A program made the position numbers and the translations under genes. 64,000 bases of DNA from Ignavibacteriaceae bacterium. GTDB lineage: Bacteria; Bacteroidota; Ignavibacteria; Ignavibacteriales; Ignavibacteriaceae. Positions 1 through 64,000 of the stretch are shown one piece after another; position 1 is the stretch's first letter; every line of letters starts with the position of its first letter. The notes under the pieces were generated by a model that saw nothing but the letters and a program-made list of their open reading frames with translations, ran no database searches and was not told the origin of the DNA. The stretch lies in assembly GCA_013360295.1 (NCBI GenBank), contig JABWCL010000003.1, positions 1 to 64,000 on the forward strand, in the 5' to 3' direction.

Positions 1-104
1 ATCTGCTGATCGTAAGGGCGTCCGATTGTCAGGTTTGACTGAGCCAGGCTGTGTCCACCTAAAATGACCAAAAATACAAATAATAAATACTTCTTAATTC
101 TCAC
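1..104 (-). CDS. Secreted protein, N-terminal fragment (runs off window)
   Basis: Reading the minus strand from a GTG at 104 gives 34 open codons to the window edge. The N-terminus is a clear signal peptide: RIKK, then a hydrophobic stretch (YLLFVFLVILGG), ending near HSLAQ, a likely signal peptidase I site. An AGGA lies about 8 bases upstream of the GTG. It follows ftsX in the same direction. FtsX partners are often secreted murein hydrolase activators, so that is one possibility, but too little is visible to assign a family. Confidence 0.6.
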   Translation of the reverse strand, partial: MRIKKYLLFVFLVILGGHSLAQSNLTIGRPYDQQ

Positions 105-170
105 CTAAAAAGTCCTGTAAAATATTTCAAACAATAAAGTTAAATAATATTTTTAACATCCCCAATTCAA

Positions 171-1052
171 TTATTTCATCCGGGAGTCAAAAATCCTTCG
201 CTTCATTCTTGTGTTTACCCAGAGAAAGGGCAATAAAAAGCTGACCGTAAGGTACACCCCAAGGCCAATTGCCAACTCTGAAGTATTGAAAACATTGTAT
301 TCTGACAGATTTAGCCGGATAAAGAGGGTGTATCCAGGGAAAGTTAATACCGCTGCTAAGATTATCACGCAAATGAAACCCACACTGAGGAAGTATGTGA
401 TGTAAATCATACGAATAAGTCGAAGATTTCTTAGTACCAGCAAAACAGGGGCAAATAACTTCTGGAAATGGATATTAAGTTGATCATACAGTCCTGCAAG
501 GAAAATAGCAATAATAAATATTAAAATACCCATTCCCCAAAGAAGGTATTCTTTAAACTGCTCAAGGTATCCGACAGACTTCAGCAACAGATCCTTCTCA
601 AATTGAGTATCTTCCACGCCGGGTGATTCTTTCAAATTTGAGTTCAGCGATTCAAAAGAACTATCAGAAGTGGATGCGTTAAAAGTGACCACCAGTGTTG
701 CCGGGATTGGATTATAGTCAAGCACACTGTCTATTTCCTCACCAGTTTCTTTAATAAACTTCTCAAGGGCTTTCTCTTTATCAATGTAGTCAATTTTAGC
801 TTTTCCATCGTATGCTAGAATTTCTTCTCTAATCTCTTCTAACTGGTCATCTGTGATGCTGTCACTCAGGAAGATATTAAATCTGAATGCCTGTCTCGTT
901 TCGGACTCCAGGTGAAATGACAGTTTGTAACTAGTAGCTAGCAGCAGGCTCATCAGTAACCCTGTGGATGTCAGAAGTGCTCCAAGGAAAAAGATAAACC
1001 TGGTTTTCCCTATCGCACGGAAAGTTTCTTTAAGTATAAAGCGTGTTTTCAT
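171..1052 (-). CDS. ftsX: FtsX-like cell division permease subunit
   Basis: 293 residues, the usual FtsX size. FtsX sits in the inner membrane with the ATPase FtsE and transmits ATP hydrolysis across the membrane to activate peptidoglycan hydrolases at the septum. The layout fits: one N-terminal membrane segment (about 20-42), an extracytoplasmic domain (about 45-165), then three further segments near 170-190, 217-240 and 260-280. The gene starts 7 bases after the upstream lipoprotein stop and appears to be the last complete gene of a minus-strand run that begins at ybaB. No ftsE is present in the window. Assignment rests on topology and the N-terminal pattern. Confidence 0.8.
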   Translation of the reverse strand: MKTRFILKETFRAIGKTRFIFFLGALLTSTGLLMSLLLATSYKLSFHLESETRQAFRFNIFLSDSITDDQLEEIREEILAYDGKAKIDYIDKEKALEKFIKETGEEIDSVLDYNPIPATLVVTFNASTSDSSFESLNSNLKESPGVEDTQFEKDLLLKSVGYLEQFKEYLLWGMGILIFIIAIFLAGLYDQLNIHFQKLFAPVLLVLRNLRLIRMIYITYFLSVGFICVIILAAVLTFPGYTLFIRLNLSEYNVFNTSELAIGLGVYLTVSFLLPFLWVNTRMKRRIFDSRMK

Positions 1053-1059
1053 TATTTAA

Positions 1060-1542
1060 CTAAAAATTTGACTCATCAATCCATTTGGTGATCTGCCATT
1101 TTTGAGAAGTCAGATCCCTCCTGAGTGTTATATTAACCTTCCCATCAAGCCTGAAGATATCATTTGGATTAAAGGTTATTGTAAGATTAAAACCGCGAAT
1201 GATCGTACTGTAAGAGCTATCCTCAGAAGAAAAAACGATATTGTTCCAGATAAGATCAAGCCTCTCAGTATTTGAAAAAAGCCCGTATGTCACTTTCATT
1301 TCCTCATCCTTACCCCATGATATATCTAAGCCCTGATCATAATCCCGGTAGGTGAAAATAAATTCAGGCGCCAGAATTCCGCTGTAGATCGAAGTATCCT
1401 TGAATGTATAAGCATACTGAAGATTTCTGAATACTCCGTCGATGGTGGTCTGGTCCGCAAGAGGAGAATTCCCTGAGTCTTCACTAAAATCAAGCCTGGG
1501 TGCAAATGGATTATCACAACCAGCGAATAATAAGACCATCAT
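1060..1542 (-). CDS. Small lipoprotein, probable NTF2/SnoaL-like fold
   Basis: 160 residues with a lipobox LLFAGC at the N-terminus, so probably membrane anchored. From the ATG at 1542 the signal peptide is only 9 residues before the Cys and lacks a positive charge. The frame stays open upstream through residues reading KNFFKYTFL, a much better signal-peptide start, but no ATG, GTG or TTG occurs before the in-frame stop at 1588-1590; only ATT codons (1573-1578) preceded by AAGGG are available. The body resembles the neighbouring lipoprotein upstream (aromatic-rich helix near residue 40, Trp-Ile-x-x-Trp end), suggesting tandem paralogues. Function unknown. Confidence 0.7.
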   Translation of the reverse strand: MMVLLFAGCDNPFAPRLDFSEDSGNSPLADQTTIDGVFRNLQYAYTFKDTSIYSGILAPEFIFTYRDYDQGLDISWGKDEEMKVTYGLFSNTERLDLIWNNIVFSSEDSSYSTIIRGFNLTITFNPNDIFRLDGKVNITLRRDLTSQKWQITKWIDESNF

Positions 1543-1567
1543 TAAAAACGTATATTTAAAGAAGTTC

Positions 1568-2146
1568 TTAGAAATAATAGAACCCTTTCATATCACTCCA
1601 GGTCAGATAAACTCCCGTTCTGAAGTCAAGCCAACTTATGATTGTCCACGTAAGTCTTTCATCTACAGCCAGTTTCATCTCCAGTTGACCGGTAAACGAG
1701 CTGGACTGGCCTTGTTCGGGAATTAATACCGAATACCGCGCGGTAAAACGAAGGGAGTCCCCGTAATTGACTGAGGACGAATCACTGATTGTTATACTAA
1801 CCGAACTCCCCTCAGCTACCCGTGATATCATATTTCTGAAGAACCGTACTTCCTGCTCTATGCCCCATTCATCGGTGAATACAGGATATGATTCCCTCGC
1901 ACCGCTTGCAGGATAATAAATATACTTCTGTCGGCCGGTTGATGCCGAGTAAAAACATCTTGCGTAAGCATTTTCATCTTTGGCACGGTAAGCGAGTAAA
2001 AAATTTGAGATCAGTACTTCTGGAGTTGTGGCGGGGGGAAAATTATCACTCGAGATATTCGGTTTTTGTGCTTCCCTCGTCTCAAACAGATCGCAGGAGC
2101 CCAGGAAAATTGAACAGAAAATTATTGCAGTTATGATTTTTGGCAT
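1568..2146 (-). CDS. Lipoprotein, probable NTF2-like fold
   Basis: 192 residues starting MPKIITAIIFCSIF with lipobox LGSC (Cys at residue 18). After a short linker, residues about 40-65 (LISNFLLAYRAKDENAYA) look like the first helix of an NTF2/SnoaL-type domain, and the C-terminal part ends in a beta-rich WTIISWLDF pattern similar to the next lipoprotein downstream (WQITKWID). The start overlaps the end of the methyltransferase gene by 16 bases, so the genes are likely cotranscribed. No enzymatic residues are evident; a binding or envelope-maintenance role is only a guess. Confidence 0.7.
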   Translation of the reverse strand: MPKIITAIIFCSIFLGSCDLFETREAQKPNISSDNFPPATTPEVLISNFLLAYRAKDENAYARCFYSASTGRQKYIYYPASGARESYPVFTDEWGIEQEVRFFRNMISRVAEGSSVSITISDSSSVNYGDSLRFTARYSVLIPEQGQSSSFTGQLEMKLAVDERLTWTIISWLDFRTGVYLTWSDMKGFYYF

Positions 2147-2871
2147 ATCGCGATAAATCTTGGTGATTTTTCATGTTCAAACTTCGCCCCGCTATAATCC
2201 CCGTAAAGCTGTATTAAATCAAAACCAGCCTCCGACAGTCCTTCTCTAAGTTCATCATCATAATATAGGCGGACATCCTCACAGTAATTAAAACTCTCTT
2301 CTCCGCTTTGCAGAGTGATATGTTTCCTTACCCTGCTGCCACTTATTTCTCGTTTCTGCAAAAGAAAAATTCCGTCGAATTCTTCGCGGCTTTCACTTAT
2401 AAGATTTCTTGAAAGATGAATGGGATTGAGATAATCAAAAACAAATATCCCGCCCTGATTTAACAATTCGAATGAAGAACGGAAGATAGAAAAATTTTCT
2501 TCGGTAGAATGGAAGTATCCAAATGTTGTAAATAGGTTCGTTACAATGTCAAAACCTGACCTTAAGGGAATTCTTCTGAGATCGGCTCTCATTAAACTGA
2601 GGGAGATTCCTTTTTGTTCTGAATCTCTTCTCGCTAGTTTTAGCAGGTTATTACTGATGTCAATACCAAAAACTTCAAAACCTTCGCCTGCAAAAATGGC
2701 CGCGTGCCTTCCGGCGCCGCAGCCGAGATCTAAAAGCCTGCCGCCTGATTTTATAGCATCCTGAGAAATTATCAATCGGACAAGTTTCTCTGCATCCTCC
2801 AGGTTCCGGTGCTTGTATACCTTCAGATAATAATCAGATTCGAACCAGGTTCTAAACCACTCATCTCTCAT
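2131..2871 (-). CDS. Class I SAM-dependent methyltransferase
   Basis: 246 residues. Motif I is LLDLGCGAGRHAAIF (about 46-60), followed by GIDIS closing strand beta-2, the SAM ribose-binding acidic position; a motif IV/post-I pattern (RADLRRIPL, FDIVTNLF) follows. These mark a Rossmann-like methyltransferase; the substrate cannot be inferred. The start codon overlaps the recR stop by 4 bases (ATGA type), implying translational coupling, and its own end overlaps the lipoprotein start. The combination with recR may only reflect operon packing. Confidence 0.85.
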   Translation of the reverse strand: MRDEWFRTWFESDYYLKVYKHRNLEDAEKLVRLIISQDAIKSGGRLLDLGCGAGRHAAIFAGEGFEVFGIDISNNLLKLARRDSEQKGISLSLMRADLRRIPLRSGFDIVTNLFTTFGYFHSTEENFSIFRSSFELLNQGGIFVFDYLNPIHLSRNLISESREEFDGIFLLQKREISGSRVRKHITLQSGEESFNYCEDVRLYYDDELREGLSEAGFDLIQLYGDYSGAKFEHEKSPRFIAICQKS

Positions 2872-3464
2872 AATTCGACCCGGTTAAGCACTGCCCTGCC
2901 GATTGTAGCTTCGTCTGCAAATTCAAGGTCACCACCAATAGGGATGCCTCTTGCCAGCCGGGTAACCCTGATCTCTCTGTCTTTAAGCAATTTGTATATG
3001 TGCAGCGATGTAGCTTCACCCTCCGTATCCGGATTCAGAGCCAGAATAATTTCCTGAACAGGGTTGTTCTCAACCCTCACCATCAACTCCTCTATCTTCA
3101 GGTCCTCGTGAGTAACTCCGTTCAGCGGAGACAAAACACCCCCTAAAACATGGTATACTCCCTGGAATTCGTTACTCTTCTCAATGGCGATTACATCGTT
3201 AATCTCTTCAACTACACAAATGATCTTGTCGTCTCTTTTGGTGCTCGAGCATATCTCACAAAGCTCGTGCTCTGTAATATTGAAGCACCGACTGCAATAG
3301 TGGAGCTTAAGTTTGATATTAGTAAGCGACTCAATAAACCTGTCGAAATCTTCCTGGTGCGAGCGCAACAAATGCAGTACAAGACGCTGAGCCGTTTTCC
3401 TCCCTATCCCGGGAAACCGGGAGAATTCCTCAATAGCGATTCGTAATGGATCCGAGATTATCAA
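2868..3464 (-). CDS. recR: Recombination protein RecR
   Basis: 198 residues, standard RecR length. It works with RecF/RecO at single-strand gaps to load RecA. Domains in order: N-terminal helix-hairpin-helix (LSRFPGIGRKTAQRL variant, FPGIGRKTAQRLVLHLL region about 15-32), a four-Cys zinc finger (CSRC...CEIC, about 57-72), and a Toprim domain (ICVVEEINDVIAIE onward), ending with ARGIPIGGDLEFADE, the conserved C-terminal signature. It lies one base beyond the ybaB stop, the common ybaB-recR pair; dnaX, often upstream, is not here. Confidence 0.97.
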   Translation of the reverse strand: MIISDPLRIAIEEFSRFPGIGRKTAQRLVLHLLRSHQEDFDRFIESLTNIKLKLHYCSRCFNITEHELCEICSSTKRDDKIICVVEEINDVIAIEKSNEFQGVYHVLGGVLSPLNGVTHEDLKIEELMVRVENNPVQEIILALNPDTEGEATSLHIYKLLKDREIRVTRLARGIPIGGDLEFADEATIGRAVLNRVEL

Positions 3465-3465
3465 A

Positions 3466-3792
3466 TCAGAATCCCGGTATATTTAGTCCCGGAGGTATCA
3501 TCCCCTTAGCGACCTTTCCCATTTCCGCTTCAGCCATTTTATTGGCGGAACTCAGCGCTTTGTTGACCGCCGCTACAATGAGATCCTCAAGAATTTCTTT
3601 ATCTTCCGCTACGATCACCGACGGGTCAATCTCAATCCTCACTAACTCTTTGCTGCCATTAGCGATAGCCTTCACCATACCGCCTCCCGACTCTTCAGTT
3701 ACTGTTTTATTAGCCAGTTCCTGCTGGACTTTTTGCATCTCTTCCTGCATCTTCTGCACTTGCTTAAGCATTCCTTGCATTCCGCCTTTCAT
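3466..3792 (-). CDS. ybaB: YbaB/EbfC nucleoid-associated protein
   Basis: 108 residues, typical length. This family forms a dimeric DNA-binding tweezer. Visible features are a Met/Gln/Glu-rich N-terminal helix (MLKQVQKMQEEMQKVQQEL), the core beginning with VKAIANGSKELVRIEIDPSV and the C-terminal helix ending in GMIPPGLNIPGF. A GGAAAC ribosome-binding-like sequence sits just upstream. It is the promoter-proximal gene of the minus-strand block and is followed at once by recR. Role in chromosome organisation or recombination is inferred from the family. Confidence 0.95.
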   Translation of the reverse strand: MKGGMQGMLKQVQKMQEEMQKVQQELANKTVTEESGGGMVKAIANGSKELVRIEIDPSVIVAEDKEILEDLIVAAVNKALSSANKMAEAEMGKVAKGMIPPGLNIPGF

Positions 3793-3814
3793 AAGTTTCC
3801 TTTCTTGGATAAGA

Positions 3815-3842
3815 ATTATATAATTGTCAATAAAAATGCAAA
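3815..3842 (-). promoter_or_regulatory. Candidate promoter for ybaB-recR operon
   Basis: On the minus strand a TTTGCA (3842-3837) and a perfect TATAAT (3820-3815) are separated by 16 bases, with the TATAAT 22 bases upstream of the ybaB ATG. This is a plausible housekeeping promoter. Bacteroidota-type -7 elements (TAnnTTTG) are not seen here. AT-richness of the gap makes chance matches likely. Confidence 0.35.
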
Positions 3843-3934
3843 TATAAAATAATTACTTCTTTTTTTATATTTTGCTAATGGCATTGTGTGTAAATTTTCA
3901 CAACTTTTAATTTCGTTAAATTTCATAATAATTA

Positions 3935-4564
3935 ATGTTCAAATATTTACCTCCGGATTCCGTGGTATACCATTCTCAAAAGCTGAAGTTTAAAGGGCTC
4001 GACAAGGTATTTCAGCAAATAAACGAACTGGTCTCAAAATATATAGCCGGATTTTCAATTAACCCTGATTCTGCCGGCAATATCGAAAACCTCTTGTCAG
4101 GTACTTCAATCAGTCTTAAGGATAGGCCAAACTTATATGTGTGTGTCCAGAATAACCATAATGAAAAGACCTCGGGAATATTTCACACCGGAAGATATTC
4201 CCCTTTCCTGGTTCCTGTGTATGATTATCTGATAGAAGGGACCGGAGATAAAATCAGCGAGAACCTCCTCTTTGCATCAGGGCTTTTCTCTCCCGGAGAG
4301 ATACGACAACTGAACAGGGTAACAAGCAAAGTGAATGTTATTCTTAAATCTTTTTTTGAACGTCGTGAAATTTTATTGGTCGAGTGGATGTTGAAATTCC
4401 GAATCCAGGGACAAAAAATCCAAATGATACCGGAATTTAATCCATTAACATTAAAATTACTTAATCCGGGGAGTCCCGATTTACTGAATTTTGCTTATAC
4501 TAAATCATTAAATTTCAAAAAATATTCTTTTTTCATATTAGAGGCGATTTATCATAATGACTAA
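3935..4564 (+). CDS. PurC-like (SAICAR synthetase fold) protein, catalytic residues lost
   Basis: 209 residues. The C-terminal half aligns well with SAICAR synthetase: GTGDKISENLLFASGLFSP matches the HD-x-x-(I/V)-(S/N) region, and VNVILKSFFERREILLVEW followed by MLKFRI (about 133-157) matches the helix and strand containing the catalytic LVDFKLEFG. Here Asp becomes Glu, Lys becomes Met and Glu becomes Lys, and the downstream DEFSPDGSR equivalent reads PEFNPLTLK. The N-terminal glycine-rich ATP loop (RGKAK type) is absent. It is shorter than PurC (about 240). It precedes psd by an 8-base overlap and shares an operon with purS and purQ. Probably non-enzymatic or divergent; function unknown. Confidence 0.55.
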   Translation: MFKYLPPDSVVYHSQKLKFKGLDKVFQQINELVSKYIAGFSINPDSAGNIENLLSGTSISLKDRPNLYVCVQNNHNEKTSGIFHTGRYSPFLVPVYDYLIEGTGDKISENLLFASGLFSPGEIRQLNRVTSKVNVILKSFFERREILLVEWMLKFRIQGQKIQMIPEFNPLTLKLLNPGSPDLLNFAYTKSLNFKKYSFFILEAIYHND

Positions 4565-5207
4565 ATACGGATATAATACTATCACTGTTGTCGTAGTGTT
4601 ATCTATAGTTTTGATTATTCTTGGGATGATGTGGGATCATCAGGTCTTCAGGATCGTCAGTATTTCACTCGCCGTTTTAATGTTAGTCTTCACATTTAAT
4701 TTTTTCAGGGATCCTGAAAGAAAAACCCCGGAAGGCGAAGATATTATCGTCTCCCCTGCCGACGGCAAAATAATTCTCATCAAGACTGTTGAAGAAAACA
4801 AATATCTGAAGTCCCGGGGTACTCAGGTTTCTGTTTTTATGTCACCGCTGAATGTCCACGTTAACAGAATTCCGATTGACGGGACAGTAGAGTTCATAGA
4901 GTACGTCAGGGGTGAGTATATTGCCGCTTTCGAGGATAAAGCCTCGGAACGAAATGAACGCTCTGAACTTGGCATACTCTCTAAATACGGAAAAGTGTTT
5001 TTCACTCAGGTAGCAGGTTTTGTCGCCAGGCGAATTGTATATGATTTGAAAATTGACCAGAAAGTTAAAATGGGAGAACGATTCGGCATGATTAAATTCG
5101 GAAGCCGTGTAGACGTTATTGTACCCGATGGCTGGAAAGTAACTGTTAAAAACGGAGAAATCGTTAAAGCCGGGGAAACAATTCTCTTCCAGAGAAACGC
5201 AGAGTAA
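4557..5207 (+). CDS. psd: Phosphatidylserine decarboxylase
   Basis: 216 residues, the short PSD form. It converts phosphatidylserine to phosphatidylethanolamine at the membrane. Two N-terminal membrane segments (about 8-26 and 30-50) precede the catalytic domain with SPADGKI (about 66-72), SPLNVHVNRIP (about 96-106) and the self-cleavage site FGSRVDV, where cleavage between Gly182 and Ser183 would produce the pyruvoyl group. pssA follows after 4 bases, so the two consecutive steps of PE synthesis are coupled. The start overlaps the previous gene by 8 bases. Confidence 0.95.
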   Translation: MTKYGYNTITVVVVLSIVLIILGMMWDHQVFRIVSISLAVLMLVFTFNFFRDPERKTPEGEDIIVSPADGKIILIKTVEENKYLKSRGTQVSVFMSPLNVHVNRIPIDGTVEFIEYVRGEYIAAFEDKASERNERSELGILSKYGKVFFTQVAGFVARRIVYDLKIDQKVKMGERFGMIKFGSRVDVIVPDGWKVTVKNGEIVKAGETILFQRNAE

Positions 5208-5211
5208 TAAA

Positions 5212-5928
5212 TTGAATAATCTTTCTATCAAAAGAGCAATTCCGAATCTTTTTACGTTTGGTTCAATGGGGTTAGGGTTTCTCTCACTAATCAGGGCTAG
5301 TGACGGAGATTTTAGAATGTCAGCAATACTGATCTTTGTTGCGGCAATTTTTGATGCTCTCGATGGTTTAAGCGCGCGTCTCACTAAAACCAGCAACAGA
5401 TTTGGCGTCGAACTTGATTCATTAGCTGATATTGTAAGTTTTGGAGTAGCTCCGTCCTATCTGCTGTACCACCATACATTCAATCAAATGGGAAATGCGG
5501 GACTGGTACTTTCGTTTCTGCCAATGCTCGCAGGAGGTTTCAGACTTGCACGTTTTAATACCGACCTTCAGGGATTCGATAAAAAAGCCTTTTCCGGATT
5601 ACCGATTCCAAGCGCGGCTATGACACTCGCTGCATTCATTCTGACCTTCGGAGAGAACGGATTTCTGCCAAATGACTTTCAGGTTTATCTTGTAATTCTC
5701 GTCCTTCTTATTTCGGGACTGATGGTGAGTAATGTCCGTTACCCCAAACTTCCCTCTTTTAACAAACGAGGAGTAAAAGAAGAACCGGTCTTTTTTGTAC
5801 TTTTAATTATTGCGGTAATTTCTCTTTTTGTGATCGGACTTAAGGTGCTCTTCTATGTCTTTGTTTTGGTAGTCCTATTTGGTATTTTTAACCACATTTA
5901 TAATTTCTTTTTCATCAAACGTAATTAA
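5212..5928 (+). CDS. pssA: CDP-diacylglycerol-serine O-phosphatidyltransferase
   Basis: 238 residues, TTG start four bases after psd. It makes phosphatidylserine from CDP-diacylglycerol and serine. The CDP-alcohol phosphotransferase motif DG-x2-AR-x8-G-x3-D-x3-D is complete: Asp51, Gly52, Ala54, Arg55, Gly65, Asp69, Asp73. Multiple membrane segments follow (around 90-110, 130-150, 160-175, 190-230). Its neighbour psd uses its product. Confidence 0.95.
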   Translation: MNNLSIKRAIPNLFTFGSMGLGFLSLIRASDGDFRMSAILIFVAAIFDALDGLSARLTKTSNRFGVELDSLADIVSFGVAPSYLLYHHTFNQMGNAGLVLSFLPMLAGGFRLARFNTDLQGFDKKAFSGLPIPSAAMTLAAFILTFGENGFLPNDFQVYLVILVLLISGLMVSNVRYPKLPSFNKRGVKEEPVFFVLLIIAVISLFVIGLKVLFYVFVLVVLFGIFNHIYNFFFIKRN

Positions 5929-5942
5929 CTACAGGCAATAGT

Positions 5943-6191
5943 GTGTATCACGTTACAGTAACTGTAAAACGCAGGCCAGTAATTTTAGACCCGCAGGGTA
6001 AAGCTGTTGAACAAGGGGCAAGATTACTCGGATTTAAGAATATATCTAACGTTAGAATTGATCGCCTTATTGAATTTACTATTCAGTCAGAGGATCAGGA
6101 TGCGGCAAATGAAGAAGCCCGCCAGCTCTGTACGAAATTACTCACTAATCCAATTATGGAAGATTACGAGCTGAAGATCAGTAAAATATGA
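5943..6191 (+). CDS. purS: Phosphoribosylformylglycinamidine synthase subunit PurS
   Basis: 82 residues, GTG start. PurS is the small structural subunit that bridges PurL and PurQ in the three-part FGAM synthase of purine synthesis. The sequence has the family pattern: [16 protein letters not shown] at the N-terminus, ending with [15 protein letters not shown]. The stop overlaps the purQ start (ATGA, 6188-6191). The purL partner is not in the window. Confidence 0.94.
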
Positions 6192-6886
6192 AAAAGCCCG
6201 TTATTGGAGTGGTCGTTTTTCCGGGGTCAAACTGTGATCACGACGCATATCACGTATTTAAACACATTTTAGGTGAAGATACAAGGTTTCTCTGGCATAA
6301 GGAGAGGCTTACTAAGGGATATGATATAATTATACTTCCGGGAGGATTCTCGTATGGTGATTACCTGAGAACAGGCGCCATTGCCAGGTTTTCCCCAATT
6401 ATGGAGGACGTAATGGCCTTCGCTGAAAAAGGGGGTGTGGTTATGGGTATCTGCAACGGTTTCCAGATTCTCACTGAATCAGGACTTCTCCCCGGTGTGC
6501 TTGTCAGAAACCAATCCCTGAGATTCGTCTGTAAGGATACATTTCTCAAAATCACCAACTATGATTCTGCTTTTACGTCAGGCATTAGGGAAAAACAGGT
6601 ACTAAGGATACCTGTTGCACACGGTGACGGCTCTTACTTTGCGCCGCCGGATGTTCTTGCTGAGATAGAAGGGAACAACCAGGTTGTTTTCAGATATTCG
6701 GATGAATCAGGAAATATCACTGCTGATTCTAATCCTAATGGTTCTTTGGGTAATATTGCCGGAATTATTAATAAAAGAGGCAATGTGCTTGGAATGATGC
6801 CACACCCTGAAAGGTGCTCCGATAATACTTTGGGGAACGACAGCGGCATTGATATATTTAAATCGCTTATAAAAAATTTAATGTAG
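6188..6886 (+). CDS. purQ: Phosphoribosylformylglycinamidine synthase subunit PurQ
   Basis: 232 residues. Class I glutamine amidotransferase that supplies ammonia to PurL. Catalytic Cys89 lies in GICNGFQIL, and His206 and Glu208 in MMPHPERC complete the triad; FPGSNCDHD near the N-terminus and [11 protein letters not shown] are PurQ signatures. It overlaps purS by 4 bases. With the PurC-like gene upstream this operon mixes purine and phospholipid genes. Confidence 0.97.
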
Positions 6887-6898
6887 TTCGAGGTTATT

Positions 6899-7072
6899 AT
6901 GTTTGCTAATTTTGGTTTTATGGAAATAGCGATAATAGTATTAATTTTATTAGTACTGTTCGGCGCGAAGAAAATTCCGGAACTCGCTCAGGGGATAGGA
7001 AAGGGTATGAAAGAATTTAAAAAAGCCCTTAAAGACGAGGATACTGATCAAAACAAAAAAATAGATAAATAG
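6899..7072 (+). CDS. tatA: Twin-arginine translocase TatA-like protein (short)
   Basis: 57 residues encoded from the ATG at 6899 to TAG at 7070-7072, 12 bases after purQ. It has the TatA layout: a short periplasmic N-terminus, one membrane helix (MEIAIIVLILLVLF), the FGAKKIPELAQGIGKG hinge and amphipathic helix, then a charged tail. It has the FG-x-KK(I/L)PEL signature shared with the next gene. TatA forms the pore for folded protein export. No tatC is in the window. Confidence 0.88.
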   Translation: MFANFGFMEIAIIVLILLVLFGAKKIPELAQGIGKGMKEFKKALKDEDTDQNKKIDK

Positions 7073-7083
7073 GAATCAAACCT

Positions 7084-7299
7084 ATGTTCTCCAATATTGG
7101 TGCTGGTGAATTACTTGTCGTCGGATTGATCGCATTATTGATCTTCGGGCCAAAAAAACTTCCTGAACTCTTCCGCGGCTTTGGAAAAAGTATGCGCGAA
7201 TTTCAGAAAGCAGTACGCGATGTCGAGGATGAAATCAAAAGCTCAGTCGATATCCCCGGCCCGGACAAGAAGAACGAAAATAATAAGCCCAAATCCTGA
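7084..7299 (+). CDS. tatA: Twin-arginine translocase TatA/TatB-like protein
   Basis: 71 residues, 11 bases after the first TatA-like gene. Membrane helix GELLVVGLIALLIF, then FGPKKLPELFRGFGKSMREF, the classic TatA/B FGP-x-KLPEL motif, and a polar tail. Two paralogues side by side may provide separate TatA and TatB functions, since the longer one has the GP hinge; length alone does not settle it. Confidence 0.9.
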   Translation: MFSNIGAGELLVVGLIALLIFGPKKLPELFRGFGKSMREFQKAVRDVEDEIKSSVDIPGPDKKNENNKPKS

Positions 7300-7305
7300 C
7301 ACCCA

Positions 7306-8742
7306 TTGAATCCTTTTCCTCACTATTCCTCACACAAGGAAAAATTAAAATTATTATCATCCGGTTCCCTTAATCTTGAAGAGAACGTCCGTCAATTTAT
7401 TGGCAGGATCGAACAAAATATCCACCTCAATTGTTATCTTCAGGTTTATAAAGAAGAAGCAATTGCACGCGCACAGGAAATCAGTAATAAAATTACCAAT
7501 GGAACAGGCGGTAAAGCTGCTGGTATGGTCGTTGCAATAAAAGATGTATTATCCATAAAGGATAAAGTCACCTCTTCAGGATCAAAAATTCTCTCCGGAT
7601 TTTTACCACTGTATACGGCGACCGCTGTTCAGAGACTCATTGATGAAGACGCAATTATTATTGGTAAAACAAACTGCGACGAATTCGCGATGGGATCTTC
7701 TAATGAGAATTCGGCATTTGGGAAAGTCCTTAACCCGGTAGATGAGTCTTGTGTACCGGGAGGATCAAGCGGCGGTTCAGCGGCAGCTGTTACTGCCGGA
7801 TTATGCGACGCAGCCCTTGGAACAGATACAGGCGGGTCAATCAGACAGCCGGCTGCTTTCTGTGGAATATTCGGGTTAAAGCCTACATATTCCCGTGTTT
7901 CGCGGTACGGCCTCACTGCCTTCGCTTCCTCCTTTGATACGATCGGTCCAATGACAAATAATCTTTATGACCTTGCGTTAATTCTCGAACTTATTGCGGG
8001 AACAGATGAAAGAGATGCGAGCAGTGCTCCTCTGCCTGTACCCCGCTATTCGGTCAATCTGACTTCTGAAGAAAAACTTACAATAGCAATCCCGCGTGAA
8101 TATTTCACCGCAGGTTTGCAAAGCGAGATACGTGATAAGGTTGAAGAATTAAAAAGTTTTCTCTCCGTACAAGGTTATGATGTTATAGATGTTGACCTTC
8201 CGATGACTGAGTACGCGATTGCAGCCTACTATGTCCTTATTACCGCCGAGGCGTCATCCAACCTGGCAAGGTATGACGGAGCCAGATATGGATTCCGCAC
8301 CGCCACTTCCGGCAATATATCGGATATGTATACTCAATCCAGAACTGAGGGTTTGGGGAAAGAAGTAAAACGAAGGATAGTACTCGGGACTTATGTGCTC
8401 TCTTCAGGATATTATGATGCATATTACGCCAAAGCACAAAAGATCAGAAGGCTTATTAAAGAAGATTTTGACAAGGCTTTCCAAAAGGCTGATATCATTC
8501 TAACACCCACAACACCAACAACAGCATTCAAATTGGGGGAAAAATCAGATAATCCGCTCGAAATGTATCTCAGTGACATCTACACAACCGGCGCGAACCT
8601 CGCCGGCATTCCGGGAATAAGCATCCCTTTGGGGAAAGACAGCCGGGGTTTACCGATCGGAATTCAATTTTTAACCAAACAATTTAATGAGGAAAACTTA
8701 CTAAAGTTTTCTAATTTTGTAGTTCAGAATTTTAAATCTTAA
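7306..8742 (+). CDS. gatA: Asp-tRNA(Asn)/Glu-tRNA(Gln) amidotransferase subunit A
   Basis: 478 residues, TTG start 6 bases after the preceding stop. GatA is the glutaminase of GatCAB, which amidates misacylated Glu-tRNA(Gln) or Asp-tRNA(Asn). The amidase-signature triad is present: Lys79 (VAIKD), cis-Ser154 (PGGSSGGS) and Ser178 (DTGGSIRQP), numbering that matches well-studied GatA proteins. The C-terminal NLAGIPGISIP and GLPIGIQFL segments are also typical. gatB and gatC are not adjacent. Confidence 0.96.
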   Translation: MNPFPHYSSHKEKLKLLSSGSLNLEENVRQFIGRIEQNIHLNCYLQVYKEEAIARAQEISNKITNGTGGKAAGMVVAIKDVLSIKDKVTSSGSKILSGFLPLYTATAVQRLIDEDAIIIGKTNCDEFAMGSSNENSAFGKVLNPVDESCVPGGSSGGSAAAVTAGLCDAALGTDTGGSIRQPAAFCGIFGLKPTYSRVSRYGLTAFASSFDTIGPMTNNLYDLALILELIAGTDERDASSAPLPVPRYSVNLTSEEKLTIAIPREYFTAGLQSEIRDKVEELKSFLSVQGYDVIDVDLPMTEYAIAAYYVLITAEASSNLARYDGARYGFRTATSGNISDMYTQSRTEGLGKEVKRRIVLGTYVLSSGYYDAYYAKAQKIRRLIKEDFDKAFQKADIILTPTTPTTAFKLGEKSDNPLEMYLSDIYTTGANLAGIPGISIPLGKDSRGLPIGIQFLTKQFNEENLLKFSNFVVQNFKS

Positions 8743-8765
8743 TAAAAGAATAATGAAAGAGGCTT

Positions 8766-9770
8766 ATGAGTATTCTTGTAAATAATAAAACACGTCTCGT
8801 TGTTCAGGGAATCACCGGCGGAGAAGGTTCATTTCACTCCCTTCAGATGATTGAATACGGAACAAAAGTCGTTGCCGGGGTTACACCCGGAAAAGGTGGC
8901 ACTGTATTCGAAGGAGTTCCGGTGTTTAACACTGTAGCCGATGCTGTGAAAAATCAGAAAGCAAACACTTCTGTAATCTTTGTGCCTCCGGCTTTTGCTG
9001 CCGACGCCATTCTCGAAGCAGCTAATGCCGGTATTAAAGTCATTATCTGTATCACAGAGGGTATTCCTGCTGCTGACATGATGAATGTCTATAACTCAAT
9101 TAAAGGTAAAGATATCACCCTGGTCGGCCCTAACTGCCCCGGAGTAATCTCCCCCGGTCAGGCCAAAGTGGGCATAATGCCCGGATTTATTCATAAAAAG
9201 GGACGTATCGGCGTCGTATCAAGAAGCGGAACATTGACCTACGAGGCAGTTAAACAGCTAACCGATCAGAATCTCGGACAGTCTACCTGTGTCGGTATCG
9301 GCGGTGATCCGGTAATCGGATCAAAGTTCGTGGATATCATTAAACTTTTTAATGAGGACAAAGACACTGACGGTATTATTATGATTGGTGAAATCGGAGG
9401 TACCGCGGAAGAAGAAGCCGCCGAATTTATTAAAAAGAATGTTAAAAAACCGGTCGTTGGTTTTATCGCCGGCAGGACTGCCCCTCCAGGACGCCGTATG
9501 GGTCATGCCGGAGCAATAATTTCTGGCGGAAAAGGTACTGCTGCTGAAAAAATGGCTGCAATGAAAAAAGCCGGAATTATGGTTGTTGAATCTCCCGCAG
9601 AAATGGGGATCACAATGGCTAAGGCAATAGCAAAGCTTAAAGCAAAAAATGCTCCGGCGAAAAAAGCAGCAGCACAAAAAACTACACAACCGAAAACTAC
9701 ACCAAAGAAAAAAGCTGTTGCCAAGAAAGCCGTTTCTAAATCGAAAATTAAATCAAAAACTAAAAAATAA
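8766..9770 (+). CDS. sucD: Succinyl-CoA ligase alpha subunit with Lys/Ala-rich C-terminal tail
   Basis: 334 residues; about 290 form a standard SucD: CoA-binding Rossmann domain with [21 protein letters not shown], and the phosphohistidine His247 in [14 protein letters not shown]. This subunit forms succinyl phosphate and passes phosphate to the nucleotide in the TCA cycle. From about residue 289 there is an extra 45-residue tail made almost only of Lys, Ala, Thr, Pro and Ser ([21 protein letters not shown]), resembling histone H1-like tails and not part of SucD. sucC is absent. ndk follows by 11 bases. Confidence 0.95.
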
Positions 9771-9781
9771 AGGATATCAGT

Positions 9782-10198
9782 TTGGGTAACAAAACACTCG
9801 CAATAATCAAACCTGACGCAGTCAGGAGAAATAATATTGGTCAGATCATCGCTATGATTACTGACGCCGGATTTAAAATAAATGGCCTCAGAATGACACA
9901 ATTAAGTAAAGAATCTGCAATGAAGTTCTATGAGGTACATAAAGAAAGGCCGTTCTATAACGACCTGGTTGAATTTATGACTTCAGGCCCCTGTGTCCCC
10001 ATCGCGCTCGAAAAAGAAAATGCCGTGGCCGAATTCCGTAAATTGATCGGCGCTACCGATCCGGCTCAAGCGGATGAGGGTACTATTCGTAAGAAATATG
10101 CCGCGAGCAAAGCAGAGAATGCTGTCCACGGTTCCGACTCTGATGAGAATGCGGATAAAGAGATCGCGCATTTCTTTGCCGGGGAATCGCTTCTCTGA
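9782..10198 (+). CDS. ndk: Nucleoside-diphosphate kinase
   Basis: 138 residues, usual size, TTG start with AAGGA about 8 bases upstream. It transfers phosphate between nucleoside triphosphates and diphosphates. The active-site His116 is in [17 protein letters not shown] and [17 protein letters not shown] are family signatures. Placement after sucD makes sense because succinyl-CoA ligase often yields GTP that Ndk can equilibrate with ATP. Confidence 0.97.
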
Positions 10199-10200
10199 TT

Positions 10201-10740
10201 ATGAATTTCCGAAGATGGAGGACTGAGAGTTCTTCAGTTAAATTTGAGAACGATTACTGGAGTTATTACATTGATCAGTTCTCCATCGAAAACGGAATCA
10301 GCGGGGATTATCATTACGTTCATACTGAGGGATCTACTATAATCGTTCCGGTTCTACCTGACAAAAATTTTCTCCTTATCAACCAGTACCGGTACCTAAA
10401 TAAAAAGTCAGGAATAGAATTCCCTTGCGGGGGAGTTAAACGCGGACTTACTCCGGATGAGAACGCACAAAAAGAATTACGCGAAGAAACCGGTTATCTC
10501 GCCAGAAACCTTACCAAAGTCGGAGAGTTTACTCCTTTCACCGGAGCAGCTGATGAGATCTCTCACGTCTTCGTTGCACGAGACCTTGAATATGCTCCGC
10601 TGCAGATGGATGCCACTGAGGATATCGAAATCCTTATTTGCTCCCGTAAAAAAGTTGAAGAATTTATAAAAACAAATCAGATGTGGGATGGTTTGAGCCT
10701 GGCTGCCTGGTCACTGACGAATCACCTTTTTGATGAATAA
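10201..10740 (+). CDS. Nudix hydrolase, ADP-ribose pyrophosphatase-like
   Basis: 179 residues, two bases after ndk. The Nudix box is GVKRGLTPDENAQKELREET: the metal-binding ELREE core is intact, but the first conserved Glu (G-x5-E) is Leu and the R of REL is Lys. The upstream YRYLNKKSGIEFPCG pattern is that of ADP-ribose/nucleotide-sugar pyrophosphatases. Likely cleaves a nucleotide-sugar or ADP-ribose; substrate not determinable. Its end overlaps the next gene's start region by 11 bases. Confidence 0.82.
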   Translation: MNFRRWRTESSSVKFENDYWSYYIDQFSIENGISGDYHYVHTEGSTIIVPVLPDKNFLLINQYRYLNKKSGIEFPCGGVKRGLTPDENAQKELREETGYLARNLTKVGEFTPFTGAADEISHVFVARDLEYAPLQMDATEDIEILICSRKKVEEFIKTNQMWDGLSLAAWSLTNHLFDE

Positions 10741-11971
10741 TATGAAAATAAGAATCATTCTAACCACTCTTATATCACTTCTCTGGTTGCCGGTTATCAC
10801 TCCTCAGACTTTACAGACCGGTGCAGATGTCTTCCTTAGTGAAATCCCCCAACTTGTTGCGAATAAACGACTTGGCGTTGTCACCAACCATACAGCTTTA
10901 GTGGGCGGTAAAGTCCACATTGTTGATACTCTGCACAAAATATTAAGCATCACCACCCTTTTTGGGCCTGAGCACGGTATCAGAGGCGATGCCCCAGCCG
11001 GAGATCATATCGATGATTCGAGAGATCCGCGAACCGGCATCCCTGTTTATTCTCTGTACGGTAAACATCGAAAACCAACAGCGGAAATGCTCCGGAATGT
11101 CGACATCCTGCTCTTCGATATTCAGGATGTAGGAGCAAGATTTTACACATATATTTCCACTTTATATCACTGTGTTGAGTCTGCATCAGAAAATAATCTT
11201 CCCTTAATAGTCCTCGACCGCCCTAATCCATTAGGGGGCGAACTGGTTGAGGGCCCGATAATTAAAAAAGAGTTTTATTCGTTTGTCGGAATCACAGAAC
11301 TTCCGATTGTTCACGGAATGACCGTAGGTGAATTAGCACTTTACTTTAACGATATCATCAAAGAGAAATCAGGTAGGTCGGCAGAAATCAGGGTCATTAA
11401 AATGAAAGGCTGGTCGCGCGGCAAACCATTCGTGGAATACGGATTAGATTTTGTAAAACCCTCCCCAAATCTGGCAGATATTAACTCTATATTGGTTTAT
11501 CCCGGCACCTGCCTGCTTGAAGCAACTAACGTTTCTGAGGGGCGCGGAACCGAGACACCATTTTCGGTTTACGGGGCGCCATTTATAAATCCGGAGGAGT
11601 TGATTCATCAGTTGGAATTGAAAGGCACGGTTGGAGTTGAGTTAAAGCCTGCTGAATTTATTCCGGGAGATATTCCCGGAATGGCAGTCAATCCTAAACA
11701 TGAAGGACAAAAGTGTTTCGGAGTTAAAATGAGAGTTACTGATCCGGTAACTTTCCGACCGGTGAGATTCGGGCTGCTATTGCTTTCAACTCTGAATCAA
11801 TTATACCCGGGTAAATTTAGTATAACCAGGGACCGGTTCAACCGGTTATGCGGAGATAATAACATTTATGAACTAATTACCAGTAACGCCTCCGCTGAAA
11901 AAATTTTCAACTCTTCAGATACCGGCATACAGGAATTCAAAGAAAAAAGAATTAAATATTTACTTTATTAA
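10730..11971 (+). CDS. DUF1343/NamZ-like exo-beta-N-acetylmuramidase
   Basis: 413 residues with a signal peptide (IILTTLISLLWLPVIT). DUF1343 proteins (YbbC/NamZ, GH171) remove terminal MurNAc from peptidoglycan fragments. Family marks: GADVFL, RLGVVTNHTA, LFGPEHGIRGDAPAG, DIQDVGARFYTYI, LDRPNPLGG and NVSEGRGTE. Three in-frame ATGs (10730, 10733, 10742) are possible starts; the last one begins closest to the signal peptide. It is probably exported and recycles cell wall. The next gene encodes a lipoprotein 11 bases away. Confidence 0.88.
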   Translation: MMNNMKIRIILTTLISLLWLPVITPQTLQTGADVFLSEIPQLVANKRLGVVTNHTALVGGKVHIVDTLHKILSITTLFGPEHGIRGDAPAGDHIDDSRDPRTGIPVYSLYGKHRKPTAEMLRNVDILLFDIQDVGARFYTYISTLYHCVESASENNLPLIVLDRPNPLGGELVEGPIIKKEFYSFVGITELPIVHGMTVGELALYFNDIIKEKSGRSAEIRVIKMKGWSRGKPFVEYGLDFVKPSPNLADINSILVYPGTCLLEATNVSEGRGTETPFSVYGAPFINPEELIHQLELKGTVGVELKPAEFIPGDIPGMAVNPKHEGQKCFGVKMRVTDPVTFRPVRFGLLLLSTLNQLYPGKFSITRDRFNRLCGDNNIYELITSNASAEKIFNSSDTGIQEFKEKRIKYLLY

Positions 11972-11982
11972 TCAGGATAGAA

Positions 11983-13026
11983 ATGAAAAGAATAATCTTC
12001 CCTCTTTTACTTGCAGGATTGCTTGCCGGCTGCGGCGACAATACTGATAAACCCAAAGAATCACAGAGTGCGGATACCTTCGCCTTTGATTCTTCGGCAT
12101 TAAAAACAGTGCCTCTGGCAGCAGACGAAATAAAAGATGTCTCGCTGGCATATGAACTTGCACCAGGAACAAAATTCCGTTATAGGCTGACTTCGATAAC
12201 CGAAGATAAACAGAGTATAGTTGCTGATACCACCATCAGTCAAACTGTCCTTCAGACAATGAGTTATCTAATTGACGCGGAAATCAAGGAAGTCGATCAA
12301 TCAAAAGTTTTTGAAGTTGAACTTAAATTCGCGCAAATTGGCGTGAATGCTGATGTAAACGGAAATAAGGTTACATACCGCTCGGGGACAAAACTTGATT
12401 CGGCTGATAAAGAAAAGTACACTGAGTATGAAGCTATGATTAACACCCCTTTTTCGGCACGGGTAGACCGGTATGGAGAGATACTCGAAATTCTGAGGGC
12501 TGACAGGATCGCGAATAAAGCTCTGGAAATGAGAGGCTATCAGGACTCACTCTCTTCCGTTGAAAAAAAGAATTACCAGCTGGACCTTATCGAAGGCGCT
12601 CTGAAACCTGTAGTCAATCAGATTTTCAGAAAACTTACTGATCGCAAGGTCTCTAAAGATTCAACCTGGCAAATGCTACAGCAGCCGGTAGAACTCCCAA
12701 TTTTCAGACTTAATAACCTGCATCAGTATAAGGTCACGGGATTTGAAAAGTATAACGAAAATAAAATTGCTGTCATTGACGTTGAGTTGATTTCGAATAT
12801 TGTAGTATCACCCGAGGCAAAAAGAAACGGTGTCACGGTAACAAAACCGAGTTATTCCGGTACCGGCAAGTTCTACTTCAATGTGGATAAAAAACTCTTT
12901 CAGAAAGTCACAACTCGCACTGACCTTCATCTTACAATGGAAATGATGGCACCCACCCCTTCAGGGATGAGAAAAGTCAAACGAATCCAGAATGCCGTCA
13001 CCCGAAATATTTTAGAATTACTTTAA
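11983..13026 (+). CDS. Lipoprotein, DUF6263-like
   Basis: 347 residues. N-terminus MKRIIFPLLLAGLLAGCGD is a textbook lipoprotein signal (Cys at 17). The remainder is beta-rich with a repeated layout of strand segments (FRYRLTSITED, KVFEVELKFAQI, SARVDRYGEILEI, STWQMLQQPVELP) and resembles the DUF6263 type of envelope protein found in Bacteroidota; that match is from memory of the pattern, not a search. Function unknown. Last gene of the 3.9-13.0 kb plus-strand run, followed by a strong terminator. Confidence 0.75.
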   Translation: MKRIIFPLLLAGLLAGCGDNTDKPKESQSADTFAFDSSALKTVPLAADEIKDVSLAYELAPGTKFRYRLTSITEDKQSIVADTTISQTVLQTMSYLIDAEIKEVDQSKVFEVELKFAQIGVNADVNGNKVTYRSGTKLDSADKEKYTEYEAMINTPFSARVDRYGEILEILRADRIANKALEMRGYQDSLSSVEKKNYQLDLIEGALKPVVNQIFRKLTDRKVSKDSTWQMLQQPVELPIFRLNNLHQYKVTGFEKYNENKIAVIDVELISNIVVSPEAKRNGVTVTKPSYSGTGKFYFNVDKKLFQKVTTRTDLHLTMEMMAPTPSGMRKVKRIQNAVTRNILELL

Positions 13027-13030
13027 AATG

Positions 13031-13065
13031 AAAAAAGCCGCCAGAAATGAGCGGCTCTTTTTTTC
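13031..13065. terminator. Bidirectional intrinsic terminator
   Basis: A 6-bp stem AGCCGC/GCGGCT (13036-13041 and 13051-13056) with a 9-base loop is flanked by six A on the left and eight T on the right, so it can terminate transcription from both strands. It sits between the convergent lipoprotein (plus) and nfeD (minus) genes. Confidence 0.85.
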
Positions 13066-13079
13066 TTAGAAAATATTTT

Positions 13080-14426
13080 CTATCCCTCTGCCGGAGCTTT
13101 CTTCACAACAATTTTTGATCCTTCGATGTGAGTTACTACTACCTTCTCCCCTTTATCAATGTAATCTCCCTCCGTAACAACATCATAGCGACTCCCCTCA
13201 ATCATAATATTTCCGGCAGGCCTCAGAGGAGTTATAGTATTGCCTGTAGCTCCCATCAAGACATTTTCAATTTTTGATGTACTAGTATTGTCATGACCTT
13301 CCAGCTGATCGGCTAACACAAGTTTACTAAAGTTACGCGACTTTGGAAGATAACGGAATATGATCGCGAAGATTAAAATTCCGGTTACCAGGGACCCTGC
13401 CAATTGAATAATGGCGGAATAGAGGAGATTGTCGACAAAATAGAATTCTGTATTGAGCAAAGAGAAAAATATGGAACCTATAATAAGAAGTATACCAAGA
13501 ATTCCCGCGATGCCGAAACCCGGTATTACAAAAATTTCAACAATAAGCAGAACGACCCCCGTCACAAAAATCAGAATCTCCATTATCGAAGCGAGTTCCA
13601 AAATGTAAGATGAGCCAAAGAATAATGTTAAAGCTATTAGTGCCGCGGTTCCCGGCAGACCCCAGCCCGGAGTCTTAATCTCTGTGAACATCCCTACTAA
13701 ACCGATCATAATAAGCAACGATGAAATGATGGGATTGTTCAGAAACCGGACAACTTTCTCTGCCCAGTTCGTCTCAAGGTAAACAAACTGATAATCCTTA
13801 AATCCAAATGCAGCGGGGATAGCGCCTTTCCTGTCAATAATTGTATCACAAACACCGTATTTAACTGCTTCTTCTGACGTAAGAGTGATTAATTTCTTAT
13901 CATCGTCCAGGCTGTCCACAATAACGGTTTCATCCACCATCCCCTCAGCCACATCAGTGCGTCGTCCGTTGCGCTCGGCGGTTGAACGCATCTCTGAACG
14001 CATATAACTTTGGTATTTTTCTCCCTGTTTCTGGCCGGTCTGATCCACCACAGTGGTTGCGCCTATACTGGCGCCTTTTGCCATAGCGATCTTTTTGCAG
14101 GAGAGAGTAATGAGCGCTCCAGCGGAAATTGCTCTTTTATTCACATACGCAATAGTTAAAACCTTTGAATCGAGTATCAGATCTTTCAGTTGAGTAGCCG
14201 CATCAACCCTGCCGCCGAAAGTGTTTATTTCAAAGATTATCGCGGCAGCGTTATTTTTTTCAGCTTCCGTTATCACCCGTTTAATGTGTGGTACCAGCCC
14301 AAGATCAATATCATCCTGAATGTAGGCATAGTAGATTTTCGCTTTTTGGGCGCTAACTTCTTGCGCAGAGAAAAATACAATTAAAGAAATCAGGAATAGG
14401 TTTAGTAAAAATAACGGGAATTTCAT
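13080..14426 (-). CDS. NfeD-family membrane serine protease (ClpP domain plus NfeD)
   Basis: 448 residues: signal peptide (1-26), ClpP-like protease domain (about 29-220), four or five membrane segments (about 230-355) and a C-terminal OB-fold NfeD domain (about 375-448). The oxyanion GG lies in NTFGGRVDA (71-72), the nucleophile Ser101 in RAISAGALI and a candidate general base Lys137 in GEKYQSYMRS, as in the archaeal 1510-N proteases. Partners are usually stomatin-like proteins, but none is adjacent. ribBA ends 10 bases upstream. Confidence 0.9.
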   Translation of the reverse strand: MKFPLFLLNLFLISLIVFFSAQEVSAQKAKIYYAYIQDDIDLGLVPHIKRVITEAEKNNAAAIIFEINTFGGRVDAATQLKDLILDSKVLTIAYVNKRAISAGALITLSCKKIAMAKGASIGATTVVDQTGQKQGEKYQSYMRSEMRSTAERNGRRTDVAEGMVDETVIVDSLDDDKKLITLTSEEAVKYGVCDTIIDRKGAIPAAFGFKDYQFVYLETNWAEKVVRFLNNPIISSLLIMIGLVGMFTEIKTPGWGLPGTAALIALTLFFGSSYILELASIMEILIFVTGVVLLIVEIFVIPGFGIAGILGILLIIGSIFFSLLNTEFYFVDNLLYSAIIQLAGSLVTGILIFAIIFRYLPKSRNFSKLVLADQLEGHDNTSTSKIENVLMGATGNTITPLRPAGNIMIEGSRYDVVTEGDYIDKGEKVVVTHIEGSKIVVKKAPAEG

Positions 14427-14436
14427 AACGGGGGCT

Positions 14437-15651
14437 CTAATGCTTTTTTAATTCGTCTTCTAAAATTAAGTGACCGAGCTTGTCCCGTTTTACCTGCAGG
14501 TATTTGTAATTAAAGTCGTTCGGCTCAATTTCAATCGGGACACGCTCTACTATCTGAAGTCCATACCCTTCCAAACCAACGACTTTCTTCGGGTTGTTAG
14601 TAAGTAAACGTATTTTTCTGACTCCGAGAGATAATAATATCTGGGCACCGATACCATAATCGCGCAGATCAGGCTTGAAACCCAGGTTTTCGTTTGCTTC
14701 GACTGTGTCTAAACCCTGATCCTGAAGTACATAGGCTTTCAATTTGTTTTCCAGCCCAATGCCTCTCCCCTCCTGTCTCATATAAACCAGGAGGCCTTTT
14801 CCTTCCTTATTGATTTTATCAAGCGCTGCGTTCAACTGGTCGTGACAATCACAACGGAGGGAATGGAAAATATCGCCAGTAAAACATTCAGAGTGCATCC
14901 TGACGAGTACCGGTTCGTTGCCATCTATCTCACCTTTTACCAGGGCAACGTGTTCCTTTCCATCCTGAAGGCTCTTAAACATATAAAGACGAAAATCTCC
15001 GTGTTTTGTAGGTAAATCGACACCAACGGTTCTTTCAACCAAAGTCTCTTTTCTAAGGCGGTATTCAATTAGATGCTGAACAGTGAGTACCTTAAGATTA
15101 AACCGGGTAGCAATCTCCAGAAGATCAGGAAGCCTCGCCATATTACCGTCTTCTTTTAGTATTTCGCATAAGACTCCCGCCGGCTTTAGACCTGCAAGTT
15201 TACACAGATCCACGACGGCTTCTGTATGGCCGGCACGCCTAAGTACACCGCCCTCTATTGACTTTAGAGGGAAGATATGTCCCGGCACCGCAAAATCTTC
15301 ATTTTTCGCCCCCTCATCAATCAGCTTTCTGATTGTGATCGCCCTGTCTGAGGCAGAGATACCGGTGGTAGTACCCTCAACGGCATCGACCGTAACAGTA
15401 AACTGAGTGCCATGGATCGCTGAATTATCTGCAACCATCATTGGTAAGCCAAGCCTGTCGAGATCACTCTCGATCATAGGCACACAGACCATTCCCCTTC
15501 CGTGAGTTATCATAAAATTAACCTTCTCAGGGGTCACTGACTCAGCAGAGCAAACGAAATCACCTTCATTCTCCCTCTCTTCATCATCAACCACAATGAG
15601 GATATTGCCTTTACGGAATTCCTCTATGGCTTCATCAACCGTGCAATACAT
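14437..15651 (-). CDS. ribBA: Bifunctional DHBP synthase/GTP cyclohydrolase II
   Basis: 404 residues. Carries out two entry steps of riboflavin synthesis. The N-terminal RibB half (1-200) has DDEERENEGDFV, the acidic metal loop, and AIHGTQFTVTVDA. The C-terminal RibA half has the zinc site CFTGDIFHSLRCDCHDQL, the GRGIGLENK motif and LRDYGIGAQIL. Both halves look complete. It lies in a tgt-yajC-ribBA-nfeD run; no other rib genes or FMN riboswitch are seen here. Confidence 0.97.
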   Translation of the reverse strand: MYCTVDEAIEEFRKGNILIVVDDEERENEGDFVCSAESVTPEKVNFMITHGRGMVCVPMIESDLDRLGLPMMVADNSAIHGTQFTVTVDAVEGTTTGISASDRAITIRKLIDEGAKNEDFAVPGHIFPLKSIEGGVLRRAGHTEAVVDLCKLAGLKPAGVLCEILKEDGNMARLPDLLEIATRFNLKVLTVQHLIEYRLRKETLVERTVGVDLPTKHGDFRLYMFKSLQDGKEHVALVKGEIDGNEPVLVRMHSECFTGDIFHSLRCDCHDQLNAALDKINKEGKGLLVYMRQEGRGIGLENKLKAYVLQDQGLDTVEANENLGFKPDLRDYGIGAQILLSLGVRKIRLLTNNPKKVVGLEGYGLQIVERVPIEIEPNDFNYKYLQVKRDKLGHLILEDELKKH

Positions 15652-15664
15652 AAAAGTTCAGTAA

Positions 15665-15985
15665 TTAGGTTGAAGCCTTTGAAACGACTACATTAATCGC
15701 GGATTTATCAAATTTCATTTTTACGTTATCTGCGACCTGGAGAAGGACAATGTTATCTTCGATTCCTGCGACCGTACCGTGAAGCCCGCCACTGGTAATC
15801 ACTTTATCGCCTTTTTGAATCGCACCAAGCATCTTGTCTCTTTCCTTCTGACGTTTCTGCTGGGGCCTGATAATCATAAAATAAAAAATTGCGAAAATTG
15901 CAGCGAACATAATGAGAGTACTCATCATCCCGCCGCCTGGGTCTGCTTGTGCAAATGATACCTGTTGTGCTATAATTAAAGCCAC
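15665..15985 (-). CDS. yajC: Preprotein translocase subunit YajC
   Basis: 106 residues. Single membrane helix (STLIMFAAIFAIFYFMIIRP) followed by QQKRQKERDKML and a small beta domain with GDKVITSGGLHGTVAGI, the YajC signature. YajC associates with SecDF-YidC. Its ATG shares a base with the tgt stop, giving the widespread tgt-yajC pair. The N-terminus, ending in VSFAQADPGGG, looks signal-peptide-like and may extend the usual YajC. Confidence 0.95.
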   Translation of the reverse strand: MALIIAQQVSFAQADPGGGMMSTLIMFAAIFAIFYFMIIRPQQKRQKERDKMLGAIQKGDKVITSGGLHGTVAGIEDNIVLLQVADNVKMKFDKSAINVVVSKAST

Positions 15986-17133
15986 TAATCCTCCGGACTA
16001 AGTTTATTTGATATTTTGTTTATTATTTCTTTTTTCCAAATTGAAAAATCTCCGTTTAAAATCCTCATTCTCGCCTGCTTCACTAAATCAAGATAAAAGT
16101 ATAAATTATGAATAGACGCAAGCTCAAGAGCAAGTATCTCATCGGCATTAAACAAATGCCGCAAATATCCCCTGGTATAATTCATGCAGGTATAACAGCC
16201 ACAATCCTTACTCACCGGATTGAAATCTTGTTTATACCTCGCGTTCTTCATTGAAACAACCCCGTCCCAGGTGAATAAATATGCATTGCGTCCATTTCTT
16301 GTGGGCATCACGCAATCGAACATATCAATTCCCCTTTCAATAGATTCCAGAATATTTTCCGGTTTTCCCACTCCCATAAGATATCGGGGCTTATCAGCAG
16401 GCATAAAATCTGTTACGTGATCAGTTGTTTTATACATCATCTCAGCGGGTTCTCCTACCGCAAGTCCGCCTACTGCGTAACCGTCAAAACCTATCTCTAC
16501 AAGTCCCCTTGCGCATCGTTCCCGCAAGTCGTTATATACACTCCCCTGAACAATGCCAAATAAATATTGGCTGAAGCCGTATAGAGGCGGGTGTTTCGCG
16601 AAAGCTTCTTTATTAAGCACAGCCCATTCCAGAGTCAATTCGGTTGATTTACGTGCGTATTCATAATCACACGGATAACTGGTGCATTCATCAAGAACCA
16701 TCATGATATCCGACCCGATATTTCTCTGAATCCTGATCACTGTCTCAGGACTGAAGAAATGCCGTGATCCGTCAATATGTGATTTAAATTCAACGCCTGT
16801 TTTTGAGATTTTCCGTAACTCCGCCAGGCTGTGAACCTGGAATCCTCCGCTGTCTGTAAGGATCGGACGGTCCCAGTTCATAAATTTATGAAGCCCTCCT
16901 GCTTTGTTCAGCGTATCCTCCCCGGGACGCAGATAAAGATGATAGGTGTTGCCGAGAATTATCTGAGCATCTATCACCTCTTTCAGCATTTGCTGATTCA
17001 CTGCTTTAACGCTGGCTTGAGTGCCAACCGGCATAAAGATCGGAGTCTCTATCTTTCCATGGTCAGTGAAGATTATCCCCGCACGGGCTTTAGTGTATTT
17101 ATCTGTTGCTAATAAATCGAAACGCAAAATCAT
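15985..17133 (-). CDS. tgt: tRNA-guanine transglycosylase
   Basis: 382 residues. Exchanges guanine-34 of tRNAs for Asp, Asn, His and Tyr with preQ1 in queuosine synthesis. Visible: ILTDSGGFQVHSL, the active-site segment FDCVMPTRNGRNAYLF with the catalytic Asp, and zinc ligands CGCYTC followed by the His in ELASIHNLYFY. Length is usual. It heads the tgt-yajC-ribBA-nfeD block. The pterin synthase at 31 kb is of the biopterin type, so the QueD for this pathway is probably elsewhere. Confidence 0.97.
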   Translation of the reverse strand: MILRFDLLATDKYTKARAGIIFTDHGKIETPIFMPVGTQASVKAVNQQMLKEVIDAQIILGNTYHLYLRPGEDTLNKAGGLHKFMNWDRPILTDSGGFQVHSLAELRKISKTGVEFKSHIDGSRHFFSPETVIRIQRNIGSDIMMVLDECTSYPCDYEYARKSTELTLEWAVLNKEAFAKHPPLYGFSQYLFGIVQGSVYNDLRERCARGLVEIGFDGYAVGGLAVGEPAEMMYKTTDHVTDFMPADKPRYLMGVGKPENILESIERGIDMFDCVMPTRNGRNAYLFTWDGVVSMKNARYKQDFNPVSKDCGCYTCMNYTRGYLRHLFNADEILALELASIHNLYFYLDLVKQARMRILNGDFSIWKKEIINKISNKLSPED

Positions 17134-17401
17134 TTAAAATTATATAACTAATTAAGTTACGGCAAAATAATTAATCCTTCAACTCAAAAAACGGGATACC
17201 TGCCATGGGAAGCCTCGTCATTCAATGAAAGGACAAAGCATTTTCTCAATCTCGGGAAAAATGGACTGTGACCAAATGAAATTCAAATTCACCCTTCTTT
17301 GCAGTTCAATTAAGACTATTTTCTTGTTACAGATGGCTCTCCGCGCCCCAAAATCCTCATTTCTGCTTATATTTGGAGAAAGAATATCGAATTTATTAAC
17401 G

Positions 17402-18553
17402 TTGGCTAAAAAGAAAATAGTAATACTCGGTCCTGCCCCCCCATACAGGGGAGGAAATTCACTTTTCGTTTCACACCTGTTTAAAGTGCTAAAAACGGAT
17501 TTCGAAGTTGTAATTTATAATTATGAATTGCTCTATCCTTCATTCCTCTTCCCCGGTACTACCCAGTACGACGAGAGTAAAAAGACAATTATTGAAGTTT
17601 CAGGAAAGAGGATAGTTAATTCAATAAATCCGATTAACTGGGTTACGACTGCCATCAGTTTAAAGAAAGAAAAAGCGGATTTAATAGTATTTGACTGGTG
17701 GCATCCGTTTTTTAGCTTTTGCCATTTTTCAATCTCCTTTTTGCTTAAGAAGTTTTATAAAAATAAAATCCTCTTCATAACCGAAAACATCAGGTCACAT
17801 GAAGACAGCTTTATTGAAGGTATCCTTACAAAGATTGGTCTGAGAAATGCGGCTTCGTTTTTAGCGCTTTCCAATATTGTGGAAAACGGATTAAAAGAAT
17901 TGAGTGCCGGAAAAAGGATATACAGAAGCGAACTGCCTATTTATGACTGCTACCAGATGGATGAATACAAAAGACAGGATATAAGAAAAGGGTTAGGCTA
18001 TGAAACACAAGATAAAGTACTCCTCTTTTTTGGCTATATCCGACACTATAAAGGACTGGATATCCTGCTGAATGCTATGCCATCGCTGATTGAATATGAT
18101 AAGAGCATTAAACTGCTCGTTGTTGGAGAATTCTATCAGGATAGTGATAAATATTTCGGTCATGTTAAAGAATTGAATATATCCGGTAACGTACAGTTTA
18201 TTGCCAAATATGTTCCAAATGAAGATGTTGGAAACTATTACTCTGCCGCAGATCTGGTTGTGCTTCCATACAGAAGCGCCACACAAAGCGGAATTCTGAA
18301 TATCGCCTACGGATTCACTAAACCGGTACTTGTTACCAACGTTGGCGGATTGGGTGAATTCGTGGAACAAGAGAAAACCGGCATTATAATAAATCCTGAT
18401 TCGCCAGATGAGATTCTCGAAGGCGTGAAGACTTTCTTCCGGTTAACAGAATCAGTTGATTTTGAAAACAATATCAGAAATTTCGTTGCTTCTCCGAAAT
18501 TCAATAATTTACCGGAAGTTTTTTCCCAGATAATTAATGATAGTGAAAAATGA
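17402..18553 (+). CDS. Glycosyltransferase family 4
   Basis: 384 residues from a TTG at 17402, chosen because the protein then begins AKKKIVILGPAPPYRGG, the expected first strand of a GT4 fold. The frame is open back to an ATG at 17225 (442 residues) but that extension has no family resemblance. The C-terminal half has LLFFGYIRHYKGLDIL and the donor-binding region SATQSGILNIAYGF followed by GGLGEFV. No membrane segments. It probably adds a sugar to a cell-surface polymer. The GT9 gene overlaps its end by 4 bases. The 17134-17401 stretch shows only AT-rich, promoter-like DNA. Confidence 0.85.
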   Translation: MAKKKIVILGPAPPYRGGNSLFVSHLFKVLKTDFEVVIYNYELLYPSFLFPGTTQYDESKKTIIEVSGKRIVNSINPINWVTTAISLKKEKADLIVFDWWHPFFSFCHFSISFLLKKFYKNKILFITENIRSHEDSFIEGILTKIGLRNAASFLALSNIVENGLKELSAGKRIYRSELPIYDCYQMDEYKRQDIRKGLGYETQDKVLLFFGYIRHYKGLDILLNAMPSLIEYDKSIKLLVVGEFYQDSDKYFGHVKELNISGNVQFIAKYVPNEDVGNYYSAADLVVLPYRSATQSGILNIAYGFTKPVLVTNVGGLGEFVEQEKTGIIINPDSPDEILEGVKTFFRLTESVDFENNIRNFVASPKFNNLPEVFSQIINDSEK

Positions 18554-19671
18554 TTTTGAAATCTGATTGCAGGCACTTTCCCGGAGACCGGCCCTGCTAC
18601 CTTAATAAAACTCAGAATTTGACCTGTGATAATTGTTCACATTATGAAAAGTTCAAGGAAAGAATCCTCATCATTAAGCTGGACGCTGTGGGAGATGTTC
18701 TGCGTACAACTAGCCTTCTACCCTCACTTAAACTAAAATACCCGGATTCACATATTACCTGGATCACCAGGAAAAATGCATTATCAATTTTCCGGAATGA
18801 CCCGAACGTAAACAGGATTATCGCCTACGAGGACACTGATGCAGTTCTCACAGCGCTGACCGAGGAATTTGAGCTTTTATATCATCCGGACGCATCTAAA
18901 TTCAGTGCGAAACTGGCTGAGTCCGCTTTATCAAAACAAAAACTTGGATACGGTATCTCTAAAGTTGGAGTAATATATCCATATAACAAAGAGGCAACTG
19001 AGTGGTATGAGATGGGGGCTTTCGATAACCTTAAAAAGAAAAACAAAAAGTCTTACCAGCAAATCATACATGAAATTTGTCAGGTTGAATTCAGCGGTGG
19101 TGAAATCAGGATATTTCTCACGGATGAAGAAAAAGAATTTTCCAGACAGTTTGCCCATCAGTATAAACTCAATCGATTCTCTCATATATTGGGCCTTAAC
19201 ACCGGCGCCGGAGGAAGATGGGAATTGAAACAGTGGAGGTTTGAGGGTTACGTTGATCTTATCAATCGTGTTAAGAATAAACCGGGTCTGGGAATACTTC
19301 TGTACGGCGGTCCCGAAGAAGAGGATAGAAATGATAAGCTTTCAAAACTATTCCCGAATATTATCAATACCGGATCAAATAATGATCTCCGTGGGTTTTT
19401 CAGTCTCGTAAATTTGTGCAATGATTTTGTTACCGGTGACACTCTCGGGCTTCATGTGGCCACAGCATTAAAGAAAAATATTGTCTGTCTTTTTGGTCCG
19501 ACTTCCTTTAACGAGATTCACGATTATGGAAGGATACAGAAAATCTATCCTGATATGGATTGCCTGGTGTGTTATAAAATGAAGTGTGATTTCGTTCCGA
19601 ATTGTATGGACAAGATTTCAACAGAGCAGATTTTATCGGCTCTTGCGCAAGTAAATCCTATCTATTCCTGA
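18550..19671 (+). CDS. Glycosyltransferase family 9 (heptosyltransferase-like)
   Basis: 373 residues. The GT9 core starts at about residue 36 with ILIIKLDAVGDVLRTT, then SHITWITR, NTGAGGRWELKQW, LYGGPEEE and TGDTLGLHVATAL with LFGPTSFNE, the usual ADP-heptose-transferase architecture. Two Cys clusters frame it: CRHFPGDRPC plus CDNC at residues 7-29, and CLVCYKMKCDFVPNCM near the end. Such Cys segments suggest metal binding or disulfides. Likely acts in lipopolysaccharide or surface glycan assembly with the GT4 neighbour. Its 3' end overlaps the convergent gene by 14 bases. Confidence 0.88.
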   Translation: MILKSDCRHFPGDRPCYLNKTQNLTCDNCSHYEKFKERILIIKLDAVGDVLRTTSLLPSLKLKYPDSHITWITRKNALSIFRNDPNVNRIIAYEDTDAVLTALTEEFELLYHPDASKFSAKLAESALSKQKLGYGISKVGVIYPYNKEATEWYEMGAFDNLKKKNKKSYQQIIHEICQVEFSGGEIRIFLTDEEKEFSRQFAHQYKLNRFSHILGLNTGAGGRWELKQWRFEGYVDLINRVKNKPGLGILLYGGPEEEDRNDKLSKLFPNIINTGSNNDLRGFFSLVNLCNDFVTGDTLGLHVATALKKNIVCLFGPTSFNEIHDYGRIQKIYPDMDCLVCYKMKCDFVPNCMDKISTEQILSALAQVNPIYS

Positions 19672-20614
19672 ATTTTAGAACAACCTGCTTACTTTCGCGG
19701 TCAATAACCAGGTCTTTGATATTCTCAGATGACTTAAATAGGTCAACCATATTCAGCTCTTTACGTTCACTCTGGACACCTGATTCACTTCTCTCCTTCT
19801 TGGCCTTCCGTAGGAAATCACTGAAGGTGGGCTTTGGCTCTTCTTTGGTTACCCTCGCGAAGCTGCCAGGTAATGTTGTCGATTTCTCCTCGGGTTTTAC
19901 CGGTTCCGACGAAGGTTTCAGCAGTTCCCCCTTAAAGAAAGGATGATCTTCGACTACCCCAGTTGCTGTTTGTTTTCGAATATCCCTGGTCATTTTTTCC
20001 CTCACCTCGGCAACATTCGAGTCAAGATCTTCGGCTGTGATTTTAACCATTCTTCGCATCTGCATACTTCTGTCAACCGGTCCGAAACTGGGTGTTCCCG
20101 GGTCGTTATCAAGGATGGTCTCATCAAAAACAAAAATTAGCTCAGCATAAACTCTGTCATTTATGTTCAGGACTTCATTTGCTTCAAGGTCGAATGCGTA
20201 AGTTTCCGTATAGTTTACTTCTCCGAAACTCCGGAGCGTGGAAAGCAGCCCGATTTGCTGAACCTTAAACCTGAGATCAGGGACAAATTCCAGATCACCA
20301 TAGTCCTGTAATTCTCTTAAGGCATAAACAGGATCAAAATATATAACCTCTTTTTGACCGTTAACATTTACGATCAGTCCATATTTCACTAACGCAACGT
20401 TGAAGCCGTCAAAATTAGTGAGAAGCCGGTATGCTATAAGCGATTTAGGCTTACCGTCGAGAACATACCGGCAAACTTCATTATAATGAATTGGAATTGC
20501 CTTTTTAACCGATGTATCTTTATTGATTAAAAAGAAGTTATTAAACAGGTCAAATTTGTTTATCGAGTAAACAAAGATGTCGTTCTTCTTAACGTCCAGC
20601 GTTTCTAATATCAT
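19658..20614 (-). CDS. Protein of unknown function
   Basis: 318 residues, not recognised. No signal peptide or membrane helix. The N-terminal 200 residues are globular with alternating strands (FVYSINKFDLF, FNVALVKYGLIVNV, AELIFVFDETIL). Residues about 200-290 are rich in Lys, Glu, Pro and Ser, probably flexible, and the last 25 (DLVIDRESKQVVLKFRN) look folded again. It is 17 bases upstream of the end of glgP's leader side: transcription runs glgP then this gene, so cotranscription is likely. Its end overlaps the convergent GT9 gene. Confidence 0.7.
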   Translation of the reverse strand: MILETLDVKKNDIFVYSINKFDLFNNFFLINKDTSVKKAIPIHYNEVCRYVLDGKPKSLIAYRLLTNFDGFNVALVKYGLIVNVNGQKEVIYFDPVYALRELQDYGDLEFVPDLRFKVQQIGLLSTLRSFGEVNYTETYAFDLEANEVLNINDRVYAELIFVFDETILDNDPGTPSFGPVDRSMQMRRMVKITAEDLDSNVAEVREKMTRDIRKQTATGVVEDHPFFKGELLKPSSEPVKPEEKSTTLPGSFARVTKEEPKPTFSDFLRKAKKERSESGVQSERKELNMVDLFKSSENIKDLVIDRESKQVVLKFRNR

Positions 20615-20631
20615 AAGTGTATTTTAAGATA

Positions 20632-23196
20632 TTACGCCCAGAAAATCAATCCCATCTCGTGAGAATTAACCATTATTTCGTGCTTCGGTAAAATTCTGAT
20701 GGTGTAGCCCTGCAATCCGGTGACGGTGCAAACTGCACTTCCGGTGAATTCATACACCCCGTCCACACCAACTTTTGATCCCTTCATATTGATGAAGGAA
20801 TTGCGGGAGGGGTCATCGAGTTCATCGAAAGGACCATAATAGATCTGGACATCCACATCCTTTGGAGATAATGCTCCAAGATATACTTTTGCGTTTACTT
20901 TAAGTTCGTCGCCGACCATAAGGTCTTTTTTAGAAGCTGAACTGTTCATCTCCACAATTCGAATGGATGAAAAATTATTCCTGAGCATCTCTTTCCATTC
21001 GTTAATTTTCTTAGCATTTGCCCAGCTGCTTCCTTTCAGTATCGTCAGCTTTTCATAGGCAGGGAGATAATATTTATTTGTATATTCTTTGACCATTCTG
21101 CTCGTATTGAACTGAGGGGAAAGAGTCTTGATGCTCGCCTTCATCTTGCTTATCCATCGCCTTGGCAGTTTATCATCGCCCCTTTCATAGAACATTGGAA
21201 TGATCTCTTTCTCAAGAGTATTATACAGCATTCGGGATTCGATTTCATCCTGGTATTCGGTTTCTTCATAATCCTCGCCGTTACCAATCCTCCATCCGAC
21301 TGAAGGTTCGTAAGCTTCATCCCACCAACCATCAAGTATTGAAAAATTGAGTCCGCCGTTAGCGATTATCTTCATCCCCGAGGTTCCGCTGGCTTCGAGG
21401 GGGCGCCTCGGATTATTGAGCCAGATATCGCAGCCTTCAACGAGATAGCGGGCAACATTCATATCATAATTTTCTATAAAGACCACTTTACGTCTGAAAA
21501 CTTCTTCATTAGCGATCTGGTAAATTTCCTGGATTAGCCTCTTCCCTTCCTCATCCTTTGGATGTGCTTTACCGCTGATTATTAATTGGACAGGGGCAGA
21601 AGTATTACTCAACAGATCCGCAAGCCGCTCGATATCGCGGAATATCAGTTTCGCTCTTTTATAAGTTGCAAACCTTCTTGCAAAACCAATGGTAAGTGCG
21701 GAAGGGTCCAGTATTTCTGCCGCGAGTTTGATTTCCTGCTCGCTGCCTCCCCTTGCTTTCACCTGCTTAACCAGTCTTCTCCTCGCGAAAGCAACAAGAC
21801 GTTCGCGTCTTCTTTCATGCGTACGCCATAACTCAACATCAGGGATCTTTTCGATTCGTTGCCATGGTTCGGTTAAGGAAGGATCTTGAGACCATGTTTC
21901 GCCGAGATACTGGAAAAACAATTCATCCATCTCCCTTGACAGATGCGAACGAATATGCACACCATTGGTTACATAATCAATTGGTATCTCATTAAAGGGA
22001 ATTTCCTTAAAGCCATTAGCCCATAATTTCCTGGAGACAACAGAGTGAAGTTTACTTACACCGTTGATATAACAGGCTGTGTTCATAGCAAGATGAGCCA
22101 TATTAAATACACTTGAAGGTCGGTCTTTACTGATCGTGCCCAGTGCATAAAAATCTTTATCGCTGATTCCAAGCTGATTTCTGTAATAATCAGCAAAATA
22201 TTTTTCAACGAGATCATTCGAAAATACGTCAATCCCCGCGGGAACAGGAGTGTGCGTGGTGAATATATTTGAATAGAATCCAATTTCTTTTGCTTCGCTG
22301 AATGAAAGGTTCTCTTTCTGCATCAGGTTTCGGATCTTCTCCAGCGCCATGAATGCCGAATGCCCTTCATTCATATGGCAAATGACATTTTTCTTCCCAA
22401 GCGCCATCATAGTCCTGAAACCACCTATTCCAAGAATCATCTCCTGCTGAATTCTTGTTTCGATGTTACCGCCGTAGAGTGTCTCCGTGATTTTTCTGTC
22501 CTGGGGATTGTTCTGGGATATATTTGTATCCAGTAAATATAACGGTGTTCTGCCGACATCAATTCTCCAGACGCGGAAGTACACTTCTCTTCCCGGAAAA
22601 GTAACTGAAAGCACCAGAGGATTTTTCTCTTTATCGAAAACAGGCTTCATCGGAAGGTTTTCAAAATCATTAATCTCATAGCGCTCCTGCTGCCAGCCGT
22701 CAGTTGTAAGGTACTGTTGGAAGTATCCCTCCTTGTATAAGAGTCCCACGCCTGTTAGCGGTAATCCTAAATCGCTGGCGGATTTTAAATGATCCCCTGA
22801 TAAGACCCCAAGTCCGCCTGAATATGTCTGAAGGCATTCGCTCAAACCAAATTCCGCGGAAAAATAAACAATGCTGAGGTCTTTCACATTACTGTTCTGT
22901 TTCTGATACCAGGCTGCTGATTCAAGGTAATTTTTTAAGTTAGCTGATAGTTTATTCACTCTCGAAACAAATCCCTCGTCATTGGCCAGTTCTTCCAGCC
23001 TCGTCTGGCTGACTTTTCCCAGCAGCAAAACGGGATTATGATGTGTATCATCCCACAACTCACGGTCTATTCGCCGGAATAACTGCTGGGTATCCTGGTT
23101 CCAGGCCCAATGTAAGTTATAAGCAAGTTCTCTTAATTCTTTTAATTTCTCAGGAATTGCAGGTAAAACCTGGAATTTCCCTCTGAACCGATTCAT
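20632..23196 (-). CDS. glgP: Alpha-glucan (glycogen) phosphorylase
   Basis: 854 residues, the bacterial alpha-glucan phosphorylase type (shorter insert pattern than muscle-type enzymes). Releases glucose-1-phosphate from glycogen or maltodextrin. The PLP lysine is Lys609 in EASGTSGMKIIANGG; NMAHLAMN, NGVHIRSH and IGFARRFATYKRA (phosphate/substrate region) are also present. The N-terminal 100 residues (ELAYNLHWAWNQDTQQLF) form the DUF3417 domain typical of this subfamily. A start-proximal AT-rich gap separates it from the terminator of the upstream gene. Confidence 0.95.
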   Translation of the reverse strand: MNRFRGKFQVLPAIPEKLKELRELAYNLHWAWNQDTQQLFRRIDRELWDDTHHNPVLLLGKVSQTRLEELANDEGFVSRVNKLSANLKNYLESAAWYQKQNSNVKDLSIVYFSAEFGLSECLQTYSGGLGVLSGDHLKSASDLGLPLTGVGLLYKEGYFQQYLTTDGWQQERYEINDFENLPMKPVFDKEKNPLVLSVTFPGREVYFRVWRIDVGRTPLYLLDTNISQNNPQDRKITETLYGGNIETRIQQEMILGIGGFRTMMALGKKNVICHMNEGHSAFMALEKIRNLMQKENLSFSEAKEIGFYSNIFTTHTPVPAGIDVFSNDLVEKYFADYYRNQLGISDKDFYALGTISKDRPSSVFNMAHLAMNTACYINGVSKLHSVVSRKLWANGFKEIPFNEIPIDYVTNGVHIRSHLSREMDELFFQYLGETWSQDPSLTEPWQRIEKIPDVELWRTHERRRERLVAFARRRLVKQVKARGGSEQEIKLAAEILDPSALTIGFARRFATYKRAKLIFRDIERLADLLSNTSAPVQLIISGKAHPKDEEGKRLIQEIYQIANEEVFRRKVVFIENYDMNVARYLVEGCDIWLNNPRRPLEASGTSGMKIIANGGLNFSILDGWWDEAYEPSVGWRIGNGEDYEETEYQDEIESRMLYNTLEKEIIPMFYERGDDKLPRRWISKMKASIKTLSPQFNTSRMVKEYTNKYYLPAYEKLTILKGSSWANAKKINEWKEMLRNNFSSIRIVEMNSSASKKDLMVGDELKVNAKVYLGALSPKDVDVQIYYGPFDELDDPSRNSFINMKGSKVGVDGVYEFTGSAVCTVTGLQGYTIRILPKHEIMVNSHEMGLIFWA

Positions 23197-23298
23197 TCAT
23201 TCTCCAATAAGTCACAAAAAATATAATAACTTGGTAATATACTAAATGGCGCTAAAAATTCACGGAAAGCCAGAGTTAAATTTTGGGGTGGTTCCGGT

Positions 23299-23334
23299 CA
23301 AAAAAAAAGCTGCCCCAAACCAATGAGACAGCTT
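23299..23334 (-). terminator. Intrinsic terminator of the T9SS cargo gene
   Basis: On the minus strand AAGCTGTCTC pairs with GGGGCAGCTT (10 bp, two G-U pairs, 8-base loop; 23334-23325 with 23316-23307), followed by a run of nine T. It lies 20 bases beyond the stop of the 962-residue gene. Confidence 0.85.
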
Positions 23335-23353
23335 CAAAGAGGAAATCAGAAAC

Positions 23354-26242
23354 TTACTTCAGCATGACCATTTTTTTGATGTCGCTGTAATTCAGATTAT
23401 TACCTTTGGCTTTAAGTTCATAGAAGTAAATACCACTGGTAATATTAGCGACTGAGAGTGCCGCCGAAGAAAATTCAACCTGGTAGTTGCCAGCCTTTTG
23501 AGTTTGGTTAACCAGTTCAGCAACCGATTCTCCCAGGAGGTTGTAAACCACTATGCGAACATCGGCATCAACCGGTAATCCGTAATTAATGATGGTTGAA
23601 GGATTAAACGGATTGGGGTAATTCTGACCTAAATAAAAACTATTTGGCCTTTCACCTGTTGAAAGTAAACCGTCTTTAATTCCGGTGAGCGGTCCGGTAG
23701 AATACGCAATAGCCGCAACATTCGGCACTCCAAGTGAGCCGATCATTGTGCCAGCGCCTGTGGATGTATTGATCTGGAAAAGATCATTATTCGCGGCCGT
23801 AGTACCTTTGATGCCATATAAGTTTCCGGCTTCATCAAATTCGATATCGTTGGTAACGACACCAAATCCTGTAATACCAACTACTGAAGTATCACCTGTT
23901 CCAAGGTTGACCTTCAGGATACGGTCTCTTCCCGTTCCGACCGGTCTGTAAACGGCAGCCCACATCTCATTTGTTGTTGGATGGAATGCTATCGAGGAGA
24001 CATTTGATTTGATGGAATCAATATATGTCAGATTACCGTTATTGAGATCAATTTTATAAACAACACCGGTACGCTGGGCAATAAATAAAGTACCGCTTGT
24101 ATCGAACGCGCATGAGGTTACGTTTGCAAACGGCAGATCATACATTTTGTATGCATCTCCGCCAGCCGCATTAACTCTCACCAGGGTCGATGTGGATGTC
24201 GCGTTAACAACTCCGTACATAACATTAGTTTTGTAATTAACCGCAAGAGCGGACAAATCCGCATATGTGCTTGGGCCCAGCACAGAAGCCGCGCCCGAAA
24301 CCTTATTTATAGTGAGAACATTTCCGGACTTGACTGCTCCATACATCTGTCTTTCCGTGACGGGAGTAATTATATATCCCTTGGCTGTCAGTGGGAAATA
24401 CTCAGTGCCGGTGGAAGCATTCATTCTCAGAGAATCTTCATATAACCGGTGCTGTGTTGGTTCAAACAAGACCTTAATCATTAAAGTATCGTAACTGCTG
24501 ACAGTAACCGGGAAATTATGCGTGCTAACAACACGGAACTCTGACTGTCTGGTGTTCATGGATGTAATAATGAAATCAGTATCACCGTAATTAGCAATAA
24601 CGGCGGTAAGTGTATCACTGACACGCCCCACTTCCACCGGTTCATAAACCAGTTTTTCATTAACTCTGAAAACAGATACTCCGGGGTAAGGGATCAGCCT
24701 GACTTCTCCCCACCAGGTAGCCCAGGTATTAAGAGAAACGACATACTCACCGAACATCCAAATATTCGTCTGGTCTACCGGATCTACCTGGATACCGTTA
24801 TAATCTCCCCATCTGTTTCTGCCGGATTGAAAATCTTTCTGATAATTCGCTAAACCGTATTTAAGCGGATATGATTTCGAAAAACCTGGAGGATCGGTAG
24901 CAAGTTTCGTGGAATAGTAAGCCCCGGCATAGGCGGTGTCACCTGAGCGCGAGTATTTGGCGACAATGTTATGGTTCTTATCAATTTCAATAGCGGGATA
25001 GAAATACCAAAAGCCTGGCGCGCCGAAGAATGACTGCTCAGCAACAGTATTTGTTGCAGTATTAATCTTAGTGTAATGAATAGTAGAATAATTACCATTC
25101 GAAGGATTGGATGTGGCGTGTATGGCATACAAAAATCCGTCTCTGAATTTTGGTTCATTTCTTATCGCTGATCCGCCTCCCTCAAGTCTGAGGGCACCAC
25201 CCCCCAATTGGTTTGGATTTGGGGCGTTACCATAATTTGAAACAGGCACATTTACTCCGGTCATGGAAGGAGTTGTAAGGACGTCCTTTATTCTGTAGAC
25301 TGAGAAAAAGTTTCCGCCTCCGCTAGGGGCATGAATCAGGAAGTAGTCACCTGATTCAGTATACATAACTGAGGGGCGAACGTTGAAAACCCGGCTGGCT
25401 AACTGATGCGGATACCGGATATCCCAAAGATCATTCCAGGTAACAGCGCCGGCGCTGCTGAGCAACTGAGCCTTAGGGATTATACGGATCTTTACATACT
25501 GGAAGCCTCCGCCAAAGGAAAACTGGTTTGAGGTTATATAAATTGCATTCTGGTCGAATCCAACTCCCTGGTAATCACCCCACGCGTTTGTATTGGTTGT
25601 TCCATTTAAAGTCGACGGAAGCAGCCAGTTATACCACGTTCCTGTTGGAATTGAATCATCAGAGACTGAAACCAGAAATGATGCCTGCTGCAAAGCATCA
25701 TCCTGATCCAGCCAAACCATTATCCATCTCTTGGAGAAATGATCATAGAGTACTTTGGGATCAAAGACACTAAGTCCGCTGGCAACGTTTGAATAAAAAT
25801 TATCTGCATCAACGGTTATTACGTGATTCCCTTTTTTATCCCAGATTGCAAAAGAAGAATTAACGGTAGCCATAATATGGGTTGGACCAACCGCGCAATA
25901 AGGATCAGGCGGAATGCTATTCGTCTGATTAATGCCATTAAAACTTCTTAACAATAGCGTGAGGGCGGTGTCCAGATTTTCCGCGTTAGCAGCCCTATCC
26001 TCTGTATATAACTTCAGGGGGTCAATGCTGCTTCCACCCTCAGGTATATACATAGGATCTGGATTGTAACTGTGTTTGTTAAAAAACCTTTCCTCTTTAG
26101 GTGGATTAACTATAACACGCTCAAATGTACCGACGTTTATCGATACACCGGATGCGACTGAACCGGCTGCCGGTCCCTGGTATAACTGTCCGAAGACAGT
26201 AAATGCAAAGGCAACTATCAGTAATAGACCTTTTCTCATCAA
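23354..26242 (-). CDS. Large secreted protein with type IX secretion C-terminal sorting domain
   Basis: 962 residues with a signal peptide (LLLIVAFAFTVFGQ). Residues about 85-530 contain a Bacteroidota surface-protein module (IPPDPYCAVGPTHIMATVNS, TNAWGDYQGVGFDQNAIYIT) resembling a propeller-like fold. About 540-640 is an Ig-like domain (VFRVNEKLVYEPVEVGRVSDT), then a series of strand repeats about 640-870 (YADLSALAV, VTSCAFDTSGTLFIA, VSSIAFHPTTNEMWA), each of roughly 45 residues, as in beta-propellers. The last 85 residues are the T9SS sorting domain: LGQNYPNPFNPSTIINYG, VYNLLGESV, GIYFYELKA. No catalytic motif seen; likely adhesion or surface binding. Confidence 0.85.
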   Translation of the reverse strand: MMRKGLLLIVAFAFTVFGQLYQGPAAGSVASGVSINVGTFERVIVNPPKEERFFNKHSYNPDPMYIPEGGSSIDPLKLYTEDRAANAENLDTALTLLLRSFNGINQTNSIPPDPYCAVGPTHIMATVNSSFAIWDKKGNHVITVDADNFYSNVASGLSVFDPKVLYDHFSKRWIMVWLDQDDALQQASFLVSVSDDSIPTGTWYNWLLPSTLNGTTNTNAWGDYQGVGFDQNAIYITSNQFSFGGGFQYVKIRIIPKAQLLSSAGAVTWNDLWDIRYPHQLASRVFNVRPSVMYTESGDYFLIHAPSGGGNFFSVYRIKDVLTTPSMTGVNVPVSNYGNAPNPNQLGGGALRLEGGGSAIRNEPKFRDGFLYAIHATSNPSNGNYSTIHYTKINTATNTVAEQSFFGAPGFWYFYPAIEIDKNHNIVAKYSRSGDTAYAGAYYSTKLATDPPGFSKSYPLKYGLANYQKDFQSGRNRWGDYNGIQVDPVDQTNIWMFGEYVVSLNTWATWWGEVRLIPYPGVSVFRVNEKLVYEPVEVGRVSDTLTAVIANYGDTDFIITSMNTRQSEFRVVSTHNFPVTVSSYDTLMIKVLFEPTQHRLYEDSLRMNASTGTEYFPLTAKGYIITPVTERQMYGAVKSGNVLTINKVSGAASVLGPSTYADLSALAVNYKTNVMYGVVNATSTSTLVRVNAAGGDAYKMYDLPFANVTSCAFDTSGTLFIAQRTGVVYKIDLNNGNLTYIDSIKSNVSSIAFHPTTNEMWAAVYRPVGTGRDRILKVNLGTGDTSVVGITGFGVVTNDIEFDEAGNLYGIKGTTAANNDLFQINTSTGAGTMIGSLGVPNVAAIAYSTGPLTGIKDGLLSTGERPNSFYLGQNYPNPFNPSTIINYGLPVDADVRIVVYNLLGESVAELVNQTQKAGNYQVEFSSAALSVANITSGIYFYELKAKGNNLNYSDIKKMVMLK

Positions 26243-26377
26243 TGACCTCCATGATAATTAATTAATAAGTAATAATAATTTTAATATATGACTTTTTTGG
26301 AATAAATTGCATACCTTTCAGAGGTAATAAAAATTTTCTCCAAGATAACATATATACTACTTTAAACAGGAAAAGAA

Positions 26378-27568
26378 ATGAATAAATTCAATCTGAAAAA
26401 AGTACAGGACATATTAATTAATTCCGGGCTCGAAGCGTGGTTATTTTTCGATTTCAGGGGTTCAAATGACCTCGCGCTGAGCATACTGGATTTCAAGTCA
26501 GACGCACATCTTACACGCCGTTTTTTCTACCTGATCCCCGCAAAAGGTGATCCGGTTAAAATAGTTCACGCCATTGAGGCGCATAATCTTGCTCATCTCC
26601 CCGGTACTGAGAAAAAGTATTCGAGTTATAAATCACTTCATATTTTTCTCGCTGAGGCTCTCGCCGGCAAAAAACAAGTCGCGATGGAGTACTCACCTAT
26701 GAATTCGATCCCATACGTCTCAAAAGTAGACGGTGGAACCATTGAACTGATCCGGAGCTTCGGAGTTGATATAGTATCCAGCGCGGATCTGATTACCCTG
26801 TTTGATGCTGTCTGGACCGATGAACAGTACAGTAATAACATCCCCGTCGGGAAAGCATTAGTTGAGATTGTTAAATTGAGTGTGGAGTTTATGAAATCCC
26901 GCCTCTCGGAAGGTTCTTCTCTAACGGAATATGATGTTCAGCAGTTCATCATGAAAGAGTTTGAAAAAAGAGAATACTTTACTGATCACCCGCCGATTGT
27001 AGGAGTGAATGAAAATGCCGCCAATCCGCATTATGCCCCGACAGCTGAAGTTTGTAAACCTGTCAGAAAAGGTGACCTTATACTGATTGACCTCTGGGCA
27101 AAGGATACTAAACTGGAGAACTCGGTTTGGTCAGACATTACCTGGATGACTTATGCCGGTGAAAAGGTCCCTGAAAGAATTGAAAAAGTTTTTAATATCG
27201 TCAGAGATGCAAGGGATGCAGCGCTGCAGTTTGTAACCGACCGCTTTAATAAAGGCATGGAAGTTCGGGGATGGGAGATTGATGAGTGCTCAAGGAAATA
27301 CATCACTGATGCCGGATATGGCGAATACTTTATTCACAGGACAGGACATTCAATCACCACCTCTCTTCATGGCAGCGGTCCACATCTGGATAATTTTGAA
27401 ACCAAGGATGAGAGGAAAATTCTTCCTTCGACTTCATTCTCCATTGAACCCGGGATATATTTACCGGGTGACTTTGGTATAAGATGTGAGATAGATGTAT
27501 TCGTTCATCCTGACGGCAGAGTTGAATACACCGGAGGTGAGAAGCAAAAGGAAATTATCTGTTTCTGA
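26378..27568 (+). CDS. M24 metallopeptidase, Xaa-Pro aminopeptidase-like
   Basis: 396 residues. Creatinase-type N-domain (1-150) plus pita-bread catalytic domain. The dinuclear metal ligands are all visible: Asp238 (LIDLWAK), Asp253 (VWSDITW), His324 (TGHSITT), Glu357 (SIEPGIY) and Glu371 (RCEIDVF). Cytoplasmic, no signal peptide. Likely removes residues before proline. It is a single-gene unit divergent from the T9SS gene and followed by a 13-bp perfect hairpin. Confidence 0.9.
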   Translation: MNKFNLKKVQDILINSGLEAWLFFDFRGSNDLALSILDFKSDAHLTRRFFYLIPAKGDPVKIVHAIEAHNLAHLPGTEKKYSSYKSLHIFLAEALAGKKQVAMEYSPMNSIPYVSKVDGGTIELIRSFGVDIVSSADLITLFDAVWTDEQYSNNIPVGKALVEIVKLSVEFMKSRLSEGSSLTEYDVQQFIMKEFEKREYFTDHPPIVGVNENAANPHYAPTAEVCKPVRKGDLILIDLWAKDTKLENSVWSDITWMTYAGEKVPERIEKVFNIVRDARDAALQFVTDRFNKGMEVRGWEIDECSRKYITDAGYGEYFIHRTGHSITTSLHGSGPHLDNFETKDERKILPSTSFSIEPGIYLPGDFGIRCEIDVFVHPDGRVEYTGGEKQKEIICF

Positions 27569-27578
27569 GTTTCAGTTG

Positions 27579-27612
27579 AGTTAATCCGCCGTTTAACCGG
27601 CGGATTAACTTT
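27579..27612. terminator. Perfect hairpin between convergent genes, probable terminator
   Basis: AGTTAATCCGCCG (27579-27591) pairs perfectly with CGGCGGATTAACT (27598-27610), loop TTTAAC. Only a short T run follows on either strand, so termination efficiency is uncertain, but the site lies exactly between the M24 peptidase and the Spy-like gene. Confidence 0.65.
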
Positions 27613-27620
27613 GATAATTG

Positions 27621-28091
27621 TTAAAAATCCATTCCGCGCATATTTTTCTTTCCCCTTTTCAGGATCATCTCCTGAAGGTCTTTCCTGAATTCACGCTCAA
27701 AAACGATAAATTTTGCCAGTTCTTCTTCGGTTAAAATATTTCTTAATTCAGAGATATAACCTGACCTGAGGGCATGCATCTGCTTCTCTTTTTCCACGTA
27801 CTGGTTTATTAACTCTTTTGTTTTCTCCTTGTCCGGTTTCTTCTCAAGCCGCTTCATCCTTAAAACAAGACTATCTATCTGGGACGTTATTTCCCGTTGT
27901 TTATCCCTGAATTCTTTTCTCTTCACAAAAAACTGCACACTGCGAGTCTCATCAAGGTTAAGAACCTCTATCAGTTTGACTTTTTCGTATTCTTCCACAC
28001 GTTTATGCATATTCGCCTGTCCCCTCATCTGACCGTGCGCTAAAGGAACAAAGAAAATTGCAAGAAGAAGAATTAACAATGACTTTTTCAT
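27621..28091 (-). CDS. Periplasmic Spy/CpxP-like protein
   Basis: 156 residues with a signal peptide (LLILLLAIFFVPLAHGQ). The rest is almost all alpha-helical and charged (about 30-145), with VLNLDETRSVQFFV and LTEEELAKFIVFEREF corresponding to the two LTxxQ-type motifs of the Spy/CpxP/CnrX fold, though Gln is not strictly kept. It is the third gene of the sigma/anti-sigma operon, 8 bases after the anti-sigma stop. By position it could be the stress sensor or a regulated chaperone. Confidence 0.78.
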   Translation of the reverse strand: MKKSLLILLLAIFFVPLAHGQMRGQANMHKRVEEYEKVKLIEVLNLDETRSVQFFVKRKEFRDKQREITSQIDSLVLRMKRLEKKPDKEKTKELINQYVEKEKQMHALRSGYISELRNILTEEELAKFIVFEREFRKDLQEMILKRGKKNMRGMDF

Positions 28092-28099
28092 TTTACTTC

Positions 28100-28573
28100 T
28101 TATAAATTATTTAATAAAAACTCTGCTTCATCTTCTGATAACTCGTTCACCACTTCGGCGGCTTCGATCTGGTATTCTCTCATCACCTGCAGAAGTGCGT
28201 CCGAATTATCGCCAGGCAAAACATGGTTGCCTATCTCTTCCTTGAACATTTCATCAATATCCGGATCAGTTCCGGTGAGACTGTTGGCGGCGTAATCATC
28301 CAGATATTCATTAAATATTCCCGTCTGACCGGAGTATGAATAATCTATACTACGCGGGCTGTCAACTCCTCTTACGGTTAGCATCAGGATGAGTACTGCT
28401 GCCAGGGATGTCATTCCTGAAATCAAATTTGTGCGCAAGGAATTATTCCTGATACGGGTCTGCTTCTCAGAGTGGAATTTTTGCAGCACCAGATCGGAAT
28501 AATCTTCTCTTATATCTGACCTTTTTGTAAGATCAATAAATCTGTCGATATCATTCTTCGTATTCATAATCAT
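28100..28573 (-). CDS. Putative membrane anti-sigma factor
   Basis: 157 residues. Cytoplasmic N-terminal 48 residues with a helical, charged DIDRFIDLTKR pattern, a single membrane helix (about 50-68, SGMTSLAAVLILMLTV), and an acidic extracytoplasmic tail. It lies 3 bases after the sigma factor gene and in the same operon, the usual place for an anti-sigma. Sequence alone does not show a zinc-binding HxxxCxxC motif, so it would be of the non-zinc type. Confidence 0.7.
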   Translation of the reverse strand: MIMNTKNDIDRFIDLTKRSDIREDYSDLVLQKFHSEKQTRIRNNSLRTNLISGMTSLAAVLILMLTVRGVDSPRSIDYSYSGQTGIFNEYLDDYAANSLTGTDPDIDEMFKEEIGNHVLPGDNSDALLQVMREYQIEAAEVVNELSEDEAEFLLNNL

Positions 28574-28576
28574 TCA

Positions 28577-29131
28577 TCATTCAAAATTAATTTCATTCAT
28601 ATATTTTTTTACTTTTTCAAATGCATTAAAGTAGTTGGCTTTCAGACCGCCAACTGATTTCCCCGTGATGTCGGCAATTTCCTCATAAGTGAGTTCGTCA
28701 TAATTCCTCAGGATAAAGACTTCCCTCTGCTTTTCAGGGAGTTTCTGAAGGATCTTATCAAGCATCTCAAGTTTTTGTTTATCCTCAATATTTTTCAGAT
28801 AATCCATATTCCCGGTCAGTTCTGATTCCGAATCTTCAAAATTAAAGAAACGCTTTATTTTTTTGCTCCTGATCATATTAAGGCTTTTCCTCACGGTGAT
28901 TCTGTACGCCCAGGTATAAAAACCCGAATTAAACTTAAACGTGTAAAGTTTAGTATATATTGTTATGAGGACTTCCTGTACGATATCATCCGCGTCTGAA
29001 TGGCTGCCGGTCAGCCTTCTCGCTACCCAATAGATCCTGGAATGATATCTTCTAACGAGCACATCAAACGCACTCTGCTCACCATCAAGAAATCTTTTTA
29101 TAAGTTCAAAATCAGTTAACTCTTCCGGCAT
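28577..29131 (-). CDS. ECF RNA polymerase sigma factor
   Basis: 184 residues. Region 2: DADDIVQEVLITIYTKLYTF and FYTWAYRITVRKSLNMIRS, the promoter-melting and -10 recognition segments. Region 4: LPEKQREVFILRNYDELTYE then EIADITGKSVGGLKA, the helix-turn-helix. No C-terminal extension. It leads an operon with anti-sigma and Spy-like genes and faces a second Spy-like gene across 136 bases, so those are likely targets. Confidence 0.93.
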   Translation of the reverse strand: MPEELTDFELIKRFLDGEQSAFDVLVRRYHSRIYWVARRLTGSHSDADDIVQEVLITIYTKLYTFKFNSGFYTWAYRITVRKSLNMIRSKKIKRFFNFEDSESELTGNMDYLKNIEDKQKLEMLDKILQKLPEKQREVFILRNYDELTYEEIADITGKSVGGLKANYFNAFEKVKKYMNEINFE

Positions 29132-29175
29132 TTTCTTTTAATTAGTTAATTATTAGACAATAGCGCCGGCCGGAG

Positions 29176-29200
29176 GGTTTAAAGGAATTCACTTTAAACC
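29176..29200. promoter_or_regulatory. 9-bp inverted repeat between divergent sigma and Spy genes
   Basis: GGTTTAAAG (29176-29184) and CTTTAAACC (29192-29200) are perfect inverted copies separated by GAATTCA. The repeat sits 45 bases upstream of the sigma start and 68 bases upstream of the Spy-like start. This spacing suits an operator controlling both promoters. A purely structural role is also possible. Confidence 0.45.
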
Positions 29201-29267
29201 AATCCGTTTTACGCTGTGTCTAAAATCTGAAAACGAAAATTATTAAAATCAAACTGAAAGGTACAAA

Positions 29268-29762
29268 ATGAAACGATTCGTAATGACAGGTATGGCGCTT
29301 TTACTGGTAATTTTATTTGCCGGAAATGCAGAGGCACAGAGAAGATCAGGTTATGGAAGGCAAGTAATGGCTGATGAACTGAACCTCAGTGATACACAGA
29401 AGGACCAGATTGACGGGCTCCGCTCAAAACACGATAAAGCAATGATCGACCTGAGAGCTGATCTTCAGAAAGGAATGCTTGAACAGAGAGAACTTATGCG
29501 TTCAGGTAATATACAGAAAGATAAATATTTAGCTGCAGTTGAAAAAACCAATAAGATCCGTGAAAAAATGGCACTCGAAAGAGCAAATCACAGAATGGAT
29601 GTTTACGGATTGTTAGACAAAGATCAGAAAGAAAAATTCGATAGTTTCGTCGGAAACCGTTCAAACTTCGGTGAAGGAAGAGCCTTCAAAAAAGGCGGCA
29701 GAGGCAGGTTTGGTGGTCCCGGCGCAGGATACGGTGGAAGAGGCTTCGGACCTTGTTGGTGA
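29268..29762 (+). CDS. Periplasmic Spy/CpxP-like protein with Gly-rich tail
   Basis: 164 residues with a signal peptide (MALLLVILFAGNAEAQ). It has a clear LTxxQ-type motif, LNLSDTQKDQID (about 38-49), and a second, LLDKDQKEKFDSF (about 115-127), the marks of the Spy/CpxP periplasmic chaperone and metal-sensor fold. The last 35 residues are Gly/Arg/Phe-rich with a final CW. A single-gene unit with its own terminator, divergent from the ECF operon that includes a related gene. Confidence 0.85.
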   Translation: MKRFVMTGMALLLVILFAGNAEAQRRSGYGRQVMADELNLSDTQKDQIDGLRSKHDKAMIDLRADLQKGMLEQRELMRSGNIQKDKYLAAVEKTNKIREKMALERANHRMDVYGLLDKDQKEKFDSFVGNRSNFGEGRAFKKGGRGRFGGPGAGYGGRGFGPCW

Positions 29763-29774
29763 TTAGTGAGTGAT

Positions 29775-29801
29775 AAAAGCCGGCGCAAGCCGGCTTTTTT
29801 T
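29775..29801. terminator. Bidirectional intrinsic terminator
   Basis: AAAAGCCGGC (29775-29784) and GCCGGCTTTT (29789-29798) form a 10-bp stem with a GCAA loop and are followed by T in both directions. It serves the Spy-like gene on plus and the reductase gene on minus, whose stop codon falls in the trailing T/A region. Confidence 0.88.
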
Positions 29802-30501
29802 ATAAATCACCCTTAAGAGGCCTTAACTCAACTTCTTCACTTACCACACTTCCTTGGTTTTCATAAAGATTCCTGATCATCAGAGCTAATTCTTCAGGCT
29901 GCATCATTCTGGAACTGTGCTTTTGTAAAACTGATTCCGGCCATATCGGTGTCGCGGTAGCCCCCGGATAAATATTTACAACCCTGATATTGTATTTTCT
30001 AACCTCCTCCCTTAATACTTTGGAATACATCGCAAGACCAGCTTTTGAGGCGGCATAAGCACTGCTATTCGTAAAAACTTTTTTCGCGGCGACGGTAAGA
30101 ATATTAATAATTGTTCCGCCATTTTGTTCTATCATAAGCGGCAGTACTTTTTTTATACACGCTATTGTGCCTATAAGATTTACCTCTACTATTTGCCTGA
30201 TTAAATCCATAGGATCGGCCTCGGCAGGAGTAAAAGTTGTTATACCGGCATTATTGATAAGGCATCCGATGCCATACTCACACTTAGTGTTAAGATCAAA
30301 CGCTTCAATTTCAGGTAAACTACCGATATCAAGTTTTGCTATAGCGACCTGAGTATCAGTGAGCCTGCCTTTAATCTTCTCAAGATTATCATACCTCCGG
30401 GCAGTCAGCAACAGAGATGCCCCGTGTGACGCGAAAGATTCAGCCAGTGCTTCACCGATGCCCGAACTCGCGCCGTTTATCCAGATCACACCTTTCTTCA
30501 C
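29800..30501 (-). CDS. Short-chain dehydrogenase, probable sepiapterin/pyruvoylpterin reductase
   Basis: 233 residues. NAD(P)-binding GASSGIG (about 10-16), NNAG (about 83-86) and the catalytic Tyr/Lys in YAASKAG (about 148-154), with TVAAKKV before it. The Ser of the classical triad is less certain. ARR after beta-2 favours NADPH. Its start shares one base with the folE stop, making it the last gene of an operon containing folE, PTP synthase and phenylalanine hydroxylase. The remaining step to tetrahydrobiopterin is done by a short-chain reductase, so sepiapterin reductase is the natural inference; the sequence alone only shows SDR. Confidence 0.8.
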   Translation of the reverse strand: MKKGVIWINGASSGIGEALAESFASHGASLLLTARRYDNLEKIKGRLTDTQVAIAKLDIGSLPEIEAFDLNTKCEYGIGCLINNAGITTFTPAEADPMDLIRQIVEVNLIGTIACIKKVLPLMIEQNGGTIINILTVAAKKVFTNSSAYAASKAGLAMYSKVLREEVRKYNIRVVNIYPGATATPIWPESVLQKHSSRMMQPEELALMIRNLYENQGSVVSEEVELRPLKGDL

Positions 30502-31070
30502 TATTTGGCCTTCTGAAGCTTTATAAGGTTAAGAAATTCCGAGCGGGTTCTGGCGTCATCCTTAAATACTCCGTGCATAGCGCTTGAAGTAGCCGAAGAG
30601 TTCTGTTTCTCAACACCGCGCATCATCATGCACATATGATACGCTTCACTAACGACAGCGACACCTTTGGGTGAAAGATATTTATCTATCGTATCGGCGA
30701 TCTGTTGTGTCATTCTCTCCTGCACCTGCAGCCTGCGAGCAAACACGTCAACAATACGCGGTATCTTGCTTAAACCGACAATCTTACCATCGGGAATATA
30801 TGCTACGTGTACTTTTCCATAGAACGGGAGCATATGATGTTCACACATGCTATAGAAATCAATGTTATTCACTATGACCATCTCATCATATTTTTCATTA
30901 AAGATGGCATTATTTAATACTTCATCTATATCTTTGTGATAACCAGCAGTCAGGAACTCATAAGCCTTAGCAACCCGCTTCGGCGTACTTTTGAGTCCTT
31001 CCCTTTCCGGGTCTTCTCCTATCTCGGAGAGAAGTTCAGTTACTAATTTTTTAACTATATCGTGATGCAA
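30501..31070 (-). CDS. folE: GTP cyclohydrolase I
   Basis: 189 residues. Converts GTP to 7,8-dihydroneopterin triphosphate, first step of folate and biopterin synthesis. Zinc ligands Cys76 and His79 in MCEHHMLPF, and Cys147 in YHMCMMMRG. The substrate region is [17 protein letters not shown]. The PTP synthase gene ends 5 bases before its start, and the reductase overlaps its stop. In this operon the enzyme most likely serves tetrahydrobiopterin synthesis. Confidence 0.97.
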
Positions 31071-31075
31071 TTATT

Positions 31076-31480
31076 CTATCCTTTATATTCTACATAATTG
31101 TTTTCAGTTTCATACAGCTTCACCGAATGTAATTTCCCGGCAGGAATTTTACCGGCAAGCTGATTCCATATACCTATACATATATTTTCAGCAGTAGGAA
31201 TAATTCCTTTCATAAAATCAACATCGAAATTGAAATGCCTGTGATCAACTTTCGCGATAACATTTTCTTTGATAATTTTTTTAAGTTCTTTAAGATCGAG
31301 AAGATAACCTGTCCTGGGATCAATCTCTCCGGCAACCACTACCTCAAGAATATAATTGTGACCGTGTCCGTAGGGATTAGCGCACTTATCATAGATCAAC
31401 TCGTTCTCCTCTTCAGAGAGATCAGGATTGTACAGCCTGTGAGAAGCAGCAAAAACCTCTCTTCGGGTAATATAAATCAT
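31076..31480 (-). CDS. 6-pyruvoyltetrahydropterin synthase (biopterin type)
   Basis: 134 residues. Zinc ligands His14, His39 and His41 (FAASHRL; GHGHNY); catalytic Cys33 in CANPYGHGHNY, Asp79-His80, and Glu124 in LYETENNYVEYKG. The CxNPxGHGHNY and GEIDPRTGYLLDLKELK segments follow animal PTP synthase closely, whereas QueD has CxxxHGH-type loops. Hence the likely reaction is dihydroneopterin triphosphate to 6-pyruvoyltetrahydropterin. It overlaps the Bcp gene stop by 4 bases and precedes folE, supporting a shared pathway. QueD activity cannot be fully excluded. Confidence 0.88.
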   Translation of the reverse strand: MIYITRREVFAASHRLYNPDLSEEENELIYDKCANPYGHGHNYILEVVVAGEIDPRTGYLLDLKELKKIIKENVIAKVDHRHFNFDVDFMKGIIPTAENICIGIWNQLAGKIPAGKLHSVKLYETENNYVEYKG

Positions 31481-31941
31481 TTACTTCCCTGTAACGCTTT
31501 TTTTATCTCCTCAACATGACCGGAAACTTTTACCTTAGGAAATATGTGAGATATTTTTCCGTTTTCATCAATGATGAATGTGGTCCTTTCGATTCCCATA
31601 TATTTTTTTCCATACATACTCTTTTCTTTCCACACTTCGTAGGCCTCAAGCATTTCTTTACTTTCATCGCTTAGCAAATCAAAATTAAGATTATACTTTT
31701 CTGCGAACTTTTTGTGAGATGTAACCGAATCCGCGCTTACACCCAACACAACGGCATTCAGTTTTTTAAGCGGTGAAAGTTCATCACGGAAATCACAGGC
31801 TTCCTGAGTACACCCCGAAGTCATATCTTTAGGGTAAAAATACAGGACAACCTTAGAGCCTTTGAAATCCTTAAGTGATACTTTTTTATCATCCTGGTTG
31901 GGTAAAGTAAATGCAGGGGCTTTTTTTCCGTGTTCTAACAT
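31477..31941 (-). CDS. bcp: Thioredoxin-dependent peroxiredoxin, Bcp type
   Basis: 154 residues. Reduces hydrogen peroxide and organic peroxides. Peroxidatic and resolving Cys lie in TSGCTQEACDFRD (Cys-x4-Cys, residues 44 and 49), following YFYPKDM, the Bcp/PrxQ signature. Length is usual. Between the rhodanese gene (15 bases away) and PTP synthase (4-base overlap) in the pterin operon. Confidence 0.93.
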   Translation of the reverse strand: MLEHGKKAPAFTLPNQDDKKVSLKDFKGSKVVLYFYPKDMTSGCTQEACDFRDELSPLKKLNAVVLGVSADSVTSHKKFAEKYNLNFDLLSDESKEMLEAYEVWKEKSMYGKKYMGIERTTFIIDENGKISHIFPKVKVSGHVEEIKKALQGSK

Positions 31942-31956
31942 ATATGTTTCCTTTAT

Positions 31957-32277
31957 TTAATATTTTGGTAAAGTATTATCTACTTCGTCGCTCCAGGCAT
32001 CAATGCCTCCGAGCAGATTAATTACGTTTGAGTATCCGTTGCCAGCAAGGTACATGCAGACGTTAAGGCTGCGTGAGCCGTGGTGACAGTAAAAGATTAT
32101 TTTTTCATCAGGTTTAATGTTTTTTATGTGTGTGTGGAATTCACTCAAAGGCATTAGTTCAGAATCAGGCAGCCTGCAAATCTCGTGTTCCCACCTCTCA
32201 CGCACATCTATCAGCCTGTAATCAGTTGAGTTTTCCAGTATTTCTTTAACCTGGGATGGCCTGTAATTCTTAATCAT
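31957..32277 (-). CDS. Rhodanese-like domain protein
   Basis: 106 residues, one rhodanese domain. The active-site Cys is in FYCHHGSRSLNVC, the persulfide-carrying loop; YRLIDVRERWEHEI is the CH2-type motif. Start overlaps the stop of the upstream peroxiredoxin (ATGA). No signal peptide, so cytoplasmic. May handle sulfane sulfur or thiol repair alongside the peroxiredoxins; its link to pterin chemistry is only contextual. Confidence 0.9.
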   Translation of the reverse strand: MIKNYRPSQVKEILENSTDYRLIDVRERWEHEICRLPDSELMPLSEFHTHIKNIKPDEKIIFYCHHGSRSLNVCMYLAGNGYSNVINLLGGIDAWSDEVDNTLPKY

Positions 32278-32750
32278 TCGAGACTCTTCAGTATTTCCAC
32301 GATCTTGTCATAAGAAGGTTCCAGTCTGGCATCCTCCAGTATCTCTTCATAAATCACATCCCCGTTTCTGTTTATAACAAAAGCTGACCGCTTTGATACG
32401 ACTCTGTAATCATACACTCCCGGCACAAAAACCTCCATCAGGCAGTTGTAGGCTGCGGAGACGTCTTTATTAAAATCACTCAATAAGTCGAACCCGATAC
32501 CCATCGTTTCAGCCCAAGCCTTAAGAGCATAATGGCTGTCAACACTTATTCCTAAAACTTTGGCTTTAAGGTTATTGTAAACATTAAAATTATCCCGGAT
32601 GTTACACATCTCCTGTGTACAGACACCAGAAAATGCAAAGGGGAAAAACAGCAAAACTACCGGCTCACCTTTAAGTTGGCTTAGCATCACAGGTTCATTA
32701 TTATGGCTCCTTAACTTAAAATACGGAGCTTTCTTTCCAATAAGACTCAT
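32274..32750 (-). CDS. Peroxiredoxin, AhpE-like
   Basis: 158 residues. Peroxidatic Cys in FPFAFSGVCTQEMCNIRD (the P-x3-T/S-x-x-C box with Ser before Gly-Val-Cys), with a second Cys five residues on. Unlike the neighbouring Bcp, it has the FFPFAFSGVCT motif of the AhpE/one-Cys-type group. 56 bases downstream of the hydroxylase gene. Together with Bcp it may protect against peroxide made by autoxidising tetrahydropterin or uncoupled hydroxylase. Confidence 0.9.
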   Translation of the reverse strand: MSLIGKKAPYFKLRSHNNEPVMLSQLKGEPVVLLFFPFAFSGVCTQEMCNIRDNFNVYNNLKAKVLGISVDSHYALKAWAETMGIGFDLLSDFNKDVSAAYNCLMEVFVPGVYDYRVVSKRSAFVINRNGDVIYEEILEDARLEPSYDKIVEILKSLE

Positions 32751-32805
32751 ACATATCCTCTATTATTTGTTAAGTAAACCATTTAGTAAATAAAAAAGTT
32801 CGTTT

Positions 32806-33612
32806 TCAGATCAATTTTTCTTTTTTAGTCCAGTAATCGAAACCTTCCTCAAGCTGCTCAAACGAATCAATAATAAATAAGAGTGGCTGGAGATGCCAGA
32901 CTTCGTATTCCTGGTTAACAATTTTCTCCGGATCAAAATCAATTACTTTTACATTTCCCGAGAGAGCATGCTGCACTTCGTTAAGTGAAGAAATAATTCC
33001 CGCGCCGTAAATTCTTCGTCCTTCAGGATTATTGATCAAACCAAACTCTACTGTAAACCAGTGAAACCTCTCAAGCGCAATATGCTGCTCCCCTTTTGCG
33101 TTAAGCGCGGCCTGTCCGAATTTCTGGTAAAAGTCAGCGAAATTTTTATTGGTTAATAGTGGCATGTGGCCAAAAATATCGTGAAACATATCAGGAGCAG
33201 GGGTGTAATCAAGTTCGTGTTTTCCACGGATATAATCTGTTGAAGGAAAGATACGCTGCCTCAGCAGATCAAAAAAATGTTCCTCGTGGATCAAGCCCGG
33301 AACCCTGGCAACTTTCCACCCCGTCGCAGACATAAGCGAACTGCTTAAATCCTTCAAAGCAGGAATTCTGTCCGCGTTAAATCCCATTAGTCGGGTTCCG
33401 TCTATGTACTCCTGACATACTCTTCCATCGCAAAGCTGCATTTGCCGGTTGAACAGTTTACTCCAGGTTTCATGGTCTTCCTCGGGATAATCAGGGTACC
33501 GGATTTCGTCACCTAAAGGGGCAGGTTCAGTCAATTTCTGAGGAATACACCGTGGGTCAATTCCTTCATTTGCTGCCTTTTCATAAGCGGTCAGGATTTC
33601 TTTCTTCTCCAT
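32806..33612 (-). CDS. phhA: Phenylalanine 4-monooxygenase
   Basis: 268 residues, the bacterial monomeric catalytic-core form without a regulatory ACT domain. Hydroxylates phenylalanine to tyrosine using tetrahydropterin, O2 and iron. Iron ligands His144, His149 (DMFHDIFGHMP) and Glu189 (WFTVEFGL) are present. It is the first gene of the operon containing pterin synthesis enzymes. A palindrome TTTCAATTGAAA (33621-33632) overlaps the leader just before the ribosome site. No PhhB-type carbinolamine dehydratase is adjacent. Confidence 0.96.
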   Translation of the reverse strand: MEKKEILTAYEKAANEGIDPRCIPQKLTEPAPLGDEIRYPDYPEEDHETWSKLFNRQMQLCDGRVCQEYIDGTRLMGFNADRIPALKDLSSSLMSATGWKVARVPGLIHEEHFFDLLRQRIFPSTDYIRGKHELDYTPAPDMFHDIFGHMPLLTNKNFADFYQKFGQAALNAKGEQHIALERFHWFTVEFGLINNPEGRRIYGAGIISSLNEVQHALSGNVKVIDFDPEKIVNQEYEVWHLQPLLFIIDSFEQLEEGFDYWTKKEKLI

Positions 33613-33697
33613 TGATTTCCTTTCAATTGAAATTTTGATTTTTACTTTTCATCGGGATAAATTACGCCTACCGACATTAAATTACAAATATAAATCG

Positions 33698-34711
33698 TTA
33701 CAGAAACGTCACCAATTCATTCAATTCTATTCCAAATTTTTCCATCACTTCTTTCTTGATCAGATGAACCAGTACTAGAAAATCCTGCGGCTTCGCGTTT
33801 CCCCGGTGAGTCAGTATTGCCGGATTCTTTTGCCAGGCGAATGCCTGACCGATATTCATATTTTTCCAGCCTGTTTTTTCGATCAGCCATCTTACAGGAA
33901 CCCTCACTGAGTTCTCGTCAATTTTGTTAAAGGAAATATCTGGATATAATTCCAGTAAGGATTCGACCTTGGATACAGGAATTAACGGATTCTCAAAAAA
34001 CTGCCCGGCATGGTAAAATCCTTTTCCCGGAAACCTGGATTTCCGGTATTCCAGTACTACTTCCCTGTATGATTCAGCGTCCAGATCACTAATCCCCCTG
34101 CTTCTCATTATCTGTTTTATTTCCCTGTAGTTCAGATTGGGGGAGTGTACTTTATCCAATACGAATTTTATTCTCGAAATAAAAAACCTGTTCTTTGCTT
34201 TAGCGCGGAAAATACTTGAATGATAATCAAACTCACATTCCTCCCGGCTGAGATTTTTTTCCGAAGAAGTCTCCAATTCAAAAACCTTCACCCCGCTTAC
34301 TCTGTCGCCGATCGCTCTCCCAAAAGACGATTCATTTCTTACTAACGCTCCCCCGACAGATCCCCACACACCGGAAAGGCTTTCCAACCCATATAACTTT
34401 TTTTCCGCACACCATTTTAGAAATGTGTCCAGTTTTTCACCTGAGTTTACACCCACAATTGCTTTATCGTCTTCTTCCTCAATTACATCCGCCCCCCTGA
34501 ATTTATTCACTAAAGTGAGACCACTAAGATTGCCCTGCAAAAGTATCGTTGAACCGCTGCCGATAATCCTGATTTTCCCGCGAAATTCGGTGAGAAGTCG
34601 CCTTAATTCCTGCATTTCCGAAATATTCGTAAAAATGCCCAGGGATTCAGCTGCTGATTCAAGGTGCAGAGAGTTGTAGTTTCGCAAAGATGAGTTTTTA
34701 TAAAGTAACAT
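33698..34711 (-). CDS. MurB-like FAD protein with altered catalytic residues
   Basis: 337 residues, type I MurB length. The FAD domain is recognisable (RIIGSGSTILL, TLVNKFRGADV, LYGLESLSGVWGSVGGAL). In MurB, Tyr-Arg, a Ser and a Glu act in catalysis. Here the YRDS motif reads YHSS (Tyr163, His164), GSFFKNP reads GQFFENP with Gln237, and the Glu before Val near the C-terminus is Leu333. So all three non-Tyr catalytic positions differ. It stands alone, not in a mur operon. It may be a divergent enzyme with compensation or a paralogue without reductase activity. Confidence 0.75.
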   Translation of the reverse strand: MLLYKNSSLRNYNSLHLESAAESLGIFTNISEMQELRRLLTEFRGKIRIIGSGSTILLQGNLSGLTLVNKFRGADVIEEEDDKAIVGVNSGEKLDTFLKWCAEKKLYGLESLSGVWGSVGGALVRNESSFGRAIGDRVSGVKVFELETSSEKNLSREECEFDYHSSIFRAKAKNRFFISRIKFVLDKVHSPNLNYREIKQIMRSRGISDLDAESYREVVLEYRKSRFPGKGFYHAGQFFENPLIPVSKVESLLELYPDISFNKIDENSVRVPVRWLIEKTGWKNMNIGQAFAWQKNPAILTHRGNAKPQDFLVLVHLIKKEVMEKFGIELNELVTFL

Positions 34712-34796
34712 TTATTAGATTTTGTTTCAGAATAAGAGTGAAAATATGCTTACAAAATAGTAAATTTGTCAATCAAGTATTAATAAAATATTTCTG

Positions 34797-36266
34797 ATGG
34801 AAACTCTCCAGTTATTACTCCTTTTTTTAGTTTTTATTTCACTGTCACTCCTGATGTTCTTCAGGAAAATCCCGGCACTGCTAGCATTGCCGCTTATGGC
34901 ATTTTTTCTCCCCATAATATCCGGAGTTTCCGTTGGTCAGACGATTGAATGGGTAATGGGAATGGGGTCAACCCGGTTAGCTGAAGCCTATACTATCGCG
35001 ATTTTTGGAAGCATGATCAGCATAATGCTGCAGAAGACGGGAGTCGCCGAGAAGTTTATCAAGACCGGCGCCGAACTTTCGGGTGATAAAGCGTGGAATA
35101 TTTCAGTTTTTATGCTTGTTCTGGTGATGTTACTCTTCACGACTCTAGGAGGTTTGGGCGCAATTATTATGGTCTCAACTGTCGTACTTCCGATACTGGC
35201 TGCCTCCGGGGTAGCTCCTGTCACAGTTGTTGGTATTTTCTTACTCGGACTCAGTATCGGGGGGATCTTAAACGTGGGCAACTGGGCTGTTTACACCAAC
35301 GTCCTCCACCTCGAAGTAACCGAAGTCAGGTCGTTCGCCCTTGTTATGTTCCTTATAACCTTCCTCGCTGCTTTAGTTTACGTGACAATCGAATTGTACA
35401 GGGGCGGTCACGATATTAATGTGAAAAAAATTACTGTTTATTCAATCATTGGTTTTGCGCTTCTTGCAGTACTGTTTTATATCTATCCGCTGATACCCAA
35501 AATATATGTAGACACCGTACTCTTTTATCTGTCGGTCTTGTATGCGTTCTTCAAACTCCTTGTAGCGGCTCTGATTATTCTCGTAATGGTTTATTTCCTG
35601 ATACGAATCTTGCTAAAAAAAGCAACCGATCATATTAGCGGTTTTGCTTACCTGATTCCAATAATTCCATTACTGCTCATCCTGATGTTCGAAATGAACT
35701 TCATCGCGGCATTTATAGTAGGCTTGCTTTATGGTTTTCTGACAACATACAGGAAAAACAGCCTGAACATTTTAATCAGGTCAATCCTCGAAGGCGGCAG
35801 CGTCGTGATGCCGGCTGTTGCCCTTATGCTCGGGATCGGTATGCTGCTAAATGCGGTGATGGGGCCGAATCTTAATTACAGCGAATTTTATCCGGAAGGA
35901 TGGCCTGTGCTTCTGCTGCTTAAACCGGTCATTGCAAACATAGTTCCGGAATCTGCATTGACTTATATTTTTATTTTCAGTCTCGCGGCTCCCCTTGCAC
36001 TCTACCGTGGGCCGCTCAATGTCTGGGGAATGGGATACGGGATCGCTGCAGTGCTTCTGGCAAGTGGGCTCGCACCGGGTGCTATCATGGGCCTTCTCCT
36101 CTCCGTTGGCCAGATACAGGGAATTTCCGATCCTACAAACACTCAGAACGTTTGGCTCGCTAATGAAATGAGGATCGATGTCCAGAAAATTTTGTGGAAT
36201 ACTCTCCCCTACACCTGGGCGATTGCTATAATTGGATTGATAATCGCTTCTCTTTTTTATTTTTAA
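34797..36266 (+). CDS. Ion-transporter-superfamily permease (GntP/CitM-like)
   Basis: 489 residues with about 12 membrane helices spread over the length, including a repeat-like layout (FTTLGGLGAIIMVSTVVLP; LGLSIGGILNVGNWAVY and later SEFYPEGWPV). This is the fold of secondary carriers for organic anions such as gluconate, lactate or citrate. It begins the plus-strand accessory cluster, and the next gene starts 23 bases after its stop. Substrate unknown; the cluster suggests a sugar acid or amino-sugar derivative. Confidence 0.75.
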   Translation: METLQLLLLFLVFISLSLLMFFRKIPALLALPLMAFFLPIISGVSVGQTIEWVMGMGSTRLAEAYTIAIFGSMISIMLQKTGVAEKFIKTGAELSGDKAWNISVFMLVLVMLLFTTLGGLGAIIMVSTVVLPILAASGVAPVTVVGIFLLGLSIGGILNVGNWAVYTNVLHLEVTEVRSFALVMFLITFLAALVYVTIELYRGGHDINVKKITVYSIIGFALLAVLFYIYPLIPKIYVDTVLFYLSVLYAFFKLLVAALIILVMVYFLIRILLKKATDHISGFAYLIPIIPLLLILMFEMNFIAAFIVGLLYGFLTTYRKNSLNILIRSILEGGSVVMPAVALMLGIGMLLNAVMGPNLNYSEFYPEGWPVLLLLKPVIANIVPESALTYIFIFSLAAPLALYRGPLNVWGMGYGIAAVLLASGLAPGAIMGLLLSVGQIQGISDPTNTQNVWLANEMRIDVQKILWNTLPYTWAIAIIGLIIASLFYF

Positions 36267-36289
36267 TGTATGACAAACAGGATGCAATC

Positions 36290-38443
36290 ATGAGGCAGAT
36301 AAAAATTGGAATTGATGTCGGCGGTACTTTTACCCACGCGGTGGCTGTAAATATTGCTGACTACAGTATTATTGGTAAATCCTGCGTCCCGACGACTCAT
36401 AAAGCAGCAGAAGGTGTGGCGAAAGGTGTTGTAGAATCAATGCTGGATCTGATCCGGATCAGCAACATTCATCCCGATGAGGTTATACTGATAGCCCATT
36501 CTACCACTCAGGCCACAAACGCATTACTCGAGGGCGATATCGCAAAAGTGGGTATTATCGGGCTCGGAAGAGGGTTCGAGGCAAAGCTGGCGCAGAAACA
36601 AATAAATCTTGGCAATATCGAGTTGTCTCCCGGGAAGTTTCTCTACACATATTTCAGGTTCGCCGACACCGGGAAATCATCTTGGAAGGAAAGTGTTCCA
36701 GGCCTGATCGCTTCACTGAAAGACGAAGGCGCCGAAGTAATCGTTGCCTCTGAAGTTTTCGGAGTAGATGATACAGCCAATGAAGAATTCGTTGTAACAG
36801 AGGCTGAAAAATTGAATTTCCTCTCTACTTCAGCCGGTTCCATATCCAAGTTATACGGGATTCGAGTCCGCACACGCACTGCCGCTATAAATGCGGCGAT
36901 GATGCCAAAGATGCTTGAGACAGCCAATATGACTGAAAAAGCAGTGAAGGAAAGCGGCATCAATGCACCTCTGATGGTAATGAGATCTGACGGTGGTATT
37001 ATGGATATCTCTGAGATGAGAAAGCGCCCCATCTTAACTATGCTCTCCGGTCCCGCAGCAGGCGTTGCAGCTGCCCTTATGTATATCAAAGTTTCAGACG
37101 GGGTTTTCCTCGAAGTAGGAGGAACATCGACTGACATTTCAGTTATCAAGAACGGTAAACCCCAAATAAAATCCGCACAAATCGGAAAGAACCGTTTATT
37201 TCTCAGAACGCTTGATGTCAGAACTCTTGGAATTGCCGGAGGTTCGGTGCCAAGAATCTCGGGAAATAAAGTTATAGATGTCGGCCCGCGTTCGGCACAT
37301 ATAGCAAATCTTAAATATGTTGCATATCATCAGAATATCGACAGCGAATCAATTGAAGTAGAAAAGGTACAGCCGCTGAAAGGTGATCCGTCTGATTACC
37401 TCGCTCTTAAAACAAGATTAGGGAATGAACGATTCACAATTTCCCCGACGGAGGCCTCTTACCAGCTGGGACTTGTTTCAGCAGTTGGACACGGTGAAGG
37501 AAATAAAGAACTGATCGGTAAAGTTTTTAGTAAGGTTGCCTCACTGTTAAACTCATCTGCCTCCGATCTTGCCGAGCAGATATTAAAGATCAGCGCTCTG
37601 AAGATAAAACCCGTTATACTCCAATTGGTTCGAGAATACAAACTTGATCCGGAGTTAATAAGATTCGTCGGCGGAGGAGGCGGCGCTTCGGCTATTGTTC
37701 CCTTCACAGGGAATTTTATGAACGTCCCTCACCAGATCGCGGAAAATTGTGAAGTCGTCTCCGCGATAGGCGCAGCGATGGGCATAATAAAAGATTCCGT
37801 TGAGCGTAATATTGTCAGCCCGAATGAAAATGATATTCTCTCACTTCGACAGGAAGCAATTAATTCCGTCCTTAAAATGGGAGCCTCACCGGAAAGTATC
37901 GAAGTAACGATTGAAATTGATAACCAGAATAAAAAAGTAATCGCGACTGCTTTTGGCTCCTCAGAATTCAAAACAAGTGAGATGGACAAGGCAGCACTTG
38001 ATGAAAATGGTTTGGCCGCGATTGCCGCGAAATCATTAAGGTGCAAACCTGAACAGGTTAACATTGAAGCAAAAAATGAATTCGTGGGAATCTACACCTA
38101 TCTGAAAAATAAACCACGTTTTATGTGGTTCGGAGGGGGATCGGAAAAATCTGTAAGAGTAGTGGAAAATGACGGAACTATCAGGCTTCAGGTAAATGAC
38201 GCGCAGGTAAACACCACTAATAAGAACGGAATTAAAACCCTGATTGGCAGCATCGTCGCGGAAAATACTACCTTCGGGGACGCGGGGGCTTTAGTTCCCG
38301 ACATATTTATCGTAATCGGAAGAAAGGTTCTGGATCTTTGCGGATTGATCACTGAAAGCCAGATCGTTTCCCTTGCAGAAATAGAAGTAAGAAATTTAAG
38401 TGAAAATGATATGCTGATAGTTGTATCGTCAAGGAAAAAATGA
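36290..38443 (+). CDS. Hydantoinase A/5-oxoprolinase-family ATPase
   Basis: 717 residues from the ATG at 36290, which follows an AGGA 8 bases upstream; longer readings from 36194 or 36266 extend it into the permease end. It has the ASKHA ATP-binding N-terminus IGIDVGGTFTHAVAV, then AHSTTQATNALLEG, the middle-domain TMLSGPAAGVAAAL and FLEVGGTSTDISVIK. Classical members use ATP to open a cyclic amide (5-oxoproline, hydantoin, N-methylhydantoin). No HyuB partner follows. The position between a permease and NanE is unusual, so substrate is unknown. Confidence 0.85.
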   Translation: MRQIKIGIDVGGTFTHAVAVNIADYSIIGKSCVPTTHKAAEGVAKGVVESMLDLIRISNIHPDEVILIAHSTTQATNALLEGDIAKVGIIGLGRGFEAKLAQKQINLGNIELSPGKFLYTYFRFADTGKSSWKESVPGLIASLKDEGAEVIVASEVFGVDDTANEEFVVTEAEKLNFLSTSAGSISKLYGIRVRTRTAAINAAMMPKMLETANMTEKAVKESGINAPLMVMRSDGGIMDISEMRKRPILTMLSGPAAGVAAALMYIKVSDGVFLEVGGTSTDISVIKNGKPQIKSAQIGKNRLFLRTLDVRTLGIAGGSVPRISGNKVIDVGPRSAHIANLKYVAYHQNIDSESIEVEKVQPLKGDPSDYLALKTRLGNERFTISPTEASYQLGLVSAVGHGEGNKELIGKVFSKVASLLNSSASDLAEQILKISALKIKPVILQLVREYKLDPELIRFVGGGGGASAIVPFTGNFMNVPHQIAENCEVVSAIGAAMGIIKDSVERNIVSPNENDILSLRQEAINSVLKMGASPESIEVTIEIDNQNKKVIATAFGSSEFKTSEMDKAALDENGLAAIAAKSLRCKPEQVNIEAKNEFVGIYTYLKNKPRFMWFGGGSEKSVRVVENDGTIRLQVNDAQVNTTNKNGIKTLIGSIVAENTTFGDAGALVPDIFIVIGRKVLDLCGLITESQIVSLAEIEVRNLSENDMLIVVSSRKK

Positions 38444-39150
38444 TGTTTGAAAAAATTAAGAACGAGATCAGATCCGGCCTCATAGTATCGTGCCAGGCCG
38501 AAGACGGTGACCCTTTCAATACTCCGGAAGGCGTGACTCTTTTTGCGAGAGCCGCCGTGATGGGCGGAGCGGTTGGAATACGCTCCCGCGAACTGGAAAA
38601 AACCGCGATGATCGTTAAACACGTGAACGTCCCGGTCATCGGCCTAACCAAGGCATTATTCAGTGATGGTTTCGTCAGGATCACTGGCAGCTATGCGGAG
38701 GTCGAGGCAATACTTAAATCCGGTTGCCATATCGTCGCGATTGATGGGACTTTCCGCGAACGCGAGGGAATCACCGGACCGCAGTTTATTACTAAAGTTA
38801 AGGAACGTTTTGGATGTCTAGTGATGGCGGACATTTCTACTTACGATGATGGCATTGCCTGCGCTGATTATGGCGCGGATTTTATTTCTACCACATTAAG
38901 CGGATATACTCCTGAGACCAAGTCTCATTCCTCACATAATCCTGATTTCGAGCTGGTAAGGCGTCTGGCATCCCAACTCCCCCAACCCGTGATCGCCGAA
39001 GGAAGAGTCAATACACCGGTACATGCGTTGCAAATGCTTGAACTTGGCGCATGGGCTGTCGTTGTTGGAACCGCAATAACCCGTCCAAGAGTTATAACCG
39101 AGTGGTATGTTAATAAAATGAAACAATCAGGAGAAAAAATTGAACAGTAA
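38440..39150 (+). CDS. nanE: N-acetylmannosamine-6-phosphate 2-epimerase-like protein
   Basis: 236 residues, TIM barrel. NanE converts ManNAc-6-P to GlcNAc-6-P. Markers: GLIVSCQAEDGDPFNTPEG, IGLTKALFSDGFVRIT (catalytic Lys region), CHIVAIDGT, VMADISTYDDG and the IAEGRVNTP general-acid motif. The equivalent of the usual RDY segment after the Lys reads ALFSDGF, a variant. Its ATG overlaps the HyuA-type stop by 4 bases and its end overlaps the mutase start by 11. No nanA, nanK or nagB nearby. Confidence 0.85.
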   Translation: MMFEKIKNEIRSGLIVSCQAEDGDPFNTPEGVTLFARAAVMGGAVGIRSRELEKTAMIVKHVNVPVIGLTKALFSDGFVRITGSYAEVEAILKSGCHIVAIDGTFREREGITGPQFITKVKERFGCLVMADISTYDDGIACADYGADFISTTLSGYTPETKSHSSHNPDFELVRRLASQLPQPVIAEGRVNTPVHALQMLELGAWAVVVGTAITRPRVITEWYVNKMKQSGEKIEQ

Positions 39151-40576
39151 AACAAAAATCGTCTTTGGTACCGATGGCTGGCGCGGTCTGATTAACGAAG
39201 AATTGAATAACCAGAATATCGGAAGGGTTGCCGCAGCTTTTGCGTTATATCTTGTTAAGAATACCAGATCGGGTAAGATGGTTAAAGTTGCAATCGGTTA
39301 CGATGGCAGGCAATACTCCCGGAAATTTGCGGTCCTCTTCTCCAGAGTACTTGCCTCACAAAATATCGAAGTATTCTTCTCCGAGCAGATTATCCCCACT
39401 CCCCTGCTCTCCTATTATGTTAGAGCTAATTATCTTGATGCGGGCGTCATGGTTACCGCAAGCCATAATCCGCCTGAGTACAACGGAATAAAATTTAAGG
39501 CTTCATATGGCGGGCCTTTCCTCACTGAAGAGACGCACAAAGTGGAATCATACATAGATCGCGAACTCGTGCAGGTAAGCGATAAAAATATTCACCAGGT
39601 TGATTTTACCAACATTTATTTTCAGCAAATCGAAAAGATGGTGGACTTTTATTCTATCCGGAAATCGGGAATTAAAGTTCTGATTGATTCGATGGCGGGT
39701 GCCGGACAGCAGATGCTTGAGAACATTTTGCTCAAACATCATTGCCCCGCGGAAACGATTTTTAAGTTTGCTGAATCTGATTTTGCCTCACGGCTTCCGG
39801 AGCCGATTGAAAAAAATTTAACTCCCTTAAGGGATGAACTGATTGCAAATGGTAATTACGCAATGGGGATTGCTACTGACGGTGATGCAGACAGGGTAGG
39901 GATCTTGATGGATAATGGGGAATGGCTCAGCGCTCAGGAGACAATTCTATATTTATCCGACTTCCTGATAAATTATAAAAAACTATCCGGTGATATTGTC
40001 AAGACTTCATCAGTGACAGATAAACTGGTCGAACTGACAAATTCGACAGGAAGAGGCCTGCACAATGTACAAGTTGGATTTAAATACATCTGCGAAAAGA
40101 TGATAACTGAGGATATTCTGTTCGGAGCAGAAGAATCCGGTGGATTCGGTTACAAAAACCATATGCCGGAAAGAGATGGTTTGCTTTCAGGGTTACTAAT
40201 GACTGAGATGCTGGCTGTTTCTGGTTATTCAAAACTCAGTGAATATGTCAAAGTAAAAAGAAAAGAGTTCGGTGATACATTCTACAAACGAATTGACATG
40301 GAATATCATTCTCCTGACAGGAATGATCTCTTGCCTGAACTTTATGGCAAAAATCCTGATGCAATTAACGGTGAGAAAGTAAAGTCAATCCAATCGTTTT
40401 ATAGCAGCAGGAATGTAATTAACGGACTTAAATTCACTTTCAGAGGGAATGCACGCTGGCTTCTGATAAGATCATCTGAAACGGAACCTCTCCTCAGATT
40501 CTACGCTGAGGGTAACAGCAATGAAGATGTTGATAAACTACTTAACATCGGGAAAGACATAATAACAATAAAATAA
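39140..40576 (+). CDS. Phosphohexomutase (phosphoglucomutase/phosphomannomutase family)
   Basis: 478 residues, alpha-D-phosphohexomutase superfamily. GTDGWRG (about 10-16), phosphoserine Ser108 in TASHNPPEYNG, metal loop ATDGDADRVGIL (about 243-254), sugar loop GAEESGGFGY and the phosphate-binding domain 4 (RSSETEPLLRFY). The last motif fits glucose-1-P/mannose-1-P mutases. It can link the GH94 product (an aldose-1-P) to the 6-phosphate. Overlaps nanE; next gene 9 bases on. Confidence 0.9.
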   Translation: MNSKTKIVFGTDGWRGLINEELNNQNIGRVAAAFALYLVKNTRSGKMVKVAIGYDGRQYSRKFAVLFSRVLASQNIEVFFSEQIIPTPLLSYYVRANYLDAGVMVTASHNPPEYNGIKFKASYGGPFLTEETHKVESYIDRELVQVSDKNIHQVDFTNIYFQQIEKMVDFYSIRKSGIKVLIDSMAGAGQQMLENILLKHHCPAETIFKFAESDFASRLPEPIEKNLTPLRDELIANGNYAMGIATDGDADRVGILMDNGEWLSAQETILYLSDFLINYKKLSGDIVKTSSVTDKLVELTNSTGRGLHNVQVGFKYICEKMITEDILFGAEESGGFGYKNHMPERDGLLSGLLMTEMLAVSGYSKLSEYVKVKRKEFGDTFYKRIDMEYHSPDRNDLLPELYGKNPDAINGEKVKSIQSFYSSRNVINGLKFTFRGNARWLLIRSSETEPLLRFYAEGNSNEDVDKLLNIGKDIITIK

Positions 40577-40585
40577 TCCTTCATT

Positions 40586-41956
40586 ATGAGTATCAAACTG
40601 ACAAATAAAAATGAGATTATTAATTTAATCAATCAGCACGATGGCGAATATGTGATAATAAATAATCCTGAATACATATTCCCCGAAAGAGAGTTTTACC
40701 GTCTTGCAGACCGGAACCTTAACCCCCTGAAAATGCTTGATGCCGTCCTTATGGATATGGACGGTACGACAACCACTACAGAGGAATTGTGCATCCATTC
40801 GCTTGAATATATGGTTCGGGTTATTTCGGGGCTTGAAAGTCATTTGATCTGGCCAGGGCTTGACCGGACTGAAGACTACCCGCATATTATCGGAAACAGC
40901 ACTACTAAGCACGTTGAATACCTCATCCAGAAATATCATAAAGGTATTAAGTCTGATAACCTCAGTAAAGCTTATATCTTTGCCGCTCTGTGGACACTGA
41001 TTTACTCCCAGGATTTAAACAGGGTCAATGAAGTTAAAGTAAACCTGAAGAAGTTCTTGCCTGTTAAGGACTCAGCAGTCTTCGCTTCGATTATTCCGGA
41101 CAAATCAAATGCCTCGAAAAAAGGATTTGCTGAATTACTGAAATCAGCAGCAAAAAAATTCTATGGAAAACTGCACATTCACGGTAAGGACGATATCGTT
41201 CGCGCTTCAATTGACATATACTATCAGCGCTACCACGAAATTCTTCATAGGATAAAAAAAGGCGAATCAGAAAAACTTCAAAAAGAACTCGGACTTGCAA
41301 CCGGAAAATCACTGATTGAACCAATGCAGGGCACACCGGTCTTTCTCGCTTTAGTGAAAGGGCTTCTCGGAAATGAAGCTGACAAACTTACGGATGAGCT
41401 TATATCGGATTATATCAGGAAAGACAAATCCTTTTTGCCTCCTTCTTCAACAGCAGGTATCTGGCAAAAGTTACGCAGACTCGGATTGTATTTCGAAAAA
41501 CATCCGGTGAAGGTTGCAGTAGTAACGTCTTCAATAATGTACGAAGCAGAAATTGTGTTATCGCAGTTATTCGAAGAAATCAGGAACGTCATCGCTGAGT
41601 GGAAAATAAACGCAGCCCGAAAAAAACGGATACTGGAAAGGTTTTCCTCACCACATAATTTTTACGATGCAATAATTACGGCAACAGATTCAAGTGAAAT
41701 AAGGTTAAAACCGCACAGGGATCTTTATAGTATTGCTCTCTATAAACTTGGAGTACCTAAATCATCCTTTAGGAACGTGATCGGATTCGAGGACAGTGAA
41801 AGCGGAACAATAGCCATTCGTGCCGCAGGCGTAGGAAAGAGCATTGCAGTTCCTTTCGCCCATACGCAGGGGCATAATCTCGCTGCTGCGACACTGATCG
41901 CAGAAGGCGGACTACCAGAAATAATTATTAAGAATAACATATTTATCAAGCTATAA
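40586..41956 (+). CDS. HAD hydrolase, unusually long, beta-phosphoglucomutase-like
   Basis: 456 residues. HAD motifs in order: DMDGTTTTT (Asp57 nucleophile, Asp59 acid/base), VAVVTSS (motif II), RLKPHRDLYSIAL (motif III Lys) and GFEDSESG (motif IV). Motif III/IV resemble beta-phosphoglucomutase and sugar phosphatases. These are usually about 220 residues; here about 50 residues precede motif I and a roughly 240-residue segment separates motifs I and II, containing a normal cap plus a large insertion (about 130-280). Mutase or phosphatase on a cluster sugar phosphate; not certain. Confidence 0.82.
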   Translation: MSIKLTNKNEIINLINQHDGEYVIINNPEYIFPEREFYRLADRNLNPLKMLDAVLMDMDGTTTTTEELCIHSLEYMVRVISGLESHLIWPGLDRTEDYPHIIGNSTTKHVEYLIQKYHKGIKSDNLSKAYIFAALWTLIYSQDLNRVNEVKVNLKKFLPVKDSAVFASIIPDKSNASKKGFAELLKSAAKKFYGKLHIHGKDDIVRASIDIYYQRYHEILHRIKKGESEKLQKELGLATGKSLIEPMQGTPVFLALVKGLLGNEADKLTDELISDYIRKDKSFLPPSSTAGIWQKLRRLGLYFEKHPVKVAVVTSSIMYEAEIVLSQLFEEIRNVIAEWKINAARKKRILERFSSPHNFYDAIITATDSSEIRLKPHRDLYSIALYKLGVPKSSFRNVIGFEDSESGTIAIRAAGVGKSIAVPFAHTQGHNLAAATLIAEGGLPEIIIKNNIFIKL

Positions 41957-41962
41957 AAACTT

Positions 41963-44749
41963 ATGAGACCAGACAAAGTTTTCCATCTTATTTCCAATAC
42001 TCACTGGGACCGTGAATGGAGGTTCCCTTTCCAAAGAAACAGGCAGATGCTTGTTGAGATGATTGATAATGTGATTAATATACTCGAAAAGCATCCTGAC
42101 TATCGCGCTTTTCATCTCGACAGCCAGAGCATCGTCGTTACTGATTATCTTGAAATAAAACCAAAAAACCGAGACCGGATTACTAAACTAGTAAATGAGA
42201 AAAGATTACTGATCGGTCCCTGGTATGTTTTACCGGATGAATTCCTTGTAGGAGGTGAAAATCTTATCCGCAACCTGTTAATCGGTCACAGGATCTGTAA
42301 GGATATCGGAAGGGTTTCGAAAATAGGGTATTCCCCTTTTTCCTGGGGACAGATATCACAGCTGCCTCAGCTTTATAATCAATTCGGAATCGAGCTGATA
42401 ATGTTCTACCGCGGAGTGAATTCACTCGATTCACATAACGCGGAGTTTATTTGGGAGGGTGCTGACGGCACACGCGCGGTTTCTTCCCGCTTCTCTACCT
42501 TGCCAAGGTATAATTTTTATTTTCTTATATATCGTCCGGTGATTCATAATGAAACACCTTATGATGTTGAATATAAATGGCAGAGTGGCGGCGTCCCTTT
42601 CCATTTTGCGGATAGTTCAATGTACAAAGAAGATTATTTCATGGTAGAGGGACACGGGAAATATTTCCCCGAAAATATAAAAAAATCGGTGGAAGATATT
42701 GTCTCCAGACAGGCAGACGACTTTACCACACCCCACGTCATTTGGATGGAGGGGCATGACTCAAGCGGGCCTAATGCTGATACTCTTAAAATACTTGAGG
42801 ATATTCGCAGGCAATTCCAGAATATGAATGTAATCCACAGTACTCTCGAGGATTATGCGGATGCCGTTATAAACTCGGTGAATATCGAGCAGCTGCCACT
42901 GGTAAAAGGTGAAAGAAGAAGCGCACAGTTTGATAACAGAAGCGGTAATTTATACGGATATACAACTTCCGCCCGCATGTACCTCAAACAAAAAAATTAT
43001 GAAGCGGAAAAATGGCTTCAGTTCTATGCTGAACCGGTTTATAATCTGACTTCTCTTCTGGGTAATGACACGGACAATAATTACCTGAACCTCGCCTGGG
43101 ACTATCTTGTACAGAATTCCGGACACGATTCCATCGGCGGCTGCAGCCTCGATGAAATACATGAGGATATGATGTGGCGTTATAAACAGGTAATTGAAAT
43201 ATCTCAGGGAGTACTTGAGAAAGGTCTTAAATACTGGATTAAAAATCTCGATCTAAAGGCTTTTAGTTCCTTTACGCCTGCCGGAATAATGCTAAATTTT
43301 GTCAATACTCTCCCCTATAAACGTTCAGGAACTTCCGAAATCGTTATTGATATTCCATCTGATCTTGATAAAGGGGATTTTGACATTATCGACGTTAACG
43401 GGAAAAAACTCCCGAAAGAGATCAGATCCGTTGATGAAACTCAACCGGTACTCGAACAGTTAACCGACCGTCCGATGTACTTCAGTATGAGAAGGTATTT
43501 TGTGACCGTTCAGTGGAAAGATCTTGTTCCTATGGGGATAACTGCTTTCGCTGTCAAACCAAAGAAACTATCTGCTGTTAAACAGCTTGTTTCCACAAAA
43601 AATCGAAGCAAAAGAGTCGTAATTGAGAATAACCATCTACGGGTTGTAATTAATAAAAATGGAACTTTTGACCTTCTTTATAAGAAGACGGGGTATGAAT
43701 ACTATTCACTCGGTTATCTGCGAGATGAAGGCGAAGCCGGACACGCATGGGTAAACAAACCGGTTGACCCTATTATAGATTCGCTAAATGGTACTGCCGA
43801 GATTGAATTGGAAGAAAAAAATTCTCTCACCGAAAAAGTAAAGATCACTTTGTATCTTGCTCTCCCACTCAACCGTGTGCAGATGTCTCCGCTCTTCCCG
43901 AAAAACACCAGGAAAGTAAAAACACCTGTGGAGGTTTTACTTACACTGAATAAGAACGAGGATTTCCTCAGAATAAAATTGAACGTTGAAAGCAGGACGA
44001 TAAACCATCGGCTTCGATACGTCTTCCCTACTGAATTAAATGTCAGTGCGCATTCTGCTGAAGGCCAGTTCGACGTAGTTAAACGGACAACTTCAAGGCC
44101 TGATACAAGCAACTGGATTGAGCAGCCAATGTATGATTTTCCGGCACATCATTTTGTCAGTCTCTTCAACGGGGAAAACGGACTATCTGTCTTCTCTAAC
44201 GGATTAAAAGAGTATGAAGTAAGTGACGGTCCGGAAAGTGAACTTTCATTCACTCTTCTTCGTGCTTTTACATATATCATTCACCCGAGTTCGAAAGAAG
44301 ATTACTCTTATCAGCCGGGTAGCCAGTGCCTTGGTCAGCAAACTTTTGATTTCGCGCTATGCCCGCATAATAAAAACTGGGATGAAGCAGGAATCTATAG
44401 AAAAGCACTCGAATATTCGCTTCCTCCTTCCGTGGTGCAGTCTGGCATTTCGTTGAATGGCTTTGTCTCCCCAAATTCTTCTCTTGTAAGTATCAATAAT
44501 GAAAACCTGATTATTAGCTGCCTCAAAAAATCTGAGGATGGAACCGGTTATATTCTGAGAGTTTATAACCCGACTGAAAAAACTATTACCGGCTATATTG
44601 AATTCGGCTTAGGAATAAAAAATGCTCAGTATTCAACCCTGGAAGAAATCCGAATATCACGGGTTGATATCGAGAATGGAAATAAAATCTCAGTGAAAGC
44701 TGGTTCAAAAAAAATAATTTCAATCTATTTCGAAAAAAAGGATGATTAA
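41963..44749 (+). CDS. Glycoside hydrolase family 38 protein lacking the catalytic Asp
   Basis: 928 residues, no signal peptide. Similar over its length to bacterial GH38 alpha-mannosidases such as MngB: SNTHWDREWRFPF (zinc ligands His14, Asp16), LIGPWYVLPDE, IRNLLIGHR, EGHDSSGP (Asp266, candidate acid/base) and GHDSIGG (His388). The nucleophile and zinc ligand normally in GYLPDSFG is missing: the segment reads GYSPFSWGQISQLPQL, with Phe126 replacing Asp (codon 42338-42340). No frameshift. The protein cannot use the known retaining mechanism. Six bases before it is the HAD gene, two bases after it GH94. Confidence 0.88.
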   Translation: MRPDKVFHLISNTHWDREWRFPFQRNRQMLVEMIDNVINILEKHPDYRAFHLDSQSIVVTDYLEIKPKNRDRITKLVNEKRLLIGPWYVLPDEFLVGGENLIRNLLIGHRICKDIGRVSKIGYSPFSWGQISQLPQLYNQFGIELIMFYRGVNSLDSHNAEFIWEGADGTRAVSSRFSTLPRYNFYFLIYRPVIHNETPYDVEYKWQSGGVPFHFADSSMYKEDYFMVEGHGKYFPENIKKSVEDIVSRQADDFTTPHVIWMEGHDSSGPNADTLKILEDIRRQFQNMNVIHSTLEDYADAVINSVNIEQLPLVKGERRSAQFDNRSGNLYGYTTSARMYLKQKNYEAEKWLQFYAEPVYNLTSLLGNDTDNNYLNLAWDYLVQNSGHDSIGGCSLDEIHEDMMWRYKQVIEISQGVLEKGLKYWIKNLDLKAFSSFTPAGIMLNFVNTLPYKRSGTSEIVIDIPSDLDKGDFDIIDVNGKKLPKEIRSVDETQPVLEQLTDRPMYFSMRRYFVTVQWKDLVPMGITAFAVKPKKLSAVKQLVSTKNRSKRVVIENNHLRVVINKNGTFDLLYKKTGYEYYSLGYLRDEGEAGHAWVNKPVDPIIDSLNGTAEIELEEKNSLTEKVKITLYLALPLNRVQMSPLFPKNTRKVKTPVEVLLTLNKNEDFLRIKLNVESRTINHRLRYVFPTELNVSAHSAEGQFDVVKRTTSRPDTSNWIEQPMYDFPAHHFVSLFNGENGLSVFSNGLKEYEVSDGPESELSFTLLRAFTYIIHPSSKEDYSYQPGSQCLGQQTFDFALCPHNKNWDEAGIYRKALEYSLPPSVVQSGISLNGFVSPNSSLVSINNENLIISCLKKSEDGTGYILRVYNPTEKTITGYIEFGLGIKNAQYSTLEEIRISRVDIENGNKISVKAGSKKIISIYFEKKDD

Positions 44750-44751
44750 AA

Positions 44752-47163
44752 ATGAAAAGTAAAACTATAAAAAATAAATACGGATACTTCAGTGAGGACT
44801 ATAGGGAGTATGTCATCACGGATCCCAGGACTCCCCGTCCCTGGTTTAACTATGTATGGAATGAGCAAATGATGGGACTCGTGTCTCATACCGGCGGTGG
44901 TTTCTCTTTTCTTGATACACCGCGCGATAACAGATTAACCAGAATGAGGTATAACTGCCTTCCCTGGGACCGTCCCGGCAGGTATGTGATCCTGAAAGAT
45001 GCGCAGTCAGGCAAATACTGGTCACTAAGCTGGGCGCCGACTATAGATTTTAAATACAAGTCTTATGAATGCCGGCACGGACAGGGTTATACTAAGATCA
45101 TTACCGAGGCTGAAGGAATTAAAGGGGAACTCACCTATTTCATCACCCCCGGATCAAACACGGAAGTCTGGAAGGTGAAACTAACAAACCTTACCAAGCG
45201 GGAAAGAAGACTCGAAATCTATTCCTTCGCTGAACTTATGATGGGTAATGCTCTGAATGACATCATCAATCAGCCTAACGACAAACATTTTACAGATATT
45301 CACTTTCATAAGGATCAGAGGTCCCTTGTAGCAACCCGCCGTTACTGGGTACTTAACAGAAAAGTTTCAGTAGAACAGCCGAACCTTGACTGGAAATATA
45401 ATCTGATCTTTACTACGACACTCCCCGTCTCAGGTTTTGATGGCAGCCTTGATAAATTCATTGGGCGCTGGAGATCAGAGTCTAATCCGGTTGCGATTGA
45501 AACAGGGAAATTGAGTAATACTGAAATAACCGCAGGCGATCCGGTTGTTGCTCTGCAATCAAAGAAGAAATTGGCTGCTGGAAAGACTCTTGAATTCGCC
45601 GTTACGATGACTGTGGTACCTAAGAAGGATAGCATTTTTGAAGATGTCGATTTTCCTATACTTCATTCAGTAGAGAGTCTGGAGAAGGAATTTAATAAGG
45701 TCAGATCAGACTGGGACAAGTATTTGTCAAATGTGAAAGTCACAACTCCTGATACCGGAACAAACATTATGCTTAATGTTTGGAATCAGTACCAGGCTGC
45801 AGTAACCTTTGATATGGCGCGTAATTCGGGATATTATCACGGCGGATTACTTTTTGGTACAGGCATCAGGGATCAGTTCCAGGATATACTCGGTGTTGTT
45901 ATTGCTAATCCTGACCGCGTCAGGAAACGCCTGCTGAATGCACTCCGCTTCCAGTTCTCCGACGGATCGACACTTCATAACTTTTTTAAGATCACCGAAT
46001 GGGGTGAAAAAACCAACCACTCTGACACTCCGCTTTGGATTCCGTTCGGAATTATCGAATACTTAAACGAGACAGCCGATCTGAGTATTCTTGATGAAGT
46101 CGTTACGTATTATGATCAGGGGGAAGGGACAGTCTACGAGCATATGGTCAGAGCTATTGATTTTGCTATCTCAGCTGTATCAGAGAGAGGCATCCCAAAA
46201 ATAATGAACGGCGACTGGAACGATACACTTGATAAAGTTGGCCCGAAAGGTAAAGGCGAAACTATCTGGGGAGCCTTCTTCCTCGCATATGGAATCAAAA
46301 AATGTTTTGAATTATTGAATCTCAGAAATGATAACGATGTTAAAGAAAGATGGCAGAGTTACCTGAATGACCTCACCAAAACCCTTGAGAAGATTGCGTG
46401 GGACGGAGAATGGTATATTAGAGCCTTCAAAGATGACGGATCCCCGCTCGGTACACATAAAGCCGAACAGGGCAAAATTTTCATCAATTCCCAGACCTGG
46501 TCAGTCATCTCAGGTCTCGCTCCCAAAGATAAAGCTGACTCCGCCCTGAATTCAGTTAAAAAATATCTTGCGAAACCTAACGGGATTCAGATTTGCTGGC
46601 CTTCATATACAAAAGTTGAAGAAAATGTCGGGCTTATCAGCCGCTGTGTTCCGGGCAAAAAGGAAAACGGCGCTATTTTCAATCATGCCTCCTCTTGGTT
46701 TATCCTTGCATCAATAATCAACGGCGATATTGATTTTGCTTACGATATATACACAAGAATGCTCCCGGTAAATTCATCGAAGAGAATTGATGTATATGAG
46801 GTTGAGCCGTATGTATTCGCTGAATATGTTACTAGTCCCGACCACCCAACTGAAGGGCAGGCGAGCCATTCCTGGCTCACCGGCACCGCTGTATGGATGT
46901 ATCGCATAGCTCTCGATCAGATACTTGGATTTAAGACATCCATCGCTGGAATTACAATCGATCCCGCTATTCCATCCCACTGGAAAGAATTCAGGGCAGA
47001 ACGTGTATTCCGCGGTAAGAGGATTAAATTATTCGTAAAGAATCCGTTCGGCAGAAATAAGGGCTTTACCCAGATTATCGTGAACGGTAAAGTTACTGAC
47101 TCAAACTTCATCGACACCGAAGTTTACGGCGGAAATGAAATTCACGTTGAAGTAATTCTCTGA
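44752..47163 (+). CDS. GH94 glycoside phosphorylase (cellobiose/chitobiose phosphorylase family)
   Basis: 803 residues, close to chitobiose phosphorylase (about 800). Phosphorolyses a beta-linked disaccharide to sugar-1-phosphate with inversion. N-terminal domain PRPWFNYVWNEQMMG and TGGGFSFL; GTGIRDQFQDILG; catalytic acid Asp491 in NGDWNDTLDKVG; then EPYVFAEYVTSPDHP and the SWLTGTAVWMYR end. No signal peptide, so intracellular. Product would feed the mutase upstream. Acceptor specificity unknown; the NanE and AAC(3)-like neighbours hint at an amino sugar. Confidence 0.92.
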   Translation: MKSKTIKNKYGYFSEDYREYVITDPRTPRPWFNYVWNEQMMGLVSHTGGGFSFLDTPRDNRLTRMRYNCLPWDRPGRYVILKDAQSGKYWSLSWAPTIDFKYKSYECRHGQGYTKIITEAEGIKGELTYFITPGSNTEVWKVKLTNLTKRERRLEIYSFAELMMGNALNDIINQPNDKHFTDIHFHKDQRSLVATRRYWVLNRKVSVEQPNLDWKYNLIFTTTLPVSGFDGSLDKFIGRWRSESNPVAIETGKLSNTEITAGDPVVALQSKKKLAAGKTLEFAVTMTVVPKKDSIFEDVDFPILHSVESLEKEFNKVRSDWDKYLSNVKVTTPDTGTNIMLNVWNQYQAAVTFDMARNSGYYHGGLLFGTGIRDQFQDILGVVIANPDRVRKRLLNALRFQFSDGSTLHNFFKITEWGEKTNHSDTPLWIPFGIIEYLNETADLSILDEVVTYYDQGEGTVYEHMVRAIDFAISAVSERGIPKIMNGDWNDTLDKVGPKGKGETIWGAFFLAYGIKKCFELLNLRNDNDVKERWQSYLNDLTKTLEKIAWDGEWYIRAFKDDGSPLGTHKAEQGKIFINSQTWSVISGLAPKDKADSALNSVKKYLAKPNGIQICWPSYTKVEENVGLISRCVPGKKENGAIFNHASSWFILASIINGDIDFAYDIYTRMLPVNSSKRIDVYEVEPYVFAEYVTSPDHPTEGQASHSWLTGTAVWMYRIALDQILGFKTSIAGITIDPAIPSHWKEFRAERVFRGKRIKLFVKNPFGRNKGFTQIIVNGKVTDSNFIDTEVYGGNEIHVEVIL

Positions 47164-47164
47164 T

Positions 47165-47965
47165 TTGGATTTACTCCGGTTTCTTTTTGATATAGGGATC
47201 AGGCGTGGACATAACATTATTGTCCACGCCTCCTTTAAGAGTCTCTCGACTCTCTTCCCTTCTATCACCCCTGAACATTTTTTTAGTACCTTAACTTCTT
47301 TTATTACCTCGAAGGGTTCGGTGATTCTTCCTGCGTTTACATACAACCTAAAGAAAAAGGATGGCGAAAAATCTTTTTTTCACAAATCAGCTCCGGCAAA
47401 AACAGGATACATTTCAGAAGCTTTCAGAAATTTTCCCGGGACAATCAGGACATCCTCCCCTACTCACTCCTTCACCCTTTGGGGTAGGATAACAACAGAA
47501 ATTGAAAGTTCAAATAACCCATCGTACCCGTTGGGCGGTAGCAGTCCTGTAGGCTGGATGGATCAAAACGTTGATTCATTCGCTTTGCTCATTGGAACAA
47601 CATTCAACTCGCTGACTTATCTCCACTATCTCGAGAGAACTTTCAATATTCCATATCTCGATCTCTTCTGCTGGCAGGATGATTATTTGCCTGTTGGAGT
47701 GAGTGAAGAGGGAGAAGTTAATTTAGAAGAGGTTCCGGGATGCAGTAACGGATTCGAAGAGCTCGAAACCTGGCTTCTTGAAGAACAGAAACTAGCGAAA
47801 ACTGTTTATGGGGATGTCTGCATTTATTATATTCGTTTAAGTATGTTAAAGTCAATGTCTGAGTCTTTCTTTAAAAATTCATACAAAAAACTCCTTTGCA
47901 AAAACCCATATTGCATATGCTGTAATACACGGAAAAATTTTCTGAAAGACCGGGGTTTGATATGA
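47165..47965 (+). CDS. AAC(3)-family N-acetyltransferase
   Basis: 266 residues, TTG start one base after GH94. Antibiotic_NAT fold: NIIVHASFKSLS, SVILPAFTYN, TSSPTHSFTLWG (catalytic His region), PLGGSSPVGWM, ALLIGTTFNSLTYLHYLER. Known members acetylate aminoglycosides, but many are sugar or unknown acetyltransferases. Being in a sugar pathway operon, it more likely acts on an amino sugar. The C-terminus has a Cys cluster (CKNPYCICC) not typical of the family. Overlaps the next gene by 4 bases. Confidence 0.85.
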   Translation: MDLLRFLFDIGIRRGHNIIVHASFKSLSTLFPSITPEHFFSTLTSFITSKGSVILPAFTYNLKKKDGEKSFFHKSAPAKTGYISEAFRNFPGTIRTSSPTHSFTLWGRITTEIESSNNPSYPLGGSSPVGWMDQNVDSFALLIGTTFNSLTYLHYLERTFNIPYLDLFCWQDDYLPVGVSEEGEVNLEEVPGCSNGFEELETWLLEEQKLAKTVYGDVCIYYIRLSMLKSMSESFFKNSYKKLLCKNPYCICCNTRKNFLKDRGLI

Positions 47966-48972
47966 GTTATCATTTATTTGTAGCTGAGTACAATCATATA
48001 CCAGTGGTGAAGCTAGAAAACAAAAGCACGGGTGAGTATGCCATTATCGCTCTCAGAGGGGCCACACTATTAAAACTGGTGATTCGTACAGGTGAAAAAC
48101 TTATCGATGTGGTTGACGGTTATTTTGATGTTAAGGAACTTGAATCAGGATCCGCCGCAAGATCGGCCATTATGGTCCCTTTCTCAAATAAGATCGAGAA
48201 TAACCGGTATGTTTTCGATGATTGCGATTATCAACTCTCCGAAACTCCAACTCCTCCGATGATGCACGGATTCTTAAGAAATATGGATACAGAAATAAAA
48301 GAAAAATATGATTGCTCAAGCCACTGTAAAGTTGTTCTAACCAACAGCGGAATTAGAAAAGATACTTTCCCCGGTTATCCTTTTGATCTCTCAACGGATA
48401 TCATATTTGAACTTTTTGAGAATAGACTGAATCTTGAAATAAGATCAAAGAACAAAAGCACAAAACCGGCTCCTTATTTTACCGGCTGGCACCCATATTT
48501 CAAAATCGGGAGTACGCCTGTAAACGATCATATCATCTGCCTTGAATCAGAGACCATAATCTCAACTGACGCCAATTATCTTCCCCTCCCCGGTAATGAA
48601 GCTTATCTAAAAATTGGATTAGCAGATCCGCGTTGCTTTTCTTCCAGGAAAAAACCGGTAGAGCGAAGAATTAACGATAAGATCATAAACTACTGTTATA
48701 CCTCTATTGAGCCTGATTCTGACGGAAGGATTAAAGCAGAACTTATTTCAGAGTCTGAAAACACTAAGCTAAAATTATCGCATACTGGTAAAGTGTTCTA
48801 CATATTTACAGGGGATGGTTTACCCATTAGGCCCCGTAATTCGATCGCCCTGGAACCGGTGGAGTTGATGACAAATGCATTTAACAGGAGTGAACACACA
48901 ATGGATATACGCCTCCTGCCTGAAGAATCCAAAACTTTTTTCTGCTCACTTGAATGGAGTCCCCTGAAATGA
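47962..48972 (+). CDS. Aldose 1-epimerase family protein
   Basis: 336 residues, GalM-type beta-supersandwich. Interconverts aldose anomers. Candidate residues: His in PMMHGFLRN, the His in FTGWHPYFKI, and Glu in IALEPVELMTN as general base. Starts by 4-base overlap with the acetyltransferase. Likely serves the anomeric form needed after hydrolysis or phosphorolysis in this cluster. Confidence 0.87.
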   Translation: MSYHLFVAEYNHIPVVKLENKSTGEYAIIALRGATLLKLVIRTGEKLIDVVDGYFDVKELESGSAARSAIMVPFSNKIENNRYVFDDCDYQLSETPTPPMMHGFLRNMDTEIKEKYDCSSHCKVVLTNSGIRKDTFPGYPFDLSTDIIFELFENRLNLEIRSKNKSTKPAPYFTGWHPYFKIGSTPVNDHIICLESETIISTDANYLPLPGNEAYLKIGLADPRCFSSRKKPVERRINDKIINYCYTSIEPDSDGRIKAELISESENTKLKLSHTGKVFYIFTGDGLPIRPRNSIALEPVELMTNAFNRSEHTMDIRLLPEESKTFFCSLEWSPLK

Positions 48973-50243
48973 TAAGCCGAAGGTTTAAGTATCTCCCCTT
49001 TTTATTCATATTCATTCTTTCAGTTACTTACACAGTTGCACAGGAAAAGAAAATGGTTCCGTCTGTACTTGGCTCTGAAAGAGTAAAATTCAGAGAAAGA
49101 ACTGATGCTGTCGTTGAGAAAACTTCTTCTCTCGGACTGGCAGATTCCACGGAAGGGAAATATCAGGAGGCATTCTGGCTGGCGCAGCTCTCGCTTAAAA
49201 GGAATGATAAAGTTTTTATGATCCTGCAACGAAGTTTTGACTATTATCCTATTGCCACTGGCGGATTCAGGCGGGCATTACTGGAAGCTGCATACACACT
49301 TTATCCCGATTCATTCAACGCACGCATTGATACAATGATCAGAACAGAGAATGAAGCAAAACTTTTCGCGATGATGTCCCACTATCTTGTGAGGGGCGGA
49401 GGTGATAAAAAGAGAATTTATGCGCTTCTGAATAGCCGCTTCACCCAATGGGAGAGTAATCCAATCCTGAGTTCACTCGCTCTTTATCTAACCGGACGCA
49501 GATATGCAAAGTCGCCCCCTTTGGAAGGACTACTTAAAACAGATGTTTACAAAGGCAGGCTGATTATTTATTCAATCCAAAGGCCGGATAGAAATTACCC
49601 GGGAATAGCAATTATACGCCTTCCGGATTCGAACTTTCTTCTGGAGAACTCCGGGAAATTATTTTATATAAAACAGTTAGCCCGCTCCATCTCGAATCTT
49701 CCGGGATATATTACAAACGGAAATACACCCACAGGGGTCTTTTCTGTTCAGGGTACCGCCATATCGGAAAATATTTTTATCGGACCTACACTGAACCTGC
49801 AAACCATATTACCGTTCGAGGATTCTACGCAAAAATTTATGAACAATGCAGCCTTTGCGGGGAAGGAATTTACAGAGCAACTTTATAATTCATTACTCCC
49901 CGAATTGTGGACGAATTCACCAATGATCTTTGAAGCATTCAGAGCTGGAAAAGCCGGAAGAAATGAAATTATTGCGCACGGAACCACCATTGATGTCTCG
50001 TTTTATAAAGATGAGCTATATTATCCAAACACCCCTTCATTAGGCTGCTTATGCGCTCCCGAGATATGGTCGGAAGAAACGGGTGAATTGATATCGAGCG
50101 AACAACTCCGGCTGATGGACGCGCTTAAGAGCTATGATCTGAGCAATGCTCTTCTGATTGTCGTAGAAACGGATGATCAGAAGAAGCCAGTAGATCCCGA
50201 AGAAATCGAAAGATTGATTAGAGGATCAAACAGTTCCAAGTAG
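48969..50243 (+). CDS. L,D-transpeptidase (YkuD)-like secreted protein
   Basis: 424 residues from the ATG at 48969 that overlaps the previous stop (ATGA); a start at 48954 is possible. Signal peptide RRFKYLPFLFIFILSVTYTVAQ. N-terminal helical region about 60-200, then a YkuD-like catalytic region: NTPTGVFSVQG and HGTTIDV with the catalytic Cys in PSLGCLCAPE. The usual SHGC is SLGC, so the second His is replaced. It may crosslink or remodel peptidoglycan if active. The only clearly secreted protein of the cluster, followed by a hairpin. Confidence 0.75.
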   Translation: MISRRFKYLPFLFIFILSVTYTVAQEKKMVPSVLGSERVKFRERTDAVVEKTSSLGLADSTEGKYQEAFWLAQLSLKRNDKVFMILQRSFDYYPIATGGFRRALLEAAYTLYPDSFNARIDTMIRTENEAKLFAMMSHYLVRGGGDKKRIYALLNSRFTQWESNPILSSLALYLTGRRYAKSPPLEGLLKTDVYKGRLIIYSIQRPDRNYPGIAIIRLPDSNFLLENSGKLFYIKQLARSISNLPGYITNGNTPTGVFSVQGTAISENIFIGPTLNLQTILPFEDSTQKFMNNAAFAGKEFTEQLYNSLLPELWTNSPMIFEAFRAGKAGRNEIIAHGTTIDVSFYKDELYYPNTPSLGCLCAPEIWSEETGELISSEQLRLMDALKSYDLSNALLIVVETDDQKKPVDPEEIERLIRGSNSSK

Positions 50244-50295
50244 TTTGGTAGGACATTCTATTTTGAATAGCAAAAAATAATAAATGAAAAAGTAA

Positions 50296-50360
50296 GGTCG
50301 CTGAGTAGTCCGCGCATCTTCTCATTTTTCAACACTGCGGGGACGTATCGAAGCACCGCC
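50296..50360. repeat. Imperfect inverted repeat element (REP-like)
   Basis: GGTCGCTGAGTAGTCCGCG on the left and GCGGGGACGTATCGAAGCACC on the right form imperfect inverted arms around a loop of about 20 bases (ATCTTCTC and onward). The arm sequence resembles short palindromic repeats scattered in many Bacteroidota/Ignavibacteria genomes. Only one copy was recognised in this window. Confidence 0.45.
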
Positions 50361-50363
50361 GTA

Positions 50364-50389
50364 CCCTGCCAGTATGTCAGGGCTTTTTA
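50364..50389 (+). terminator. Possible weak terminator after the accessory cluster
   Basis: CCCTG (50364-50368) pairs with CAGGG (50378-50382), 9-base loop, followed by CTTTTTAT. It overlaps the 3' end of the convergent hydrolase gene. The stem is short. Confidence 0.35.
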
Positions 50390-51396
50390 TATTTAGTTAA
50401 AAGTGAAAATGAAGCCGGATTTTTTGTAAATGTATTGCTCAGTCTGCCAAGCCCTTCTATTTGGAGTTCCATAGTATCTCCTGGAATGATCCACACAGGG
50501 CTGAAACTCTCGTTTTTAGACTTCGCCTCAAGCGCCCAAGTTCCGTTAAGTTCGAGATAGCAACCGGTACCAACAGTTCCGGATCCGATAATATCACCCG
50601 GTTGCAGGGTAACGCCATACGCAGCTCTTTCAATTATCTCGGCAAACGTCCAGTTCATATCAGCGACATTCCCTTCGGAAACCTGTTTACCATTATGATA
50701 CGCTGTCATCCGGAGATTGTACTTCTTACCGAATTCTGTGTTGACGGCGTTTGCTTCCAATTCATCCATCGTAACGAGGTAAGGACCGAATGATGTCGCG
50801 AAATCTTTCCCTTTTGCCGGGCCAAGATTAAGTTTCATTTCTTCCATCTGGAGGTGACGGGCGGATATATCATTCATTACCATCATTCCGGCAATATATT
50901 TATCGGCTTCGTGCGATTGAATATTCCTGCATTTTTTTGATATAACTATCGCACATTCAAGTTCAAAATCCAATCTGACAAAATGGTCGTCTTCAAGCAT
51001 TATTTCCCCTTCACCGTAAACTGCGTGATGATTTGTAAAGTAGAACACTGGGAACATATCAAATTCAGGTATCATCTCTACTCCGCGATTTCTCCTCGCA
51101 GTTGCTACGTGCTGCCTGAACGCATATCCGTCGCGGCAGGAAGCCGGTGAAGGTACTGGTGACAACAAGTGAACATCTTCACGTTTCAGTTCAGGCAACA
51201 GCCCCTTTTCCTGATATTCCGACTCGATTCTTTTCAGACTTTCGAAAGACTTATCCCAGTCATTTAGCGCTTCCTTCAAAGTAACCGGGCAATCAATCCC
51301 TGTCTTTACTTTGGCTTCCGCGGTATTTATAATTGCTCCGCCTGAGAAAATACCAAGGCGGTCGCTCCCATTATCATTAAAGCTGACTAATTTCAT
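50377..51396 (-). CDS. Fumarylacetoacetate hydrolase family protein
   Basis: 339 residues. Last step of tyrosine breakdown: fumarylacetoacetate to fumarate and acetoacetate. Metal-site region RLDFELECAIVI (Glu ligands), MNDISARHLQ, GPAKGKDFATSFGP, and GDIIGSGTVGTG. Start overlaps the aminotransferase stop by 4 bases and it lies downstream of hppD and hmgA, supporting this role over other FAH-family activities. No maleylacetoacetate isomerase is present. Confidence 0.9.
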   Translation of the reverse strand: MKLVSFNDNGSDRLGIFSGGAIINTAEAKVKTGIDCPVTLKEALNDWDKSFESLKRIESEYQEKGLLPELKREDVHLLSPVPSPASCRDGYAFRQHVATARRNRGVEMIPEFDMFPVFYFTNHHAVYGEGEIMLEDDHFVRLDFELECAIVISKKCRNIQSHEADKYIAGMMVMNDISARHLQMEEMKLNLGPAKGKDFATSFGPYLVTMDELEANAVNTEFGKKYNLRMTAYHNGKQVSEGNVADMNWTFAEIIERAAYGVTLQPGDIIGSGTVGTGCYLELNGTWALEAKSKNESFSPVWIIPGDTMELQIEGLGRLSNTFTKNPASFSLLTKYKKP

Positions 51397-52502
51397 ATCG
51401 AAACCGGAAATTTGTGAACTACTTCAGAAATAACATTCATCGCGAACTCTGTCTCTTCAATTGTTCCGGAGTTTATCCTTACTCCGTTAGGGATGCCGAA
51501 TGTCTTAACATGTCGGAGTATTAATCCCCTGTTCATGCATTCTAATGTGAAGGAGGCTGCGGTGTCCTCATCCTTAAACAACATTAAAAAGAAGTTCGCT
51601 GAGGATTCAGTTGTCAGTATTCCCAACTCTCTACATTTATCTTCGAGCATCTTCAATGAAATTTTATTCAGTTCCATTGTTTTTCTGAAGTACTCATCAT
51701 CCTTCAGCGCGCCCTCAGCGGCCGCCTGGGCTAGCATATTCGGCTCGAAAGGAAGTTTAACATTATAAAGTGTTTTAATCAGTTCTTCATCCCCGAACGC
51801 TACCCCCAGCCTTATTCCGGCTAATCCAAAACTCTTTGAAAATGTACGAAGTACAATTACATTCGGTAATAAGTAATTCAGGCCGTTCGGATACGAAGGT
51901 TCAGACTCAGCATAGATGCTGTAAGCCTCATCATACACAATAAGCACATCCTTGGGCACATTAAGCAGGATTTCTTCGAATTCTGATTTAGAAAAAATAG
52001 TCCCGGTCGGATTATTCGGATTTGCAAGATATAGAATTCGTGTACGGGTAGTGATCGCTCCCAGCAACGCCGGGATATCATACTTGTAATCTCTGAGCGG
52101 GACAGTCTGGTTTACTCTGCCAAGTTTATTCACATTTACATACCAGCCAATAAACGTTCCTTCCGAACTTAGCACCTCATCTCCCTGATCAGTAACTGCA
52201 CTGATTATGTACTGCAATATCGCGTCTGAACCGCTTGCGCAGAATATTTTCCCGGGAGCGACTGAGTACTTTACCGATAAACTCTTCACAAGACTAAAAC
52301 AGGACGGGTCAGTATACCGGTGAAGCTGATTAAGTGTTTCGCTGATTGATTGAACTGCAAGTGGTGAAGGACCCAAAGGATTTTCATTCGAGCCCAGCTT
52401 AACGACTTTCGTCAGTCCCTTTTCTCTTATAAGTTCGGAAATAGGTTTTCCTGCTTTATAAGGCGTCAAATTGGTGATATGTTCAGGGTAATGTAATGGC
52501 AT
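51393..52502 (-). CDS. Class I/II aminotransferase, probable aromatic aminotransferase
   Basis: 369 residues, HisC-like. PLP Lys in RTFSKSFGLAGIRLG, LANPNNPTG and VIYDEAYS-type aldehyde-stabilising Asp (IVYDEAY), ASGSDAILQYII. HisC relatives often act on tyrosine or phenylalanine. Placed between the HGD and FAH genes, tyrosine to 4-hydroxyphenylpyruvate is the most likely step. Histidinol-phosphate aminotransferase cannot be excluded from sequence, but no his genes are nearby. Confidence 0.85.
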   Translation of the reverse strand: MPLHYPEHITNLTPYKAGKPISELIREKGLTKVVKLGSNENPLGPSPLAVQSISETLNQLHRYTDPSCFSLVKSLSVKYSVAPGKIFCASGSDAILQYIISAVTDQGDEVLSSEGTFIGWYVNVNKLGRVNQTVPLRDYKYDIPALLGAITTRTRILYLANPNNPTGTIFSKSEFEEILLNVPKDVLIVYDEAYSIYAESEPSYPNGLNYLLPNVIVLRTFSKSFGLAGIRLGVAFGDEELIKTLYNVKLPFEPNMLAQAAAEGALKDDEYFRKTMELNKISLKMLEDKCRELGILTTESSANFFLMLFKDEDTAASFTLECMNRGLILRHVKTFGIPNGVRINSGTIEETEFAMNVISEVVHKFPVSI

Positions 52503-52509
52503 CAGTACT

Positions 52510-53670
52510 TTATTTTTCTAACCAGGATAGTTCGTAATCTTCAACCTGTGTGCTTTGCACGTTTTTTGTAAGCTTTAGCGGCTTAAACGTATCTATCATA
52601 ACCGCGTATTCTTCAGTGTCCTTCTTTCCGATGGAAGCTTCTGTTCTTCCGGGTTGTGGTCCGTGAGGTATTCCCATCGGATGCAGAGTGATACTTCCCT
52701 CCTCTACTCCGGACCTGGACATAAAATCACCGTGGACATAATAGAGCACTTCGTCACTGTCCACATTTGAATGATAATACGGTGCAGGGATCGCCTGGGG
52801 ATGAAAATCAAAAAGCCGAGGTACAAAATTGCAAACGACAAATCCACCGGTAACAAAGACAAGGTGCGATGGAGGCGGTAAATGAATTTTACCGACTTTA
52901 GGAGCATACTCCTTGATGTTAAATGTGTAGGGGTAAAGAAAGCCATCCCAGCCAACAACATCAAACGGATGATGAGGCAATTCATACTCAAAAAAACGGC
53001 CGTTAACTTTCAGGATTAATCTGAACTTCCCAAGCTGGTCAGTTGGATCAATATACTGGGGCGGATGAAAGTCCCGTTCATAGTATGGAGCCTCTTCGGT
53101 TAGCTGTCCATATTCATTTCTAAAATGCTTCGGGATATCATAAGGAGTAGATGATTCAACTACCAGGACTTTATTGTCTTTGTAATCTTCGAATTTCAGC
53201 TGGTAAGTTGTCCCCTTGGGTATGATTATATAATCCCACTGTTCAAACGGAAGCCTGCCGTACTCGGAAAGCATCTCTCCCTTCCCTTTATGTACGAACA
53301 GCATCTCGTGGGAATAACTGTTCCTGAAAAAGAAATCAGTATCTTCGGTAATTTTTGCAGTCGCAATTGTACAGTCGTTATTATGGAGGAATACTTTTCT
53401 CGCGTTAATAAAATTTCCGCCTCCTTCTGCCTTTCCTGTCTTAAAGTGGTAATATTTGAGCGGGGCATCACTCCATTCATCTCCGAAAGAAAAACTTAAT
53501 TCTTTTATAGCGCTGACCTGCGGAGGCATATAAAGATGGTACTTATTAGAATAAATCCCGGAAAAACCTTTTGTTCCGAATAATTCTTCACGGTAGAGGG
53601 TTCCATCCTCCTTGTAAAAAGTGATGTGCCTCTTTGGCGGAACTTTTCCGCACCTTACATAATACGGCAT
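52510..53670 (-). CDS. hmgA: Homogentisate 1,2-dioxygenase
   Basis: 386 residues, the short bacterial form. Opens the homogentisate ring to maleylacetoacetate. Cupin-like architecture with the iron-binding region YYHSNVDSDEVLYYVHGDFM and LHPMGIPHGPQPG supplying His and Glu ligands. FDVVGWDGFLYPYTFN is also typical. Lies 33 bases after hppD and 7 bases before the aminotransferase. Confidence 0.93.
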   Translation of the reverse strand: MPYYVRCGKVPPKRHITFYKEDGTLYREELFGTKGFSGIYSNKYHLYMPPQVSAIKELSFSFGDEWSDAPLKYYHFKTGKAEGGGNFINARKVFLHNNDCTIATAKITEDTDFFFRNSYSHEMLFVHKGKGEMLSEYGRLPFEQWDYIIIPKGTTYQLKFEDYKDNKVLVVESSTPYDIPKHFRNEYGQLTEEAPYYERDFHPPQYIDPTDQLGKFRLILKVNGRFFEYELPHHPFDVVGWDGFLYPYTFNIKEYAPKVGKIHLPPPSHLVFVTGGFVVCNFVPRLFDFHPQAIPAPYYHSNVDSDEVLYYVHGDFMSRSGVEEGSITLHPMGIPHGPQPGRTEASIGKKDTEEYAVMIDTFKPLKLTKNVQSTQVEDYELSWLEK

Positions 53671-53703
53671 AGTTTACCTCGTTTCTCTCAGATTAGTTGA
53701 AAA

Positions 53704-54819
53704 TCAGTTTTTATCAAAGTTACCGCGAAGGACCTGATCCCTCTCAATAGACTCGAATAATGCCTGGAAGTTCCCCTGCCCAAAGCCTTCACTTCCCTTA
53801 CAACGCTGAATGATTTCAAAGAAAAATGTTGGGCGGTCACTTACAGGCTTGGTGAACAACTGTAAAAGGTATCCCTCGCCTTCGAGGTCACATAAGATAC
53901 CTAATCTCTTCAGTTCATCAATACTTTCAGTAATATTCCAACCTTTTTCCTTCAACATTTCATAGTAAGTATCGGGTGGATTGGTTAAAAACTCTAATCC
54001 GTTCTTTCTCATTGCCGCGATTGTTTTAAGAATGTCATCCGTGGTAATTGCTACGTGCTGAATTCCCGAGCCGAGATATTCATCTATGTATTCCTCGATC
54101 TGCGACTTCTTCACTCCTTCATACGGTTCATTTATAGGATTACGCACCTTTTTATCTTTCGACCGGACAACCTTGGAAAGAAGAGCGGAATATTTTGTGG
54201 AAATATCTCCCGGCCCAAATTCAAGAAATGTCTCGAGCCCGAGAGATTTGTTAAGGTAAGTTGCCCACATATCCATTTCGTTCTCGCGAACATTGCCAAC
54301 AATATGATCTACCTGCATCAGGCCTGTGTCTTCGGTTTCAATATTGATCTTCATAATTGGCTCCCTGAAACCCGGCTTGAAAACTCCTTTGTAATTATCC
54401 TTGTTCATAAAAACAATCTCCGCGTCATCGTAAAGTTTTATAGCTGCCTCTTCCACGAATCCGAACTCATCCTCATACTTTTTCGGCATTCTTGAGGGGA
54501 TTGCTCCGTTCTTGATTGCGGTTTCATAGGCGTGCTTAACGTTGTCAACCTCAAGCGCCCACCTCTTCACTCCGTCGCCGTGCTTTTCAACAAAAGATTT
54601 CACTTCATAGTTGGTGGGTCTAATTGCGGAAGTAACAATAAACTTGATATTGTTTTTAGTAAAGTAGTATGATACCTTGTCCTTTACTCCTGTTTCCGGG
54701 CCAAGGTAAGCAGTCTGTTTTAGTGAGAGCGCTTTCGCGAACCAGTAAGCCCACATTTTCGCGGAGCCTGTATAGAACTCAACATAATTGTAACCTCTGA
54801 TTCCCATTTCGTTTGACAT
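53704..54819 (-). CDS. hppD: 4-hydroxyphenylpyruvate dioxygenase
   Basis: 371 residues. Converts 4-hydroxyphenylpyruvate to homogentisate. Two vicinal-oxygen-chelate domains; iron ligands His172 (QVDHIVGNV), His255 (GIQHVAITTDD) and Glu335 (TFFFEIIQR). Length matches eukaryote-like enzymes. First gene of the tyrosine-breakdown operon hppD-hmgA-aminotransferase-fah. Confidence 0.96.
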   Translation of the reverse strand: MSNEMGIRGYNYVEFYTGSAKMWAYWFAKALSLKQTAYLGPETGVKDKVSYYFTKNNIKFIVTSAIRPTNYEVKSFVEKHGDGVKRWALEVDNVKHAYETAIKNGAIPSRMPKKYEDEFGFVEEAAIKLYDDAEIVFMNKDNYKGVFKPGFREPIMKINIETEDTGLMQVDHIVGNVRENEMDMWATYLNKSLGLETFLEFGPGDISTKYSALLSKVVRSKDKKVRNPINEPYEGVKKSQIEEYIDEYLGSGIQHVAITTDDILKTIAAMRKNGLEFLTNPPDTYYEMLKEKGWNITESIDELKRLGILCDLEGEGYLLQLFTKPVSDRPTFFFEIIQRCKGSEGFGQGNFQALFESIERDQVLRGNFDKN

Positions 54820-54866
54820 AAAATTACCTTTCTTATAGTATTAAAACTTTTGTATGAGCGGATTAA

Positions 54867-56555
54867 TTATTTGACGGAACTGCCGAGATCAAAAACGAAG
54901 TCTGTTACTGCCCATCTCGGAGCTAAATTAATTTCATCCTTAAAGTAAAAAAAATCTTCTGAATATTGAAACGGAAACAATTTCCCCTCTGAATACTCTG
55001 AGTCACCGTCAATATCATTAAAACACCTCACCCTGTACTTCCCCGGTTCAATTTTGGTAAACTCAAAATTACCACGAGGATTAGGTTTGGCATAATACCT
55101 CAGGCCGTTCTTCTCGAGGTGTTCCAATAGGACAACCGGACTTTTGAAGTTCTGATAGTTTTGTAATTGCCCGTAAAGTCCTGTATAACTCAGATCGCTC
55201 TTCGTCCTGAACCTGTATACATAAATGGAATCCAAGGCATTCCCCGCCGGGTCGGCTGCTTCCCCAAGGTCAAATCTGATAATATAATCCGTTTGCGGTT
55301 TCAGTCCGCCAGGGAATTTCATTGTAAAGGCGGACGCATCGATCACTTCATTGATAAAAGCAACCGGTACTCCTCCGGTATCAGAAACAGAAATGCTTCC
55401 GAATAAATCACTAAAAGTTATAACGTCATCAAAATAAAAAGATATTCTCGGATCAGCATAGTTTACATCATTCGAATTAAAAGGCGGGACAACCCTGAAA
55501 ATCGAAGCTGCGGATGTATCAGGTTTTTCGTTCGCGATTATGGCAACGGAATCAATATGAGTGAGGTTTGCCGCGGCATCTTTAAAGTTGAGCGCACGAA
55601 GGAAATAATTTCCTGCTTCAGAAATTTTTACATCTTTAAGACCGATGAAAAGTTCTTTTTCTTTGCCTCTCCCTTTAAATATCAGTTCCGGCTTTGTAAT
55701 GCTCAGACCGATGGAATCCACGATTTCAAAACCCATTTCAGGATTATCCTCAATTCGGACATCCTCAGAGAAATTTATCAGTAGATGGTTCACGTCAGTC
55801 ATCACGGCTGAGATTAATCTCGGACTTATTGTATCAATTTTCGACAGTACAAAATTCAGGCCGGTGTGCCCGGTATCTTTTGGAGATATTGTAAAATCAC
55901 GGGAGGGGATTCCGACAAGATCCTGCTCAGGCTGGAATAACAAATCCTTAAATTCATCTTTTACGGCAAAGACGCGGTACATACCATTATTCAGGCCTGT
56001 GAAAGTAAATGTACCTTCCTTTCCCGCTTGAGAGATATAGTCCGGTTTCACTTCCGAAATATTAAGATCTTCCGGTGGATTTAGATACGCGAAAAGCAAA
56101 ACCCCCGACGGATTCTCCGAAAAAACGGTTCCGGACAAAGTGCCGTTCGCGATTTTATCACCGGTCGCGAACGCAAAAACAAATGATTCCGCCATTCTGT
56201 TTTTATTATTATAATCGACAACGTCAGTCCCGATGGTAACAGTGTATGTGGTGTTCTCCCGTAGCGTATCGTTAAAATTAACTCTCACACTTTTCCCGCT
56301 CCAGTCGGTTTCAAAGCCGTATTTCAGAGACGGAGAAATGAACACCGCATCCCTGAACGACCTCTTTTCAACGTACTCACTGAAACTAAGTTCAAAATAT
56401 TTTTCATTAAAATTTGTTGTTTGATTAACCGGATAGTATTCATCAATTTGCGGAGGGATTCTGTCCACCTCTCCGCCACCCGGGGGCAACTGATTAGCGC
56501 AATGAAATGAGATAAGCGCGAAAAAAAGTAAACTTAGTCTCTTGAATTCAGCCAT
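54867..56555 (-). CDS. Lipoprotein with SbsA-type Ig-like domain
   Basis: 562 residues. N-terminus ends hydrophobic with ISFHC (Cys19), a plausible if unusual lipobox. Residues about 30-135 form a Big_5/SbsA Ig-like domain (PPQIDEYYPVN, YFELSFSEYVEKRSF, TLRENTTYTVTIG). Similar Ig-like pieces recur (about 345-450), and a carboxypeptidase-regulatory-like segment near 130-230 and 455-530. Common Bacteroidota surface lipoprotein type, function unknown. Its start overlaps the mltG stop by 22 bases. Confidence 0.8.
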   Translation of the reverse strand: MAEFKRLSLLFFALISFHCANQLPPGGGEVDRIPPQIDEYYPVNQTTNFNEKYFELSFSEYVEKRSFRDAVFISPSLKYGFETDWSGKSVRVNFNDTLRENTTYTVTIGTDVVDYNNKNRMAESFVFAFATGDKIANGTLSGTVFSENPSGVLLFAYLNPPEDLNISEVKPDYISQAGKEGTFTFTGLNNGMYRVFAVKDEFKDLLFQPEQDLVGIPSRDFTISPKDTGHTGLNFVLSKIDTISPRLISAVMTDVNHLLINFSEDVRIEDNPEMGFEIVDSIGLSITKPELIFKGRGKEKELFIGLKDVKISEAGNYFLRALNFKDAAANLTHIDSVAIIANEKPDTSAASIFRVVPPFNSNDVNYADPRISFYFDDVITFSDLFGSISVSDTGGVPVAFINEVIDASAFTMKFPGGLKPQTDYIIRFDLGEAADPAGNALDSIYVYRFRTKSDLSYTGLYGQLQNYQNFKSPVVLLEHLEKNGLRYYAKPNPRGNFEFTKIEPGKYRVRCFNDIDGDSEYSEGKLFPFQYSEDFFYFKDEINLAPRWAVTDFVFDLGSSVK

Positions 56556-57571
56556 AAATGGTATTTCTTTGCCAAACGAACGTGATCATTATAATTTGTT
56601 GTGAAATTATGCTTGCCGGTCGAATCCGCCACAAAAAACAAATAGTTATGCTTTTCAGGATTCAGAACGGCTAAGATAGCATCCTTTCCCGGATTATTTA
56701 TCGGACCCGGAGGTATGCCGTAGTAAATATACGTATTATAAGGAGAATTTATAGCCAGGTCCCGATATGTTAATCTGCGCCAGCCATCCGCCAAAAGGAA
56801 TTGTATCGTTGGATCAGCCTGCAGTTTCATACCAATTCTCAACCTGTTTAGATAAACACCCGCAACCCTGCGCATCTCCTCCTTATGATTGGTTTCTGCC
56901 TCAACGATTGAGGCTAAGGTTAATACCTGGTGCACTGAATAACCTGTTTTCCTGACAACCGTTAAAAGAGAATCAGAAAAAAACTTCCGGAAGTTTCCAT
57001 AGAGTTTAGTCAGTATTTCTCTTGAACTTGAATTAACAAAAAACTCGTGGCTGCCCGGTAATAGATAACCAATTAGATCGTTTCTTTCAAATTGTATTGA
57101 ATCCAGGAACTCCTTGTCCCTAGCGAGAACAATGAGAGAATCATCCACAAGGATGCTCTCACTTTTTAATCGCCGTGAGATACCGATTGTGCTGATACCG
57201 TCATATAAACTGATGCGCACCAGTTTATCTCCTTCACCGTTCGCGAGTCTCGAGATAATCTTATAGTAACTGTTCGACGGTTCAAACGTGTAACGGCCTG
57301 CCTGTAAGCTTTTCGGACTCCCGGACATATATGTGAATATCTTAAAAACAGTAATATCCCTTATTAATCCTTCCTGCTTTAACCTGGAAGCAATAGAATT
57401 CAGCGATTCTCCCCTGTTAATAACCATCTTGATGGACTCATTTCTCCCGGAATCGTGAGGTAAAAAGTAAGCTAAAAGAAAAGCAGTGAGAATTACAGCG
57501 AAAAAGATCGCCACCAGTATCCATTCTTTTCGGGAGAGCAGTTCTGAAAATGATACTTTACCGGATGTCAT
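56534..57571 (-). CDS. mltG: Endolytic murein transglycosylase MltG
   Basis: 345 residues. One N-terminal membrane anchor (about 17-37), then LysM-like and the YceG catalytic domain. MltG cleaves nascent glycan strands. Catalytic Glu224 in TLASIVEAETNHKEE; DLIGYLLPGSHEF and LQADPTIQFLL, YNTYIYYGIPPGPI are family marks. It precedes the Ig-like lipoprotein (overlapping) and follows tsaD by 64 bases. Confidence 0.95.
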   Translation of the reverse strand: MTSGKVSFSELLSRKEWILVAIFFAVILTAFLLAYFLPHDSGRNESIKMVINRGESLNSIASRLKQEGLIRDITVFKIFTYMSGSPKSLQAGRYTFEPSNSYYKIISRLANGEGDKLVRISLYDGISTIGISRRLKSESILVDDSLIVLARDKEFLDSIQFERNDLIGYLLPGSHEFFVNSSSREILTKLYGNFRKFFSDSLLTVVRKTGYSVHQVLTLASIVEAETNHKEEMRRVAGVYLNRLRIGMKLQADPTIQFLLADGWRRLTYRDLAINSPYNTYIYYGIPPGPINNPGKDAILAVLNPEKHNYLFFVADSTGKHNFTTNYNDHVRLAKKYHLWLNSRD

Positions 57572-57635
57572 CCTTGCGGTGTTCCTGCTCTTTTCCGAAA
57601 TGGTGTGGAAACTTCCTTAAACAGGATAACTACCA

Positions 57636-58655
57636 TTAGTCCGTAACCAGGTATTTTGAATAAAACTCGGGAAAAGGTTCAAACTCATCCGGAAATGATT
57701 CGCCAGCGTTATAAAGCATTTCCCCTCTGAGCGCTATCATCGCGGCATTATCACCACAATACTCAAATGCAGGGATCACAACTTTTACTGAGTTCTTCTC
57801 TCCAAGTTTCTGAATCCCTTCTCTCAGCATTTTATTAGCCGCAACTCCGCCGGTGAGACAAAGGGTTTTTACGGGAAAAGCATTTAGAGCTTTTTTGGTT
57901 TTTCTCAGAAGCGCTTCAACGGCAGCTCTCTGAAAAGATGCTGCAATATCGAATTTTGTTTGATCGTCAAGTTCGCCGTCTGTTGGCTTGATTTTATTGA
58001 TCAATCTTAAAACCGCCGTTTTTAATCCTGAGTAAGAAAAATCATATCTGCCCGCTGTTTCAGAGATCGGAAGTTTATACGCGTCTTCATTCCCCCGGTC
58101 AGCTGCCTTCTGAATACTCGGCCCGCCCGGATAAGGTAACCCAAGCATCTTCGCGACTTTATCAAAAGCCTCCCCAACCGCATCATCAATCGTACTGCCG
58201 AGTATTTTCATCTCGGTTTCGCTATTTACGATTACAAGCATGGTATGTCCGCCGGAAACTACAAGCGCGAGAAATGGGTATTCCGGTTTTTCTTCCATCA
58301 GGAAACCGGAAAAAATATGGCCTTCAATATGATTTACGGGAATAAATGGTTTATCAAGGGCGTACGCAAGATGCTTACCGTATATAAAGCCTGTCAGCAA
58401 TGCCCCAATGAGACCGGGACCAGCAGTCGCGGTTATCACGTCAATATCAGATTTCTCCAATTCCGCTTTTTGCAACGCGCCTTTGATCAGCGGTTGCAGC
58501 CGTTGGATATGAGCCCTGCTTGAAAGTTCGGGGACAACACCGCCGTATAGTTTATGAAAATCCTGCGAGGAGATAAGGTTTGCTTTCAGTTCCCCGTCTT
58601 TAAGTATCGCTATGGATGTTTCATCGCAGGAGCTTTCAATTCCCAGTACAACCAT
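57636..58655 (-). CDS. tsaD: tRNA N6-adenosine threonylcarbamoyltransferase
   Basis: 339 residues. Transfers threonylcarbamoyl to A37 of ANN-decoding tRNAs. ASKHA fold with metal ligands His109 and His113 in NHIEGHIFSG, N-terminal LGIESSCDETSIAI, and GVAANKMLRE. Its start shares one base with the proline dehydrogenase stop, so they are cotranscribed. Confidence 0.97.
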   Translation of the reverse strand: MVVLGIESSCDETSIAILKDGELKANLISSQDFHKLYGGVVPELSSRAHIQRLQPLIKGALQKAELEKSDIDVITATAGPGLIGALLTGFIYGKHLAYALDKPFIPVNHIEGHIFSGFLMEEKPEYPFLALVVSGGHTMLVIVNSETEMKILGSTIDDAVGEAFDKVAKMLGLPYPGGPSIQKAADRGNEDAYKLPISETAGRYDFSYSGLKTAVLRLINKIKPTDGELDDQTKFDIAASFQRAAVEALLRKTKKALNAFPVKTLCLTGGVAANKMLREGIQKLGEKNSVKVVIPAFEYCGDNAAMIALRGEMLYNAGESFPDEFEPFPEFYSKYLVTD

Positions 58656-59554
58656 TATTTCAACCCGAACACATCTTTGACAATACTCCTGGCAACTTCC
58701 GGATTCTCTTTCAGGCGTCTAATTGAATAGAGGTACCAGTCCTTCCCGAACGGCACATATATTCTGACTTTATATCCCATTTTATTCAGTTTATCTCTAA
58801 GGTCCGGCCGGACGCCAAGAAGCATCTGGAATTCAAATTTTGATTTATCAATATTATTGTTTTTGATGTATTTGAGGGATTCGTCAATGAGGTATTCATC
58901 GTGCGTGGCTATACCAACATAGCTTCCGTTACTGATCATAGTATCTAGAATCTTGATAAAGTTATCGCGGATCGGCTGCTTCCCTTTTATTGCAATTGAT
59001 TCCGGTTCAATATAAATACCCTTACACAACCGGAAATTTGTCCCGATCTTTGTCAGGGATAAGACATCGTCAATACTTCTTTTAAGATACGCCTGGATCA
59101 CAATACCGGTATTAGTGTACTTTTCTTTTAATCTCCGGAGCAGATTAATTATACTGTCCGTTGTGGAAGAGTCTTCCATATCGAGACGAACAAAATTGTT
59201 CATTTGAGCGGCTTCTTCCACCAGCCCGGAAATAAGCCCGTATGCAAATTCAGGGTCGATCATAAGTCCCATTTGGGTAGGTTTTATGGAAAGATTGCTT
59301 TGCAGGTTGTGCTCTTTAATAGCCGCAAGCACCTCTTTACCCTTGCGGTGGGCTTCAATCGCTTCATCTTTTGAAGAAATCGCTTCCCCAAGCACATCCA
59401 TTGTGGCGAGAATGCCTTTCGAATTGAGGTCTTTCACGACCTTGATAGCATCCTCTAATTTCACACCGGCTATATACTTGGAAGCGAAAATATAGACGAT
59501 CCCTTTAGGCAGTTTACTTACAAAATAGACTATTGATTTATTTAAAATACTCAC
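58655..59554 (-). CDS. Proline dehydrogenase
   Basis: 299 residues, monofunctional PRODH barrel. Oxidises proline to pyrroline-5-carboxylate with FAD. VRLDMEDSS, VIQAYLKRS, FRLCKGIY, THDEYL, FEFQMLLGVRPDL and RIYVPFGKDWYLYSIRRLKE (the Y-x-Y-x2-RR-x-E signature). No P5C dehydrogenase nearby. Directly coupled to tsaD. Confidence 0.93.
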   Translation of the reverse strand: MSILNKSIVYFVSKLPKGIVYIFASKYIAGVKLEDAIKVVKDLNSKGILATMDVLGEAISSKDEAIEAHRKGKEVLAAIKEHNLQSNLSIKPTQMGLMIDPEFAYGLISGLVEEAAQMNNFVRLDMEDSSTTDSIINLLRRLKEKYTNTGIVIQAYLKRSIDDVLSLTKIGTNFRLCKGIYIEPESIAIKGKQPIRDNFIKILDTMISNGSYVGIATHDEYLIDESLKYIKNNNIDKSKFEFQMLLGVRPDLRDKLNKMGYKVRIYVPFGKDWYLYSIRRLKENPEVARSIVKDVFGLK

Positions 59555-59682
59555 AAAATCTCCAAAACTTAACTTACTAAATTAGCCTTAATCGGGTACT
59601 TAACAAAATTCAGGAATCCGAATTACAGTAAAGGAAAGCGTGATGATTCGGTGAATTTGCTGGGGAATAACAGGAAGAACAT

Positions 59683-59702
59683 CGGGGTGCGCGGGCACCC
59701 CG
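59683..59702 (-). terminator. Strong GC hairpin 5 bases after coaE, possible terminator
   Basis: CGGGGTGC (59683-59690) pairs perfectly with GCACCCCG (59695-59702), loop GCGG. On the minus strand it directly follows the coaE stop and is followed by a pyrimidine-rich but broken T stretch (TGTTCTTCCTGTT). It could terminate or stabilise the coaE message. The rest of the 59555-59707 gap holds nothing recognisable. Confidence 0.5.
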
Positions 59703-59707
59703 GAAAA

Positions 59708-60313
59708 TCATTTTGGTAGAATTTTATTCAGAATTAGGTCCAGTTCCGCCGTGAGCGCTTCCGGGGTACCGTTATTGTGAATAGTAAAGTGAGATTTTTC
59801 TTTCTTCATCTCTACCGGCAGCTGTGAGTCTTCAATTTTCCTGAAATCATCATACTCCATATTATTTCTCTCCTGAAGCCTGCTGAAACGCACCTGCTCA
59901 TCGGCATCTATAAGGAGTACATAATCAAAAAGGTTTTCCATGCCAGCCTCAAAAATCAGAGCTGCCTCAACAAAAACGACATTCCGCGTATGAAGAAGCC
60001 TCTTGAATTTGGTCTGAATCTCTTTAATTACTACCGGGTGAACAATGGAATTGATCAGTGCTACATTGCTTGGGTCTGAGAACACCTCATCCGCCAGGTA
60101 AGCAGTATTCAACTCTCCTTCGGTATAAGATTTCTCACCGAAGTTTTCTTTTATTTGCGATATCACATGAATATCAGAAGACATGATCTTCTTAGCGATG
60201 ATATCGGCAAAAAGGACTTTATAGCCTTTGTTTATAAGATATTCACAGGCAAGGCTTTTACCCGCGCCAATATTGCCGGTAATGGCAATTTTGAGTTTTG
60301 CACTAGCGTGCAT
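59708..60313 (-). CDS. coaE: Dephospho-CoA kinase
   Basis: 201 residues. Final step of CoA synthesis. P-loop GNIGAGKS (13-20); [23 protein letters not shown] and [13 protein letters not shown] fit CoaE. Its start overlaps the rny stop by 11 bases. Confidence 0.95.
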
Positions 60314-61865
60314 AGTGTACTTTTCGAACCTCTCTTATCACTGTTACTTTAATTTGTCCGGGATATTCCATCTCATCTTCAATCTTCTTCGCGATATCGT
60401 GAGCCAGCTTATCGGCTACAACATCATCAATTTTTTCGTGTTCAACCACTACTCTTACTTCGCGCCCGGCTTGTATTGCATAAGTCTTTGCAACACCCTG
60501 AAAGGATTTCGCTAGCAGTTCGAGCGTCTCTAAACGCTTAACATATCCTTCGATGGGTTCTCTTCTGGCACCCGGTCTGGCGCCACTGATTGCATCCGCT
60601 GCCTGTACGAGCGGAGCGTAGGGTGTCTCCATCTCCATCTCTTCGTGGTGGCTTCCGATAGCATTGCATACAACCGGGTTCTCGCGGTATTTCTTCGCCA
60701 GTTCATACCCAATAAGTGCGTGAGGGCCATCAAGAATTTTATCCATCGTTTTACCAACATCATGCAGCAATCCAGAGCGTTTTGCGATATTCGCGTCAAG
60801 CCCGAGCTCTGCTGCCATTATTCCTGTAAGGTAAGCAACTTCAGTGCTGTGCTGTAAAAGATTTTGCCCGTAACTTGAGCGGTATTTCATCCTGCCGATC
60901 AGTTTGATCAATTCATTATGAACACCGTGAATGCCCAGCTGAAGCAGAGTATTCTCTCCTTCTTTGAACATCTCCTCTTCAAGTTCTTTTCCAACTTTAT
61001 CAACTATCTCTTCGATACGTGCCGGATGGATCCTGCCGTCATTGATCAGCCTTTCAAGTGAGACGCGGGCAACTTCCCTTCGGAACTGGTCATATGAGGA
61101 AAGGATAACTGCTTCGGGTGTATCATCAACGATCACATCAACACCTGTGGCTGCCTCGAAAGCCCTAATATTACGCCCCTCCTTCCCGATGATCCTTCCT
61201 TTAAGTTCATCGTTCTGGATCTGAACGACTGAGACGGTGGTCTCAACAGAACATTCAGCCGCCGTACGTTGGATTGCCTGAATTATTATTTTCTGGGATT
61301 CCTTCTTTGCTTCGGACTTAGCCTTTTCAAAAAGTGATTTGACCATTTTATTTGATTCAGATCTCGCATCTTGGATCATATTTTCCATCAGCATTTTCTT
61401 TGCCTCTTCGGATGTGAGCCCTGAAATTTTTTCCAGTCGCAGATTCTGTTCTTTCTCCAGAGACTCAACCGCTTTCCTGCGGTTTTCAAGCGCTCGTTTC
61501 TGGTCGTTAATCTCCCTCTCTAACTGCTTGTTCTCTTTCTCTTTCTGAAGTGCAGACTCGAGTTTTTTATCAATGTTCTCCTCACGCTGGGCAAGCTGCT
61601 TTTCGAAATGCTGCTGCTTCTGCCTCTTATGGTTAAGGTCTTGATCAAATTCAACTTTCTTTTTGTACCACTCGTCTTTTACTTCAAGTAGTTTTTCCCT
61701 TTTAATGTTCTGTGCTTCCTTTTCTGCGTCCTCAAGTATCTGCTTGGCTCTGACGTCAGCCGCGGCCAGGCTTTTTTTACCTGCTCTGGAATTAAAATAC
61801 CAACCCAGGTAAAAGCATACAGGGACCAGGAGCACAATGGTTATTATAAAGTATAAAGGATCCAT
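60303..61865 (-). CDS. rny: Ribonuclease Y
   Basis: 520 residues from ATG 61865, chosen because GGAGG lies 4 bases upstream and the protein then opens with the membrane helix [20 protein letters not shown]. Endoribonuclease that starts mRNA decay at the membrane. Long coiled coil (about 30-190), KH domain [19 protein letters not shown], and HD domain with [11 protein letters not shown] longer frame back to 61961 runs through the candidate 6S RNA and is not needed. Confidence 0.97.
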
Positions 61866-61869
61866 TTTG

Positions 61870-61874
61870 CCTCC
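61870..61874 (-). promoter_or_regulatory. Strong ribosome binding site of rny
   Basis: GGAGG on the minus strand, 4 bases before the ATG at 61865. One of the few strong Shine-Dalgarno sequences in the window; it fixes the rny start. Confidence 0.85.
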
Positions 61875-61889
61875 GTTAAATAGATAAAT

Positions 61890-62086
61890 CGCAACCGCCG
61901 GCGATATGCCTAACAGGGAAAGAACCCAGTTTAGACAATGTGGGAAACTGCCCGAACGCATCGTACTTCCAACGTTGTTTGTTAAAACAATCCCGCGAGG
62001 GGATAAGGCCTGTATTCAGCGCCGTGAGTCAGTGACCCGTGACTATTAAAGTCGGTTCTTTAATGCTATCACTTCACCGGCAGTGC
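61890..62086 (-). ncRNA. ssrS: Candidate 6S RNA
   Basis: The gap between zapA and rny, a common place for 6S RNA. On the minus strand ACTGCCGGTGA (62084-62074) pairs with TCGCCGGCGGT (61904-61894) to close the molecule. AAAGAACC (62061-62054) pairs perfectly with GGTTCTTT (61926-61919). Between these are an internal loop and then smaller hairpins such as ATCCC/GGGAT. The result is a rod of about 195 nt with a central bubble, as in 6S RNA. Exact ends, promoter and terminator are not clear; TTGACA at the zapA stop lacks a matching -10. Confidence 0.6.
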
Positions 62087-62094
62087 GAAAAATG

Positions 62095-62394
62095 TCAATT
62101 GGATGGTTCGCTTATTTCTGGGCGGGCAAAAAGCTGCTTCATTTTCTTTATTTTTTCATTCGCCTGAATAAGAAATTCCTTATTCCGGTTTTTTTCAATA
62201 AAGTAATCGTAAGCTATGTTGAGAGCAGCGATTACAGCGATCGTCTGATGAGGCTGATCACCTGCTTCTTCCTGGATCTCTTTCATTGATTTATTTACGT
62301 AGTCAACCAGTTCGGAAGCTACTGCTTCATCGTCAACCAGTAAAGAGTATTCTTTATCGAGTAGTTTTACTTTTAGCTTCTTTTTGTCGCTCAT
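62095..62394 (-). CDS. zapA: Cell division protein ZapA
   Basis: 99 residues. FtsZ-ring-associated protein. Small beta-alpha N-domain (VKLLDKEYSLLVDDE) followed by a long helix/coiled coil (about 45-90: TIAVIAALNIAYDYF, then Lys-rich). Preceded by a coiled-coil gene and followed by the candidate 6S RNA. Confidence 0.92.
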   Translation of the reverse strand: MSDKKKLKVKLLDKEYSLLVDDEAVASELVDYVNKSMKEIQEEAGDQPHQTIAVIAALNIAYDYFIEKNRNKEFLIQANEKIKKMKQLFARPEISEPSN

Positions 62395-62419
62395 TCGGGT
62401 ATACCATCCGTTAATTAGT

Positions 62420-62734
62420 TTACGAACCCGTTAAATGACTGTCAATTGTAACGATTAAATCGTTAATCTTCTTTTTTAAATTGTCTTTTTCCTCAGAAGA
62501 AAAGACACCTTCGAACAGTGTTTCCTTCATCTGCTCCGATTCTTCCTGCTTCTGCCTCATTTCTTCGATCTGAAGCTTAAGCATTTCGATATCCTGAAGC
62601 GCGCTCTTTAGTTTTAACTCAAGCTCTTTCTTCTGTTTCTGCAATATAATATTGCGGTCAAAAAGAGTTATGACCTGAGATTCAATATATGACAGGTCTT
62701 CTAAAAGGGCCTGGCTTCTTTCGCTGTTTGGCAT
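62420..62734 (-). CDS. Coiled-coil protein between pheT and zapA
   Basis: 104 residues, almost continuous coiled coil (about 25-95) rich in Gln, Glu, Lys and Leu; no signal or membrane segment. Located directly after pheT (stop and start adjacent) and 25 bases before zapA. By size, fold and position it could be a ZapB-like division partner, but there is no sequence proof. Confidence 0.75.
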   Translation of the reverse strand: MPNSERSQALLEDLSYIESQVITLFDRNIILQKQKKELELKLKSALQDIEMLKLQIEEMRQKQEESEQMKETLFEGVFSSEEKDNLKKKINDLIVTIDSHLTGS

Positions 62735-64000
62735 CTATTCGCCTCTGAGTTTAGCTTTGAACTTATCTTTAATTGATGTAATAAGTTTATTAAATTCCTG
62801 TTCAACCTCACCGTCAGTCATAGTCCGCTCCGTGTTGAAGTATTCAAAAGTATACGCGACACTTTTAATGTTCGCGTCTATCCTCTCACCTTCATACAAG
62901 TCGAACAACCTGAATGCTTTAAGGTTTTCAGTCTTATTTGCTTTTATACAATCATCTATTTCCTGCAGCTTAATACTCCTGTTTATAAGTAACGCTGCAT
63001 CCCTTATTATCTTAGGATACTTCTGAAGTTCTTTGTATTTGGTCACTTTAAGTGGAAGGCTTTTAATTGAACCTAATTCTAATTCAATAACTAACACTTC
63101 CTGATCAATATCAAATAACTTCAGGTAGCTCTTTTTTAATTTACCGCCGCTCCCTATTTCAGAATTTCCCAGCGAAACGGTGTAATAATAATCAAAAATA
63201 TTATTTCCCACCTGATAATATGAATGAAATAATTCACAATCAAGTGTTTTTTTCATTAATAATGAGGTTACATCCCCTTTCAGGTCAAAAAAGTCGAAAA
63301 TTTCCTCTTTTTGGTGCCATTCTTTCAGATTTCTTCTTCCGGTTAATATGAGGGATATCTTCCGCTTTTCTTCAAAATCGCTGAAGTCCTTGATCTCCTC
63401 ATTAACCATTCTGAATGTATTTCCTATTTCAAAAAGCTTCAGGTCCTTTTCTCCCACCGCAATATTTCTTCTTACCACATCAAGAGCCCCGGGGATGAGT
63501 GATGTGCGAAGGTATTCCATTTCCTGTGACTGTGAATTCAACAGCCTCACCGGTTTTCCGAAAACTGATGCCTGCCCCTCTGTCTGAAATGAGATTGTAA
63601 TTATTTCATTATAGCCCAACGCACACAGATGCTCCCTGATTTCATCTTCCTCAGAAGTTGTATCCACATATGATCCGAACTTCATCGAGATCTTTTCGAT
63701 GTCGGGTATCTTTTCGAACCCGTGAATCCTGCCAATTTCCTCAACGACATCTATTTCTCTTTCGATATCAGGACGGAAACTCGGCACTGAAAGCGAATAA
63801 CCTTGTCCATTTGAAGATAAGATCTTAAAGCCCAATCGCTGAAGAATATTCTGAATCTCAGAAGCCTCAATCTCATACCCGAGTATTCTTCTGATTTTGT
63901 CAAAGCGAATACTGACTTCCCTGCCGGCAATCTTATTCGGATATTCATCTATGATCCCATCGACTACGCTGCCGCCGCAGATTTCAGCAAACATTCCCGC
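62735..64000 (-). CDS. pheT: Phenylalanyl-tRNA synthetase beta subunit, C-terminal part
   Basis: About 420 residues of a roughly 800-residue protein; the 5' part lies outside the window. Domains: B5 (RREVSIRFDKIRRILGYEI region with PSFRPDIEREIDVVEE), the catalytic-like core (IGRIHGFEKIP), and a C-terminal ferredoxin-fold anticodon-binding-like domain (KYKELQKYPKIIRDAAL). Ends immediately before the coiled-coil gene. Confidence 0.95.
   Translation of the reverse strand, partial: AGMFAEICGGSVVDGIIDEYPNKIAGREVSIRFDKIRRILGYEIEASEIQNILQRLGFKILSSNGQGYSLSVPSFRPDIEREIDVVEEIGRIHGFEKIPDIEKISMKFGSYVDTTSEEDEIREHLCALGYNEIITISFQTEGQASVFGKPVRLLNSQSQEMEYLRTSLIPGALDVVRRNIAVGEKDLKLFEIGNTFRMVNEEIKDFSDFEEKRKISLILTGRRNLKEWHQKEEIFDFFDLKGDVTSLLMKKTLDCELFHSYYQVGNNIFDYYYTVSLGNSEIGSGGKLKKSYLKLFDIDQEVLVIELELGSIKSLPLKVTKYKELQKYPKIIRDAALLINRSIKLQEIDDCIKANKTENLKAFRLFDLYEGERIDANIKSVAYTFEYFNTERTMTDGEVEQEFNKLITSIKDKFKAKLRGE

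Follow-up and report, generated by a model that had tools for sequence, protein, structure and literature searches.

The operon and its setting

The window analysed here, the first 64,000 nucleotides of contig JABWCL010000003.1 (assembly GCA_013360295.1) from an Ignavibacteriaceae bacterium, carries on its forward strand an operon that includes an unbroken ORF at positions 41,963-44,749. Its 928-residue product, which we refer to as GH38-F, is by its domains, alignment, fold and place in the tree a GH38-fold protein without the nucleophile of that family, and is proposed below as a putative inverting alpha-mannoside phosphorylase. The operon is headed by a hydrophobic protein (34,797-36,266) that we label a probable permease from its ORF and a comparison of loci; it has no Pfam match, and a PHROGs search with it returned no match. 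Profile matches identify a hydantoinase A/oxoprolinase-family protein (36,194-38,443, its start probably lying further in), a phosphohexomutase (PGM/PMM, GlmM-like; 39,140-40,576), a GH94 phosphorylase resembling cellobiose/chitobiose phosphorylases (44,752-47,163) and a GalM-like member of the aldose 1-epimerase family (47,962-48,972), and a member of the N-acetylmannosamine-6-phosphate epimerase family (NanE; 38,440-39,150) scores over its NCBIfam cut-off. Next to GH38-F lies the gene for a HAD-superfamily protein of 456 residues (40,586-41,956) with a CbbY/beta-PGM-like fold, for which profiles, fold and linkage suggest a role as beta-hexose-1-phosphate mutase or phosphatase. No PTS gene was found among the nine operon proteins scanned. 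Elsewhere in the genome, five PfkB and three ROK profile matches point to sugar kinases, and there are three matches to glucosamine isomerase; the C-terminal domain of PMI gave 0 matches, with a model that detects only 2 of 14 controls.

All four GH38 Pfam domains score above their curated cut-offs in GH38-F (PF01074, 118.1 bits; PF07748, 56.5; PF17677, 40.7; PF09261, 36). The AlphaFold2 model (pLDDT 86.6) contains the GH38 five-domain fold, and its best structural match is SpGH38 (2wyh; Z 39.6, rmsd 2.5 over 833 residues), so that the resemblance to bacterial alpha-mannosidases over the whole length, originally read from the letters of the sequence, is borne out; the loop at residues 121-130 is of low confidence (pLDDT 65). 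The NCBIfam model for mannosylglycerate hydrolase, PRK09819, matches at 471 bits, under its cut-off of 1138. GH38-F is probably cytoplasmic, since none of 41 aligned GH38-F proteins (start codons picked by script) has a hydrophobic leader. The cytoplasm is rich in phosphate.

Active-site residues

A phmmer alignment of GH38-F residues 5-159 to SpGH38 of S. pyogenes is gapless, and positions were counted from it by hand. Asp125, described as both nucleophile and zinc ligand of SpGH38 (PMC2815779), aligns with Phe126 of GH38-F (codon at 42,338-42,340) in the segment GYSPFSWG, and Phe127 of SpGH38 aligns with Trp128. Phenylalanine is a bulky stand-in for aspartate. The other three ligands of the His-Asp-Asp-His zinc site are kept (SpGH38 H13, D15 and H351 correspond to H14, D16 and H388), two of them within the invariant His14-Trp15-Asp16 (42,002-42,010) and the third adjoining Asp389 (His388-Asp389, 43,124-43,129); the fourth is the lost Asp. 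The general acid D232 of SpGH38 corresponds to Asp266 (42,758-42,760), and W18, R149 and D352 of the -1 subsite correspond to W19, R150 and D389. The alignment upholds the original observation: the Asp that serves as nucleophile in retaining GH38 enzymes is absent, and the general acid/base Asp is present. The position of SpGH38 Y574 is occupied by Trp596, as it is by Trp in some Asp-type rows too, and no counterpart in GH38-F was mapped for Y192, which touches the nucleophile in SpGH38.

A phenylalanine clade within GH38

The GH38 alignment holds 149 rows, near-duplicates included (MngB and the window protein are each present twice), with Phe at the nucleophile site in 106, Asp in 43 and other residues in 0. 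Thinning at 85% identity left 67 Phe representatives, the only set from which duplicates were taken out (several loci had been fetched twice), and W128, the three zinc ligands and D266 are invariant in all 67; the search that had been proposed, for a clade with Phe or Trp at this site, found one. The count of 106 rows defines the set by its residue, and the independent statement is that of the tree, made by a quick method with SH-aLRT as its only support, in which a single branch (SH-aLRT 99) divides 43 Phe rows from 40 Asp rows with one change of state. Members of the Phe clade come from Ignavibacteria and allies, Neomarinimicrobiota, Calditrichota, Balneolota, Planctomycetes and gut Clostridia. 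The type-1 locus label takes two changes on the tree because locus L089 (KSB1) has a basal place in the clade; locus L022, where contig ends leave a broken and partial copy, was kept as such.

The presence of Phe on one side of a well-supported branch, in 106 of 149 rows, agrees with the earlier judgement that the substitution is not sequencing noise. Sequencing or assembly error, and likewise a decaying gene, were ruled out, Phe being common to the whole clade and most rows coming from other assemblies. The motif PDSFG had been called universal; its Asp is constant in the other copies, but the surrounding motif varies (PDSFG, PDTFG, FDSFG, CDMFG and similar). Among the three readings offered at the outset, that of a distinct GH38 subfamily is supported by the branch that parts the Phe from the Asp rows, that of a protein that only binds sugars is improbable, given that none of the 67 diverse representatives departs from the three zinc ligands or the general acid, and a putative new reaction is the interpretation that fits best.

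The clade is further marked by an insertion of 30-45 residues that lengthens the stretch from the nucleophile site to the acid: the spacing from F126 to D266 is 139-142 in the 67 representatives vs 96-109 in 10 Asp-type relatives, which places the insertion at about residues 178-240 (42,494-42,682). Within this region P181, R182, N184, R191 and D224 are invariant and W206 is nearly so. New invariant polar or basic residues of the clade are R20, R176, R182, S124, S175, S268 and Q130. In the clade-specific comparison, from which the antisense frame D_L142_2911 was removed before counting and in which MngB was counted once (it accounts for two of the 7 HWD controls of the 149-row alignment), 19 clade-specific near-invariants were found, comprising 5 Ser, 3 Arg, 2 Asn, 2 Gln, 2 Phe, 2 Trp, 1 Asp, 1 Pro and 1 Ala. 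An acid that might replace the lost Asp was sought in the first ~520 residues. No obvious replacement nucleophile appeared there, but D253 is the sole acid that is invariant in the clade and missing from all 10 Asp-type HWD relatives, and could be a general base; D224 could be a weaker candidate, an Asp lying opposite it in 4 of those 10 relatives.

The HAD partner

A HAD gene lies within 700 bp of the GH38-F gene in 75 of 80 loci (74 of 79 by motif search, plus L066, which the motif missed) vs 1 of 22 Asp-type GH38 loci, and an adjoining HAD is absent from the remaining 5 of 80. The search used three profiles, two built partly from these same neighbours, which favours the test set over the controls, and a third built from five E. 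coli HADs, which gave the sole control match; the 22 control loci were hand-picked (20 from search hits and two others). Across 59 related genomes, GH38-F occurs in 22, the HAD in 23 and both in 22 (Fisher p about 3e-15), with this p, like the genome and locus counts, taking no account of kinship. Two genomes keep the permease-HydA-NanE-PMM-GH94 genes and are without both the HAD and GH38-F, and paralogues of the HAD are also found without GH38-F, next to an aldose epimerase. The HADs of Clostridia/Planctomycetes (type-2) loci are related to those of Ignavibacteria loci in both core and cap motif (hhalign 99.3%, 33% identity); the other neighbours differ between the two kinds of loci.

In 35 aligned HADs the DxDG, Lys-Pro and EDS motifs are invariant (D57, D59, G60, K375, P376, E402, D403, S404). 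The cap carries GNS or GHS opposite GIS of YcjU, where HxpB has GLR, HxpA GKQ, YqaB GSP and Gph GNG; a GxS cap motif is taken to mark mutases. The fold search ranked the phosphatase CbbY (Z 19.7) above phosphonatase (18.5), YniC (18.3) and beta-PGM (18.1), and hhalign against five single E. coli HADs placed YqaB or HxpA on top; neither comparison separated mutases from phosphatases. Both NCBIfam beta-PGM models scored below cut-off (TIGR02009, 32.7 vs 153.35; TIGR01990, 21.7 vs 189.4). Searches of the PDB gave no match by phmmer with the HAD of the window, five weak matches with profile A2 (among them TM_1254, CbbY and MtlD) and none with profile A3.

A proposed reaction and its alternatives

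The explanation that we favour, though we would give it somewhat less than an even chance, is that GH38-F acts in the cytoplasm as an inverting glycoside phosphorylase dependent on zinc, which would have arisen once from a retaining GH38 alpha-mannosidase. An inverting phosphorylase needs the acid alone because phosphate takes over the role of the base (PMC8950772). In GH38-F the acid is kept and the enzyme nucleophile is gone; D224 or D253 may be a hidden base. Judging from its residues and partners, inorganic phosphate would attack the anomeric carbon from the face formerly occupied by the Asp, held by the clade-specific Arg, Ser, Gln and Asn residues together with Arg150, the counterpart of R149, which in SpGH38 is believed to assist ionisation of the nucleophile; Asp266 would protonate the leaving group, and the reaction would yield a beta-hexose-1-phosphate, beta-D-mannose-1-phosphate being the likeliest. 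The proposal presumes room for the phosphate, although Phe126 is bulky and its loop is poorly predicted. The adjoining HAD might then convert the beta-hexose-1-phosphate to the 6-phosphate, as a mutase, or to the free sugar, as a phosphatase. In operons of the Ignavibacteria type, GH94 and the phosphohexomutase might provide a parallel route that takes beta-linked units via alpha-hexose-1-phosphate, and NanE might serve a branch for N-acetylmannosamine-6-phosphate. The fuller form of the proposal, in which several phyla would share a zinc-dependent GH38 scaffold turned inverting alpha-mannoside phosphorylase (a "chemical rescue" made permanent) and a new HAD subfamily serving it as a dedicated beta-mannose-1-phosphate mutase, is held a little more tentatively.

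A less probable alternative is that GH38-F is an inverting hydrolase with D224, D253 or a zinc-bound water as general base, and that the HAD works in the same pathway as a sugar phosphatase unrelated to this step. Both acids are invariant in the clade, D224 falls within the inserted region, the loss of one zinc ligand possibly frees a coordination site for water, and the HAD fold is nearest to that of a phosphatase. Such a hydrolase would, however, leave unexplained why Asp-type GH38 genes lack the tie to a sugar-phosphate HAD that GH38-F has; Ser, Arg, Gln and Asn make up most of the clade-specific near-invariants, which include one acid, and the Asp opposite D224 in some Asp-type relatives likewise speaks against it. 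Our first idea had been a substrate-assisted alpha-N-acetylmannosaminide hydrolase, in which an axial 2-acetamido group would attack on the side where the Asp nucleophile once stood, making a nucleophile of the enzyme's own unnecessary, and NanE would then handle ManNAc-6-phosphate. Going by established mechanism the stereochemistry would fit, and NanE, besides being in this operon, occurs in 28 of the 58 loci of the Ignavibacteria type, many of which are truncated. In SpGH38, D15, D352 and H351 contact the O2/O3 end of the sugar with zinc (PMC2815779), and their counterparts are invariant in the GH38-F clade, which argues for a free 2-OH. Because of this, because NanE is in 0 of 20 type-2 loci (flanks often short) and because two genomes keep NanE without GH38-F, the idea was demoted to a rival that we now regard as improbable.

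We regard with similar scepticism a hydrolase or lyase of phosphorylated or otherwise anionic alpha-mannosides, in which the Arg residues would bind the charge and the HAD would remove the phosphate. The substrate of MngB is 6-phospho-mannosylglycerate, and the PRK09819 match, below cut-off as it is, and the new Arg residues would suit an enzyme of this kind; but the loss of the nucleophile would go unexplained unless the mechanism had changed too, the operon proteins scanned include no PTS gene, and type-2 loci have by clustering MFS_2-type (5 of 22) or SSF (3 of 22) transporters. A MngB-like binding of the 6-phosphate as the source of the new Arg residues is not supported, because MngB is without the insertion in the alignment. 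The missing nucleophile might also signify a non-catalytic sugar-binding protein or sensor, which appears more doubtful again: the acid and zinc ligands are invariant in the 67 representatives, all domains are kept, and the gene is present or absent together with that of an enzyme. The probability of a sequencing or assembly error is negligible, nothing having been found in its favour against the identical residue in so many rows.

Implications and comparison with known systems

No GH38 phosphorylase was found in the literature searched (titles and abstract openings, with few subscription journals), and the main text of PMC8950772 names GH38 0 times. If the phosphorylase proposal is true, then, as far as that literature shows, no phosphorylase before GH38-F has had the GH38 fold or acted on alpha-mannosides. 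GH38-F would represent a phosphorolytic alpha-mannoside route in uncultured and gut bacteria, residing in proteins that are best matched by GH38 domains and mannosylglycerate hydrolase, as well as a natural example of a retaining glycosidase becoming an inverting phosphorylase through loss of its nucleophile, and the enzyme might be usable for making mannosides. Whatever the reaction, a multi-phylum clade exists inside GH38 without the residue that defines the family, so that annotation by family name misleads.

GH38-F shares with the HWD-type GH38 alpha-mannosidases (SpGH38, 2wyh/2wyi; the E. faecalis enzyme, 3lvt/5kbp; MngB) the fold, the general acid, three of four zinc ligands and the equivalents of W18, R149 and D352, and differs from them by Phe for Asp, Trp for F127, Trp for Y574, the insertion of 30-45 residues and the tied HAD. 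The closest parallel to the predicted two-gene logic is that of GH65 and beta-phosphoglucomutase, as in E. coli, where the kojibiose phosphorylase gene ycjT adjoins the beta-phosphoglucomutase gene ycjU and an alpha-glycoside is converted to a beta-hexose-1-phosphate that passes to a HAD enzyme. That pair belongs to another fold family and handles glucose, not mannose, whereas both steps are predictions for GH38-F. A point mutant of a GH84 N-acetylglucosaminidase became a phosphorylase (PMC8950772), which is likewise a passage from hydrolase to phosphorylase by one change, although engineered and in another family. The HAD partner, for its part, shares with beta-phosphoglucomutases and CbbY-type phosphatases the HAD core, the DxDG motif, a GxS cap as in YcjU and fold matches at Z 18-20, and is set apart from them by its 456 residues, larger cap, N-terminal extension and scores far under the beta-PGM cut-offs of NCBIfam.

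A GH38 subfamily with phenylalanine at the nucleophile site

The 928-residue product of the ORF at 41963-44749 (+), which together with its clade we call GH38-F, carries all four GH38 Pfam domains above their cut-offs, and the solved structures closest to it are those of the bacterial GH38 proteins of Enterococcus faecalis (3lvt, 5kbp) and Streptococcus pyogenes (2wyh), the last of which aligns without gaps to residues 5-159. In SpGH38 (PMC2815779), zinc is bound by H13, D15, D125 and H351, D125 corresponds to the nucleophile and D232 to the acid/base, with R149 suggested to promote the ionisation of D125. The corresponding residues of GH38-F are, by alignment, H14, D16, F126 and H388 for the zinc site, D266 for D232 and R150 for R149, and the original prediction that Phe126 had replaced the Asp nucleophile while His14, Asp16, His388 and Asp266 were kept is therefore exact. 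F127 and Y574 have also changed, to W128 and W596, and no counterpart in GH38-F was mapped for Y192, which is hydrogen-bonded to D125 in SpGH38. An AlphaFold2 model (pLDDT 86.6, pTM 0.89; stretch 121-130 uncertain, pLDDT 65) matches GH38 structures over its full length (2wyh, Z 39.6). The protein belongs to GH38 by sequence and fold. Without the residue that defines a retaining alpha-mannosidase and with one zinc ligand missing, it should not be classed as such an enzyme.

Relatives sought in 59 related genomes and named public contigs (best 80 of 318 relatives) place GH38-F, at 35-75% identity, in Ignavibacteria, Bacteroidota, Balneolota, Neomarinimicrobiota, Calditrichota, KSB1, Planctomycetes and gut Clostridia. 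The nucleophile site is Phe in 106 of 149 aligned rows, Asp in 43 and no other residue in any. Some of the genomes and loci with GH38-F also carry other GH38 genes, in which Asp is retained. One branch (SH-aLRT 99) of an 83-row tree (quick method, SH-aLRT support, no bootstrap) parts 43 Phe rows from 40 Asp rows, a single change; the nearest group comprises HWD-type bacterial enzymes such as MngB (support 100), and seven Clostridia, Planctomycetes and Neomarinimicrobiota rows, here type 2, form one group inside the Phe clade (support 100). The earlier suggestion of a distinct subfamily is supported by this clade.

Over the first ~520 positions, 67 clade representatives are set apart from 10 Asp-type HWD relatives by 19 clade-specific near-invariant residues (N12, R20, S54, S124, F126, W128, Q130, S132, N153, S175, R176, P181, R182, W206, F213, Q250, D253, S268 and A337). 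The spacing from nucleophile site to acid is 139-142 residues in the Phe clade versus 96-109 in Asp-type relatives because a region is inserted between them, in which P181, R182, N184, R191 and D224 are invariant; over the same ~520 positions there is no new invariant acid besides D253 and possibly D224. GH38-F is probably cytoplasmic, since none of 41 aligned members (start codons picked by script) has a hydrophobic leader.

Linkage to a HAD protein

The gene for a 456-aa HAD protein (40586..41956, +) ends 6 bases upstream of GH38-F. Among the best 80 of 318 relatives, a HAD gene lies within 700 bp of GH38-F at 75 loci (74 of 79 by motif count, plus L066, which the motif overlooked); near Asp-type GH38 genes it was found at 1 of 22 loci, on the opposite strand. 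The five exceptions are L044, which starts at a contig edge, L090, with a different ORF upstream and a contig that stops within the gene, and L076, L089 and L109, where HAD is absent from the upstream flank; L076 and L210 of genome G024 are one contig, and the HAD of that genome is on another.

Across the 59 related genomes, HAD occurs in 23 and GH38-F in 22, always with HAD, which is alone only in G046. The two are adjacent by coordinates in 19 of the 22 and on separate contigs in G010, G024 and G049, the G024 set being divided between a contig with GH38-F and GH94 and another with permease, HydA, PMM and HAD. Genomes G007 and G032 show the usual order of permease, HydA, NanE, PMM and GH94, with HAD and GH38-F absent between PMM and GH94 (a natural two-gene difference, at 9748-17997 of L176 and 9189-17436 of L178, respectively). 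The pair thus behaves as a unit, both there or both missing, and its absence may reflect either loss or never having been gained. Each of these genomes has, in addition, an Asp-type GH38 gene at a locus (L177, L179) unrelated to this one.

The HAD of type-2 loci is shorter, about 330 aa, and hhalign relates it to the long form at 99.3%, with 33% identity and the cap motif included. HAD paralogues without an adjoining GH38-F stand beside an aldose 1-epimerase-like gene in L180-L183 (G046, G042, G040, G044), a possible hint at anomer chemistry; L180 has an MFS gene close by, and L181-L183 each have a nearby UDP-GlcNAc 2-epimerase-like gene (L181 alone was tested by Pfam).

Operon context

Searches of 58 Ignavibacteria-type loci (L031-L088), many with short flanks, by tblastn with the window proteins found HAD in 56, GH94 in 40, PMM in 36, NanE in 28, HydA in 23 and permease in 11; in 20 type-2 loci they found PMM once and NanE, GH94, HydA and permease never. 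Of 22 type-2 loci examined, 5 have MFS_2-type transporter genes instead and 3 have sodium-solute symporter genes, Pfam having been applied to one and two of these, respectively. In the window, GH94 (44752..47163) scores 473 bits as a cellobiose and 455 bits as a chitobiose phosphorylase, the mutase (39140..40576) is GlmM/PMM-like, and NanE (38440..39150) suggests that N-acetylmannosamine forms part of the target glycan. The hydrophobic protein at the operon's head (34797-36266), labelled here as the probable permease, has no Pfam, NCBIfam or PHROGs match. The operon retains a hydantoinase-A-family protein (36194-38443), and no HyuB-like gene adjoins it in the window. The operon also encodes a protein of the Antibiotic_NAT (AAC(3)-like) family (47165-47965) that matches four NCBIfam AAC(3) models, all under the cut-offs, and is therefore perhaps a pathway sugar N-acetyltransferase rather than a resistance gene. 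At L031 1916-4929, NanE lies between two FAD_oxidored (PF12831) proteins, and L041 has like ORFs; between the operon genes of the window there is none. Immediately after GH94 in L041, a NAGPA-type phosphodiester glycosidase (13202-14851), which bears a type IX secretion tail, may supply the operon's substrate.

A possible phosphorolytic mechanism

Inverting phosphorylases need a catalytic acid but no base from the enzyme, because phosphate itself attacks directly (PMC8950772). Loss of the attacking Asp, retention of the acid and gain of basic and hydroxyl residues would be the pattern expected if phosphate attacks, and we infer that GH38-F might work in this way, with phosphate entering from the former Asp side and an alpha-mannoside being converted to beta-mannose-1-phosphate. 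The usual phosphohexomutases have alpha-1-phosphates as substrates, so beta-mannose-1-phosphate would need an enzyme of its own; the tied HAD partner, as a beta-phosphoglucomutase/CbbY-like protein, would take it up.

By fold the HAD matches CbbY (Z 19.7) and beta-PGM (Z 18.1); hhalign ranks YqaB highest for the long form and HxpA for the short, scores against the NCBIfam beta-PGM models are far under cut-off, and neither sequence nor fold allows the protein to be assigned as a mutase. The bulk of Phe at the nucleophile site also counts against phosphorolysis, and D224 or D253 may act as a base, as in an inverting hydrolase, a reading that we consider unlikely; the remaining readings are rated lower still. 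Given the HAD class scores, the bulky Phe and these two acids, phosphorolysis is proposed tentatively as the leading reading, at a little short of an even chance.

The window operon holds a second, classical pair, in which GH94 would yield an alpha-1-phosphate and the GlmM/PMM-like mutase would follow. The logic of GH38-F with its HAD would resemble that of E. coli ycjT (kojibiose phosphorylase) and ycjU (beta-phosphoglucomutase).
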